NCBI RefSeq assembly: GCF_040436345.1
Contig: NC_133220.1
Location: 10,981,664 to 11,045,663, forward strand
DNA from: Pagrus major
Lineage: Eukaryota; Chordata; Actinopteri; Spariformes; Sparidae
Reading direction: 5' to 3'
DNA: 64,000 bases
Both the position numbers and the translations under genes were made by a program. Every line of letters begins with the position of its first letter. The stretch's first letter is position 1. A model generated the notes under the pieces. It had not been told where the DNA came from. It saw only the letters and a list, made by a program, of their open reading frames with translations, and did not search any database. Of the stretch, positions 1 to 64,000 are shown piece by piece.

Positions 1-33
1 AGTTTTCTCATACTCAGCATACCAGCAATAAGC

Positions 34-173
34 TGTGTGCAGTATGGATGTCTTTGTTGACACCGTGCATGACAGAGGATTCTGGGATGCCTGATTTTGT
101 GTATTAGTCATCTGATGGTTGGTTACACAAACATGAATCAACTAGTCAAAATATACACAGCTGGAGGTGATGG
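34..173 (+). repeat. Direct repeat copy A in the last visible tulp1 intron
   Basis: About 140 bases matching 650-793 in the same orientation. Shared blocks include GCAGTATGGAT, TTGTTGACA, GATTCTGGGA, CATGAATCA and AGTCAAAATAT in the same order. The two copies sit in the introns on either side of the exon at 372-543. I see no coding potential. Confidence 0.7.
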
Positions 174-273
174 GTTTTTTTTCTGTTACCAGCTCATAAA
201 ATAATACAGGAGGATCAGGATTTTTAAATAAACCATAATTAGCATTATACCTATGAGCTAACACAAATCACAA

Positions 274-359
<86 letters not shown>
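274..359. repeat. (TAGA)n microsatellite
   Basis: About 21 uninterrupted four-base units in a tulp1 intron, 12 bases from the donor of the exon at 372-543. A tract this pure is expected to vary in length between individuals. Confidence 0.98.
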
Positions 360-371
360 GACAGTACTCAC

Positions 372-3300
372 AGTCTTTGCTATGGACTATCTGGAAGTTC
401 TTGATGGAGGCCTGGGTCACCCTGCCGTTAAAGTTGAGCACATGAGACGCAGTTTCATCGTTCCACACAGGCGTCTTGTTGTGAAGCTCGATCATATTTT
501 CCATCCTTCTATTCTGGTGTCTTATTAACAAGCCGTCACAATCCTGCGAATAATTGGCAAAACAAAAGTCAGGAAAACGCCAATAAGAGTAATATGACTT
601 GACATTTTGGCTTTGTGTTGCTCTCATAACAAACATAGCATAAATCAAGATGTGAGCAGTATGGATTTAATTTGTTGACATTGTGCACGGCAGGGGATTC
701 TGGGACGCCAGATTTAGCTAATTAGTTATCTAATGGATTAACGCACATGAATCACCAAGTCAAAATATCCACAGGATTATTGTGGAGGTGCCTACATGAT
801 AATCCCAATTGTTCAATTTAACTTCCTCAGCAAAAAGGGTTTGTTCAAAATCATCTACCATGACTCATGTTTTTTGTGATCTGGATGAACTGACCCTTTA
901 ATAACACAGGACAGAATAGTAATAGTGAGAGTAAAGAATAGTAAGAGTAGTTTTGTGCTGGTAAACAATAATCTCAAACACATGAACGGTATGCATAATT
1001 GACAAATTAAGACAGTTTCCTTTAAATGGATTGCTCCTGGTGACCTGGGCCGCTCAGTATTGTATTCATTTTGCACTCTTTCTACTCAAAGCAATGAAAA
1101 TAAAGTAAAAAATCAAATTATCTTACATTTCTTGGTCTGAAAGGTACACGGTCGTTGTCCTTGCTCATCCCTGGAATGACGACCGTCATCCTTCTGGGCC
1201 CTTTCATCCCAAGGACATTTGTTTCCTGGTTTCAGAAATAAGTGAAATCAGAATTTGGACCAATTGTTTCATCAAATGTGCCCGAAAACAGTACTCATAA
1301 AATGCATTGTAGATCATTTCTGATGAGCTGTCTCATAACTTACGTAGATGATGCCTGCTAACTCCTGCCGTGCATTAGACATGTCTGGTAGAGCTCTGTC
1401 TGGATTCAGAGCGTTGTCAAATACGGTGAACTTAGTCCCCATTAAATTGGACCTAGACAAAACATTAAAGAATTAAAAACTCACAGTAAAGGAATTCTTG
1501 GCTGATGTTAGACATGTTGTATGCTGCTTTTTAAATCAGTGAATGAATGATTTTCTGAAGTGCAGCGTACCTCAACTTTCCAACAAAATTCTCTCCACCT
1601 CTTGATAAATCTGTGGCATCAATGGAGATGAGGTAATTTGAAGTTGCGCTTTTCTTTCGTTTCCTCCCGGCCAACAGGAACGTCTACAAATAAAAAACAG
1701 ACAAGCAGCTCTGATAGATGAAAGAGATATAATGTAATGTGAACAAATCCCTAAAAATGTTTAAAATGATGAACCTACTATCAGGAGTTTTATTTCATGT
1801 TTAAAGGTGTTTTTGTTTCTGTGTCTAAATCTGGCCACTTGTTGACACTGATTCCAAAAAAACATGGACATAAATATCTGCTTAACTCTTAACTATGAAT
1901 CAAACTGCAATAAAGATAAAGCCCTGACCTTTTTTTCGTTGTCGAGATGAAGGTAATACAGAGGATAGAGGCTCTTGTCCATCCCTCTCTGGTCTCGAGT
2001 CACTCTGCATTTGACTGTCACGCCCTGCGGAGCCGGATCCATCACGAACTTCTCCAGGTCATCAAACTCGATCTCAGGTGTTGGAGATCTCTCCTGGGAA
2101 CGACGCATAAATAAGTGCATTTTTATTATAATAACGATTGTTTATTATCTAGTACTGAAATTAAACGTGGGCTCAATGCCTTTTTTTATAGGTGAGCTGT
2201 GAGATTTGAGATACCTTTTTCTTCTTCCCTTTGCCCTTTTTCTTCTTTGATTTTTCTTCTTTTTCTGACTCAGAACCATCACTCTCTTCTGCCTTTGCTG
2301 AAGCATACAAAAAGAAAATTGTAAGATACTTTTCAGTGTTTCTCTTAAAAAAAGAGGATAGAGGATAAGTTACTGGTAAACCTGCCTTTCTTTTTTGTCT
2401 TCTTGTCTTTGTCCTTGTCTCCTGATGTTTGAAACATGGATGCTGAGCCGGCTGTGGCTTTCTTTTTTGATTTGGTTGACTTTGTCTCCTCTTCACTGTC
2501 ATCACTCTCTGATTTGGCAGCTGCTCAGGGAACAGGTGTGAAGAATTTTGATTGCGTTTATTTTTTGTAGCAGCTCTTACTACGCACTAACAAGTGTTCA
2601 TTGACGAAAAAGAATTTTAAAAAAGTCAACAGTCGCATCAAGATGTATGCTATACTGTAAACTCAGCTAAGATGCCAGGTCTAATTTTTAATAATGGCTT
2701 TGGAAAGAGCAGACAATAAAGTTTTCAGTTGTGATACTGCATCAAAACATAATCACCTTTCTTCTTGCTTTTTGAGTCTTTGTCTCCGCTTATCTGGAAC
2801 ATTGATGCTGGTTCTTTCTTCTTGTCCTTCTCCTTTGTCTTGGACTTTTTTTCCTTTCCTTCTGAATCTTTGTCCTCTGAGAAATGAGAAACAGGTAAAA
2901 TTTCAAAAATGTTAACTATCCATGAATCCATGATAACAAACTGGATATCATGTCAGCGTACACTGAAGAATTTAACCTTTTATTCAAGGGCAAATAATGT
3001 ACATTTCATTCCAATGTATTAGACAGTGGACAGATATTTGCTCTGCTCTCAGGCGAGGTTCGTAAGCAAGGATGAAAAGTGCCAAAACCATGAGTACATA
3101 ACTTGGAATATATCAAGGCAAAGGATGCCAAATTCCTCACTTAATTCTTGTGGCACAAGTCTTGTGTCCTCAACACCTCAATTACATACACAATACTGTC
3201 AACACTTACGCCTAAAACTTGATCCACAGGGACGAACATGTCAACATCACTCCCAACATGCTGTCATATCTCAACTTGCTGACTGATCACTGCTCAAAGT

Positions 3301-6300
3301 TGTTTGGTTTCCCTGTATTTTTTAATGAACTTGAGGAATTGAAAGCACGTAGTCTTAGCACTTTGCTTAGGAAAGCACTTGAAGTGAACTTACTTCTCAA
3401 AATATGTCTAGTCACTGGTAAAAATGGTTTTGACTTGTTAGAATAAATGTAACTAATGTGACTAAAACACCATTTTTTATAGTAACAGTGACAGCCTGTT
3501 TCGTACATTTATACCCTGTTGGGTGCAGCAGCAACAAGCTGTGAACACAACACTGACATATCACTACCTTCAAAGCTGATATGGCGAACTTGTTGACAGG
3601 CAGTTGTCAATTTATTTATTCAGCAGATCTTTTTATTGTCGCATATAAAATCTTTGGCCTGCTGCAAAGAGCAGTGAGTGAACGAAAACAGTAAGTTGTG
3701 GGCCGGAAAAACAAAACAAAAGACTGAAACATGCTGAAAAGTTGTGTAGAGCTGAAGGCAAAAGCAGAGTCAGGTGATAGTTCTCTGTTGGTCCATCACT
3801 AAGAGCAATCACTTGATAATAGATAATAGGTCCATCATATTATTTACATAATACCATACAAATTAGGTGACAATATGTAACAGAAAAACTTACTTTAACA
3901 CCTTACTGTATAATGATTCTACACATTAAAAGCATAATGAAATAAAGTATATTATGAATTCACAAGCATGAAAATGCTGACCTTGTACTGATATTGTACA
4001 AGAGAGAAGGCTAGTGATACTAGATATACGAACATGTTGCCATAGCTACCATAAGGTAGGCTACTGACGTAATTAAATCCATTTCAGTGGTTACAGGAGG
4101 TGCAGGGAGCCACAAACACAGGTTAGAGCAGGTATTCTTAAAATGACTGACAGCTGATCTGGGGTGGAGGAAGGTTAAGTTAAGCTCAGAGGCAAAAGTG
4201 CTGGAAATGATCCAACCACATTAACAGAAAGGCACAGCAACACTCTGGGCTATATCAGTAAATCAGTATTGAAGTGATAAATAGCTCAATTAAATCCATG
4301 CACTAACACTCACTTAATTTTTGCTCAATAATGAGCTACACACATTTGTTCCTTACCACATTGTTGCAGACAGGTTATTAATATTGAAATGTTTGTTTCC
4401 AAAAGAGTAAATCCAATATAATAATAATAATAATAATACACAAATATGAACATCATGGTGGGGCTACAGAAAGAGTCAGTGGATCACTGAAGTCATTAGA
4501 GTTCATCCTCTGGGGACCACAACTGTCTGTACTAAACTTCATGCCGCTTTATCCAGGAGATATTTCAGTCTGAGCAATAATGGTGGACCAACCGTCATTA
4601 CCCAAGGTTTATTGAGTCCTTCAAAGTCTTCAATTATTCTCACTTACTTAGCATGCTAGTTGGCTAATCAGTGTTTTCTAATTAGGGTTGTAAAAAATTG
4701 AGAATGTGTTTGACAGATTGGAAAAACAACCGTCAAGCGTCTGACATCATTTTCTCCAGACGGATCTTGACAAACATTTCCACTTTAAACCGTAAATTTT
4801 AAGTGTAATTAAAAAGAATAACTGTCAGGATTTGAACTTTGTGGTCATCTTAATTACACTTTCCCCACATGATTACTCAAGGGCAAGCTACTCACTTGAT
4901 TACTGTGTTTTGTTACCCCTGCTACCAAGTCAGTGTTTCCACTAACTCACCATTACACAATAAAATCATGTAATCCTCTTAACAACATTAGTCTGGACTT
5001 ATAAGTGTTGTTTAAATCACACTGTTAATGCCCTGAGAAAACTGTTTTCCTGCTTCTTGCCGTACCTTTAGATTTAGATTTCTTTTCTTTGGCAGAACTT
5101 GCAGATGGAGAGCTGTCCTTTGTTGTCTTTTTCTTTGTCTTCTTTTTGGGGGCGTCCTCATCATCGTCATCATCGTCGTCGTCATCTGTGCCTGAATCTA
5201 CAGCGATGGAAAACATTTATTACAGATGATTTCCAAAATACAACTGAATTAAGAGGTCATTTGAATGGAAGTCTTACATGTTTTCACACTCCTCAGTTTA
5301 AACACACAATACTAATGATGTACCTTTCTTCTTTTTTGGAGCACTTTTGGTTTTCTTTTTAGGCTCTTTCTCTTTCTCTTTCTCCTTCTCTTTTTCCTTT
5401 TCTGTTTCTTCTTTATCTTTTTCTGGTTTCTTTTTCTTCACCTTCTTTCCATCTATAATGTTGATAAGGGAAAAAGTGGTGTAACCACTATGATCAGATC
5501 ACAGGACATGCATGCAAATATGTGATCTGTCATCTGCTATCTTCATGGCAAACACTAAAATCTTACAATCTTTTTAAAGTTACTCACTTTGGATAGCTGG
5601 ATTGTCCTCTTCTGATATATCTTCACTTTTCTTTGTCTTTGTTTTTTTGGGCTTGGCCTCTTTTCCATTCAGCTTGGCTTCTGTTGTGCCATTTGTTTCC
5701 TCCTTCTTCTTTTTTACCTTCTACAGGTTTTCTTTAAAGATACAAAACAGAGTAGAGGTGAGACTTGTGGAAGAGGAACAGGACAGTAGAGAAAAGTTCA
5801 TCAACACTGGACAAATTTAAGCAGGAGACATTCTTATCAAAAAATAATCATGTAACTCTTTACAAAATAGCAGCATTTAAGATCTTTAGCAGTAATAACT
5901 CACCATCACAAAGTCAGATGTGAAGCAAGGGGTAGGAAGGGAAAAAGAAAATTTAGAAGAATTGTATTGTTACTACTCGACTAAAGCTATAACATTGTGC
6001 TAGTTTGTATAAAACAGAACTTATTATTGTTATGTTCAATGGATCACACTGATTATATAAAGAATATCCTCACATCAGTGCAGTAAATGGTCGTACTTTA
6101 ATAACAAATGCAGTAATAAATATGTTTAGCTTCTAGCAAAGCTCTATGATAAGTTGCTGATAGCACCTTGTATTTATGGTTTAGGTACAGGAAGTGGATA
6201 AAGCAACAAGGCATGATGTAATAACAAGGATACTTTGCACATTGCAAAACTGCATTTTCTGGAAGTTGAATAATCTATTACTATTTTCGATAACACACTT

Positions 6301-9300
6301 TCGTAACACACACAAAAAACATGCTTTGTAACTGGTTTATGTAACTTAGTCAGGCCTCCTCCTGAGTGCTAATAAACTTAAAATAAATACTTCACAATCA
6401 CCGTAAATCTAAAATACACTTTACATCATGCATATTAGAGGACACAAGATAGAAAATATTCTAAAGTCAGTGTAGTTTAAATGTACTAACTCTTCATTGT
6501 CTGTTAGTGAGTTTCAATATAAACTGTATTGTCTGCATATTGTTTCTAAATATACTATAAATCTTTATGACACTCTCCAATTTGCTATTCTTTTGAAATG
6601 ACCTGCAATATGAGCTTTCACATGGCTGGTTTACACACAAGCTTATGTTTAAATCCAAAGGGGGCTCATACCCCTGACCCTTAGTCATCCCATACAACAT
6701 CCATGCATTTGTCTATGTGATCATTTCGTTTTTTTACATAAAATGTTTCCATAAGTAAAAAGAGAGCCTTGTTGTGTTATTGCCAAGAATTTCATAAGCG
6801 TGACGAGTCTAACGACTAAAACCTTTTACGAAGTGACAGGAACAGTGTGCCACTGTCCAAGTCACACAGAAGGAGGTCAGTGCAACTGCAGCCAGCAGAG
6901 ACAGTAAAGGTAATCCTATTAGACGTTCATCCTGTATGATGGAGGTCTATTTGTGTCCACAACTCATTGTAATCACAGCAGATTTGACATTTGTCATATT
7001 GTAATGAATTGATGTGTCAAAGCTGTCAAGTGTAATTTTACACTCAACCCAAATGAGCATATTATTCTGTTCTATTTTTCTATTGAAGTGTTGAGAAAAG
7101 CCGAGCTTAAACATTTTTTTTAAATCAAAGTTCTTTTCTTTGTAAATTCTGTCCTTTCTTTACCCTAAAACTTTGAGAAATCTTTAAAAAAATAACTATG
7201 TAGTCTCACTGTTGCCACAGAGTGTTTTCAAATGCTTGGTTTTCATCCCGATCAGAGTATATGATTGGTAAATAATCTATGTGAAACACTTTTTAGGGAC
7301 CTTTTTGCATTGCTTTGTATATTCTGGATGACAATATGTTGCCCAATTATTGCAACACAGGAAATGTTTCCAATTATTATCCATCAATCAACTGCAAAAG
7401 GAACAAATATTTTGACCTAGTTTCTGCATCTGATTGGTTTGACAGTAAGCTAAAAGTTGATTGATTGTTGATACACAAAAAAAACAACAACCTTTCCAAA
7501 TAATTAAGAGTAAAGTATGAGGAAGGAACTGCTGCTGCAGTTGCACTTGGTTTGAAATTCACTGTAAGTAGTTTGGGTGAATGGATTATTGACTGTTTTC
7601 AATCCCTCATGCGTGCTTCTGCAGACACACTGCTTGGCAGATGAGTTTCATACACATGGACATCGCCAAGTGAGATGCAAATAAATTACTTATATGAAAA
7701 CGGTTAGTTTCATGCTGAAGCTGCCGAGAGGGATGCTCACAGTTTGAAGGCATGTCTGAATTGCGTCTCTGTTGATAAGATGTCTCTCGTGATTAACTAC
7801 TTCCTGTGTACAGAGCAGTTACCTCACATGTGGGTCAGAGATTATTTTCTATGTTAGAATTCTTCTAAATGTCTCTGACTCAGATTTAAATAACTAACAT
7901 AGTCAACAGCAAGACAATAAAAGATTAAAAAAAATATCTCATGAATGCATCGCACCCCAACACTAAACTCTGCATGGACAACGTATAAATATTGTTGTAT
8001 GACAACAGCAAAGTAAGAATACAAAGTACAAAAATGTAACCTTTGATATCCCTTAGGTCTCACTCTCCAGATATCATTACATGCCATCACTACACAGCCG
8101 AACACTGAAAAGTAATCTTATTTGAAAGTCAATAAAAAAATCCACAAGACCACAACCCCACCCTTTTACCTTCTCTGCAGACATGGCTTGGCCTCCAACT
8201 TCAGCTCTACCACTGCTTCTCTTTAGAGGTTAGAAAATAAAAAAGCAGGCTTCTCAGCAGAGATAATGAAAGAGTGGGAAAGCCCTGTACTCACTGCGTC
8301 TCCATCAGCAAAAGTTGTTAATAGGATTTATGTGTAAAGCCATCTGCTCTGTAGAAACACGTCAATGGGAGAAACCAACAAAGGCTCAGGAGGAGGGAGA
8401 AGATTTGTGTTTACCATGGGTGCACACTGTCCAGAGACCTAAAACTCTTTTCTGCATCCGAGATACCTGTGTTAGCTTTAACTCAGCTATCACAAGGTGC
8501 TCGTCCTTTTCCCCCTACACACCTACTGAAGAATAGGTCAGACTGCCAGCCATATCTTTAGCTCAAGTCTAATATCTTCATTTATTGTTTCCAGCTTTCC
8601 ATTGAAGGGATTTTACTACTTCTTCTTTTTTTATTTAAATCTAAATGAAAAGATTTACCTGAACCTGCAGCCGCTGGTCTGAAGCAGAGTCCTCATCCTC
8701 TTGGATCCTGGGACAAAAAAATGACAGCTGCATGTTACTGATGAAATATAATGATATCAGTAAGCTGTTAATTATCATAGCAATTCCATCATTTAATACA
8801 ATTGTGTCATTTTGGTGTCAGCAAAATACTTAGGTAAGGCTTTTATTTTTCTATACAGTAAATAATATTGATCACTTACTTTTATATATGTCATCTGTAA
8901 TAGTGCTGTAATAGCGATTTTCATTATCGATTTATCAATTAATTAATCATTTGGTGCTTAAAAAAATATATAGATAAAAAAATATGTCCAGTCACAATTT
9001 GGCATATGAATATTGCAAATTCTAAACCCCTTACGTATTCATTTAAGCATAGTTTCTAAGGTATTAACCAGTTTATTTATCTTCCATGGCGTAGAAAATA
9101 AAGAAAAAGGCAAATATTTACATCCGAGGAGCTGGAACTAATGAATATTATGCATTTTGGCTTAAAAAACAAATCACTGATTGTCTGTCTATCTATATAT
9201 CTATTAAAGAACAAAATATTTAAGCGCAGTGTTCATATTTTGCCTGCCAGCGGCCACCAAAACTTCTCATCTTGTGCTTCCCATAGCTGAGTATGCTCTG

Positions 9301-9587
9301 TAGTACACAGAGTCATTCTTACACTAACAGGTCACACAGGCTATGAGAATTGGGCCTATGTAGGTCTGCCTGACAACAACGATTAAAGTGTTCCCTTGAT
9401 ACTTAATTGGTTTAACACCTCTTGGCTAATACAAGAGGAAATGTGTGTGTTAAAGCAGTGAAAAACATTCAGAAAACTGAGATGGCTTCATATGAAAAAA
9501 TCTGGGATTACACATTGTTTGTATTACTGTGCTGACATACCCGTCCTCTGTCCAGGCGTCTTTCACGATGTGATTGTGCAGAGGCAT
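372..9587 (-). CDS. tulp1: Tubby-like protein 1, 14 visible coding exons (3' end off the window)
   Basis: Photoreceptor tubby-family protein; the family binds membrane phosphoinositides and aids protein traffic to cilia and outer segments. Coding exons in transcript order: 9587-9541, 8707-8659, 8220-8170, 5720-5588, 5452-5324, 5197-5066, 2876-2757, 2520-2386, 2297-2215, 2093-1929, 1683-1571, 1452-1344, 1225-1127, 543-372. Phases join throughout, giving about 512 codons; the final roughly 42-residue exon lies left of position 1. Human TULP1 is 542 residues. The start [16 protein letters not shown] resembles the TULP1 N-terminus. A long Lys/Glu/Asp-rich middle contains an SMFQ-SGDKD motif. The tubby domain follows, with [63 protein letters not shown] and [13 protein letters not shown]. 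The [17 protein letters not shown] stretch fits TULP1 better than TUB. Introns of 2.2 and 2.4 kb (2877-5065, 5721-8169) show no further exon. Which teleost copy (a or b) is unknown. Confidence 0.93.
650..793 (+). repeat. Direct repeat copy B in a tulp1 intron
   Basis: Second copy of the repeat at 34-173, with substitutions and small gaps. It is either a local duplication or two insertions of one dispersed family. Confidence 0.7.
4418..4438. repeat. (TAA)n microsatellite
   Basis: Seven perfect trinucleotide units inside the 2.2-kb tulp1 intron. A similar TAA tract occurs at 33060-33082. Confidence 0.9.
4451..4592 (+). repeat. Fragment of a dispersed teleost repeat
   Basis: Contains GTCATTAGAGTTCATCCTCT followed by GGGGACC, CTGTACTAAACTTCATG and GATATTTCAGTCTGAG. 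This is a dispersed family I recognise from perch-like fishes. Related pieces are at 41935-42052 and 42224-42350 in this window. Confidence 0.7.
8903..9200. repeat. Degenerate hAT-type short inverted-repeat element
   Basis: Contains GATTTTCATTATCGATTTAT, a later 'GAGGAGCTGGAACTAATGAA' block and 'GCATTTTGGCTTAAAAAAC'. These follow the order of the common teleost element that begins TAGGGCTGCAACTA. The ends are eroded. It lies in the first coding intron of tulp1. Better copies are at 28100-28401 and 50020-50316. Confidence 0.6.
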
Positions 9588-9752
9588 TGCTGATGAGTAA
9601 AGAGGTTACATCCGGATTTTGGTCTTAGTGAGCAAGCATGAGAAAGGGATTGTACTGACTGAAGGATACCCAATGTAAATCTCTGTACTTGTATGTAAAA
9701 CTCCCTGTATGTAAAAGTATTAACATAAAAACATGCATAAATACAATCTCAC

Positions 9753-9833
9753 CAATTATGTAGGTGTTGTTCTTGGCAGCAGTGTGATCATATCCATCCA
9801 GTTTGTGAATCCCAACAAGGCTCCCTACACATC
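9753..9833 (-). other. Possible upstream exon of tulp1
   Basis: On the minus strand this 81-base stretch is bounded by a good acceptor (GTGGGTTACAG, then GAT) and a good donor (AATTG, then GTGAGATT). It lies 165 bases before the tulp1 start-codon exon. That exon is itself preceded by an acceptor-like tract (CCTCTTTACTCATCAG, then CAATG), so at least one untranslated exon is expected upstream. One frame is open (CVGSLVGIHKLDGYD...), but I recognise no family in it, so an untranslated exon is the simpler reading. No transcript evidence is available here. Confidence 0.3.
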
Positions 9834-9940
9834 CTGTAACCCACAGAGGGGTCACATGACCCGACTTCTAAGAGGATTTTTAACAAAGCAACAGGTCCCC
9901 CCATCGACTACCACACAACCATGAAGCCCGACCCTTCAAC

Positions 9941-9958
9941 TGGGATTACTGTAATCAG
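9941..9958 (-). promoter_or_regulatory. Paired homeodomain sites upstream of tulp1 (CRX-like)
   Basis: Read on the minus strand, CTGATTACAGTAATCCCA contains TAATCC, the core bound by the photoreceptor factors CRX and OTX2, next to TGATTA. It sits about 360 bases before the tulp1 start codon. A photoreceptor gene is expected to use such sites, but a six-base core is common by chance, so this is only a candidate. Confidence 0.2.
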
Positions 9959-10369
9959 CTACTCTCCATCTGTGAGCATTTCTAGGATGAATTTGACATA
10001 AACACTTCAGAGGATTCCAATTGCATGAAAATTCACTGAGCTGAGGAAAAGTAACACAGATTCCGGTTGGACAAAATGGGTGTGATTATAATTAAGGTGT
10101 GTATAAATAAACAAGGGTAAAGTACAATCATCAAGAGCCAAATAGGGAGGTTTGAGGCCAGAGGGTCACTTGTTTAATCCAGGTATAATGGTAGCAATAG
10201 TGAAAAATAAAGGTTCTCTTTCCCTTGACAGCTACAGGTCAGATGCCTTTAATGATATACTCTCTGTTTGCTCCAATGGAACAGCATGGTGACCTGTATT
10301 TGACCTGAAGTGTGCAACAGTGTGAGCATGACGCAAGATGATGCTAAACACTACGGCATGTGGACAACA

Positions 10370-10702
10370 GTAACAGAAAGAAACACAGACAACTACAGTG
10401 GGACACAAACCTGCCACAGAGACACAAAACACCTAAAAAGACAAAACTATCATAAACTATAACAAAGAGACACAAAACAACTACAAAAAGACCAAAGATA
10501 ACTACAAAGAAACACAAAACTGCCACAAAGAGACAGCAAATAACTACAAAGAGATACAAAACAATTACAAACAGACACAAATCAAACCAAAGGAACACAA
10601 AACTATCACAAAGAGAAACAAAACAACGACAAAGGGACACAAACAAATTACAATGGAACGCAAAACTACCAGAAAAAAGAGACTAAATGACTACAAACAG
10701 AC
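10370..10702. repeat. Degenerate minisatellite, unit about 21 bases
   Basis: Roughly 15 imperfect units near the consensus AACTACAAAGAGACACAAA. Individual units differ at several positions and lengths vary by a few bases. The strong purine and A bias produces a spurious Cys/Phe/Leu-rich open frame on the minus strand. This kind of array is frequent in perch-like fish genomes. Confidence 0.85.
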
Positions 10703-12479
10703 ACTGTTTCTCTTTCAATCTGGGTGTGCTCTCCAATAAAGGAGGGGTGGGGGGCATTTTATATGTCTGTGCCCAGGGGCTTGTTGTCTCATTATCCTTC
10801 CTTGACAAAGAAGTGTCAGCACAGTGTATTACAAACAAAGTGTGATTTCCTCAGCCGGCCACCAGATGCTGCTGTACCCCAAGAGACAGGAAACAATACA
10901 AGAAGCAGCTGTGAGGCACCAGGGGGCACAAGGTACCGTAACACACTTACATATTTTAAAAAATAACTGTCTAAAATATGTAATTATCCATCGTAAGGGT
11001 CTACAGCCTCAAACTCCATTTCATGCTTGTCTGGTTGTAGTCCCAGAGCTCACGAGGAGCTGGGAGCAGAGTCAAAACAGCTGAAGTGAACAAAAGTACA
11101 TGTGATAGGAAATAAAGAAGGAAAAATAATGTGTTTTGTAGTTTTATAAGGCCAGACTCTTTGTCTCTCCCCATCACAGTGCGGCTCGGGCTGTCCAGTC
11201 TGCTGACTGTTGAAAAGGGTCTAGACTAATAGCTTTGCTGGCATTTCTGCAAACGCTTGACAGTAACATGGCAGTTGGCAGGCGGCCTAAGGAAGGCCAG
11301 CGACCTCAAGGGAGCAGCGGAGAAGCCATCGAGATCTTAAAGAGACAGACTGCAGTGAGTTTCTCACCAAACACTGTTTCCAATCAATTTTCATGTCACT
11401 TGTGTTTTATTACTGCGAGCGAGATGGTAAACATTGTTGAAGCAAGGAGAAGCAGCGGGAGTATACCAGAGAGGCTGTAAAACCAGCTCTTACTATACCA
11501 ACAACTGTAACAACAAGCCTGAATGAAATGAAAACACATTAATCAAAGTTATGGTGAAACGGGAACCATTCAGAGCAGTTGTGCAAACACTAAGCCAGGA
11601 AGAATTATGTTAAATACATAAAGGTAGAGCTTCCAGTGGCAGTGACCTGTGTTTGAGGAGGGGGTATGATGATGATATTTTAGTTCACCCATGGGTTCAG
11701 TGCTGAAACAGCACGTTGCTGAGGACGTGAACCCGGTGGCACTGTAAAGCCGGGTGAATCATCAACTCAGAGAGCGCTCGTATCTCAGGAAGGACAAACA
11801 ATGAAGACGAAACAGGAAAATCTGGAGTAAATGAATCTATCCCCAAAGGAAGGATTGTTCGAGATAGGTGGAGGGGTAGAAAAAAAGACAATGGCAGGAG
11901 GTCTCGTCCATTCATTACAAATGGAAAGATGCTATTCAGGAGCAAAAATAGTCTCTTGGGTTGTTGATAAATTGAAACTCACAACCTCATGCTGTTGATT
12001 CAACAAGGTCACATCCTGGAAAATGGAGAGACAAGTTAACTATTATTAGAATTATATTACTGGTGTGGAAAATAGTATTATTTTGGCCTGAGGGTGACGC
12101 CATAGGAAAGTGTGATCAAAAAGGTCGGTCTCAATCGGTTGTCCACGTCAGCTGAGCTAATATTAATAATGTAAACAATTCTTGATATTTTTAAAATTGT
12201 TCAGTTTAGGCTTGCTTACATTATCATGTGAGAATATAGATGTTAGCTCCTTTTTTCCAAAAAGTTCCACAACTACGTTAAAGTCTGTGCAAACGTAATC
12301 AGTTTTATATGAAGCAAATCCTCAGAAGACAGTAATGCCATTTCAGAGGCCTACTATGAAAAAAATGTAAAAGTTACAAAATGTATTCGTTATCTCTGGA
12401 CTCGAAAAAAAACCAAAACGTGTTGGTTCCCAGCAAGTGTACACCCAACGTGACATCAGGTAATTATTTGGCACTCGAG

Positions 12480-12705
12480 TTTTGCATTATTTGTCCGTCA
12501 CCATCTTGTTTTTTTGGTGCCGGAAGTGACCATATTTGGACAAGAGGGTGGAGCTGGGGAGGATATCCTGATTGGGATCTGACTGAGAGGACACGTCTTC
12601 GCTTACATACTAAAAGACTTCTTGTTGACACCAGTGGAGTCGCCCCCTGCAGGCTATTAGAAGGAATGCAGTGTTTGAGCCACTGCTGCATTTGCTTAAT
12701 TTTTT
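12480..12705 (+). repeat. Dispersed perch-type repeat
   Basis: Contains GACCATATTTGGACAAGAGG, then GTGGAGCTGGGGAGGA, GTGGAGTCGCCCCCTGCAGG and CTATTAGAAGGAATGCAG in the order of an abundant percomorph repeat. The open frames across it are not genes. Confidence 0.65.
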
Positions 12706-13498
12706 TAGATCTGGAAGCTAACGAATTAAGTATCTGTTACTCTAAATGTAAAATTATCTCTTTATTTGTACACATGTGGCCTTCACTGGACCACCATGGT
12801 TGACTTGGTGAAAGGACAAAAGACAAAGCTGAAACAGAAGTTCCTCAGGAAGGCTCAAGCAGCCATGTGCCAAATCTGGAACACTCCTTCACCTCCTCTC
12901 TTCCTTGATAATAAAATCTTCCCGGCAGGATACCAGGGGATCTTATTATGACTATACAACACAAAGTGCCCTTATTGACCCATAAGATAGAATAATTGGA
13001 GGAGAGGCCATCGAAATACACAAAGATGCTCACTGGATGGTCCCAGTGGAGCGACGTAGTCCTCAGACACTGGCGCCATTGAGACCATTAAGGTTAATGC
13101 ACTGTCGCATGCATGCACTCATGATATTAAACTGGCCATAGACAACTTTTTTGCTTTAACTTATTCTGAAGTAAATACCGATTGCAGAATGTAATGGCGG
13201 TAGAAAAATGATACCATCCACATGTAGATTGGTTTCCTATAAACCTTGCATTCACTATGATATTCAGTCTGCCACCAGGCTCGATTTTTCCAGCGGAAAT
13301 GAAGAAATTATGGCACAAAGAAAGCGCTTCTGCCATTGTCATTGTTTTCCCTGGTTGCCGTGCAGGTAATGGTGCAACAACTGGAATAACTGTGGAAGCT
13401 GACGGAGGAGGTAAGGAAGGCAAAAAGGGAGAGTGATAGAATAGATAGAAACCTGCATTCTTCCTACTAGACTAATAAGTAACAAAATCCGCCGACTT

Positions 13499-13694
13499 AT
13501 TAAAGGTGTTATTTGTAAGAAAAGTTGATTTTTGAGTCTCACTCCCAAGTCTTCAAATAATAACGCTTTGGGATGGCGGCCGACCTGTCCTACAATCCCA
13601 AAGTGTCAGTTTTTGGGAATCATACAGCGTCATTATTTTATGAGTTGGGAATGAGACTCAGAAATCAGCTTTTCTTACAAATAGCACCTTTAAT
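13499..13694. mobile_element. Fold-back MITE with long inverted arms
   Basis: A 196-base element starting ATTAAAGGTGTTATTTGTAA and ending with its near-complement TTACAAATAGCACCTTTAAT. The arms match over about 60 bases, including AGTCTCACTCCCAA against TTGGGAATGAGACT. The centre carries TTTGGGATGGCGG and ATCCCAAAGTG. It encodes no protein, so any movement would have needed an enzyme made elsewhere. Confidence 0.85.
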
Positions 13695-14749
13695 GCAAGT
13701 GTTTTACTCTGCTTTTTCATGAGACTGAGATCAGGATTCCTGGTCAAATTGAGTTCTTAGGTTCTGTTTTGCTTTGGGCAGTAGCCAGGCTGTTAGCCAT
13801 GTTGCTATCGCTGTCTTTGCTGCAGCGGCATTAAGGGTTAGGGAGGGGGAATTTGAAAAGTTGTTTGTTTTGGCTTTGAGTAGAATTGGGACCAATGACC
13901 TGCACAATTGCAGACTGAAAATTTGAGAATTCTAGTGGTATATGGACCATTTTTGCACTATTTATTGTGTCAAACAGCTGGAAGAGCATGTTTTCACATA
14001 TATTTTGTGTGTTTTTGGCAGCATCCTGCATGTACAGTATGCTAGCAACTGTAAAGACACAACTGTGTTTTTACAACCTCTGAGAAAAAGCAGGTGTCAT
14101 AATTTTTACAGCTTACAGTAGGTTATATGAACTTCACACCCTTCCCATTGTGTAGATAACTGTGAGGGTTCAATGTGTTTCTGGAGTACAGTAACAGTAG
14201 TTTACAACGGTGCACTTTTAGTCCTGTAGGGAATTATTTTTGGCATTTTTTAATAAGATTTCAGTTTGTGCTGTATGTGGAAAAATGTCTCAGATAACTG
14301 TGTCCTCCATATAACACCTGCAAAAAGAGGCTTTACAATAAAACAAGGATGCTGTAGGAGAGAGAGCCTTACTTTAACCTACTTTTGTGCACTTTCTGTC
14401 ATTGAGTGCATTATTCTTTAAAACTATTCAGAGTTAATGTTGCAGGGAAACAACATTGCAAGAGAAGCAAAAAAACGTTGAAGGTTAGATGAGAATCCTT
14501 GAGCCTCTCAGAGCAGAAATAAAGGCAAAGCAGCCAGAACCTTGTGTGAACTGTAACACAAGCAGCGCTGAGCCTCGTGAGAGCTTGACACACATCTGAA
14601 ATGGAGGACAAAGTATCCAGGAAATAGTGCTGTTGCTTGCATTTCCTATTCTCTGGGTGTCTGTGATACAGACCAGCCTCTCCGGAGCAATCCAGTCTAC
14701 CGTGGATCTCTAACAGATGAACAGCTGCCTTAACGACTGAGCTGGCCCG

Positions 14750-15849
14750 AGCTGGCATTACCCTGAGAGCAGAGAGTAAAAGTCCTGAGAGCGGTCACTG
14801 CCCTGAGTCCCTGAGAGAGAGAGAGGGTGGCGGGAGAGAGAGTGCAAAGAGCCAGCACTCCCCTTGGAGACTTGTCCCCTCCGTTTTTCTGAAACAGGCA
14901 GTGCTCTTTTGAAACTGTGCCAATGGAGGCTGGCCCAAGCACTCGCAGCTGAAACTTTTACAAGCTCGGTGTTCGCGAGCAGGAAGAGAAAGACAGAGTT
15001 AAGATTTGTAAAGGGAGTTTGCAGCTTCTCTTCTTCGACCTGCCTGAGGTTTCAGCACAGTGATTCATGCTTGCTTTTTTGATCATTTACACTACAAATT
15101 CTTCAAGAATACAAACAGAAATGATCTGGAGAGACTGCATGAAGCGAGAAAGGATTTTAAGTATATGTATGGAGATAATTGCTTAAAAGAATGAAGAGTC
15201 TGTGATGTCACACAGAAGGCTGCCTTGGATATTGCCTGAGGAAAGATACTGATGAGTGTCTGTGGCACTCTGTGGTCGTGGACCCCTTTGAAAATTAAAA
15301 CGCCCTATTCAAGACTTGCACATTGGATTATTTTAGTGTGTTCAGTTTCTTGGTGACGGTCCACGGGAAACATTATTTTTGGATTTGCGTGTTCCCAGAG
15401 ATTGACCCTTCCCTTGCCCTTATTTGCGTTTTAGAGCTCCATGACACATTCTGTTACATGAGGATGTATTGTGGTAAACATCCCAGACCACTCGTTTGGT
15501 TTGTTATGTTGACAGTAAACACTGGTTTCCGCTCACGAGTACAATAAAAATGAAATCAGAGCGTCGGTGGTTGCCATGTTCTTCTACAGACTTTGCAACA
15601 AATCTGAATTAAAACACAGGCAGGTGCAGAACAACTAAAGACGTGCAGAGTGACTACCGAAAATGGGAACCGTGAGGCATGTACTACCCGGGAATGCTGC
15701 CAACTGCTGACAAAAGGTTTTACTGCACGGCTCTGGGACAAGCCTTTAACTCATTTGCTCTGAAATGCTTCAGGAATATCTGGCACTGAATTGTTTGGCC
15801 AACTGAAGATAAATCTGTCAAACCTTCTGGCTTTGTTACAAGACAGCAT
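14750..15849 (+). ncRNA. Candidate long untranslated exon, possibly of the let-7 host transcript
   Basis: About 1.1 kb of mixed-composition DNA begins with a GA-rich promoter-like tract (14810-14840). It lacks the repeats common around it and ends at a perfect donor (GACAGCAT, then GTAAGTACTC, with GT at 15850). It has many short frames but none coherent. Position and strand fit a first exon of a plus-strand primary transcript reaching the let-7 hairpins at 24.2 kb. The start is a guess, and the link to let-7 is inference only. Confidence 0.3.
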
Positions 15850-18611
15850 GTAAGTACTCACTTCTGATTCCTTAACCCAAGCTTATTTCTCCGTCTGTCT
15901 CTCTCTGTTTCATTCCCCACTCTCAGCCCTTAATCCTACAGTCAAGTGAGATGTCTATTTGATGACATATAATCTACAGTTCATGCAAGTCACAGAGTTG
16001 ACTTGCCACACACACAAAAAAAAAACATCGGTCTACTTTTATACATATTCCAGGTGGATTTCGTATCTTTGGTGGGAGTGTGTAAGCACAATTTGTGACT
16101 TCATGATTTCTTTTCCTGCCTCTCTTTCTCCTCACTGTTTCTCCCTCTTGGCAGCAGGGCAAAAGTGGGCAGGGAGAGAGGAGGGCATGGCCCAGAAACT
16201 GCTCTCAAGCCCCAGCCCCTGTTCAAGTGGGGTTGCTCGCTGGTACACTACTCAGCCTTTCCCTTGTCTTGCAGGCGAAAGAGAGGGATGTGGAAATGCA
16301 TTCTTGTCTCATTTCTAACCCACTTTTTTTTTTCTTTTACGCCGCCACCATGGCCTAATTCTCTGCGGGTGAACACTAGCCTGACCTGTACAAAAAAACT
16401 CACCTCCAGGTATTTCTCATTTTTGATTCTGCCTTTGTTTGGGCCTCGATATTCCTCTTTGTACTGAATATCTCATTTCTGTTGCACTTTTACACTTCTT
16501 TTTCTATCACCTTCCACACTGTACACGTGTCTGCTTTGCCTGCAACGAACACAATGTCGAAATCGCCACCATTTCTGCTCGGTTGAGACACAACGGGAGT
16601 TTGTTTTAAATAATGCTGTTTCCTGGATTAAATGCATTAAAAGATAATTACCAAAGCATTTGTATATAGTTACTGTAATGAGCAGTCTGTTTACATAGTA
16701 CGGTTCAATAAACCACATGCCCTGAGTAAAAAGACATTCAAGTGGTTGTGTTACTGCCTCTTAAAGTACAAGACTGTAATAAAAAACAACATTTAAGTAT
16801 AATTTACAGTCGGAGCCTAAAGACACTTCAACTCCAGCGGCTTGAACAAACAAATTTCACCCCATCAAAAGTGATTATTACCTGACATTTCCTCAAACAG
16901 GATATTATCAGAGACAAAAGGCATTTAACCCTTTTCATGAAACATTTCGGTTTCTGAGTTGGGGAGTTGCTACGTAGGTGCGACAAACAAGAGGCAACAT
17001 AAAATATCCTTTAGCTGTACGGTGGCTACTGTTCACCATGTATTTTATCACAAAATGAATATTCAAAATAATATGTTGTTTTGTATATCATACAGGAAAA
17101 TCGTGTGTACTTTCCTTAAGTGTTTTTGAACGCTGCTGTTTGATAGACCTGTTCACAAACCAGTATGAACCAGATCCCTCTGTTGGAAGCATTGTTCTAT
17201 ACATGAAGGGGCTTGTATTGCATGATTGCAGGGTCTCAGTTTCAGATCAAGCCTTTTCGGGTTATTTGGGTTTGTTTTGTAACCACAAAAAATGCGAAAA
17301 GCTATTAAAAGACATTAATAAAACTGGTTTAATACACTTTTTTTTTTTTACTGATTTTACTCTAAATGAACCGAACTGCAAACTGACTGTGTAAACGTTT
17401 TGCCACATGCTACTTGGTATGTAGTTGTGTGTGGTTTTTGTTTGCATACAGTCCAGTCAGCTTTTGTGTTTGAGTATGTGATAACGACAGATTATGGCAT
17501 ACTGTACTGTGCAGATAGGGTGAATGAAGAAAAGAAGGTGGAGGGTGCAGGGCGAATGGGCAGACCGAGAGTAATTGAACTTATTTCCTCCTCCCCCACA
17601 CTTATCCTCAGATGAACTCGCTATGCTGCTTGATGACATGTTGTTTGGAAAGCCATATCCTCAGCTATTTGCGTTTCTCTCCTCCCCATGGTTGGAATGA
17701 CTCTGTGGTGACCAGGATCAAAGTCTCTTTTTTTTTGGCTGTTGTTTTTATCAGGTCATACTGCATACACACATTCAGCTCTTCCTGTTTGTTAGTAAAA
17801 CTGTTTCGTGGGCTATAAACAGCATTTGATTTGACTCTTTTGACTTGCAAAAAAAAAAAAAATACCACTTACAGCTGTTCTAGTTTTGAGCAAAAGCCAT
17901 GAGAGATCTGTCTTGAGAGTAACATCTGGAAGGTCCAGATGTTCCCCCAGTGTCCTCACATTTGTTTTAACCTGTGTGGAATATTAGATTGGCAGGTTTC
18001 CCGTGACAGGATATAGAGCCACGTATGACAATAGTTCACTGAACTAACTTTCAGACACTCTCTTTGTGATCGTCTAACTTTCAGTCTCTCTTTCTGTTGA
18101 GTAACTTTGACTAAAATAAACCATAAAAAGCACTTGCAAAGACTTTTTTCCCCCTGGTTTCTTATGAATATCATTGTGTGTATAGCAAAGATCCATCTTT
18201 CATTATTTACCGGGTGGTTAATACAGAAGAATATAGATGCGACACACAAGCCAGGACAGACAGGACACGTCCACAGCCCGTAAGGGAATACGCACCACAA
18301 AGAACAGTCCTCAAGCCTCATGACTACAATAAAAAAACATGAAATAAACAACCCACAATAAAGCACTTTAAACACTTCACACAAAATGAAAATGTATAAA
18401 GTACATGTCATCAGCACTAGCCTTTAGAGTGGTGTAAAATTTTATTTTATCCAAAATCATCAAGATCAGTATGAGTATGCTTTAAAACTGGATTTTTGTT
18501 GCACCGTTACCCTTTGGATACATTGTACTTTATACAATTATACAATTATATTGGTAGCAATTTAGATATCATGATGCTGAATGTGTTAAAAAGTAAACAG
18601 TAGACACACAC

Positions 18612-18931
18612 TAGGGCTGCACAATTAATCCAAAATAATCGAAATCGCAATGTGACTACGTGCAATATCCAAATTGCAAGAACTGTTGTGTTTTAATGAA
18701 ATTTTGTATCGCTGTAGAGACGCTCTGGCCCACAAAGCTCGTTCTCCAGATGTAATAAAACATGTTTCTTTGGCAGAGACTGGGAGAAACGCCACATCAT
18801 CATGATTTTACTAGTTTCTCAATGACAATGAAAAAAGTGATGTCAAATTTAATCACCCATAATAATCATGAATTATATCGCAATTGCAAAATAATTGCAA
18901 TAACACCTTTTGACCATATCATGCAGCCCTA
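18612..18931. mobile_element. hAT-type MITE, TAGGGCTGCAC family
   Basis: A 320-base element with terminal inverted repeats TAGGGCTGCACAATTAAT and ATATCATGCAGCCCTA. The interior has the usual ATCGAAATCGCAATGTGAC and TGCAATATCCAAATTGCA blocks. The flanking octamers (about ACACACAC and ACAGACAA) are similar enough to be an eroded 8-base target duplication. No protein is encoded. Confidence 0.85.
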
Positions 18932-20559
18932 ACAGACAAAGCACAACTAGTGATCACACCTATGCACGACACTCGGTTTCACGGCAAAAGAAAAAAAAAG
19001 TGCCACGCACCCAATTTTTGTTTGGTCCAGTGACTCCCCAGCTTGGGGTATCAGTCCCCACAATGGGTTGTAAGAATAATCTAATGGGTCACGAACGATT
19101 GGTAGGGCAGTAAATGAGAAAAAACTTAATTCTGCAACACAAAATTATGTTTATTTTTCTCACTTTATTTTTTTTTTGTTATTACTGTATTACTGCATAG
19201 TTTTATCCCAAATTAGACAAACTGAGAAAGGATTCCATAATCCCTTAAAGAATCATTTGAATCTTTTTAATGCGTCAGCAATCTCAGAACCCATCGGCTA
19301 TGGTCTCATGATGATTTACCCTCTGGGGCCAACAGCAAATGTTTCTGGGTTTCCAGTGTAGCCAGCAGATGTCCGGATAAAGGATAACTTATAACCAGGC
19401 CAAGACTTCCTCCTCCAATTGCCAATAGTTGTTTACAGTCTGATTAGCAACTTGAGACGCGAGAATGGAGTTGAGAGACAACTTATATACAGATATCTGT
19501 ATATGAATGCAGATCTATTTTTGAAAATCAAATAAAAAGCTAAATTGTCGTCAAAGGATAACCGATGGGTTGTGAGACTGCATTTCGGCCAATTTATTCC
19601 ACCTATTTGCTCTCCACACGGACTGTTTACTTGCATGCAACCAAGGCCAGCTCAAATGTGATTGATCAATACTTGGTCTACAAATGGACTACAAACAGAA
19701 ACTAGAAAACTTCCAATACACTAATCTTGTCCCTCATATGCAGATACTGTATCTCTTTAACACAAGCACAAGCAAAAAAAAAAAGCTTGTTAGCCACCAA
19801 ACTATACAACTACTTTAAATTTTTGTCTTTTATATTTACCCCAAGCTCCGAAGATTTACAGTAAGGTCTGAGTGCTCATCTGATACTTAAAAAGAATATG
19901 TGGTTTTGGAAAAAAATACCATAAAAAGAGAATAAAAAGTAAAAATGAAAATGGCAAAAAATAAAAAAAGGAACTTAAACAGAAGAAGTGACTTTGTGTG
20001 TGTGGTATGATATGTAAGCAATTTTTGATATCTCCTAAAAATGGAAAATTAAAAATAAAATTGTCGTGAGTCGACAATTGAAACGTCTCACTTTCAACAG
20101 GGATAACATTGTCACAGTCATTATGCTGATTAGGTTTACACATTCAAACTCAGACTGGACAGAATTGCCCCTCTGGAATCAATTTGCAAGTGCTTTTTGT
20201 GAGGAAAAAATGGAGGTTAGCTCAGTTATTTGATGCTCCATTGAAATGACAATTCATTTGGAAATTGTGTTCCAAATAAAGACGTCAAGACAGTTACTGA
20301 CAGTGAAGATGTGGCAGACTGGGTCGGCCTGCCAGATGGACATAAAGTATTGCTGACCTGTGTTTATTAAACAGGATGCATCACAGATGATGAGACTCAG
20401 CTGAAACCTCAGGCTCATCCAAAACATAACCACTTGCCCAACATATGGACAAAGTCTGCTTATGGAACAATGGACCTTTCTCTAGATGTGTGAACACCTA
20501 GCTCACACAGCACGGACACTACACTGAGCATCTGGCAGCAGGCTATGCCACCATACCTT

Positions 20560-20880
20560 ATTGTGTGGCATCATTCCCCCTTTCTGACATGGCATCCTCT
20601 CATTGCTTGGCTGCCAATACTCTCCTCCCCCCTCAGTGGTAGGTTCTGCCATGCTGCATCCACGACATCACCCCCTTTTTTGTCTCATTGAGATTCAGCT
20701 TGGCACGCAGACAATGCCCTTTTCTTGGCACCAAATATTGGAGAGCGCCGCATAAGAGAACCAACCTCAGTCTTTTCCCTCACAGTCGTCCCCCGTATTC
20801 CGCCGATCATCATGGACCAACGCCAACTTGTAATGGGTATTTTTTGTGCCGTCGTCTTCTAAATTCTCAGTTTATTCCGC
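20560..20880. promoter_or_regulatory. Possible conserved non-coding block with NFI-like sites
   Basis: Compositionally distinct from its AT-rich surroundings. It contains TTGGCTGCCAATA and TTGGCACCAAATATTGG, which resemble paired half-sites of nuclear factor I. There is no repeat signature and no coherent coding frame. Conservation cannot be tested from one sequence. Confidence 0.2.
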
Positions 20881-21121
20881 GATAAGAATATCTTAAGTAA
20901 AATGTTTACTATTGTAAGACGGATGCTCTAGGCATCTCTATCTGAAGCAACAATGAATTGTGTCAGCGATATGTTGATTGCTCTTGTGTTCAGTGAGTCT
21001 TAAATGAAGGTAATGGATTTATATTTCCATTCCATCGTTTTACTCTGCAACAGAGCAGCCATTTTCCTATCAGCAGCAGCTTGGGGATAGCTGTGAAAGT
21101 CAAACCACAACTTCCGGTTGT

Positions 21122-21165
21122 AAAAAAAAAAAAAAAAAGAGAGAGAGAGAGAAAGAGAGAAAGAA
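21122..21165. repeat. Poly(A)/(GA)n simple tract
   Basis: Seventeen A residues followed by an impure GA run ending AAGAAAC. Low-complexity DNA. Confidence 0.95.
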
Positions 21166-21474
21166 ACATTTCCTTTAGTTTTTGGTTGCAAACGTACCAA
21201 TTAACTTGTATGGACTTGTAATGGAGGTGCTAGTTGATTTACAGAAGTTGATGCACAATCACGAACAGGACATTTTGAAACAATTAAGGTAAGAATGACT
21301 AAAAAAAATCAAGTAGTAGTACCGGTGTGCATGCCTCACTGGCCTGTGGTTGAGAGATCTATTCTGCTTGTGAATCACAACTTCTGTATAAAGTTATGGT
21401 AGCTGTGCAGTGATCTTCAAATATACTAAGGCAGAAGGATGGATGATTTTTTAATGAAACACTGAACGTCTGTA

Positions 21475-21720
21475 TTTAAAGAGGCAGTTCACCTCTAAAT
21501 GTAAAATATATACTTTTCCTCTTACCTGTCATGCTATTTATCCATCTAGATCGTTTTGGTGTGGGTTGCCGAGCTTTGGAGATATCTACTGGAGGGATGT
21601 CTGCCTTCTCACGAATAGCTAACTCAGCTAACGTCACAGTCCAGCCGAGCAGGAATGTCTGGTAACACCCAGACCCGCAAAAGTTCCCTAACCGTAACCA
21701 AGTGAAGGCATACAAAACTC
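21475..21720 (+). repeat. Dispersed teleost repeat
   Basis: Opens TTTAAAGAGGCAGTTCACCT and continues with CTTTTCCTCTTACCTGT, CTATTTATCCATCTAGATCG, GTTGCCGAGCTTTGGAGATA and GGATGTCTGCCTTCTC. This is an abundant repeat in percomorph genomes, often found near genes. The open frame on its minus strand is not a gene. Confidence 0.8.
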
Positions 21721-22179
21721 CCCAGAGATAATCTGCGGTAATCTACAGTTGATATCTAGTATTTGCTGCAGAAAAGGTCGGCATTAATTTTTACATCCTA
21801 CACTGTCACAAGCACAAGCCTCTCGTCTATGATTAGATGCAAAAGGTCTGTGGATTATCTTGCAGTTAGTTTTTCAAAATGTTGAAACTGAATAGATCAA
21901 AAAGGGAAGAGCATCTTGTTATTTTTATTTGATTTTTTTTTATTTTTACTTTAGATATTATCTGGCTTTTACAGCGAGATGAAAATAAAAAAGCAACTTT
22001 TGAGTTGTATTGCTTCTTGTGGTGTAAGCTGTAAGCTGTACAGTAAGTAGTAGTTTTAATAACTAACATGGACTGGACAGGTTCCAGTCCAGTCCATGAC
22101 CCATCATCACAAATTTTCTTAGTAGTCCACACAACTTTTCTTGTATAAAAAGTTTAACCCACTTCTGTTTTCACTCCAT

Positions 22180-22660
22180 CCCCTCTGCCAGCCAGTTAGA
22201 AGAGTTTGATACCATTTACCGTCTAATTAATTCAACATCTCAATTAAGGCCTCCCACTCTCTGATGCCCCTGTGCCTTTTCATTATGGCCCGATGAGCAT
22301 GGCCTGGCACCGCAGCCGCACTGACTGCCAAAACATTTCAATCACTGTCGGCATTAATTAGGCCAAAGAGGAATTCAGAATGTTAATGAACTGCCCAGCC
22401 GCTTTTCAGCGACCATGGTTCACATGCTAATTTATGCAAAGTGTCCTAGCTTTTGCATGGGTTGACCAGCGTCGTCTACCATAACAGTGTCTGGGCTCAG
22501 TCAGCTCAGCCAAAGTATGGCTCTGTCGGGGCCCAGACAGCTCTGCCCAGCTTGTGTCCCAGACTCTAGTTGGCACAGTAAACAGACTCCTTTTTCAATG
22601 GACTTGAAGTGGCTTTCACACTGAGCATAAAGGGCAATTTTCTGAAGTCAAACCATCAGC
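22180..22660. promoter_or_regulatory. Likely conserved non-coding element upstream of let-7
   Basis: A 480-base block unlike the surrounding DNA, with dense homeodomain cores: CTAATTAATTCAACATCTCA, GGCATTAATTAGGCCAAAG, CATGCTAATTTATGCAAAGT. The last overlaps an octamer-like ATGCAAA. It also has two CAGCTC/GCTCAG-rich stretches near 22500-22550. There is no repeat signature or open reading frame. Such composition is typical of developmental enhancers conserved across vertebrates. It ends 1.5 kb before the let-7 hairpins. Conservation is inferred from appearance, not measured. Confidence 0.4.
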
Positions 22661-22679
22661 TCCTCTGTTAAAACTTCCC

Positions 22680-24170
22680 AAGCAACACCAAAATCACTAG
22701 CAGTATTTCTTAACATGCATTTGTTAATCAGCTCTCTGAAATTATGAATGAGCAATTTCTTAAGCCAGGCTCAACATCCCAAATACCATTATTTGGGGAA
22801 AAATAAAGAGTCGAATTTAGGGATATCGATTGGAAGGCGGAGGCAGAAGCCAGCAGGTTGCACCCCAGATGTTGTGTGCTGGCGCCAAACTCCATAAAAT
22901 GGCCGTGGTACTGCCATTTTACATTTTTCTTCCTTTGCTTTACATTCTGGTTGAAGAGACATAATGGACCAAACCAGGGGTGAAGCTTGTTTAAAGTGAA
23001 CTATTTTTTAAGCCTGTTGTAAGGCAAAGCTAGAAAGACCCAAGCCAAGTTCAAGAGTAAAATAGACGCTAATTCTTGGCACAGCTGCCCTTCATTACAT
23101 GCCAATTTCCCAGGAAGTGATTTTTACCTTGCAGGATTACACAAATTACCACATGTTCTGTGGTGACACAAGCGTATTTGCAGGTCATTAAGAAAGTATT
23201 TCTTTTGCACTTTTCCAGTATGCTAATGTCCAGTGTGTCCATCACCTGTTGGTCTTCAGGAGTGGCCAAATACATCAATGCTGACCAATGCAAGTGTTCA
23301 GATACTGTATATCACTTACATACAGTGAACAAGGTAGTCGTGTCAGACTGGTTGTAACCCTTAAGAAACAAGCCTTTTACAACTCCGGCAACAATGTGGT
23401 GAGTCAAGTGAGGAAATTGCTCTCAGAGGGAAATTCCTGATAAAACTGTTACCAGACAACTTCATTCCATGGCAGGTGTTGTATTGAAATAATGTGGCTT
23501 AACATTATTGTGCAACATTGTTTAACATTATTATTATTGTGCATGTTTTGACTATTATTTTGGATGTAATTTTAGTAATTTGCTACAAAAAATCACCATA
23601 AATCTTAAAATGTTTTGACAGTTACATGAATGCATTTGAAAGTCTACTTTGTTAGGTTTCCCTGTGAAGCTTCTAAACTAGGGCTTGGCAATACATACAC
23701 TATATATCGTTACTGTGATATGAGACTATATACCGTCTGAGATTTTGGTTGTCATTATATTTTAACCTGAACTGTAATTTGAATTTACCAGACTGTTCTA
23801 CCTGTCTTAAAACCCGCCTTTACTGGTGATTATTTAGCATAATTATCATTGTGTTAATATTTTGAGAAAGTACAGATAGTTATACCTGCGATATTTGATT
23901 TTGTCACTCAAGGAAATGTGAAAATATCGAGATATACATCATGTATTGTGATACTACCTAAAAATATCATATTATTTTAAGGTCATATACTACACTAAAC
24001 ACAATCTGAAATTATTAGATGAGATTAAACCTTCCAATCTAGGCCTATATGCAGAACAAAAGATATTTTGTTAACCATTGTTGGCCCCTGGTGAATCAAA
24101 AAAATTAACTTATTCTCTCTTTATTTTTGTCTTACAGCCTGACTGACACGTTTCCACTGGTACCTGTACA
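22680..24170. other. Non-coding stretch before the let-7 pair
   Basis: Apart from the MITE at 23679-23997 I see nothing assignable. The hairpins may be processed from a transcript that crosses this DNA. Confidence 0.5.
23679..23997. mobile_element. Degenerate TAGGGCT-type MITE with ATATCG-rich ends
   Basis: Starts TAGGGCTTGGCAATACATAC, has CTATATATCGTTACTGTGAT near the left end, then AAATATCGAGATATACATCA and TTTTAAGGTCATAT near the right. This matches the layout of a common teleost MITE. The related right end at 30745-30944 keeps the terminal CACCTAGCCCTA that is eroded here. Confidence 0.7.
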
Positions 24171-24179
24171 AGTTTCTGT

Positions 24180-24270
24180 CCTTAAGGCTGAGGTAGTAGA
24201 TTGAATAGTTGTGGGGTTTAGATCCTCCCTCTGAGATAACTATACAGTCTACTGTCTTTCCTGAGGAGAC
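24180..24270 (+). ncRNA. let-7k: let-7 microRNA precursor, let-7k-like
   Basis: The 5' arm (24189-24210) starts with the let-7 seed TGAGGTAGTAG. It differs from let-7a only at mature positions 12 (A for G) and 16 (A for T), as I recall for chicken let-7k. The 3' arm (24240-24261) reads CTATACAGTCTACTGTCTTT plus CC and pairs with it around a loop of about 29 bases. The flanks CCTTAAGG and CCTGAGG extend the stem. let-7 represses growth and timing genes through the seed. It is the first of two hairpins on this strand, 309 bases before the next mature start, so both may share one primary transcript. The minus-strand open frame over it is accidental. Confidence 0.95.
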
Positions 24271-24485
24271 AGGTTGATCTGCTGTGATGCCGAAGCGTGA
24301 ATGTACAAGAAGCTTCATGGATGAATTAATTTAAGAGATAACAATAACCTCTGCGGAGGAAATTGCTGACACAACAAAGACTTGACACATTTGATGGTGC
24401 TGGTCTATCATAACAACACATATCAAAGTAGGTTCATATTGACTGAAGTCTTGTTTTTAAGGATATTCATTGCTGCCTAGAGTTG

Positions 24486-24582
24486 AGCCTAGCAAGGTGA
24501 GGTAGTAGGTTGTATAGTTTGTGGGATGGAGTAAATCCTACTCAGGTGATAACTATACAGTCTATTACCTTCCTTGAGAGGT
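24486..24582 (+). ncRNA. let-7j: let-7 microRNA precursor with let-7a-identical mature strand
   Basis: The 5' arm (24498-24519) is identical to the canonical let-7a mature sequence, starting TGAGGTAGTAGGTTGTATAG. The 3' arm (24553-24573) reads CTATACAGTCTATTACCTTC plus C and pairs almost fully, including TATAGTT with AACTATA and GGTAGTAG with CTATTACC. The loop holds GTGGGATGGAGTAAATCC. The precursor differs from the first hairpin in loop and 3' arm, so the two are old duplicates. The symbol let-7j is given by analogy with the chicken pair; by mature sequence alone it would be called let-7a. Confidence 0.95.
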
Positions 24583-24599
24583 ACAATGAGTGCTTGGAA

Positions 24600-25900
24600 C
24601 GAAGCTCACTCACACTGGACGAGTGGTGACGGAGCCACTCTGACGCCATCTTGTGGCCAAAGACTATCATCGCTCTGGACATTTTTAAGCTTTAGGACTT
24701 CGACTGTGTGTATTTGGGGCTTAAAGGAGGTCCTAAGCCTGAGATAAGTTATAGGTGGTCAAGGTAAAGGTAACTTCCTGGCTTTTGCTGGATTATAAAT
24801 AAATAATTAAAATCAGTGCTTTATGTTTTTGTTACTTTGCTTCATGTATTGTCACCTGAAAAACACAAATCCACTGTGGACATAAAGAGGAAGTGAAACA
24901 TGATGTCACCAGTTGTAATGGGGTCATATATTGAGAACTTGATGGCACAACTGGATGGCAAGGGTTGTTTAACATACAATGCTCTGTGATATAAATAAAG
25001 ATTAAAATAAATTAAAACATTTGATTCCCTACTGCATTGATGATAAAGTTTATAAGTAACAAACATTTAGTGTTCCTTTTTTAAAGGTTACAAATTGTAT
25101 CTGTTTATAAATCCGGTGTGTGTTGTTAGTTACTAAGCTGTATAGTCTTGTAAAAGTCAACAACTTATATACTTCACTTTTCTGATAGATGGCTCAACAA
25201 AATGAACCACAGTGCAAGTCTTACACAAGCAGAAATGGGAAATAAGACATTGAAAATAAGAAAAGTGGTGGTTAGTAAATATGCAGAAACTTTAATTATT
25301 TTGTATGCACAGAAAAGTTACAGCTGTATATACATTTTACATTGAGGAAACGAAACAAAGAGCTTAGCTAGCTTTTTTGTCTCAAGTTATTAGCTTAGCA
25401 AACAACTTAAGACAAAAAACATAAAAACACATAACATCATGATGAAATAAATACTGATGAGTCAAAGAAGTTGTATTAATCCAATCTAAGAGGAGATGCA
25501 CATCACTGGTAGCTGTCATTTTAAATGCATTCAACACACAGTATGTTGTATGTTCTGTTGCTAGGGGGTCTCGATAATAACAGTAGGTATCGGATGATGT
25601 CGTGAAATAGCAGGGTCATGGGTTTGATGTCTTCATTAGTAAACAACCACTGTTGCTGATAAAAAATAATCAATAATCTTATTCTCATTATGTTTGCTCA
25701 TGTTCACTGATTTCGTTCCTCACTCAAACAACAAAATATCTATGTCTAGCCATTTTATATTTTGAAAATATATCATATATCTTTATTTTAATGGGTGTAA
25801 GAAAACTATTTTTTAGAGAATGAACAGTAGGCCCCTATCTCTGCATTATGATTATTACTTAAGAAATAAACAGGATAAGGGCAGGATGAAGACCTGAATG
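24600..25900. other. Non-coding stretch after the let-7 pair
   Basis: AT-rich DNA with no further hairpin, gene or clear repeat that I can recognise. I looked for miR-10/99/100 and miR-125 type seeds, which accompany let-7 in other clusters, and saw none. Confidence 0.5.
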
Positions 25901-25905
25901 GAAGC

Positions 25906-25911
25906 TTTATT
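25906..25911 (-). terminator. Candidate poly(A) signal of the A3-type receptor gene
   Basis: AATAAA on the minus strand (in GTGAATAAAGCTTCC), 1.3 kb after the receptor stop codon. Assigned by position only. Confidence 0.35.
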
Positions 25912-27219
25912 CACAGAGTGTTCATTTTCTGTTAAACAGGCTCATCCTGTATAAGAAAAGTATGCAGATAAAAAAATAAGGAAATACTAGAACAATGATC
26001 ATGCCTCAGGAAGATAAAAACAGACTTTATGCAAAACAAAGCCTATTAAGTAAGTATGATTGTGCAAAGTAAAGAAAATCATAAGACAGAATTGTACAAA
26101 AGGTTTATAAAAAATATCAGATATAATCATCTCTGATGCAGTATTCACAGGAAATAATCTACTCAATTATCTCTGTTCATCTAAATGGCTTGTTTCACAG
26201 AAACCTCAAGCAGTTATTGTGTTAACTACACAGTTTATGAATTGGTCTGTCCTGTTGTGATTCATTGAATATCAAATTAAATATTCATAAAACATATCAC
26301 TAAGTCAGGAGTCATCAGTTTACTCTGATAGAAAAGGGGTCCCTTAAGTAAAAGCTTGGGAACAACTGGTTGATGTTGTTAGTACAATTAGTAGTTGGTC
26401 ATGTATTGGTGATATTAAAACCGACTGACCAGAAAAACATGAACATCTGTGCAATGTAATGCTATCCAACAGAAAAGCTCTGCAAAAAATGTTTCCCTTT
26501 CTGGGGCTTGAGACTGTGTCAGAGACTAGTTGACTCAGCACTTTTGTCATCTTGGAGGCTGTACTCTGTGGGGTTGCTGCGGTACACTGCACTGTTTTGA
26601 AATGAGTGTCTAATGTCTCGTCTACTGCCATTTACATGGGGGGGAGACAAAATATGATAAAAAGATTTCTATCTTAATCCAATCCATGAACAAGTCTGAA
26701 AAAATAACAAAGAAAATATTGTTGCAGGCCTGATTATATTACACATTTGTACATACATTTCTTTTTCTGGTCAAGTGTACACTCAGTACAGAGCATGTTA
26801 AAGTCTAAGCTTGGTTTACGTATATCTAATGTAAAAGTTGCATTTTTTCAAAGATTTCCAAGACAGGGTGTGCTTTCTGTTGAAATGAACAATGAAGAAC
26901 TGGAACTTGAACAGAAACTCAAATACAAAAGTGATATGAAACTTGGTTTAAAACTAAAGCCTTTAAGACAAGTGGAAGTTGCCTTTTTCCTCTATAGTTT
27001 TCGCAATAAACCCATATATAGAGGGCACACAAACACAACCACATTTCTGTACAGATCTTTCAGTGCACATGGCTAGATTTGCTTATACAGATTGTCATCT
27101 TCACCCATTAAAAACTGGCTTTCTTACCTTTTTACGCAATATTTTACATTATTTACTGTGTCCAACAGTCAATCAAACTTGGTCCTTGAAAACAAAGAGG
27201 CAAACCAGGATGTCTTCAT

Positions 27220-28778
27220 TCATTCATTTTTTGCCACACTGTTCAAGTTACTACTGGGGTTGTTGTCTGTTGTCTGGCTTGTCTGAGATCCTTGCTCTTC
27301 TCCACATGCAACATATTCTTTCCAGAGCTTCAGATATGCTGCCTTGATCTTTTGTATTTTGAACGTATACACAACTGGGTTTACGGCTGAGTTAGCGTGA
27401 GAAAGCAGGATTCCAACATAGAAAGCTAATTCTGGTACATCACCGATCTGACCAAAGTAAGTGATGCAGTTCATTGTGTGTAGAGGGAGCCAGGACAGGG
27501 CAAACAGAGCCAAGACCAAAGACAGAGATCCTGCCAGCTGTTTCTCTTTCCTTAGGTAGTTCAGGGACTGGTTTTGAAATCCGTTGCCTGGTTTCTCACG
27601 GAGGTTACCTCGAATATTGTAGAAAATGTAGCCATACAAAACGGTCATCACCAACAGAGGGATGAGGGTGCAGAGTAAAAAGTTGAAGTAAACCAGGTAT
27701 GACATGGGGATCACTGCTATAAACTGGCAGACAATAGTAGAGTTCACTGACTTAGACAAGGTTTCACGGTTGTACCATCCAAGCATGGGAGCAAAACTCA
27801 GTGGTATTGCAACAAGCCAACATGCTGCTACCACAAGCCAAGAGTGTCTCTGTGTTACAGTCCTTTTGTACCTAAAAATAAAAGCATAAATGATTGATGT
27901 AGTCAACTGTGCATTCAAAACATGTTCAGTACAAATAGCAACTATATAAAAGCATGAAATCATTGCAGTGATGAACAGTAAATAATGCCTTTTTTATAGT
28001 GCAAGCCATGCAAAGGGTTCAGAGATGAGGATGAGATAAAATGGATAAAAATGTAAAGCTTCTAATTCAAGCCATGCCTAGCAGCGATATTTTTTTTTGG
28101 ACTACAAGTAATGGTTGTTTTTATTATTGATTAATCTGCTTATTATTATTCAAGGTTAATCATTTGGCAAATAACACATTTTTTAAAAATGTGGTTTTTG
28201 AGAGCCCAAGGTTCAAATTGCTTTTGTTATCCAACCAACAGGCCGAAACCCAAATACTCTTCATTTACAAAGAAGGCAGCTAATCCTTACATTTAAGAAG
28301 CTGGAACCAGCAAATATTTGACATTTTTGCTTAGTGATTACTCAATTATCAAAACAGTTGCCAACTAATTTTCTTTTGATCAACTAACCATTGCAGCTCT
28401 ACTATTTACTTTTCTCTACATAATAAACCATCCACAAAAAAAGTCTTACCTGAGAGGGATACACACCCGGAGGAATCGGTCCACTGCAATGGCCATGAGA
28501 GACAAAACTGAGACTAGGGTCAACAGGATGACCACACAGCTGATGAAGAGACAGCCGTAGAACGAAGTCTTCACTTGTCTGTCCACCACCACGGCCAACG
28601 GGATGGCCAAGCAGCCAACCATAAAGTCAGCCACAGCCAGAGAGACGATGAGGCAGTAGGTAGGCTGCTGAATGATTTTACTTGTCCAAAGTGCCAAAAT
28701 AACCAACATATTCCCAAGACAGCAGCTAACAGCAATGAACACCTCCAATAACGTGTAGATCACCTCTCCCACAGCCAT
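27220..28778 (-). CDS. adora3: Adenosine receptor A3-like, two coding exons
   Basis: Class A G-protein-coupled receptor for adenosine at the plasma membrane; A1/A3 types lower cAMP through Gi. Exons 28778-28450 and 27871-27220 join across phase 2 (CTCAG with GTAC) to give 326 residues; human A3 has 318. Seven membrane segments are visible. Helix 2 has [10 protein letters not shown]; helix 3 ends AVDRFLRV, so the usual DRY is DRF. Helix 6 has [14 protein letters not shown] and helix 7 [18 protein letters not shown]. The Asn in MNCITYF and the His in SHANS match adenosine-contact positions. The third outer loop (FGQIGDVP) lacks the A1/A2A CPxC motif, and the GILLSHANS tail end resembles A3. An NST glycosylation site lies in outer loop 2. 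I chose MAVGEV as the start; an in-frame ATG 18 codons earlier would add [18 protein letters not shown]. The intron carries a MITE at 28100-28401. Confidence 0.92.
28100..28401. mobile_element. hAT-type MITE inside the A3-type receptor intron
   Basis: Contains TTATTATTGATTAATCTGCT, GGTTAATCATTTGGC, AGAGCCCAAGG, CAACCAACAGGCCGAAACCC, GAAGCTGGAACCAGCAAATA and ends TTGCAGCTCTA. This is the full order of blocks of a very common teleost element. It fills about half of the 578-base intron. Confidence 0.85.
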
Positions 28779-28849
28779 GACTGAATGTGAGTCCGAGCGT
28801 GAATGTGCTGTGCTGTGCTGTGCTGTTATCATTCATCTCTGTCTTGTGA

Positions 28850-31800
28850 AACCTTTGAGGAAGTCCTCAACCACTGTGCCTTCTCTGTAATGCTTTGCAT
28901 TTGCTTTTGCTTTTTTTTTTTTTACTATATTTGTTTATCACTTTTAACTTTTAATTCTGTGTCAAAAAAACTGCCGGCTGTTGCAGTAGATTATATGAAT
29001 GAAAAGAAAATGGGTTACAATAAGAGCCATAGAGTTTTTAATTTGTCAACAGAAAACTATTTAAAATTTCATGAGGACAAATGGGACTGGTTTTCAGATA
29101 AATACTTGCTTATACTTTTGGATTCCCATTAGCTCACATAACCTGTTTTAACTTTCATAGAAAGGTTCAGTTTTGAGATTATTAACGGAAATGTTTCACC
29201 ATAGGGACTACTTGTTTTATAACTCACCCCTGGATCCTTTAATTTTTTTAGGAACTTTTTTTAAAAATGTAAGTTTACAATCATAATAAGGGTAAAAAAC
29301 GAACTTGACCTTAACAGACCTTCCGAAACGAGCCATAAGATAACCACGTGCGCTTATGCCCGCCCACGCTCTGCAGGTGTGCTCTGGTACTTAAAAAAAT
29401 AGCACTACACCTCTGGGGGTGAGGGTAGTATATTACAGGGCAATTGGGGTGCTTTGTTTAACTTTCATATGTTTGTGTTGCCAAAGTCAGAGTTAGTGAG
29501 GAAAGCAGTAGTTACTGCATTTAATTTTAGTTTTATGAGTATGTGTTTAGCATGTTTAACTGCATGTTATTGCAGCCACAGTAAAGCACATTACATCTAA
29601 TATGCTGAAACACTTGTGACAGTAGTGACAGTATTGCCAAATCCATGTCGTAGCAGGATGTGACACCATTGACGGTGATTAAAACCAATACACCACCCAC
29701 CCTTACTGTAAATCCATTAGTGTCTTACAGGAGCTAAATGGTATTCTGCTGCTGATGTCTATCAAGTTACACTTTTGATAAATTATGTTGCTGATAGCAC
29801 TGAAGTAAGTTCAGTTCTCGTGTGTCGTGGGCTTCTAACAGGATGTGAACATGCAGAGAAGTGATAAATTGATTTCTTTAACATCAACACATCATCTAGA
29901 TTGTGTTCTGAGCACTGAATGCAGTTTCAGGAAATAACCACTGCTTCTTCTAACCCTGATCCTAATCTAAACTCTGAAATGCTCGATTCATTTTTTCCTC
30001 TCTCGTGGTGTCTTGTCTTTGGACTGGTGGTTATGGTGGCGGTTGGGTATAAGCATTATCTACATCAGTTACATAAATTAAAGTTACTGACTCTCTGGAA
30101 CCTGTCTCAGTAATTAAAATCATATCTTACCACCGCACTTGCACTGAAAATGACCTCAGTTATCTATTCCCAAACAGAAGGTATCACAGTAAAATCTTCT
30201 GTCTTGTTAATGAACATATTTTCCTTCAAATTTAAGCCTAAATTAAAATTACTTTTCTGTTCATTCACTTTTAAAAACATTGCTTGACTTTGTTTTTATG
30301 TTAATAATTTACATAGGTGATTAAAATTAGGCTATCTGCTGCCATTTACCTGTCAGCTAGAAAGAAAATCTCCCACTGAACAAAAATGTCAAAATCAGTT
30401 GACAACTCACTAACTTTTCCTAAACTAACCCTTTATTCCTCATCACATTGTGCTAGCCTTGACCAAAACAAAAAACTGAACAACACAATTTGATGATACT
30501 CATCATCAAGGCCATCTTACCTCACTGAAGTGGCCTAACTCCTGATTCATAGCAGATTATGGTTACACATATTTAAAATGCAATCTGCAGTAGAGTAAAC
30601 ACTCTACACATCACACCAGAGACCTGGAATCAAATTTCTCACATACAATTTTCATCAGTCTTTACTGATCTTTCCTCCTGGTCGCCTCCATTTTTCGTTT
30701 GCAACATATAAAACTAGCTTAGAATTGAGAAAGATTAAGAAAAGAGCAATATATCAACACCATATCATCTTAGATTTTGGACATCGTTTTATCGCCTTAT
30801 GGTAAGTGTTATCTTTTCCTGGTTTTAAAGGCTGCATTACAGTAAAATGATGTAATTTTCTGAACTTGTCAGACTGTTGTACTTGTTCTAATACTTGCTT
30901 TAAGATATTGTGATATTATTTTAAGGCCATATCACCTAGCCCTATTTAAAAGCACTAATAAACAGATTGTAGGTAACTATGTCCCAGCTTTTAGTACACC
31001 TTGGCAACAAACTGCAAATGTCCTTGCAGCAACCTACCTACAGCTCATAAATACTACGGTTGAGTTCAGATATTTTACAAACCAAATAATCTTTCAATGC
31101 AAAATAAGCAGTGTGTACTTCTGGACTGAGCAGCCAGTACATCTGCCATGTAAGTTATTTGCATTAATTTCCTTTGCTGTGTGTTTCAAGTGATAGTTAG
31201 GGTCTTCTAATGTGGGGTTGTCTGAGGTATTTATCCATAGTCTGTATTACCTGCAGTAGAGGACTGTGCTTGTAGCTACAGCAGGGAAGCAGAACATTGT
31301 ACTGCTGTAAATGGTACCAACAGCAAGACGTATTTCAGCCACCTAAAAGAAGTGCCACCTAAAAAAATACAGTACATACCCGTTTCAGTGTATGCTATAT
31401 TCTGACAGTTTTTGGCGCTTTACATTGCCCTCAGACAGCCGCTGAAAGTCAGACCCAAACAGCTGATCTGTGGCATAATACAGGGCACGGCTGTGTTTGT
31501 GTGTAGGAATACAGATGTTGTACTGCTGACGGCATGTAGTACCAAAGGAAAATGCTGTCTGTATGATTTCGGCTTTATTGTTCAAATGGCAGGGAAATTA
31601 AAATTGGACGTGCGTCTGGGCTCGTAAGGAGGGTTTGAGGACAAAAATCAGTAGCTGGATTGGAAACCCCCATCCCCCTCCACCCCAATATATAGAGATT
31701 CAAACATAACAATAGAAAAACTTCAACTTCTTCATGACCAACTTCCAATGCCCCTCAAAAAGGAAGTGCTCCTTAACAAAGTTTGGTTCCTGCATTGATG

Positions 31801-32670
31801 TGTTTCCTCGGTTCTTAGTTTAGTCAGTAAGTTTCAGTGTTAAGTCCATTCAGTCAGTTTCAGATCCGTTCTATTCTGTGTGCCGTGTCAAATTTAGTTC
31901 TGGTTGCATCTGAAAATAAAACAGGCAAAGGGAATGTGGGGCTTGTGAAACAGACCTACTACACTCCTCAGGAAGGAGAGATGATTAGGTTCAACGGTGG
32001 CTCTCCATCGCCTTCATCAAGCACAGAATCCAGAATCCAAAGTCCGAGGCACTTCAGAGGATCTCAAAAAGCCTGCAAACAACAGAGCTATTACTTTCAG
32101 TCCCTAAGTCTCAACTATCTATGGAAATATTGAAATGTCACATCATCAAAACTATATATAACAAATTATATTAATTAAGTTGTTTTAAACTGTAAAGCAT
32201 CTCCTTGTATAAAACATATTTTGTTCTTGTTACATCAATCATGAATTATGATTTTTAACATTTTAAACTTGAATCATGGCTTTTGAAGATTTTACCAATG
32301 CAGCTTACACCATTAACTGACGTGTCTGTACGCAGCATTAACTTGTTACACACCTCAAATTTCTATAATTAATATAACATCCTGGTGCATATACTTTTTC
32401 ACATTTCCATTCACATTTCACCATCATTCTGCAAAAGAACCCAATTAGCAGCTAAATAAAAGATAAATAAAAGAACTTTGTTTTTTGTTTTTTATTATTC
32501 AATTAGAAAATTAATGCAGAACTTATCTTTTGACACACTTTAATATCTTACTGCAGCAAAATTTCAGCCTGAAATTAAATACAAGCTCTCTCCCTGCAGT
32601 ACCATATGCTGCCTATCCGACTAAGGTAGTTAGCTGTGTTAGCTTAGCTTAACGTTAGCTACGAATGCAC
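28850..32670. other. Intergenic AT-rich stretch upstream of the A3-type receptor
   Basis: Between the receptor start exon and a candidate promoter at 32.7-32.9 kb. If that promoter belongs to the receptor, this is its 5' intron. It holds a MITE right end at 30745-30944. Otherwise I see nothing assignable. Confidence 0.5.
30745..30944. mobile_element. MITE right-end fragment
   Basis: Ends TTTTAAGGCCATATCACCTAGCCCTA (shown here as TTTTAAGGCCATAT, then CACCTAGCCCTA). The inner part has GACTGTTGTACTTGTTCTAA and GATATTGTGATATTATTTTA. It is related to the element at 23679-23997. Confidence 0.65.
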
Positions 32671-32674
32671 TCAC

Positions 32675-32960
32675 CAAGACATGGCAAAAACAGTAATTAA
32701 CCAGCGGCACATTTGGGTCGTAGATCGATATTCTTGTCTGTTGTCCGTACTGCTCGAGTTCACGTACAAATTAATAAACTATTCATATATATTTTGTAGT
32801 TCAACTGAGTTTCTTTTGGCTTCACACTCTGTCCTTATCGCTTTTGCGCTCCCCGTGGTGTTGAACTTGCTACCCGGATGGGGCGGGACTTAACTAAGTT
32901 CCGCCAATAGGTAACTTTCACGTGCGCCGTCCAACCAATAAGATGTAAACAAAATCATTT
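32675..32960 (-). promoter_or_regulatory. Candidate promoter and first exon, minus strand
   Basis: A small island of CpG-containing DNA in AT-rich surroundings. It has a GC box (GGGGCGGG at about 32879), two CCAAT boxes (CGCCAATAGG, AACCAATAAG) and CACGTG-like CACGTGCG. On the minus strand the DNA then runs to a clear donor, CATGTCTTG followed by GTGAGTGC (GT at 32674-32673). This would fit an untranslated first exon for the A3-type receptor 3.9 kb further on, but no acceptor link can be proven. It could also serve an unseen transcript. Confidence 0.4.
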
Positions 32961-33319
32961 TGACAGGCAGGCATGTTAAACTATCCAGTTCTCAAAAATA
33001 AGACTGAGAGTGAAGTACATCTATGTAACATTGTCTCTCCTGGGTTATATAAACATAAACTAATAATAATAATAATAATAATGATGTAATATGATATTAG
33101 GCCGACTGACCCTCTGATTCATTAAGAAGGAGAATGAAGAACAAGCAGTATGTTGTTGGTCTCATGTGGCTTTGGTCCATTACTTCTGCAAAAAAAAATG
33201 GAAATACTGCACTGTGCTTTCAATAGCTAACATTTGTTCTTGTTTTGGCTCCCAAAAGCATGAAGATGTACGGCATTTCCCGGTATTTAGGAATAATGGT
33301 ACATTAGCTACTTAACAAT

Positions 33320-33560
33320 TCATTAAAGTTGGTGCTATCAGAGTGATCAGATGATGACAAAGGGTTGTTTACACTTGGCACAGTTATTATGACTGACTCA
33401 TGCAGCATTATTGCATAATCATGTAATTACAAAATGTGATGTGCAAGCCCAGAAGAACCTAAGCATGTCACTAGTTTCACTTCATTTATCATCATGAATG
33501 GAGCCCAGATATTAATGAGCTGGCATGACACAGAGAAAAAGATGTGCAAGCTTAGCAAAC
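33320..33560. promoter_or_regulatory. Possible conserved non-coding block
   Basis: Contains TGACTGACTCATGCAGCATT (an AP-1/MAF-like site), then ATTGCATAATCATGTAATTA (POU/homeodomain-like) and GATATTAATGAGCTGGCATG. No repeat family or open frame is evident. The call rests on appearance only. Confidence 0.2.
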
Positions 33561-35379
33561 AATGACTTTCTTAAAATGTACCATACAGCAAACAAAATAA
33601 ACATGAAGATATGAAAGTGATGATAGCCACAGTATCTAGAGGAACTAGGGTCTTGCTGAGAAAATGCTTTTGTCAGTTTTCCCCATAACAATGCTCAACA
33701 ACAGAGGAACCACCAAACTACCATCCACACACTGGTTGACCTAATGCTGACACTTGTAACATAATCAGTCACAATTAATCAGGTTTTTCTTTTAATTGTA
33801 ATGTGTCTCATAGTAGGCTATGGCATAGTCTTGTTTTAATTAATAACATGAGAATACTAGGGCCTTTGAGAAAACTTGTAAAAAAAAAAAAAGTAAAAAA
33901 TTCTGAAAAGTAGCGCCTACTTTGAGCTGGTGCAACGTAAATCCACTTTAATGTCAAACAAAATTATTGCAGAAAATGATTCAAATGAACTGATTTTTAT
34001 CCATTGAGCTCCATAAAATGGAAACACGACTGTTATTTTCACTAAAACAGAAACAGCACAATCTAAATGTATTGACCCTACAGCTGTCTCCTGTTGCTCT
34101 CAGCTTGAACTTGTATTTTTCAGACTGGGAAGGTGTGCAGTTATGCATCTTGTTCACGCTGTTTGTTAGTGTAATGTTAGCTGCCTAGCTAGTCTTTGAG
34201 GGTAGCTGTTGGCAGCAACTTTTTTCCCCTTGTAGGCTACTTGTTGATGGATAACTGAATGTCCAATGTAGCATCAAAGATGACTATTTAAGCTACTCTG
34301 CATTTTTTTTTGCTTTTTTGCTTTGGCAGGTAAGTGTCTATGTTATAGGCTAGGCTAAACATGGCCTAATTTTCCCCCTAAGGTGTCCTGACCAAGCCCC
34401 AAGGGAGGGCACCAGGCTTTGAAGCCAACTTTCGCAGTGGCTGAACTGTGTAATTAAAACATCACGTGGTGTACTGGGGCCCAAAAATACATTTGGAAAG
34501 TCCTGAAGAGCCGCAAGATTAAATCATTTTATCTCTATTCGAGTTAGCTTGGTGCTAAACTGGGAGTTGGGCCACTACCTCCAACACTGCATCTAGGTTT
34601 TGATGTAACGTCCTTGGTTCTGACTCATACATTGAAAACATTGGAGTGCGTGCAGGAAAATGTTTTGCATTGTGTGAATCTTCGACCCAGCCTTATCTAT
34701 CATTTGCTTATCAGGACACATGTATACATATCCAAAATTTAATATGAAACTGTCTTGTCCCCTCATCATTATAGCAGCTATTTCCAGCGCACACGCTGAC
34801 TATATGCCATGTAGAGAAATGTTATAAGCAAATAAGCAAATAGGGCCCATTGGTGTTACATCTGGTGGACAGAAACACAGCTATAAGTTTAAGTATACCA
34901 CCATTTTTGCTGATAAACTTAATAGTGTGAGCATGTGTCTTTGAGTTTATAATCTTTAAAAGTCAAAAAATGCTTGAATCCTATTATCCGTATTGGATTG
35001 AAATAGCAAAAGCGACATTTGAACACAAAGGGGAAATACACACACAAGCAGGGTGGACACCAGGTCTGAGTAAGGCTGCACAATAACTGCCTTTGGTTTG
35101 ATGCGTCATTGTTTTTTTCTTATCACAGCTTTAACAGGTGAGCCGATGAACAAGTCAGTCTCCAGCAAAACTCACTGTATGTAAATCCAGTTCCTGCTTC
35201 ACATAGTATGAATAAGAACCTGCAAGGAGCTGAAGTCTTTCACTGCTGTAGATGGAGTTGATCTGTGCATAATATAATATTCACAGCCACTCCCTGTTTA
35301 TTAATTTGAACACTCAGATCCTTTAGGCAAACTGCTGGTTGATCGATTAATATAGACACAAACGGAGACGGCATAGCAG

Positions 35380-35560
35380 CAGAGTGAAATAAATTCTACA
35401 TTAAACTTGAAAGCTTCATGAGGATGTTGAGAATAATTTTGTTAATTGGAACCGGTAATAGAAGCTGTACTGTCATGTAATCCCTGTGGCGCATGTGCAA
35501 GCGGATCCCTGCAAGGTCATAATCAAATTAATTATTTCTGTTTATAGATAATGATGTGTT
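35380..35560. promoter_or_regulatory. Possible conserved non-coding block
   Basis: Contains GTTAATTGGAACCGGTAATA, CATGTAATCCCTGTGGCGCA and AATCAAATTAATTATTTCTG. It is a non-repetitive stretch with clustered homeodomain cores. Low confidence. Confidence 0.18.
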
Positions 35561-37375
35561 TCGTGGCGTAACCTAAGGAAACCGTCTGTAGAGGAATATC
35601 AGTCAAAGACATTTTCATGGAGCCTTTAAAATAATGTGTATTTTAGTGTGGTATGCTGAAAACACAAGTCTACAAAATGTTTCAATCTGCAGAATTGTAA
35701 TAGGGTTCATGTCATGTTACATTAATTTTTCATATGTAACCACAAATACAAAGGAGAGTTTTTATATTACTGGATCGATTCAAGCCGGAAAAAGAAGCGA
35801 GCAAACTGCGACAAACAATGAGGGTTGAACAATAAAAGTGCAACAAATGCAGTATGATGGTCCTCTTGAGTGCTGAACCAATACATTTGATAGATACCGC
35901 AGTATATATGGCATTTACAGTTAATGCGTTTCCAGTTGAGATTGCATGTAGGGAGTCCCACTTGAGATAATTAAGCCATGTGGGATGACAGAGGCCCAAT
36001 AAAACTGATTCAGTGTCAGCTCATGAACACTCTGATGCATAGACCAGAGCCTGAGATCACAGGCAATATCCCAAAACAACAGTCTGAGTCATCGCTTTCT
36101 CTAAGAAGAAAAAAGGAAAAAAACTGAAGTCATCAGCATCAGAGTGAATATATTTACAGGCAGACATTGAATCTGCTTCCTTAAGCAACTGAGGACCATC
36201 TCAGTGATTGCCTGCTCAGTGATACTTGCTGCCAAAGTCTTTTCATGCTCAGACGGACAATTAAATTAAGTTTTTGAAAGTAATTGAACTTTTGGAACCA
36301 ATTCCTACCTGCAGTTTACCTTGCAGTCCAAGTTGTGTACGTCTGGACATTATGTGGAGAACAACATAAAGAGATTTTTAAAAAATGTGCTTTTGCAGGT
36401 TGGCAGTGACAATAAAACATGTGATAACAATTTTTTGAGAAACACCTCTAAAGTGTTCAAAAAATGACAAAAGCATAAAGAGATTTGTACCGCTGAATAG
36501 AATTCAGTTAAATGTCGTGCTGACATATTTTAGTAGTGACAGGAGATGGAATAAGTGATGAAGTGGAGGTGAACCGCCAAAACATGTCCCTCACGTATTG
36601 AAGTGATTCGATTAAATTGGAAAATAAGTGCACACAGTTTTGGTCATCCTTATGACAGTCAGAGACTTCAGTCATACTAAAGATGATGAAATGTAACAAT
36701 AATGGATTCATCACCGCCATGAAATATTAATATAAATGGTTTCCATTAAAACCTTTAAAAGGAGCGTATGGCCAGAATTTTAGAATTTAGCTTAGCTTAG
36801 CATAAAGATAAGGAGAAGTGGAATCAACTGGCTCTGTACAAAGTTAACAAACCCAGCACCTACCAGCACCTCTAAAACTTGCTTATTAACAAGTGACGCC
36901 TGGTTTGTTAAATTTTTTAAAAAAGAGGAACAAACAACCAAGTGTAAAAATGACACATTGTGGTTTCAAGAGGGGACTATTTTTTGGTTGGAGGAGGTGA
37001 CTTCATGGGGTCTTGTCATCCTCCTGAGGTTGAATGATAATGAACTTTTGAGAGTAAGAAAGACTAATCACAATATATTGATAACTACTGTTTATGTTCC
37101 AAGCATTTTTAAAAACATCCCGAGGTTAATAAAGAATTGTTACCACAACGAGTACTGAACAGTTGAAAATCAAACTTGTCAGTGCTATCTGATAGACAAA
37201 CTGCAATGTTAACTCTATTTCTCAATCATACTGTATCTTTAGCATGGCATCTTAATTACTCACTAATGCAGATATGGATAAAACTGATCAGCTCTAATGC
37301 AGACCCACCCGTCATTAGGGGAGAGCATGTTGTTTGTGACACCCTCAAATAGCTCACAGTTCCTCTCAAAAACCA

Positions 37376-37378
<3 letters not shown>

Positions 37379-37434
<56 letters not shown>
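37379..37434. repeat. (CA)n microsatellite
   Basis: About 28 uninterrupted dinucleotide units, 0.4 kb upstream of the A1-type receptor start codon. It produces false Cys/Val open frames on the minus strand. Confidence 0.98.
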
Positions 37435-37436
<2 letters not shown>

Positions 37437-37813
37437 AATATGAGCAAAACTACTGCTGCAGACTGCTGCAGAAAGCAAAGTCCCTCCCCTTGATTTTATG
37501 ACTCCATGAGAGTGACTAAGAGAGAGAGTCAGAGTAAGGATGTAGAGGAGTAGTTATGCACTGGTACCCACTTCTGAGGAGAGCTTGAACCACATACTGA
37601 GGATTCATCATTCTTCATCCCTTCATGAACGCAATGGCAACTCATTGCGTAAACACTGCAGAGAAAAAGTAGTGTTCTTTCAGGTGGAGAACATACATAG
37701 TGGAAGATGTTTTTGCTGAAGCAACCCCTAAAGTGGAGGCTAGAATTTTCAACAACTAATTTTCATTTTTTAACAATCTAAGTAAAGGTAAGCAAGGCCT
37801 GTGCACAGTCAAA

Positions 37814-40687
37814 ATGTCCTCCTCTCCTGGTATCAAGCCTCGGGAGCATGTGGACATGATGTACATCTCCATCGAGACAGCTATTGCTGTTGCCTCTGTG
37901 CTGGGGAATGTGCTGGTGGTGCTGGTTGTGCGTGTGAACCGGGATCTCCGCAACACCACCTTCTCCTTCATCGTGTCTCTAGCAGTGGCTGACATCGCTG
38001 TGGGAGTTTTGGTCATCCCTCTGGCTATTATCATCAGTCTGGGATTCAGCACTCAGTTCTACACCTGCCTCTTCCTCTCCTGCCTGCTGCTGATCATCAC
38101 CCAGAGCTCCATCCTCTCCCTGCTGGCTATCGCCATCGACCGATATCTGCGCGTCAAGATTCCCACCAGGTGAGGAACTGCAGCTTACTTTGAAAGGTGT
38201 CATTTGGGTTTCTCAGGATTGAGACAAACTGATTGAAAGAAAGTAGAAATTTTGGATTTGGATAATGAATGTTGAGATCTCACTTTCTAGAAAAGAATAA
38301 CTGCATCAATATAATTATCTGCTTACAGTAGGCACAATAAAATATTCATATAACTCATATAGAGCTATAGGAAGTGGATGTGATTGCCTGTTCCAGTACA
38401 TTGCCGCTTCCTGATAACAACTCTTACTCAGACATGTTATTGACATAAGCGCTGTTTATTCATTAGCCTGACTTCAGGAGAAATCAATCGATACCACATT
38501 ATGTACCGATTAATTCAAATAACTTTCATATTAGGTTACCCAAATTACAAAATTGTATTCGAATGGACTCAGAACAAACAGTAAAACTCGTCTGATAATC
38601 CTACCTTTTAGAGAAGACCCGAGAATATTAAAAGAAGACCAAGAACAAATAGTCTCTCTTACTTTTCTATTCCTTTTAGCATCAGAGAGCTAAATGTGTG
38701 CTTTTAGCCTCAGAGAGTCAATCAAGAGGAGGTGGTTCGCTGTGCCGATGTCTGACGTGGAGCCATATATCGTTGCTGGGTTTAATGCAGATCGATGGGC
38801 TGGACATCAAAAGCTTTTAAGCAAATGAAAATGTCACCATCAGCCTAAATAAATGACATAGGCGCAGTTTGTTTAGGGATTTTTGGCAGATGCCCGTACT
38901 ACTTTTTGTTTACAGTTGGATGTCAAAAGCTGAGACAAATGCTTCTGAACCATAACTTATGGACTGGCGTGTGTTCAAAGAAATAATAGTCCAGTAGCAG
39001 CCCAGTCGCCAGGATATAACGTCAGCAGTTATTGTTTCTGCAAACCACAGACACGTACAAACATGCCAACTCAGCCGACTCCAAATCATGAGGTGATGTT
39101 ATCACACGGCAACAAGGCTGTCAAATGCCCGACCACAGTTCAAGTCACACCACTGGATATATTTCCAGCCATTTTTGTGGAGACCTGGGGACAGGAAGTC
39201 GGACCATCTCCATTTGTGATTGTGGCGACAAAAACAGGTATTTTAAGCCATAACACGATGTTTTTCTCGCCCTAACCAAGTGGTTTTTGTGCCTAAACCT
39301 AACCAGAGCATAAGCACTGTAAGGGTTGTAGTAGAACAGGTGGACCAAAAAGTTGACAGGGATTATATTTGAAAGGTGAATTTACTGATCACAAAGGCAT
39401 CGCTGGCAGGTAGAGGTGGTGAGCTCGAGCATAGGCAGGTGGCTCCCAGGGTGGTGCAGGTGGAGACTCACGGTTACGCAGGTGGCTGGCTCAGGCAGTC
39501 AGGGTTGAGTTGGGGGGGCAGAGGTGCGGAAGCCTGTATGGCGAGCAGTAGAGGAGCTGGTCCACAGGAATGGTCCGGGTCACACTGAAAGCGGAGAGAG
39601 GCTGGATTACAGCGCTGGCGAGTAAATATCATAAAAGCTTCTAAAACATATACTCAAGACACACTGAGAGAAACCAGGTCTGGGTATGAGAGCAAGTGCT
39701 GATTACATCCAATGTGCTGCAGGTGTGTGGACCGGCACAGCTCTGGCCATCAGAAAAGCCACACCCAGCCTCACCAAGCACCTCTGAAACACAAAGTACA
39801 AGAGCAACCCACAAAACAGGCTGCCACAAAGTCCAGTCGTAACAAGCACAACATTTTGACAAGAGAGAAATAGAAAATTCAACCTAAACAAACGTAAAGT
39901 TGCAACATAAAGAAGTTTTAACTTATCTGTGGTTTTGCAGAAACGAACTTGGCTAACATTTCCTCTGCCGACTGGGTTGGTAGTATGCATGTGTGCAATT
40001 TTGTGATTGAACGTTCTGACTCCATTTTCTTTTCTAATAACTCTGCTCAGGTACAGCACCATAGTGACCCAGGGGAGGGCATATGTGGCGGTTTGTCTGT
40101 GTTGGATCCTCTCCTTCCTCACTGGATTGGTTCCAATGATTGGTTGGAATAACCTTGATGCTCAAAGAAACCTCAGTGTGTCCAGCGACATTGTCTGTGA
40201 ATTCACCACAGTCATGAGGATGGACTACATGGTCTACTTCAATTTCTTCGGCTGGGTGGTGGTACCACTGTCCATAATGATTGCTCTGTACGCGGAGATC
40301 TTCAGGGTGATCCGACGACAGCTCAACCGGCGTGCTGAAGCCACTTGTGATGGAGAAAGGTACTACCGGAAAGAGCTAAAGCTGGCCAAATCGCTGGCCT
40401 TGGTGCTCTTCCTCTTCATTGTGTGTTGGCTGCCGATACACATCATGAACTGCATCAACTTCTTCTGCCCAGAGTGTCACGTACCCAAGTTTGCCATGTA
40501 CATCGGCATTTTCATGTCTCACGTGAACTCAGCACTCAACCCATTGGTTTATGCATTCAGGATAGAGCGGTTCCGCGTCACGTTGATCCAGATCACTCGC
40601 CGTTGCATGTTATGTAAACCCACAGAGCCCACTCCGTGTCCCACCAGCACACCGGCCCTGGCGAAGAAAGTGGATGTTAACACGTAA
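37814..40687 (+). CDS. adora1: Adenosine receptor A1-like, two coding exons
   Basis: Seven-helix adenosine receptor of the Gi-coupled A1 type, a brake on neuronal and cardiac activity in vertebrates. Exons 37814-38169 and 40051-40687 join in phase 2 (CCAG with GTAC) and give 330 residues; human A1 has 326. The start ATG has A at -3. Seen motifs: [20 protein letters not shown] in helix 2, [14 protein letters not shown] after helix 3, MIGWNNL and CEF in outer loop 2, [19 protein letters not shown] into helix 6, and [14 protein letters not shown] in outer loop 3. The CPxC pair separates it from A3. Helix 7 has [20 protein letters not shown]. Tail cysteines (RRCMLCKP) could be lipidated. There is an NLS glycosylation site in outer loop 2. 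The 1.9-kb intron contains dispersed repeats. It points away from the A3-type gene 9 kb to the left. The exact teleost paralogue is undetermined. Confidence 0.92.
38990..39340. repeat. Dispersed teleost repeat in the A1-type receptor intron
   Basis: Contains ACAAACATGCCAACTCAGCC, GTCACACCACTGGATATATT, CCATAACACGATGTTTTTCT and CCCTAACCAAGTGGTTTTTG followed by TGCCTAAACCTAACCAGAGC. The CCTAAACCTAACCA end is typical of an abundant percomorph family. Following DNA to about 39.8 kb is GC-richer and may be a second repeat. Confidence 0.7.
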
Positions 40688-41010
40688 GAAGAGCTGCAGC
40701 GCATCTGTATACGTGGTTTACAGTGAGATGGTGCAGCAATGACGATCATGGGATTATGTGATATTTGGAATATCAACAAAGCACTTCATCAAGTCCTGGG
40801 ACACGTTCATTTCTGACCCATTCATATTTCTTCTTAGTTTTTAAGAGTATGAGCCTGCAACCAGAACAAAATGATACCCCCATCATTACTATTTTGTTTT
40901 GACTAAATGCTTCCTTAATCGATTCATATTGAATAATAATTTATATGTCAATATAATAGGTGATACAACAAACGTGTCATGTTCAAAGAGCTTGTTGGTA
41001 AATTCACCAG

Positions 41011-41016
41011 AATAAA
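41011..41016 (+). terminator. Candidate poly(A) signal of the A1-type receptor gene
   Basis: AATAAA, 324 bases after the receptor stop codon. Assigned by position. Confidence 0.4.
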
Positions 41017-41099
41017 TATTCATATCTTCCTCATTTAATGTGTAAATGTCACAGTTATTATTTGACATTTACAACCAACTGAACACACTTTAAACAACA

Positions 41100-41262
41100 C
41101 CAAGGGTGCTTTCACACTTTGGGCTGGTGTGAAAGCTGTCAACTGAACCTTTGTGTGGACCAAGCAACCACACCAAGACCACTTGATAAGGTAGGTCTCG
41201 ATCCGCTTCATACTGGACTCCAGTGAGGATTGTTTGTGGTGTGAAAGCAAGCTGACAACCAT
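41100..41262. mobile_element. Short inverted-repeat element, GCTTTCACAC ends
   Basis: Starts AAGGGTGCTTTCACACTTTG and ends TTGTGGTGTGAAAGCAAGC, with ACCTTTGTGTGGACCAAGCA inside. The ends are complementary over GCTTTCACAC. This is a common non-coding DNA-transposon remnant of teleosts. Confidence 0.7.
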
Positions 41263-41934
41263 TATTTTTTAAAATAGTTTTTGACTTTTCAATTTCAGAA
41301 GCTAAATTACTAAGAAATCCAACTTCTGATCATGCACTGTTCAGGAAGCAATTAAATGTTCAAAAACTTTCAAAACTGCTGTGCTGTATCCTACTCCGGC
41401 TACTTTGTCAGTAAATTAGGTCCATTAAAAAGTATGCAATAGCAATCCCACACTGATAAGCCCTGAACCATTACTGTACAAGACGTCTCGTTAGTCATTA
41501 TTCATCAGAATGCGGTCAATTTGCAGTCTAATGATAGGCTACAAATAATGCTATAAATCAGTTATTTGTGGGCCCTTTGTGAAACCAAAGAACATAAATA
41601 CACATTAGAAGCATTAAAGATCTTGTGGAGTTTTATGTTCTGATGCGGGTCATGATGATGCACTAATGATGCAGGATGATAGTTGTCAAAACTGCCAAAT
41701 CAACGAGGTACCTGTCGGCCTGTAAGGCTTAATGTTGAGTCCTCTTGGTTCATTTGTAAAAAGTCAGTATAAACAAGACTGGACCAGAGCTAAAATGAAA
41801 AATGTATAGTATTTCTCTCTTAATGCAGGCTTAATGTTCATGTTCACCATTTTCCTTAAGCATGTAAGCATGCTAACATTTAAGAAGTAGCACTAAGGTT
41901 AGTTTTGCGCGTATTTGTTCATAGTCCAAAGTAA

Positions 41935-42350
41935 TGGACAAATGAAATTGACCTCTTGGTGGCACTGAATGAAAAGTCAGAGGATCAACAAAGATAATAA
42001 AATTCATCATGAGAAGAAATGAGTCTGTATTAAATTTCATGACAAGCCATCCCCAAACCCCAAATTGCTCCTGATGAGCAGTTAGCGCCTTGCATGGCAG
42101 CCTCCGCCATCAGTGTATGAATGTGTGTGTGAATGGGTGAATCTGACAAGTGTTGTAAAGCGCTTTGAGTGGTCAGTAGACTGGAGAAGCGCTATAGAAA
42201 TGCAAGTCCATTTACCATTTACAATTTATCCGATGTTGAGATATTTCACCGGATAAGTGATCTGAAGTTTCATCTGCTTGGGATCACAAAAGTCATTAGG
42301 ATTCATCCTCATGGCTCCATAAATGTCTGTTCAAAATTGTAATGCAGCCC
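41935..42350 (+). repeat. Dispersed repeat interrupted by another repeat
   Basis: The left part (41935-42052) has TGGCACTGAATGAAAAGTCA and ends AAATTTCATGACAAGCCATC. The right part (42224-42350) resumes with GATGTTGAGATATTTCAC and runs into AAAGTCATTAGGATTCATCC of a second copy of the family. The break matches where the second element (42053-42223) has inserted. Confidence 0.65.
42053..42223 (+). mobile_element. Retroelement 3'-end or SINE-like insert
   Basis: Contains GCGCCTTGCATGGCAGCCTC, ATGTGTGTGTGAATGGGTGA, GTAAAGCGCTTTGAGTGGTC and AGCGCTATAGAAATGCAAGT, then CCATTTACCATTTAC. This end sequence is widespread in teleosts as the 3' part of a non-LTR retroelement family. It sits inside another repeat. 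Confidence 0.7.
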
Positions 42351-43377
42351 ATCACACAGTTACTGATATATTTTAATCTGAACGTCTGACAGACCGACAT
42401 TGTTGCACTGAGCCGTGCTGCTCGAATGGCTACAAATGAGATTAGATTGAGTGCAAAGAATTAATGCGATCCGATGCAAATGCTTACTTTGGGTGTTCGA
42501 GTAGTCACGTGAACAAAAGCAGAGGAGTCTGTCATGGGAAGATTTATTGAGCAGGATCAATAGAGAGCACCAAGTGTTCTGAATTTTTATGTTTCACAGA
42601 AAACCATCCAATATACGGAGAAGTGAAAAGACCCTCACTGGAATGCAAATTAATAGCGAAGTCACCAAACTCTGGCAACATCAAAGCAGTCCAGCCATTA
42701 GTCTTTATCACAGGATGCAGTCACCTCTTCAGCTAATTCAGCTAGTTTAAGCCATATTTCAATAGCTGTGACAGAGTGTTGAAAAGGCTCTGAAGCTTTT
42801 GAGTAAATTACCCACAGAGCATTATGCTGAAGTGATTTATTCCAACTCTAAAGCTAAAGCTTCTGCTAAAGCTGTCTCAGTTCTGCTTTGTCATCAATTT
42901 GACTACTGCCTGGTTTCAGTCCATGTCACACTCCTTAATACATAAGAAAAAGGTATGATCTGGTTTAAAATATGCAGGTTTAACTGTTTTTGTCACTTGA
43001 TACGTGGGTTTGTGTGTGCAGATTGCAGTGAGGCCCACAGAGATGTTTAATTTTCTAGGATTTATCACCTGTCATGTATGCTGTGACCACCTGAGACGTG
43101 TACGGTCAGTTGGTTCAAGTGAACACATGACACCGTCACCTTCCACCTCTTTATCTGTCCCTCCCTCCCTCACAAACATATCAATACGCATTTTACCATC
43201 TGTCACCTTCATCCCTGTTGAGGGATTTGAAACTGCTGAGTGTGGTCTAATCCCCAGCCTCCGTCTTAGTGAGGTAGGTGCTGCATAACCAGCCTGGCAC
43301 TTACCGCCTTCGCACCACACACTCTTGTGGCTGGGAGCCTACCGGATGCTGAGGGAGTGCAAGCATGGTGTAGGTGT

Positions 43378-43566
43378 GAAGATAAAAAGCCAAGATTCTT
43401 CATTTTCTGTGTGCGTCTTATCTTCTCCCTAGATTAATCTTCTTTGAGGTAAGACCCTTCAGCTGCAAGGAAGATTTGTAAAGCATCGCTATCTGTACTT
43501 CTTGTAATTTTGATACTTTTATTGCTTTAATATCATCAGATAATTGAATAAAACTTTCATTTGCAG
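43378..43566 (+). promoter_or_regulatory. Promoter, untranslated exon and short intron of the membrane-protein gene
   Basis: A TATA-like GATAAAAAG (about 43381) precedes an untranslated exon that ends CTTTGAG followed by GTAAGACC (donor at 43449). A 118-base intron ends TTTCATTTGCAG at 43566. The coding exon starts 17 bases later. Confidence 0.6.
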
Positions 43567-43583
43567 CATCAAACCACTATAAA

Positions 43584-43928
43584 ATGGCTGACACAGATGC
43601 AGCAGAGAGCGACCAAGACCTGGAAGCTCCAGAGGAAGAGCTGGAGGACGCAGAGGAGGCCTTGATACGTATTGGTAAATACCACGATGCCCGGCGTGCG
43701 CTACCAAGGGAGCAGTGGACCTTCAGAGAAAAGGCAAACTTTTTAATAGACCGCATCTTCCTCGGCTTCCTGTTCATTTTTTTCCTCATATTAATGGGAG
43801 AAGTTGCCTATAAAGTTTGGTATGTGACAAACCTGAAGAAGATTGCAGAGATTGTGACAGATTTAGTGGTCTTTCTGTTCGACTGGCTCTTCACCCAGGA
43901 GAGAAAGGAGGAGTTGTTTGAATTGTAG
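43584..43928 (+). CDS. Unrecognised small integral membrane protein, 114 residues
   Basis: I do not recognise the family. The whole reading frame lies in one exon that follows a good acceptor, and the ATG is in a strong context (AAAATGG). Residues 1-27 are very acidic (MADTDAAESDQDLEAPEEEL and so on). A short basic, amphipathic stretch follows (IRIGKYHDARRALPREQW). Residues about 54-80 form one clear membrane helix (IFLGFLFIFFLILMGEVAYK). A second hydrophobic amphipathic segment (IVTDLVVFLFDWLF) comes near the end, and the tail is charged (TQERKEELFEL). There is no signal peptide, so the acidic end probably faces the cytosol. A poly(A) signal follows at 44102. The intact frame, splice sites, TATA-like box and poly(A) signal together make a real gene likely. 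Confidence 0.75.
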   Translation: MADTDAAESDQDLEAPEEELEDAEEALIRIGKYHDARRALPREQWTFREKANFLIDRIFLGFLFIFFLILMGEVAYKVWYVTNLKKIAEIVTDLVVFLFDWLFTQERKEELFEL

Positions 43929-44101
43929 GCTGTTAACAGACCACTTGTATTATTCTTTTTTAAATGTTTTTTCAACAATGCTGTAAGCACATGTGATATT
44001 AAAAAAGCCCAGTAAAGAATCAAAGTATAGCACATCTTAACTAGAGCTACAGTAATGTATCAATGATTTCTGAGCTTTCTTTTTGACGGTGATTTAATGG
44101 C

Positions 44102-44111
44102 AATAAATAAA
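44102..44111 (+). terminator. Overlapping poly(A) signals of the membrane-protein gene
   Basis: AATAAATAAA, 174 bases after the stop codon. Confidence 0.6.
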
Positions 44112-44594
44112 GCATGCAATTAACTGATTCCTTGTTCTGTCCTACAGTACATCGCACACAAGATTCGTAAATTGTATAAGACTTTACCAGTTTTATTCTC
44201 TATTAGTTTCCTCAGCTAGTTTCCCACTAGTACTGTACAGTTTTGAGGTACAGCATATTAAGCTCTTTCTCCATTAGTTACCATTTACTTCGAAGGTTAA
44301 GATTTTACATACAGCTTATATAATCATGCACTGTCATAAATTAACCCACAAAATTGTCATAAAGTATCCATTCTGACCAGCTACAAGATTAAAATGCTGC
44401 TTATTAAAATGCATCAGTAATAATTATCCAACATATAATATAACATTGCGAAACAAACTATTCTGCTGCACAGTGATATACTTTTACTTTTAAGTACATT
44501 TTACTGGTTTCTACCTCAGCAAAACTATGAAAGAAGGACTTTTACTTGTAGAGAAGTACCCTATTTTACAGTTTACGCACACGCTGTCATCCCG

Positions 44595-44706
44595 AATGGA
44601 CCAATGGCATCGACGCATTCCAGTCTTCTACAACTTCCGGTACCGCCTCCTCCTCTCTTCCGGATTTCCTAGCGTGACCGACGTTTCGTGTCTGTTTAGA
44701 CTTAAA
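44595..44706 (+). promoter_or_regulatory. rplp2: rplp2 promoter and first untranslated exon
   Basis: Shows a CCAAT box (GACCAATGGC), two ETS-type TTCCGG sites and a pyrimidine run (CCTCCTCCTCTCTTCC). The run suits the 5' terminal oligopyrimidine start of ribosomal-protein mRNAs, which puts their translation under growth control. The exon ends GACTTAAA followed by GTAAGTC, with the donor at 44707. The exact start site is not visible. Confidence 0.65.
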
Positions 44707-45855
44707 GTAAGTCAAAATGTGACCAATTCAAACTGTGTGTGTCCATTAGTTCATGTCTGACTGTGTTTTCAATGTGACATTTACTCGAGGATTTCTCTTG
44801 AATACTGAAAAAGAGCGGCTTTGTCTCCAACAAAGCCGCTGTCAGAAATGGAGGACAGTAATAGGAAAACACTGGGCGCCATGCTGCCGCTGTTAGCTTA
44901 ATCGCGTATATTACGGTTGAACGGTGAATCACTGCCGGAGAAATATTTTGTCCAGTTCAAAACAGACATACAAACTCTGAACACCGGCGTTTGATTGTTG
45001 TCTTCGTTTCTTTGTGATTGAAGTCAAAGCATCGTTTCAATATGCGGAGAGCTAAAGCTAACTTTAGCTTAGCCAACGTCAAACTGGGCTCCTCCCAAGC
45101 ATATTCACTCCGTCATTGTAAGATATCTCCTGTTACACCAAAAAGGGAAGACTGAAGTCACTACTGTTTTTTTATGCCTATGTTCAGTATACTAGTTGTT
45201 AACTTCATACATGCACCACGTCGTAATATGATAGGCATTATAAAAATATAGCTGTCATGTGTGGACAGCATGCAGTCTTAAGCCTCCCAGTGGTGATGGT
45301 AAGCACTGAAGTGAGACCATTTCTGAATAACAGGATACATTTGAGTCCTTGAAATTTGCACTAATTACAGTATTTTATCTATAAAGATTATGGCTGCTGT
45401 CAGATGTGATATCATAATTGGAGCTGAAGTGATTTAGTAAATTATCTAAATTTGAATATACCTGGTTTCTTAGTCTTTTATGTTAGTAAACTGAATGCAT
45501 CTGTGGATGGACTACTGATAAGACAAAACAAGTAATCTGCATATTTAAATAGTAATGTCAACTTCCACTTTGAGAAATTAAGCATTAGCATCTTTCACCT
45601 TTTTTGTGCACTTTATATTCCAAACCATCTATTTAAAATGATGATGAATAAAATGTCAGGAAATTGGCTATGTAAGAAATGTCTTCTTCAGTTGCGTGAC
45701 ATATTTGAGTCCACGCACATGAAAGCCTCTAAGTTGAGACGTAGGTTGTCATTATAATATTTTACGCTCCCAGACTTGACGTCAGTGTTGCATAACTTGC
45801 AGAGTCGCACACAAATTCTTCAGCTGATAATTTGTGTCTCTTCTGTCAATACAGA

Positions 45856-46653
45856 ATGCGTTACGTGGCCGCTTACCTCCTGGCTGTGCTCGGTGGAAAC
45901 ACCAGCCCCAGTGCAAAGGACATCAAGGCCATTTTGGGCAGCGTAGGAATCGAGGCTGATGACGAACGCTTAAACAAGGTATGCCATTTAACACCTGTGT
46001 TCATGCAATATAAAAACTGTCAAGTCTTTTTTCCCCACTGTATGGCTGAATTTAAATCTTAAATTTCTCTGCAGGTCATTAGTGAGCTGAATGGCAAAGA
46101 CATCAATGAAGTCATGAACTCAGGTAAGACCTCTCAGTAAACATACATTAAAGATTTGAAGATGTCATATGTGGTAAATGGCTAAAAGTTGTATTTCTTT
46201 CCTTTGTTTACAGGCCTTTCTAAGTTAGCCTCCGTACCAGCAGGTGGTGCTGTGGCAGCACCTGCCGCTGCTGGTGGTGGGGCCGCTGCAGCCGGGGCTG
46301 CGCCTGCTGCTGGTGAGTGTTAACCCCTCATTCCTATCTTTTATTTTTAATGGATGTTTATAGTATCTGTAGGATTGCTTGAAGTTTTAAATGGCATTAT
46401 CATACATTATGGCATTTTGATTCAGTACAAATACTATGATGCCCTCTCAAGAGAATCTGTTGTACATTTTTAAGTCCTATAACAAAGTTGACTGTGTTAG
46501 ATGTCAGTGCTGCTAAATATTCTTGCTGACTTCTGTCTGTGTTGTTGACTGTTGTCTTCATCTGTCTCATTTCCAGCGGAAGAGAAAAAGGAAGAGAAGA
46601 AAGAGGAATCAGAAGAGTCAGACGAAGACATGGGCTTCGGTCTCTTTGATTAA
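45856..46653 (+). CDS. rplp2: 60S acidic ribosomal protein P2, four coding exons
   Basis: P2 pairs with P1 on P0 to form the flexible stalk of the large ribosomal subunit, which recruits and activates elongation-factor GTPases. Coding exons 45856-45978, 46075-46123, 46214-46312 and 46577-46653 give 115 residues, the same length as human RPLP2. The N-terminal dimerisation half runs from [15 protein letters not shown] to [20 protein letters not shown]. An Ala/Gly-rich hinge follows, then an acidic stretch ending in the invariant [11 protein letters not shown], the factor-binding tail with its conserved phosphorylatable serines just before. The start codon is one base after the acceptor at 45854, so exon 1 is entirely untranslated. 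A poly(A) signal lies at 46679. The human gene hosts a small nucleolar RNA in an intron; I could not identify one here. Confidence 0.97.
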
Positions 46654-46678
46654 TCCACCTTCTCTGTGTTTAAAAAGC

Positions 46679-46684
46679 AATAAA
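46679..46684 (+). terminator. rplp2: rplp2 poly(A) signal
   Basis: AATAAA 25 bases after the stop codon, giving the very short 3' untranslated region usual for ribosomal-protein genes. Confidence 0.85.
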
Positions 46685-46699
46685 AATGTAAAAGGTTTA

Positions 46700-48810
46700 C
46701 ACACATTAAGTTGTCTTGTTGTCCTTTTTTAATTGGTTCAAAACAGCTGTGATTCAGGCTGTGTAAAGGTCATTATTCAGCTGCTCAAGTGCTCTGAAAT
46801 AAATTGTCTGGCTTTTGACGTTTGATGTTGAAAGCTACTTTGTTGCAGGCTAAAAATAGTCCAGACTGGGCAACCAGTCATCATTGAGCAATCCAGACTC
46901 TGCATGTGGTCAGTCTGTCCTGCCGTTGGCCAGATAACTCAAACCACATAATGGCGCCGGCTTAAAGGGACTGATCCAACTGTAAATACAAAGGTGGCCT
47001 CACCACCACAATCCACAACAGGATTGTCACTTTACAATTGACTGACAGTTAAAGATTCCATCAAATGTATTTAATGACCCATTTTAATGTTTTCTAATTG
47101 TGTTAAAGGAGTGTTAAACAGGTAAAACAGGCTTTTACTTAAAATAATTGTCAGAAGAACAAAATGTAAGGTTTTAGTTTTATATGTATGTAATTGTTCT
47201 GTTCTTTGTAACAACTAACTTTGTGGTCAGACAGTTGACAACTGTCAGATTATTTTTCAGCCATAGAAGACAAACTTAAAACATTTTCTCTTATATGGTG
47301 ATGTTTCTCAATAAGTAAGTTGTTATGTAATCCCGTGTCCACAAAAGACATTTGCCCTGATAAAAACTTTGGCTTGCCTGCAGTCCACAGGCAGGGGCTG
47401 GTATCGTACGTGCTGGCTGTCATTAATGTTGTCAATTACACTTGGGCTTTACCAGCTATGTCAAGCCAAACTGCTGTTGTAAAATGGGTCAAAGGGACTG
47501 TATTTGTACCTATCTGTAGAGTCGTGGCTCTGGTTATGTTGTGTATAAATTAGTCATCAGACACATCACAACAAGTCAAATGTTTTTTTAAATTTGTATT
47601 CAGTTTTGATTGCATAATGACTTAGTCACTGAGCTTCTCCACACTGTTTTGTAATCCTTGGAGTAAACATGATAATAACTTTTCCATTACCTGCTACCTT
47701 GCACGTCCCATTTTTGTCTTTCCTGATAGTCACCTGAATTTGTGTTAACAAAGTCAGACAGTTCATCTCTAGAAATTCCCTTTAAACCGAAACTTAAAGG
47801 CGTGACACGAATGTATATTGTATGGAAATATTTAGTTTCACTGAACAAGAGTCAGATTTCAGTGGTTTGTGTCACATGACGGGTCAGGACACTGGGACTA
47901 TTGTGTTCATTCAGCCATCTCTTTATCTTGTTCTCTGTTTACATCCACTATCCTCTTTTCTCTGCTGCCTGGACATGTGTTGCACAGCACTGTGTTGCGC
48001 TGAATACACAAGAATATTAAGGATACAAAGGAAGGCATCTGTGTGGTTGGAACCTGGTACCTGGAAACCTTTTCCACAGGTGAGAGCCATCACAGCATGC
48101 CTCAACTACAGAACTGACAGACTGCCACATTCCATCTCATAATTTCCCGGCAGATGGGAATTAATTACACTGTCCACAAACTTGAACGTGTTTTAATGAT
48201 GTTTAGCTGATCCACCCACACTCTGCATAAGGTAGCTGCAGTTACTTCCAGTGCGTGTTCACTTCAATGCCAGTAATTGCAGGAATGTTTTTCTTCAAAG
48301 CACTTGGTGCAACGCTGCAGGCCGTTTTGTCTCTGCAGCTCAAAGGTATGTCAGAGAACAATGGGTGTGGCACACTCAAGGTCTTGTTCATTCCTAAATC
48401 TTTCCACAACTCTCATACTGTCTCTAGCAGGGCAGTGTTTCCCAACCTCTCTGGACTTTGATCCCTTTCAAATGAAGCATTTCCAATCACACTTCCACCA
48501 GAGAGGCATTATCAGAAGGCAGATGAGGGAAAATTATCCAGAAATTCAATAGAAAAATGCAAATATCTATAAAGTCTGAAAAAATAAACACATTTTTGGC
48601 TCCTGTCTTCTTTAAAAGTTATCTTGCAGCACTTAAAGGGAGTCTTGACCCCAGATTGGGATAGCGCTGCTTAGGAGCTCAACACTACCACTACTGACAT
48701 CTATAGTTCGACATTGCTCGGGTCTAGCAAAGTTAGGGAGACATAAGTTAATTTACCAATCATTAAAGCCGGATAGTTTCATAATGACAAAATAATACAA
48801 ATCAGCATTA
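46700..48810. other. Intergenic stretch between rplp2 and the Bcl-G-like gene
   Basis: The genes converge here. AT-rich DNA with no gene, RNA or strong repeat that I recognise. Open frames are short and without family likeness. Confidence 0.6.
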
Positions 48811-48826
48811 ATAAATTAAAAAATCT

Positions 48827-48832
48827 TTTATT
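48827..48832 (-). terminator. Candidate poly(A) signal of the Bcl-G-like gene
   Basis: AATAAA on the minus strand (CTCAAATAAAAGATTT), about 550 bases past the stop codon. Assigned by position. Confidence 0.45.
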
Positions 48833-49382
48833 TGAGTGTGGAATGTGAATGCCAGCATTCACATCAACAAACAGAAAAGACGTCACATTTGAGTTCAGCT
48901 TCTACTAAATACGCTCGTTTTAAAAATCCTAGACATGTAAAACAATAAAAAATAAAATTGCACATAGTTGTCAGTTGTATAAACATCCAACATTATTGTG
49001 TTGCTCTTTTTGTATCATTAGAAATCAATGTGCAGAAATCAAAAGAGCATCACATTTATACAGTAGTGTCACTTGTAGAATCAGCTGTGTGTGATTCTGA
49101 AATACAGCCACGGGTTTGGGAACGGTGCTTAAAACGCTCAGTCAAACCTACCGAAGCCACTCAACTGGTTTTCCTGCAAACATCCTGTTGCAGAATTTTT
49201 TTCACAGAGCAGATAAAATCAAACGAAAATGGCCACGATTTGTTGGTTACCAGTTTTAAAATTAGTTTTACGTAGTCTGTCGTGGTGAAGGGGAATTCAG
49301 GCCTGCACCACTTCCTGAGTGAAGTTGAAGAGTAAACGTTTCACTTTCAGCAGTGGTTTTTGTTTCTGCGTGTTTGTGCCTC

Positions 49383-52128
49383 TCAGCTGTCACTGTCAGA
49401 CATTGGATGATCCGTACAGGCCTGTAAAAGACAACAAAAGAGTTTTAAACCAAACCTCCATGTTCGCCTATTTTATTTGTGGTTATTGTTCATATGCTGC
49501 TCTAACATTTTTAAGAAATACAGCACATACTTAAACCATTATGCCTACATGTGGTTGAACTCACATAACATGTCTGATTCTTACCTGTTTGTACTCAAAT
49601 CGGTCCTCTAGATAACGGTTCCCCAGGCCAGTAATGTGACCCACATTCTGTCTGGAGAGCCGGGCTATCTTGGCTGTAAAGTCGTACGTAAAGGCCAACT
49701 TGATCAGCTCAGGCGCCGTCGGTGGGACAGTGGGAGGATTGTGGGTCGGCGACGCTTCTGTCTCCAGATACGCATCGGCCAACTTCTGGAAGGAAGAGTA
49801 GGACATCCGCTGGAAGAAGCCACTCAGGGTGGGGTTATCTTTCAGCTGGAGGAGATAAGGAGATGACGGCTGTCAGCAGATACAACATACTTTGACCTAT
49901 GTGAAATTTTAATGCTAATAAACATGGATAAATACACTGTAAAATAGCTCCAAAAACACTGCTAAAAACAGCTGTTGGTAAAATACGTTTCTATATTTTG
50001 TCTTATTCCAGCAGATAACTGGTTAAACTCCTTATTGATTCATTGATTGATCTTAAAAATGTGCGAAAATGTCAAAAAATGCCCATCATGATTCACTTAA
50101 GCAAACGTGGATGTCATCAAATTGTCGCTTTTGTCAAAAAAACTACTCAGTTTATAACCATGTGTGACAACGTAAAGCAGCAAATCCTCACACTTAAACT
50201 ACTGAAACTGTAAAAATGTGTTAAATGATGATTCGATCAAAATCAAAGTAGTTTCAGTTTAATTTTCTGTCGATCAACTAATTGATTTATCGACTAATTG
50301 CTGCAGCTCTGTCACTGTAGAACCAGTTTTAGCCACAGACAGCAGTCACATACAGTGTTTTACATAGCAGTGACTCGTGACTCGTGACTCTGCACCTCCT
50401 CTCCCGTTGCTATCACACTTTCAGTAGTTATCACGCACAGTCGCACACACACCGTCTCTGGCGATACAGTAAATGGTAAACAACACATTACGTAACTCAC
50501 ACAGAGGTAAGGAAGGAGCTAAATATAGACTGATGATCAGCAGTGAAATGTCACAAAGTACATGAAGTACAGTAAGTAAAGATTTCAACAACATCTGACT
50601 GAAAGCTTTAGTTACTCCTTACTTTTCAGATGGCAGGTTTCATACCCTCACAGTCTAGTGACAAACACAAATCTCCTGTCATGTGACAAACTGAAGGATG
50701 TCCCTTATGGGTTGAGAAAATGCTCCTACTTCTTAAAGCGGCAATTTGCATCTCTTATCTCTTTTGCTTTCTGTTAAAGCACCTGTTTCTTATAAACACA
50801 TCATACGTTACTATCTTATGAAGAACAGGATCTGTCTGAACCATTTCAGTAATTTCCTGTGAAATTTCCCAAGTTTTTGATTGTTACCCAGAGTTTCATC
50901 AACAAACATTTTTACTAAAAACAACGATGAATACCAACCTTGTCGTCTATGGCGTCACCCTGCTCCTTTGTCAAAGCGATGATCCTGTTGATGATTTGCT
51001 CTGAGATGAAACGACAGCAAGGGGAAGTTTAAACAATGTGCTGAACAACATGATACTAAATCAGTTTTAGCAATATATAAGCAGTTATAGGGAATTAATA
51101 TGAGTGGATGTTGATCTTATATTTGAAGATGAAAGGAACTTTCATCATTCAAATTAAGTTAACTATAAACTCTATTTAGCAGTGACATGTAATGAACGAG
51201 GAACAGTTTCTCACCGTCAGTGAGCTGTTCATCTTCCTCTTTCACTTCATGAACGATCCTCTCCAGTTCCTGTGACACCTTCTCATAGTAGGCGTACGTC
51301 GGTTCCACGCTGATGACAGCTGCAAAGCAAAAAAGATCCATTATTTGTAAGTCTACTAATGCAAAGGAATCATGCAGTAAAAGCTTTTTTACAACAGTAA
51401 CGTGACCCAGATTTACATGAATCCATGTTACATTAACAGTGAGTCATATTATTAGTCACGCTTACATCACACAAATCAGGTCAATCTATTTAATCCTCAA
51501 ACTCACCTTCAACTCTGGAGATGTCAGCAGTGTTGAGATCTTTATTTAGTCTTATCGTAGATCGCCGCCTTTTGGAGAATCTCCTCTTGATGGATTTTCT
51601 TCTAGTGGACTTTTTTTTTTGTAAAGTGGCCGTCGTTGCTGGCAGGCAGTTGGTCACAGCGTCAGAGAGTGACTCTTCTGCTTTGACCACCGCGGGCATC
51701 TCTGACCGATTGTCCTCATCTTCATCTTTCTCCTCGCTGTTCTTCCGAGAGAAAAAACCAACAAAGCTTTTCCAAAATGACGGCTTCTTGTTCTTTGATT
51801 TCTTCGGGGGTTTCTCTGGTTCTTCGGGAACCGTATCGGGCACACTTGCTGGAGGTTCGATTACAGAAAATGGACCGATATCCTCGTCGCTTGATCCCTG
51901 TAATTCCATCAAGTGGATGGAAGGGTCGCTGGAGTGTCGTCTTTGCCTGTTTGGCATCGTCACCCACTTATCTTTCCTCTCCTTCTTACTTCCCAGGGCC
52001 CCATCATTTAAGCTGAGACTGCGCGTCACGAACACCTCCAGCAGACGGATGGTGTCCTTGTGAGGCACAGAAATCAGCTGGCCATTGTTGTTGCTGTCAG
52101 GCCTTTGGTTTTCTGTCTGTGTTTCCAT
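49383..52128 (-). CDS. bcl2l14: Apoptosis facilitator Bcl-2-like 14 (Bcl-G) homologue, five coding exons
   Basis: Bcl-2 relative; in mammals Bcl-G can promote cell death through its BH3 segment. Coding exons in order: 52128-51507, 51319-51215, 51000-50939, 49845-49585, 49421-49383. Phases agree and give 362 residues (human 327). The start ATG has an ideal context (CCGCCATGG), ten bases after an acceptor. The first half is disordered, with a KPSFWKSFVGFFSRK segment like the human SSWKAFFG region and a strongly basic stretch (KSIKRRFSKRRR). The BH3 is IIALTKEQGDAIDD, with the Leu and Gly-Asp in place. LSGFFQRMSYSSFQKLAD and DFTAKIARLSRQNVGHITGL follow, aligning with the human LMGHFQDGLSYSVF and DVTAKL regions. 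The last exon adds only ACTDHPMSDSDS, so the BH2-type Trp-Gly-Gly-Trp end of human Bcl-G is not seen. Confidence 0.85.
50020..50316. mobile_element. hAT-type MITE, degenerate
   Basis: Contains ATTGATTCATTGATTGATCT, AATGCCCATCATGATTCA, AAAGCAGCAAATCCTCACAC, TTTTCTGTCGATCAACTAAT and ends ATTGCTGCAGCTCTG. It lies in the intron before the 49845-49585 exon of the Bcl-G-like gene. Confidence 0.75.
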
Positions 52129-52179
52129 GGCGGGATGACTACAAGACAAGAAAACAACATGGAGCACACAATAGGTTAG

Positions 52180-53080
52180 AAGATTGACATGACATTTTAT
52201 AGACTAAAAGTTTGTGAGTTAATCACTAAAAACAAGAAAATCGTCTGCAGATCCATCGATGATGAAAGTACTCTTCAGCTGCAGCCCTCAACTTTATTGA
52301 TGCTGCAACTAATGATCATTTTCTTGAGTAATTTGCGATAATAAACCTTTTGTCCTTAAAGGATTTTTGAATGTAATTGACATTATATAGACCAAAGTTG
52401 TTGAGTTAATTAAATAAATCAAGAAAACAGTCAGTGAATCAGAAGATTAATCGATAATGAAAGCTATCTGTAGTTGGAGCCCTAATAATTATGTTCTTGA
52501 GTAATCTATTACTCATCTGCTCTTACATAACAAAACAATAGTGAAAATCCCCCACCACCATGCTCTGTAACCTGTTGACTTGCTACTGCGATCCACGATA
52601 ATTAACCTTTTCTCTTTGGGTTTTGGAGTGTTGGTCGGACAAAACAAGCAACACAAAGGTGTCAGTTAGGATTTTAGAGAAATTAAATAACATTTTACAG
52701 ACCAAATGTTGATGAGTCAATCAAATGAATCAAGAAAATTGTCTGCAGATTAACCCACAATGAAAGTAATCTTTAGTCGCAGCCCTAGACTTTATTGACG
52801 CTGCAAACCAATTATTATTCACTTGAGTAATCGATTACTGATCTGCTCTTACATAGCAAAATAATAGTGAAAAACACTCCACCACATGCTCTGTAGCCTA
52901 TGTTGACTTATGCAAACAACAGGTATGTCTAACAGTCCAAACAGAGTTATTTAGATGATTATCAGAACAAACCAGGAAGCTGGAACTTTTGAATATTTGC
53001 TCAAAAATGACTTTAAAAATGAATCAATTATTAAAACAGTTGCAAATTCATTTTCTTTCAGTTGGCTGATGGATTAATTA
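52180..53080. repeat. Tandem, degenerate MITE-derived repeats in the Bcl-G-like 5' intron
   Basis: Three related blocks begin near 52190, 52379 and 52689 (for example GACATTATATAGACCAAAGT and AACATTTTACAGACCAAATG) and lead into TCGATAATGAAAG-like and CAGCCCT-like ends. Between them a second block is duplicated at 52493-52585 and 52818-52910 (ATCTGCTCTTACATA, then AGTGAAAA). The sequence is the reverse complement of the hAT MITE family. A further piece runs to 53080. Confidence 0.7.
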
Positions 53081-53336
53081 AATGATTTTAACTAAAAATA
53101 CAAAGAAAAACGTCTTTATTTAGTGTACAACTGTATAAAATGTGTATTAAGTGGACCAGGAAGACTCCTGTGCTTGTCTATGGTTGTCTATGGGTGTTTC
53201 CAAACACTTCTCAAAAGTCAGACAGAGAGAAAAAAGAAAGAAGTGAAGCAAAAGGAGAAGCAGAACTAACTCTGTAATGGTCTTCAGTGAGTCTACTTAT
53301 CGCCACCGACTGAGGTTAGTGTATCTATGGACTCAC

Positions 53337-53720
53337 CTCGTCTCCTTCAACAACAACAGCAGCCTGGTTGAATCCCTGCAGAGATCCGCGTGCTGTTTGT
53401 CCCAGTCGTCTCCAAAAGTGACTGACTCTGAGCAGCTTTACCTCAGAGCCTCTCCTCTACCTGCATTCTCCACCCCATGTATGGACACGTCTCTGCCCCC
53501 CTTTCTCACCTGGAACCGCCTGTCGTCATGTGCCGGAGCAGAGTGGGCGGAGGACGGGAACAATCAGCGCGTTTTCCTGGCTTCCAGCCGGGCTCGGGAG
53601 GCAGAGACGTCAGGATGCCGGCCTTGTTGTTTACGGTTTCGCTCTCGAGTCCTGTGTCGTCATTTTCCTCCGCGATGGTTTGGCCACGTTTTTGCTTTAC
53701 AGGAAGTTGAAGCTGCAGAG
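53337..53720 (-). promoter_or_regulatory. First untranslated exon and CpG-rich promoter of the Bcl-G-like gene
   Basis: On the minus strand a donor (GGAGACGAG, then GTGAGTCC; exon edge at 53337) closes a likely untranslated first exon. Its start lies somewhere above 53450. Upstream DNA (53520-53700) is GC-rich and CpG-rich with a GC box (GTGGGCGGAG) and a CCAAT box in reverse (AACAATCAGCG has the related ATTG on the other strand). The overlapping plus-strand open frames are side effects of base composition. Confidence 0.5.
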
Positions 53721-53864
53721 GTCACTTCCTATACACACTGTGTCTGAGGGAGAAACAGCGTGAACCTCATGTGTTTTCATGCATTTCATCAGGCGGAGAT
53801 ACATTTAAAGGTTGCCTCAAAGTCCTTGCTTTATAGGGTACCTCATCGTAAGATACTTAGATTA

Positions 53865-54120
53865 AAGGTGCACTGTGTAGTTTAGGGGAAGAAATGAGAA
53901 ATATCTGCATTGACTGATTTTATTTATGCTTAAACAAACTAAATAAACAAACTGACCCTAAAGGACAACACAATTTCCTACTGTTGTACTTTGTTTATAT
54001 GTGGCGGACCCTGCCACCTTTCTAGCTTCAAACAGTGTCATGGGGACAGCTTGTTTATTCAGTTACGGAAAGAAATAAACATTTCTGAGTTTGTACTATT
54101 ACTTCATTAATACTGTAAAT
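53865..54120 (+). repeat. Left arm of an inverted repeat pair
   Basis: Starts AAAGGTGCACTGTGTAGTTT and contains ACTTTGTTTATATGTGGCGG, CTGCCACCTTTCTAGCTTCA and GGGGACAGCTTGTTTATTCA. The reverse complement of 54390-54615 matches most of it. The AAAGGTGCACTGTGTAG start is typical of a common percomorph repeat. Confidence 0.8.
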
Positions 54121-54389
54121 ATTAAAATTATTGAACTAAAGGTAGTGTTACAGTGAAATAAGTACTCAACTTGGGTAGACGAAGGCCTACAAAAGTAGAT
54201 TTAAGGTACTCATTATTCAGAATAGCCTATTTAGGAATAATAAATATGCTCTTAGATTATAATTATTGATGCATTAATGTGTAAGCATCTGTAATGTGCA
54301 GTTGGTAAAGGTGGTGCTGATTTAAACTAGTTTATAAAGAAGCTTAATCAATATTGAGTAATACATCATCATTTATTAGTTGATTTATA

Positions 54390-54615
54390 TTCTACATTAA
54401 AGGGGCACTTTGTAGTTTTGGAGAAGAAATTGAAAAGTTTGTAATAACACAAACTCAGGAATATGTATTTTTTCCATAACTGAATAAACAAGCTGTCCCC
54501 AGAACACTGTTTGAAGCTAGAAAGGTGGCAGGGTCTGCCACATATAAACAAAGTAAAACAGTAGCAAATTGTGTTATCCATTAAGGTCAGTTTGGACTGG
54601 AGCACAGTAAATGTA
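54390..54615 (-). repeat. Right arm of the inverted repeat pair
   Basis: Contains TGAATAAACAAGCTGTCCCC, TTTGAAGCTAGAAAGGTGGC and CCACATATAAACAAAGTAAA, the complement of blocks in 53865-54120. Both arms carry the family's AAAGG-GCACT-TGTAGTTTT end (AAAGGGGCACTTTGTAGTTT here). Confidence 0.8.
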
Positions 54616-54884
54616 CTTAGTTACCACTGCATGTCACAGATAGATATATCTAAATAGACCAAAAGAGGAGGACAACACAAGCTGCATCATATGTACATTA
54701 TTTGTGCCGACAGATGACAAAGTTCCATTCTCATCGATTCATTGATTACCTTTATTTTCCCAGCGGGGAAATAAAGCTCGCAGTATTCAAAACACCACAG
54801 TGTGTTCATGATGGCCTCAGTAAATAACGTAGCCAGCAGCTGTTTTTCATACTGGTGCTGGTCTGTGTAATAGACTGTCATTAA

Positions 54885-55075
54885 GTGAAGATAAGATCAG
54901 CTTTTATTGATCCCCAGAGGGGAATTCAGACGTTGCAGCAGCGCAGAGACAGAAATAAGAGCAGATAAGTAGATCAATATAGGAGCCATAAAAGTGCAGT
55001 TTCACTCGAAGTGACAATCTAAGCAGTATACGTGCAGTAACTATGAGCAGAGTTGAACTTAAACTAATAGTGCAA
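54885..55075 (+). repeat. Dispersed teleost repeat
   Basis: Has AGCTTTTATTGATCCCCAGA, then GGGGAATTCAGACGTTGCAGC, AGAGACAGAAATAAGAGCAG and AGATCAATATAGG. TTTATTGATCCCC is the signature end of a frequent teleost family. A related short block is at 54740-54785. Confidence 0.65.
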
Positions 55076-55206
55076 TACTATATAAGGTGAGGTGACATGG
55101 TGGTGTAGTGAGTAGCAGCAAAGTCAGTGATATACTGCATGTGAGTAGTATGTCAACATGAACTATAACAGTATACTACACCAGAGTAGTACAATAGTAT
55201 AGTACA

Positions 55207-55560
55207 GTTAGGGCTGTCACAATGTCAGATTTTCACCATTCGACTATCATGGCCAAACAAAGTCACGATAACAATACTATCAATATATGTAAAAAAGAAG
55301 CTAGCAATCAAATCTATGTTTACTGTGTGTTTTGTCTCTTTTTTGGCAGATAATATACTCTCAAAGTACATTACAAGTGTAGGGATGTGGAGAAAAATGA
55401 ACAATAACTATCAAATACTCAATTACTAGTGAAAAGGCAACCAGATGAACTCATAAACAAAAGATGCACGAGGCAAGTGTATTATTAACACGATATGAGT
55501 ATTCTAATATTTTAATATCAAGGTTATCGTGAATATCACAATATCATGACACCTCTTAGT
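55207..55560. mobile_element. TAGGGCTGTCAC-type MITE
   Basis: Starts TTAGGGCTGTCACAATGTCA, has AAAGTCACGATAACAATACT inside and ends GTGAATATCACAATATCATG before ACACCTCTTAGT. Ends are imperfect inverted repeats and no protein is encoded. Confidence 0.75.
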
Positions 55561-56804
55561 ACAGTATTACTGTCACACTTTGATACAATAACATACCTTT
55601 ACCTGTGTGTATAGACAGTTTTCATACACATATACAGGTGATGGTATGTTGCATAGTGTGCAAGTTATATTTTTTTACTGTCATTAATCAGTCAATCATG
55701 ATTTTCATTGGTTGTTTAATCTAAAAACCACCATCATAAGTTTCCAGAGCTCGTGTGGCAACTTCAGGTGTGTTGTCTTGTCCAACTAACAGTCCAGATA
55801 TTCAGTCAGTCATCACATTTGAGGAGCTGAAACCTGAGTTATAGGAAAGGCTTTCAAAGTTTGTTTCCATGCTTGCAGATTTCACTAGGCTACTTACTGA
55901 AATCAATTCATCATCATTTTCACCTTTGTAATCTAGTTAATCATTAACCACGGCAGTGAACTTATGACGTCAGGAGGTTAATTTAAGATTTGTAACCTCT
56001 AACTTTTCCCTCCAGTTTGCAGACGTGAATGAGCTGGGATCGGCCCAATTACAGCAGAAGTTTGTAATGCGGTCGAAGATTTCTAGGAAGTGTTCAGAGT
56101 AGGACTGTTTTCATAGAAGAAAGTCTGACCCTTTGCTTATAACTCATCGATTAACATTTTTTATGACCAGCGTATCTGACTTCATGAGTGATCTCTTATC
56201 TGACCTGTTGAAACACGAGGCGTTTTGTGTGAAATGAAAGCAACATAACTGGTTTGCTGCCTCGTTCGTGGTGCAACTGGTTTTAGAGTTAACAAAACAC
56301 ATTCTTTTCTTGAGCCTTGTTTTGTCTGGAGAGTTTAAAGCAGACTGTAGTTTAGTCATCGTCAGTGACCTAATAACCCCAACTGACCTACATAGATCAT
56401 ATTTCTGGTTCTCGTTTTATGTTATAAGGGAAACTCTGACTTTAATTTCTCCTAATTATGTCGCACTGTAAAGAGATTTCCATTCATCTTGAATGTAAAT
56501 GACTGGTTGCCTGCAGAAGGTAATTTTAATCAGCTTTTTGTCATTTTAGTTAGAAAAACACTCTCACTTTAGAGAAGAGACAATACATGTGTGATGAGCC
56601 TACAAAATTAAAACTCATTCGCGCCCATTTTGAAAAAAATAAATGTACAACTTAACATTTAGGCCTTCACAGAAGCAAACAGTCAGTGGAAAACTCCCAC
56701 CAGTTTGCTTTAGTGCAGTACCACAGTGAAGCCACAGGGTGTCACACTCAACACTGCGGACCCACCTCTGCGTGCTGTCCCACGTCAGTCACGTCACCTG
56801 AAGG

Positions 56805-56960
56805 CAGCAGTGGATTGTAACTGAGTACAAATACAAGGAACTTGAACTTAACCTGAGTATTTCTATTTCAAGCTACTTTACACATCTACTCCTCTATAAT
56901 TTAGATGGAAACATTGTACTTTCCCTCCAATATATGTATTTGACACATGCTTGATATTTG
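56805..56960. repeat. Fragment of a GTACTT-rich MITE
   Basis: Contains GGATTGTAACTGAGTACAAA, AACCTGAGTATTTCTATTTC, AAGCTACTTTACACATCTAC and ACATTGTACTTTCCCTCCA. It belongs to the same family as 60246-60714. Confidence 0.65.
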
Positions 56961-59900
56961 ATGTTTGCTGTAATCTGTCGTGCCGATATCTTACAACTCA
57001 CTTTGGCAGATTGCCAGTGTAGATACCGATATATGCACATATTTTATCAAGATGGCATGCATTGCTTGTACGCATTCACTGGACCAAAAGAGATAGCTAC
57101 TCAATCAATGATTTGCTTCTCGTACACATAATTAAAGCATCGTCTTATCGGATTGTCTGTGGAAATGTTCATTTCAGGCCCATTCTGTTATTTCATTTTA
57201 AAGCCTTTATCAGACAGCTGATGTTATCCTGCATCCCGAATGTGACAGCTTCAGCTGCTATTTACTTTACAGATTAAGATTTTACAGACAAAACATGAGA
57301 TGAACATATAAAAAGATCCATTATTGATCAAACTACCCCAAATTATGTATTTATTATTATTAAAGCAGCTACAAGGAACTTTTATTTTTGTTGATTCTGG
57401 CTGCCCTGTTGACAAAGACCTTGATCTGGAGTGCATTTCAAATGTTATTTTTCATTTTGAAACAAAGCTGTTTGCAGGAGGGATGAGGTAATGTATCTAT
57501 ATGTGGTTACGTACGATCAATAACTGTAATATGATGATGGTGAAATGAAGTAAACATTGTTTTAGTAGCAGTGGGTGAGTTTACAGGTAGCCTGAAGACA
57601 TTTCTTTTTATTCTGGAAGCTCGTCTTTTATAATCTTTCCTATTGTCAGAATAATGTAGGTAATTATCTTTGTGGCGTTTATCCAGATTCATCTTTGTAA
57701 TGGACTGCAGCTGGACGACCATATCGCCTTGTGCACGTACAGTATTTGCCCGCCCCAGATGTGAAATGCAGCCTGTGGTCATCTGAAGGCAGCACGTCGT
57801 CTACTGTCTGAGCCCGGCTGATACTTCAGGTCACCTCCTTCATTTTTCATGGGCGTTAAGCAGGACAAATGTGAGACTCACGTTTCGTCCCACAGAAGTC
57901 TGGCCGTTGACCTCCAGGGCTGACGCACTGCAGCAGAGCAGTCAGCGTGCAGTTACCTGTCATAAATCTTTATCTCCTTGGATCATTCCTCGCCCTCTCT
58001 GTCATGAGACTCCACTTTCAATCTCAATATGACTGATGGGAAAATCCAGCTTGAGCACAACAAGAGTTAAGCAGATTCAGACAGACACTGGAGAATACAA
58101 TTGCATCCAAAATTATGAATTACCTGTGCATATAATACACCCTAAATGCTTCATTGATTTACCATGATATAAATTATACTGGTGTTGTGATATATTGAAA
58201 GCCGGTCATCAAAAATGCTCCTTTGAGCCTCTTTGAATTATTGAAGTCGACCAAAATGTCAGTTGAATAATTGAAGAGTTTTCAGGAACAAAGTCCTTCT
58301 GCCACAAACTCTCAGTCAGGATCACAAGAGTTTCTTGTTATGTCACCGAAAGACAGAATCTGTTAATGTGTAACGTAGTTTCATATTTCCTGGCAACAAC
58401 TCAAACGCTTTTACACCACTCATAAACAGCGGCATTGCAGCAGCAGGATGGTGTATGTGAGATGAACTCAAAATGAACTTCAGTGGTCGTGTGATGAAGG
58501 AAAATGTGACCCACCAGCATGGCTCACCCATCGAGTTTTTTGGACAACAATGGAGGCCTATAGCCAAAAGTAATTAGGTAGATCAGGCTTTGGATACTAA
58601 TCCAGTTCCTGAGAAAAAATGTTGTCAATAAACATTTTACTGATACACCCCCTCAGCATTCCATACTGAAGTTGACTCGTGTCATCTTAAATTTCAGACA
58701 GCATTAAATGTGCGGGCGCGTGGGACGCCTTGATGACATCAGGGATTTTCCAGCATGATCGTGTGGAGCAAGTGAAACTGAAAGTGATAAACAGAGTGAC
58801 TTCTGGCTGTGTTATCACACCGTGTCAGGAATTTCTGATCCTCCGTCAACACGGCGAGCTGCAGGATGAGTCCACCTGTCTGTCCTTCATCCTCTCAGTG
58901 CTGAGAGAGCAGATGGAGCCCCTCACGAGCTCGGTGCCAAAAACATGCTGCTCATTTGTCACGATGCACTCTTTCCCTTTTGGTGAGGATTTTTTTTTTT
59001 TTGCTTTGCTCAATTCAATCATATCAGGCCTGGAGTCTATAAAGATGCTATAAAAGTAATGCAAAAGCCATGTCTGAATGCTCTTGGTCAGCAAAGTCAG
59101 GGCGCTGAATCAATGGCTGAAGTAATACTGTAGGTGAGCACAGCTGAACTCTGATCAATATTAAACCATGAGGACTGCTTCGCCACTCAGTATTACACCA
59201 GCTGTGCTCCTAAGCAGCACCTCGTTTGCACTTTGATCAAAAATGCCAAGGTCACTGCAGCCTGTGTGCTCTTGTCCTGCATCCAGGAGTGTTACCGTCA
59301 CTGGAAGAAACAGGAGACTTTGGAGGGATTTCTGCCCAAGTGTCTTTGCCCTCTGGAGTGCTAGAACTACAGTACACAGGCTGCTGTCTGTGCAGCTCTC
59401 AGATTGGCTTATAATGTGCCCGCTGACAAAACAGTAACCCAATCTACTGGTATGAGACTCGCTGTCTGAACTTTCGTGTGCATTGTTTCCTTTAAAGCTT
59501 GACACAGCTCGTCAGTGAGCTGGAGAGTAAAGAGGAGAGTCATGCGAGGCTGGTATTTATAGATCCATTTAGGGCTGCAGTACAGTCTGCTGTGTCACCG
59601 TGATCAAGACCATCTGCTGGTCTTTGAATGAATTTCTTGTGCTGATTCTCAGGCAGGATGGATATGATCTCTTCGTGGAACACCTGATGAATTATAGATG
59701 GCAGCCTCACATTGGCTTTGACCTTGCAGGAGCCACCTGTCCGTTAACTGCTAAAATGTTATCAGGCCTCGTCTTTGGTATATCACTGTGCGATCAGTGA
59801 TCATCAGGGCAGAAGGGCGGCCAGCTGACCTGACCGTTAACTAGTGACTAAGATGAACAGGCAGCTGAACAGACAGCAAAGACACAGCCAGTATGTCTGA

Positions 59901-60245
59901 GCAGGAAATGACTTCAGCAGCTGACAGAGGAGGAATCAGCTCAGAGAAATGTAAAATCACAAGCTTGGTGTTTACAAAAAATCCAAATGAGATGTTTTCT
60001 CTAACATCCTGACAGAGAGTTTGTCCTTGATGTGACTGTACTGGACAGTAAAGCATCAAATTAAACAGCCAGCTCTTTGCCTCAGAGGCCAAGATAGATA
60101 ATCTTATAAATGATTCATTTGGTCTGCATATTTAATTTGGTGCTTTTCAAGCTATCACAGTCAAAGGCATTGTCAAGCCCACAGCACCAGATCTTCTGCA
60201 TCTGATGAAGTGTTGTTTTGAAAACAGCAGTTCTTATTAGCAAGA

Positions 60246-60714
60246 GGTGGAAAGTACATTCACTCAAGTACTCTACTACAAGTACAATTTCAAGGTTCTT
60301 GTACTTTTCAAGTGTTGGGTTTCAAGTGTTTCAAGTGGGTCTTGAGGGTGTTTACTGATTGTAAAGCGCACTGCGTCAGCATGGTTGTGATTATAGGCTA
60401 TATAAATAAAACTGACTTAACTTGACTACATGTACTCAAATACTGAACTTAACTACAATTTTGAGGTACTTGTACTTTAATATTTCCAATTTTATGCTAC
60501 TTTATACTTCTTCTGCACAACAATTCAGAGGCAAATACTGCACTTATTACTCCACTACATTTATCTGACAAGTTTAGTTACTAGTTACTTTACTGGAACA
60601 GAAAGCACAATATGAGTGGATGGAGTGGAAGTATAAAGTGGCAGTAAAGTACAAGTACCTCAAAATTGTACTGTACAGTACTTGAGTAAATGTACTTAGT
60701 TACATTCCATCATT
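60246..60714. mobile_element. GTACTT-rich hAT-type MITE with a nested insert
   Basis: The left end GGTGGAAAGTACATTCACTC, then AAGTACTCTACTACAAGTAC, is complementary to the right end GTACTTGAGTAAATGTACTT, then AGTTACATTCCATCAT. The centre has ATGCTACTTTATACTTCT and TTATTACTCCACTACATTTA. A retroelement-like tail (TTGTAAAGCGCACTGCG, GGCTATATAAATAAAACTGA) lies inside at about 60345-60425. Confidence 0.8.
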
Positions 60715-61959
60715 GGTATTTTCACAATGTGCTGCCAATTATGTTTCATTTCCTCTTTTTTTTTTTAACTTAATATCCCAGATAACAACACAAAAAACTC
60801 CTCAGTATGTCAGTAATCAATCTGTTGCATTCCTGCATGACTTCTATTATTAGCGGGGCTGTATCCGACTCATTTCTTAATTAGACAACAGGCTCGTTAT
60901 ACAGAACACACAGTGAGAAACGTCTGCTTCTGCAGTCCGCCATCTACACCACGACACCAGATATATATTTAAAAACAAACAACTTATGCGACTCTTTTTC
61001 CTTCTTGTGATGTGACACATTCTTAGACAGGACTTCTTCGACAGAGAGCTAAAGAGAGACGGAGGGAGGGAGAGAGGGATGCCATCATGCTATCGGTGCA
61101 GAGAAGCAGCAGTGAGCAGGCGATAATAACAGCTGACACGAGGTGATAATGAGTATCAGCCCTGCAGCCGTGCACCGACACTTACACCTCTATTCATCAC
61201 TATTATTGTCAAACAAAAAGTTTATCTGCTCGATGTCACGGGAACAATCATCAGAGGGAAACTGTGCACAGTTCAGATACATGTTTAATGAAAGGCACTC
61301 TTTACAGGATAAATAAAACAAATAATGACATTGTATACTGTACAATGTTGACACATACAGTAACAGTCCTCACATATTAAGTGCTTCATAACATAGTAAA
61401 GTGCTGAGTACCAACGTGACTAACTGACGTCACCTTATTGCATTTCATTTACAGGTATTGCTCTCTCCGCGAGTGAAACACATTTGTTTTCCACCCGCGC
61501 GTCATCATTATTGCATATTGTAGGATTATTATAAAGGCATTGATTGTGTTACAACTACACCCACTGCCATTTCTATACAAGCCGTATTTATATGTATAAT
61601 AAACTCACATACAGTACATTTTCGAGATTGGATTGTGGCATGCATATATAGTACGGACTCATGTTTTTTACCTGATGAGACACAAATGTCGTCATTTCGC
61701 AAATTCCAGTCAAAGTATTGGCTTTCCCTATCACAAGGAATATAATGATCATCACTACATGATTAAAAATGCTAGAATATATTTAGCTACAATAAATATG
61801 TCAAACCCTCAGTTACTGATAATAAGAGTTAAACCTCATTTCGGCACACTATGCCATGCAATACAAATGAGAGAATGAAGGTAAATGGAGAAATGTTCAA
61901 ATACACGAGTGTCTCCTCGTTTCTCTAAGTCTGATCACAAATATATATCTCGTCCTCCA

Positions 61960-63295
61960 TTTTGGTAAAGCTTTATATTAAGGTCCTCGTTATAACTGTT
62001 AGTTTTTAGGTAATACCGGGCTTATTTTTCCTTATAAGATGCATATTAACATTAATAAGATAATATAAGCAGTAGTAACAGCATGATAAACATGTTTCCT
62101 GTTAGATTATGAGACATTTATAAGCGCTTGAAACATGGTAACAGTTTATAGACGCTTAAGAATGTTTATAAAAGCCTTGTGAGTTTCTTATAATAGCATT
62201 AAAAAGACATTTATTGAGTTTAACTAATAACCTCTGATTTAAAACCTTTACTATGCTTTTGTTTGTTGCTTAATACATACTTTATATTTATTGTGCTTTT
62301 TTAACAGTTAACTATGCATTTGTAGTTGCCAGATTAACAGCGAGAACAATTCCTTATTAGTTCCTTTATTTTACACTTACTAGCATTTTAAAGATTACAA
62401 GACATGCAACAAGGGCTCCAGGCTGCGGAGTTTTCCGCCTCTGTACATGAGGCATGCTCTCTCTTAGATGAGTGACCTGTGAACCCCATCTTTTCAACAG
62501 TTAACACTGTGTGTGACGCTGTCCTCGCTTAAGTCCTGCATAGCATAGTTGACAAATAATAAGTACATAGTTAACTGCTAATAAATGCATAAAATGGGCA
62601 TGTATTGATCTTGATTTTGCAATAAAAAGATCTCAGTAAAGCCTGCTAACATCTAGCTTTTGTCTTATATATAAATGTTTACAATCAGCATTCACTCATC
62701 CGTCAAATGACTCTGCAGTTGTCACGGATGTTTATTGGCTCTAGATCTGGTCGGCTGTGATAAAAACACAACACCACAGTGGACAAGCGTAATTTCACCC
62801 CTTTCCAGGTGCGACGCTATGACATGTGTTGAAGTTAAGGCTGCTGGCTTGTTAATATTTTTCCATCTGTCTCTGTCCAAGCAGCGTTTCAACAAACATC
62901 GTTCAACTCGTTTGAAAGAGAGACTGAAGTTAAAGATATTAAAAAACGTACTGCACACGTGCAGCTCTCAACAAAGATGAGAAAGAAGCGACTCCTAACG
63001 CAATGTGTGTAATTCAGAATATTATGACTATTATGATGAATATATGACTACGACTTTTTAAAACAAGTTTGTCTACTGTTAACATGTTTATGATGACGAA
63101 TATGGCATAAGAAAAAAAACACAGAAAGTCGTTTCCTGGCAATGGGAAGGGAGTCAATCGCTTATTTTTAGTGGGTTTACACCCTTTTATAAAACCTGAA
63201 TACGCACACTAATTTTGGTGTAAACATGGTTTTAAGGACCTTATTACCTATAACCTAACACTTATTACAAGGACTTTAATACAAAGCGTAATCGA
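61960..63295. mobile_element. Long inverted-repeat element, GGTAAAGCTTTATATTAAGG ends
   Basis: The left end GGTAAAGCTTTATATTAAGG, then TCCTCGTTATAACTGTTAG, is roughly complementary to the right end AACACTTATTACAAGGACTT, then TAATACAAAGCGTAATC. The terminal match covers about 25 positions with several mismatches. The interior (about 1.3 kb) is AT-rich and encodes nothing. I read this as a non-autonomous DNA transposon. Confidence 0.5.
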
Positions 63296-63690
63296 TGAGG
63301 TAAAACTCCAAAAGTGCTTAAACGATATGTGGAAAAAAATACATTGAGTGCAATGAATTTATACAGGTTTTAAAGGGTAAATTCACATTACAATAGCATG
63401 TTAGAAGGTGACTGCTTGTACAGCTAAATCTGTGTAATCTGGTGTAAAATGCCAAATAATAAAAATGAAAACCGTGTAGATAAAAATAATGTGATTTTCA
63501 ACACTGGAATTGCTGCATGCAACTGCTGCACGTGCTATAATACAGCAAAGCAGTTTCAGGGTTTGTCTTATACTTTGCAGCCTATCTACGAGACTAATCG
63601 CAGGCTACTAACCCTGCCAGCTATTTATCACACAGATATTGTTACGCTGTGTCACACGGAGAAGCGCTGCCTGCTGCTGAGCATTCACAA

Positions 63691-63783
63691 CTATAGATCT
63701 GCTGAGGAGACAATGTGTGCGGCGATGTCCTCTTGCCTTACACTGGACACACTCCTGACCTTGAGAATCTTGCCAAGTTCTGT
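63691..63783 (-). CDS. Candidate last coding exon of an unidentified gene
   Basis: On the minus strand a frame runs from an acceptor-like AAAAATCTAG through TELGKILKVRSVSSVRQEDI and AAHIVSSADL to a TAG stop. Codons favour G or C at the third position (GGC, AAG, CTC, GTC, GAG, GAC, ATC, GCC), unlike the AT-rich surroundings, and the residues are charged and helical. I do not recognise the protein. The acceptor is weak, and a frame of 30 codons can occur by chance. The rest of the gene would lie to the right of the window. Confidence 0.3.
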   Translation of the reverse strand, partial: TELGKILKVRSVSSVRQEDIAAHIVSSADL

Positions 63784-64000
63784 CTAGATTTTTGCTGAGA
63801 ATGACGAAGTGTAGACTAACGTGGAACTGAGACGTAATATTAGCTCAGGAGTATACCTATAGTTTAAATGACTATCAAAACCTGTTGTGATTTCTTTTGT
63901 GGGATAAACTTACTGTTACACGGACCTCAAGGTCAAATTTACTCTTCCTGTCACTCGTATAGTTCCAACAATCTACAAGATGAAACGTCTATAGTACAAA

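Follow-up and report, generated by a model that had tools for sequence, protein, structure and literature searches.

A two-hairpin let-7 cluster of Pagrus major, its second copy and its published counterparts

The let-7 pair and its neighbouring genes

The 64,000-nucleotide stretch of Pagrus major DNA analysed here (contig NC_133220.1, positions 10,981,664 to 11,045,663; hereafter the window, which lies on the contig called C6) contains two let-7 hairpins on its forward strand, with a TULP1-like gene to their left and adenosine receptor genes to their right. A cmscan of the whole window with 4227 Rfam families gave two matches above any gathering score in the 64000 bases, and both times the family was let-7 (RF00027, gathering score 53.5 bits). 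Hairpin 1, the 5' member of the pair, was matched at 24183–24264 (+) with 68.1 bits (E 4e-12), and hairpin 2, the 3' member, at 24492–24577 (+) with 75.0 bits (E 5.6e-14). These matches and the mature starts at 24189 and 24498 agreed with a preliminary description of this DNA, in which two let-7 stem-loops had been placed 309 bases apart on one strand.

Folding of the two precursors, which the preliminary description had proposed as a check, produced hairpins in both cases. The minimum free energy was -30.2 kcal/mol for hairpin 1 (z -3.79) and -38.6 kcal/mol for hairpin 2 (z -6.45), and none of 200 shuffles was equally stable for either. The reverse complement of hairpin 1 folded unremarkably (z -0.60) and that of hairpin 2 was unusually stable (z -4.75). 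We take the latter fold to be a consequence of complementarity and not a sign of an antisense gene.

The 5p mature begins with the let-7 seed, UGAGGUAG, in both hairpins of the window, as it does in all 21 hairpins above the cut-off in the genome. The predicted 5p mature of hairpin 1 (24189–24210, +) carries the claimed A at both position 12 and position 16 and is identical to the published fish let-7e and chicken let-7k. That of hairpin 2 (24498–24519, +) had been called identical to let-7a, and it agrees with the let-7a sequence given in PMC3092494. A let-7k/let-7e-type hairpin thus lies upstream of, and adjoins, a let-7a-identical hairpin on the same strand, and we take hairpin 2 to be the counterpart of chicken let-7j.

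The genes around the pair were assigned from a Pfam scan of a selection of 10 of the 254 open frames listed in the window, and from PDB matches. A TULP1-like gene with Tub-domain exons occupies 268–2138 (-) and extends past the left end of the window. Its exon at 268–666 (-) scored well above the Pfam cut-off and had Tubby-related protein 1 as its closest PDB match, with TULP3 and tubby close; the exon at 1893–2138 (-) scored 22.7 bits, under the curated cut-off of 27. Two more Tub exons were found, one at C6:10983221-10983349 and another outside the window, to its left, at C6:10981082-10981192. To the right of the pair is an A3-like adenosine receptor gene at 27223–28832 (-), with exons read at 28449–28832 and 27223–27993, both matched by Pfam 7tm_1. 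The best PDB match of the exon at 27223–27993 was the adenosine receptor A3 (E 3.8e-48). The let-7 pair therefore does lie between tulp1 and adora3, as first described, and on the strand opposite to both of these flanking genes. In the literature searched, no paper was found in which let-7, ADORA3 and TULP1 all occurred as whole words.

A second adenosine receptor gene, A1-like, was found at 37760–40684 (+), with its exon at 40007–40684 closest to A1. The A3-like (-) and A1-like (+) genes are thus arranged head to head within 13.5 kb (window 27223–40684). In human, the A1 and A3 adenosine receptor genes are widely separated.

The second copy and the let-7 complement of the genome

A search for let-7 across the genome (786 Mb, 25 contigs) identified at least 21 let-7 places above the cut-off, as seven two-hairpin pairs and seven singles; 57 of 112142 candidates were scored, so these counts are a lower bound. 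A 22nd row of the search was the opposite strand of a counted place and fell below the cut-off. The window pair is not the only one of its type: a second let-7k/let-7j-type pair was found at C7:14502605-14502972, with hairpins starting at 14502605 and 14502886. The C6 and C7 pairs have identical 5p matures in identical order, and their hairpins are 87.8% and 87.4% identical. When window positions 23900–24900 were compared with C7, the alignment was confined to the hairpins.

Trees of all 21 hairpins were consistent with this pairing. In the IQ-TREE analysis, the two let-7k-type hairpins of C6 and C7 clustered with support of 99 and the two let-7j-type hairpins with support of 95. The let-7k-type hairpins joined the 5' hairpins that we label let-7a-3-type, since a let-7b-type hairpin comes after them (support 73), and the let-7j-type hairpins joined a let-7f-type hairpin (support 73). 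All seven 5' members of pairs were grouped with support of 40, or 0.83 when the same alignment was analysed with FastTree, and several other deep nodes of the IQ-TREE analysis were supported at 23–42 only.

The C7 pair also has an A3-like adenosine receptor gene on the opposite strand, the last frame of which ends about 480 bases downstream of hairpin 2. The last coding stretch of this gene is in a different frame from the preceding one, which we read as a putative intron. The encoded receptor was closest to A3, with A1 and A2A near behind. Two of its exons were 42% and 57% identical to the A3-like gene of the window and 41% and 53% identical to the A1-like gene, so that these identities favour A3 kinship only slightly; place and strand favour A3 also. 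As a control, window positions 27000–41000 were compared with 12 other let-7 loci, of which 11 gave no match; the 7 rows from the remaining one (L010) all fell at window 30756–30902, outside the receptor exons. A genome search for Tub-family exons, in which all 21 candidates were scored, located them on C4, C6, C14, C16, C20 and C22 and none on C7. Within 10 kb on either side of the C7 locus, the A3-like receptor was the only neighbouring gene shown to be common to the two pairs. The likeness between the pairs extends to their 5p matures, order, strand relation to the A3-like receptor and upstream blocks (see below), whereas they differ in star strands, loops and spacing and in the absence of a Tub exon from C7. 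The star of hairpin 2 in the window is one base different from its C7 counterpart and unlike the stars of all 20 other hairpins, so that it is diagnostic of the window copy; the star of hairpin 1 is not, being identical to that of C7:17623196.

Several other features of the let-7 complement were observed. On both C8 (C8:17174518-17480258) and C14 (C14:11133940-11290738), a let-7a/let-7b pair is accompanied by a let-7i-type hairpin, at a distance of 305 kb and 156 kb, respectively; these arrangements agree with the association of let-7 loci G and I reported in flounder (PMC8869744). In 14 of the 15 long stretches, L009–L022, which were scanned, a mir-10-family hairpin was found near two single let-7 hairpins (L016 and L018). 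Two pairs on C7 (C7:4741949-4742524 and C7:17622938-17623276), which we take by name to be of let-7g/let-7h type, are on one chromosome with 12.9 Mb between them; teleost duplicates are as a rule on different chromosomes. Two single hairpins (C16:16441426-16441505 and C17:14769471-14769550) scored 55.7 and 53.5 bits, at or just above the Rfam cut-off. The mature that they have in common carries a T at position 10 and a G at position 19; it is presumably zebrafish let-7d, and with that match the notion that the genome is without an ordinary let-7 variant was dropped. As expected, exact searches of viral contigs with the let-7k mature, and of prokaryote contigs with a 28-base stretch of hairpin 1, gave no match.

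These data allowed other readings of the window pair to be weighed. That it represents a let-7-like repeat or chance hairpins instead of genes has a negligible probability: nothing was found in support of such a reading, the E values, as given above, were low for 64 kb compared with the whole of Rfam, and there are at least 21 let-7 places above the cut-off in 786 Mb. A decay of the C6 copy toward a pseudogene, with the C7 copy making most of the RNA, would fit the longer branch of hairpin 2 in the window (0.158, versus 0.046 on C7) and the weaker folds there (-30.2 and -38.6 kcal/mol, versus -33.8 and -44.6 on C7). However, the 5p matures are intact in both window hairpins, both hairpins are above the Rfam cut-off and far more stable than their shuffles, and the branch of hairpin 1 is shorter in the window (0.066) than on C7 (0.104). 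In addition, in the structures as read, the sole difference in the star strand of hairpin 2 turns a G-U pair into an A-U pair. We consider decay of the C6 copy unlikely.

The C6 and C7 pairs might also have arisen by segmental copying instead of by the teleost genome duplication, as only one neighbour gene was shown to be common to them and the search for Tub-domain exons gave none on C7. Against such copying, receptor exons with only 42% and 57% identity, and an alignment in 23900–24900 limited to the hairpins, indicate that the copying event was old. In addition, flounder likewise has two copies, Ha and Hb, that were attributed to the teleost duplication (PMC8869744). A segmental origin is thus very unlikely, and the best reading of the two pairs is that they are products of the teleost duplication, with the C7 copy lacking the Tub neighbour.

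Upstream blocks and the LIN28 motif

Upstream of the let-7 hairpins, four non-coding blocks were found to be common to C6 and C7, all on the same strand, collinear and in let-7 sense, at E <= 0.002. The block at 14918–14989 (+; 75% identity over 72 alignment columns, E 1.05e-6) is a candidate part of a pri-let-7 promoter or exon. The block at 16142–16173 (+; 90.6% over 32 bases, E 1.3e-5) contains the splice-acceptor-like CTTGGCAG, with its last G at 16154, and is a candidate exon start of a host transcript. That at 17594–17618 (+; 92% over 25 bases, E 0.002) may hold the acceptor of the next exon, CCTCAG, with its last G at 17611. The remaining block is at 20684–20734 (+; 84% over 51 alignment columns, E 2.5e-8). 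Pyrimidine-rich runs are present in two of these blocks, ending in GGCAG in that at 16142 and in CCTCAG in that at 17594. A weak block at 16404–16432 (+; 82.8% over 29 bases, E 0.28) has a donor-like CAG/GTATTT with the last exon base at 16409 and is a candidate exon end, for which the evidence is its collinear place alone. Further matches to C7 at E <= 0.05 were at 13148 in let-7 sense (0.023) and at 18688 in antisense (0.007).

In an upstream control with 12 other let-7 loci, 11 were without a match on either strand at E <= 0.002. At E <= 0.05, with the loci oriented by their let-7 strand, there were five matches, all in let-7 sense: two to L018 (0.007 each), one to L014 (0.023) and two to L010 (4.8e-11 and 2e-9). 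Window positions 23702–23988 and 30751–30944 both have about 80% identity to one 0.4 kb part of L010. As the L010 stretch also matches window 30751–30944, we regard it as a dispersed repeat, of which the copy at 23702–23988 is directly upstream of the let-7 hairpins.

From their sequence, we infer that the common upstream blocks may be parts of the let-7 primary transcript, with putative splice sites near 16154, 16409 and 17611. In flounder, lncRNAs have been described over both copies of let-7 cluster H, Ha and Hb (PMC8869744).

The precursors themselves differed in the motifs associated with LIN28. According to a figure legend in a review (PMC5368188), the human let-7 precursors share a conserved GRAG motif, with the exception of let-7a-3, a reported LIN28 escaper. 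In the present genome, GRAG is directly before the 3p arm in 15 of the 21 hairpins. The hairpins without it at that place are all four of the k/j type (TGAG in the k hairpins, GGTG in the j hairpins) and two of the let-7a-3 type (TCAG). The j hairpin of the window has a GGAG elsewhere in the loop, further 5', and the cold-shock-domain motif GNGAY was matched in all four k/j hairpins. This pattern suggests a weaker contact of the k/j hairpins with the LIN28 zinc finger and not a loss of LIN28 binding.

If the contact is indeed weakened, the cluster lost in therians (see below) could be a let-7 source under weakened LIN28 control, and oviparous vertebrates would have two LIN28-independent let-7 loci where therians have one. 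This idea draws on the absence of GRAG from all four hairpins and on the grouping of the k hairpins with the let-7a-3-type hairpins, at the modest support of 73. We consider it doubtful, and the finding that let-7k-5p was one of 4, out of 17 chicken let-7 RNAs, whose change in DF-1 cells ran counter to that of Lin28B (PMC7823903) speaks against an escape from LIN28.

Published counterparts, reported loss in therians and overall explanation

Comparison with published records showed that the window pair is the fish let-7e/let-7a-5 cluster, the counterpart of chicken let-7k/let-7j, and that it is already known. Table 1 of PMC5372658 lists dre-let-7e/dre-let-7a-5 for zebrafish, ola-let-7e/ola-let-7a-2 for medaka and fru-let-7e/fru-let-7a-3 for fugu. 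In these clusters let-7e and let-7a are paired in the same listed order as in the window, although one typical cluster is tabulated per species and the present genome has two. The mature at window 24189–24210 is called let-7e in the naming of flounder, sturgeon, tilapia and zebrafish, and the possibility that the pair had gone unrecognised in fish is ruled out by this naming together with the table. The mature has been sequenced in olive flounder, zebra finch, sturgeon (18018 reads), common carp (up to 180455 reads) and silver carp, where a table gives an equal mature as dre-let-7e. In zebra finch the let-7k mature was also named let-7e, a primer with this mature was used in tongue sole under the tilapia name oni-let-7e, and the exact sequence occurs in PMC4698583. 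As the 5p sequences of the C6 and C7 copies are identical, published let-7e reads fail to separate the two. The chicken pair is likewise a two-hairpin let-7 cluster, with let-7j at chr26:1442697-1442779 and let-7k at chr26:1442897-1442979, their starts 200 bases apart, and both are expressed in lung and trachea (PMC2777939). The assignment of the window pair to the let-7j/let-7k type, and its age in vertebrates, were borne out.

The chicken let-7 pairs given in PMC2777939 are let-7f/let-7a-1, let-7a-3/let-7b and let-7j/let-7k, and the human clusters given in PMC4742387 are let-7a-1/let-7f-1/let-7d, let-7a-3/let-7b and let-7f-2/mir-98. Because a comparison of these sets leaves only j/k, the window pair is very probably, by elimination, the pair called cluster H in studies of let-7 evolution (Hertel et al. 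2012, via PMC4378963 and PMC8869744), which is similarly a homogeneous let-7 pair, present as Ha and Hb in flounder. A 2015 paper (PMC4378963) reported that oviparous animals have retained cluster H and that its loss followed the split of Theria. The preliminary description had supposed that let-7k is missing from humans, and let-7k is indeed not in the human let-7 list of PMC4742387. It had also proposed that the cluster was lost in mammals. For therians this stands, but it does not apply to all mammals, as platypus (oan) is marked for this mature in PMC3092494, a mark that agrees with a therian loss. The evolutionary idea was thus mostly right in outline and already in print, with the loss being therian, that is, marsupial and placental. 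TULP1 and ADORA3 are on different chromosomes in human, where a rearrangement could mark this loss. A pig cloning paper, which prints the let-7k sequence with chicken as its sole reference species, lists 6 reads named let-7k, which conflicts with therian loss unless these reads are an artefact; we take them to be a cloning or naming error.

Taken as a whole, the window is with high confidence best explained as containing a conserved two-hairpin let-7 gene that was doubled in teleosts and would have a spliced host transcript from which two 5p RNAs are made. The hairpins, the C7 copy, the common receptor neighbour and the upstream blocks were observed here; the transcript, its splicing and processing, the targets and the duplication dates are inferred. 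The two early vertebrate genome duplications would most simply have left two-hairpin let-7 clusters of four kinds: the window pair, let-7a-1/let-7f-1, let-7a-3/let-7b and let-7f-2/mir-98. The teleost genome duplication would later have given the C6 (window) and C7 copies. A spliced, + strand, non-coding transcript probably starts about 9 kb upstream of the let-7 pair, and its cutting by Drosha and Dicer would yield let-7e-5p and a let-7a-identical 5p RNA with a common let-7 seed. Both 5p RNAs would be expected to act as repressors of let-7 targets, in differentiating as well as in adult tissues.

The new details concern the C7 copy, which has the receptor neighbour and the upstream blocks in common with the window, and the LIN28 motif that the k/j hairpins lack at its usual place.

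Fish let-7e, which is the same as chicken let-7k, differs from human let-7e, and the therian loss is consequently masked by names. Recognition that chicken let-7k and fish let-7e are one removes this naming trap. The C6 and C7 pairs are old duplicates whose candidate primary-transcript blocks can be matched to each other, which makes them useful for tests of the let-7 host transcript and of LIN28 dependence.
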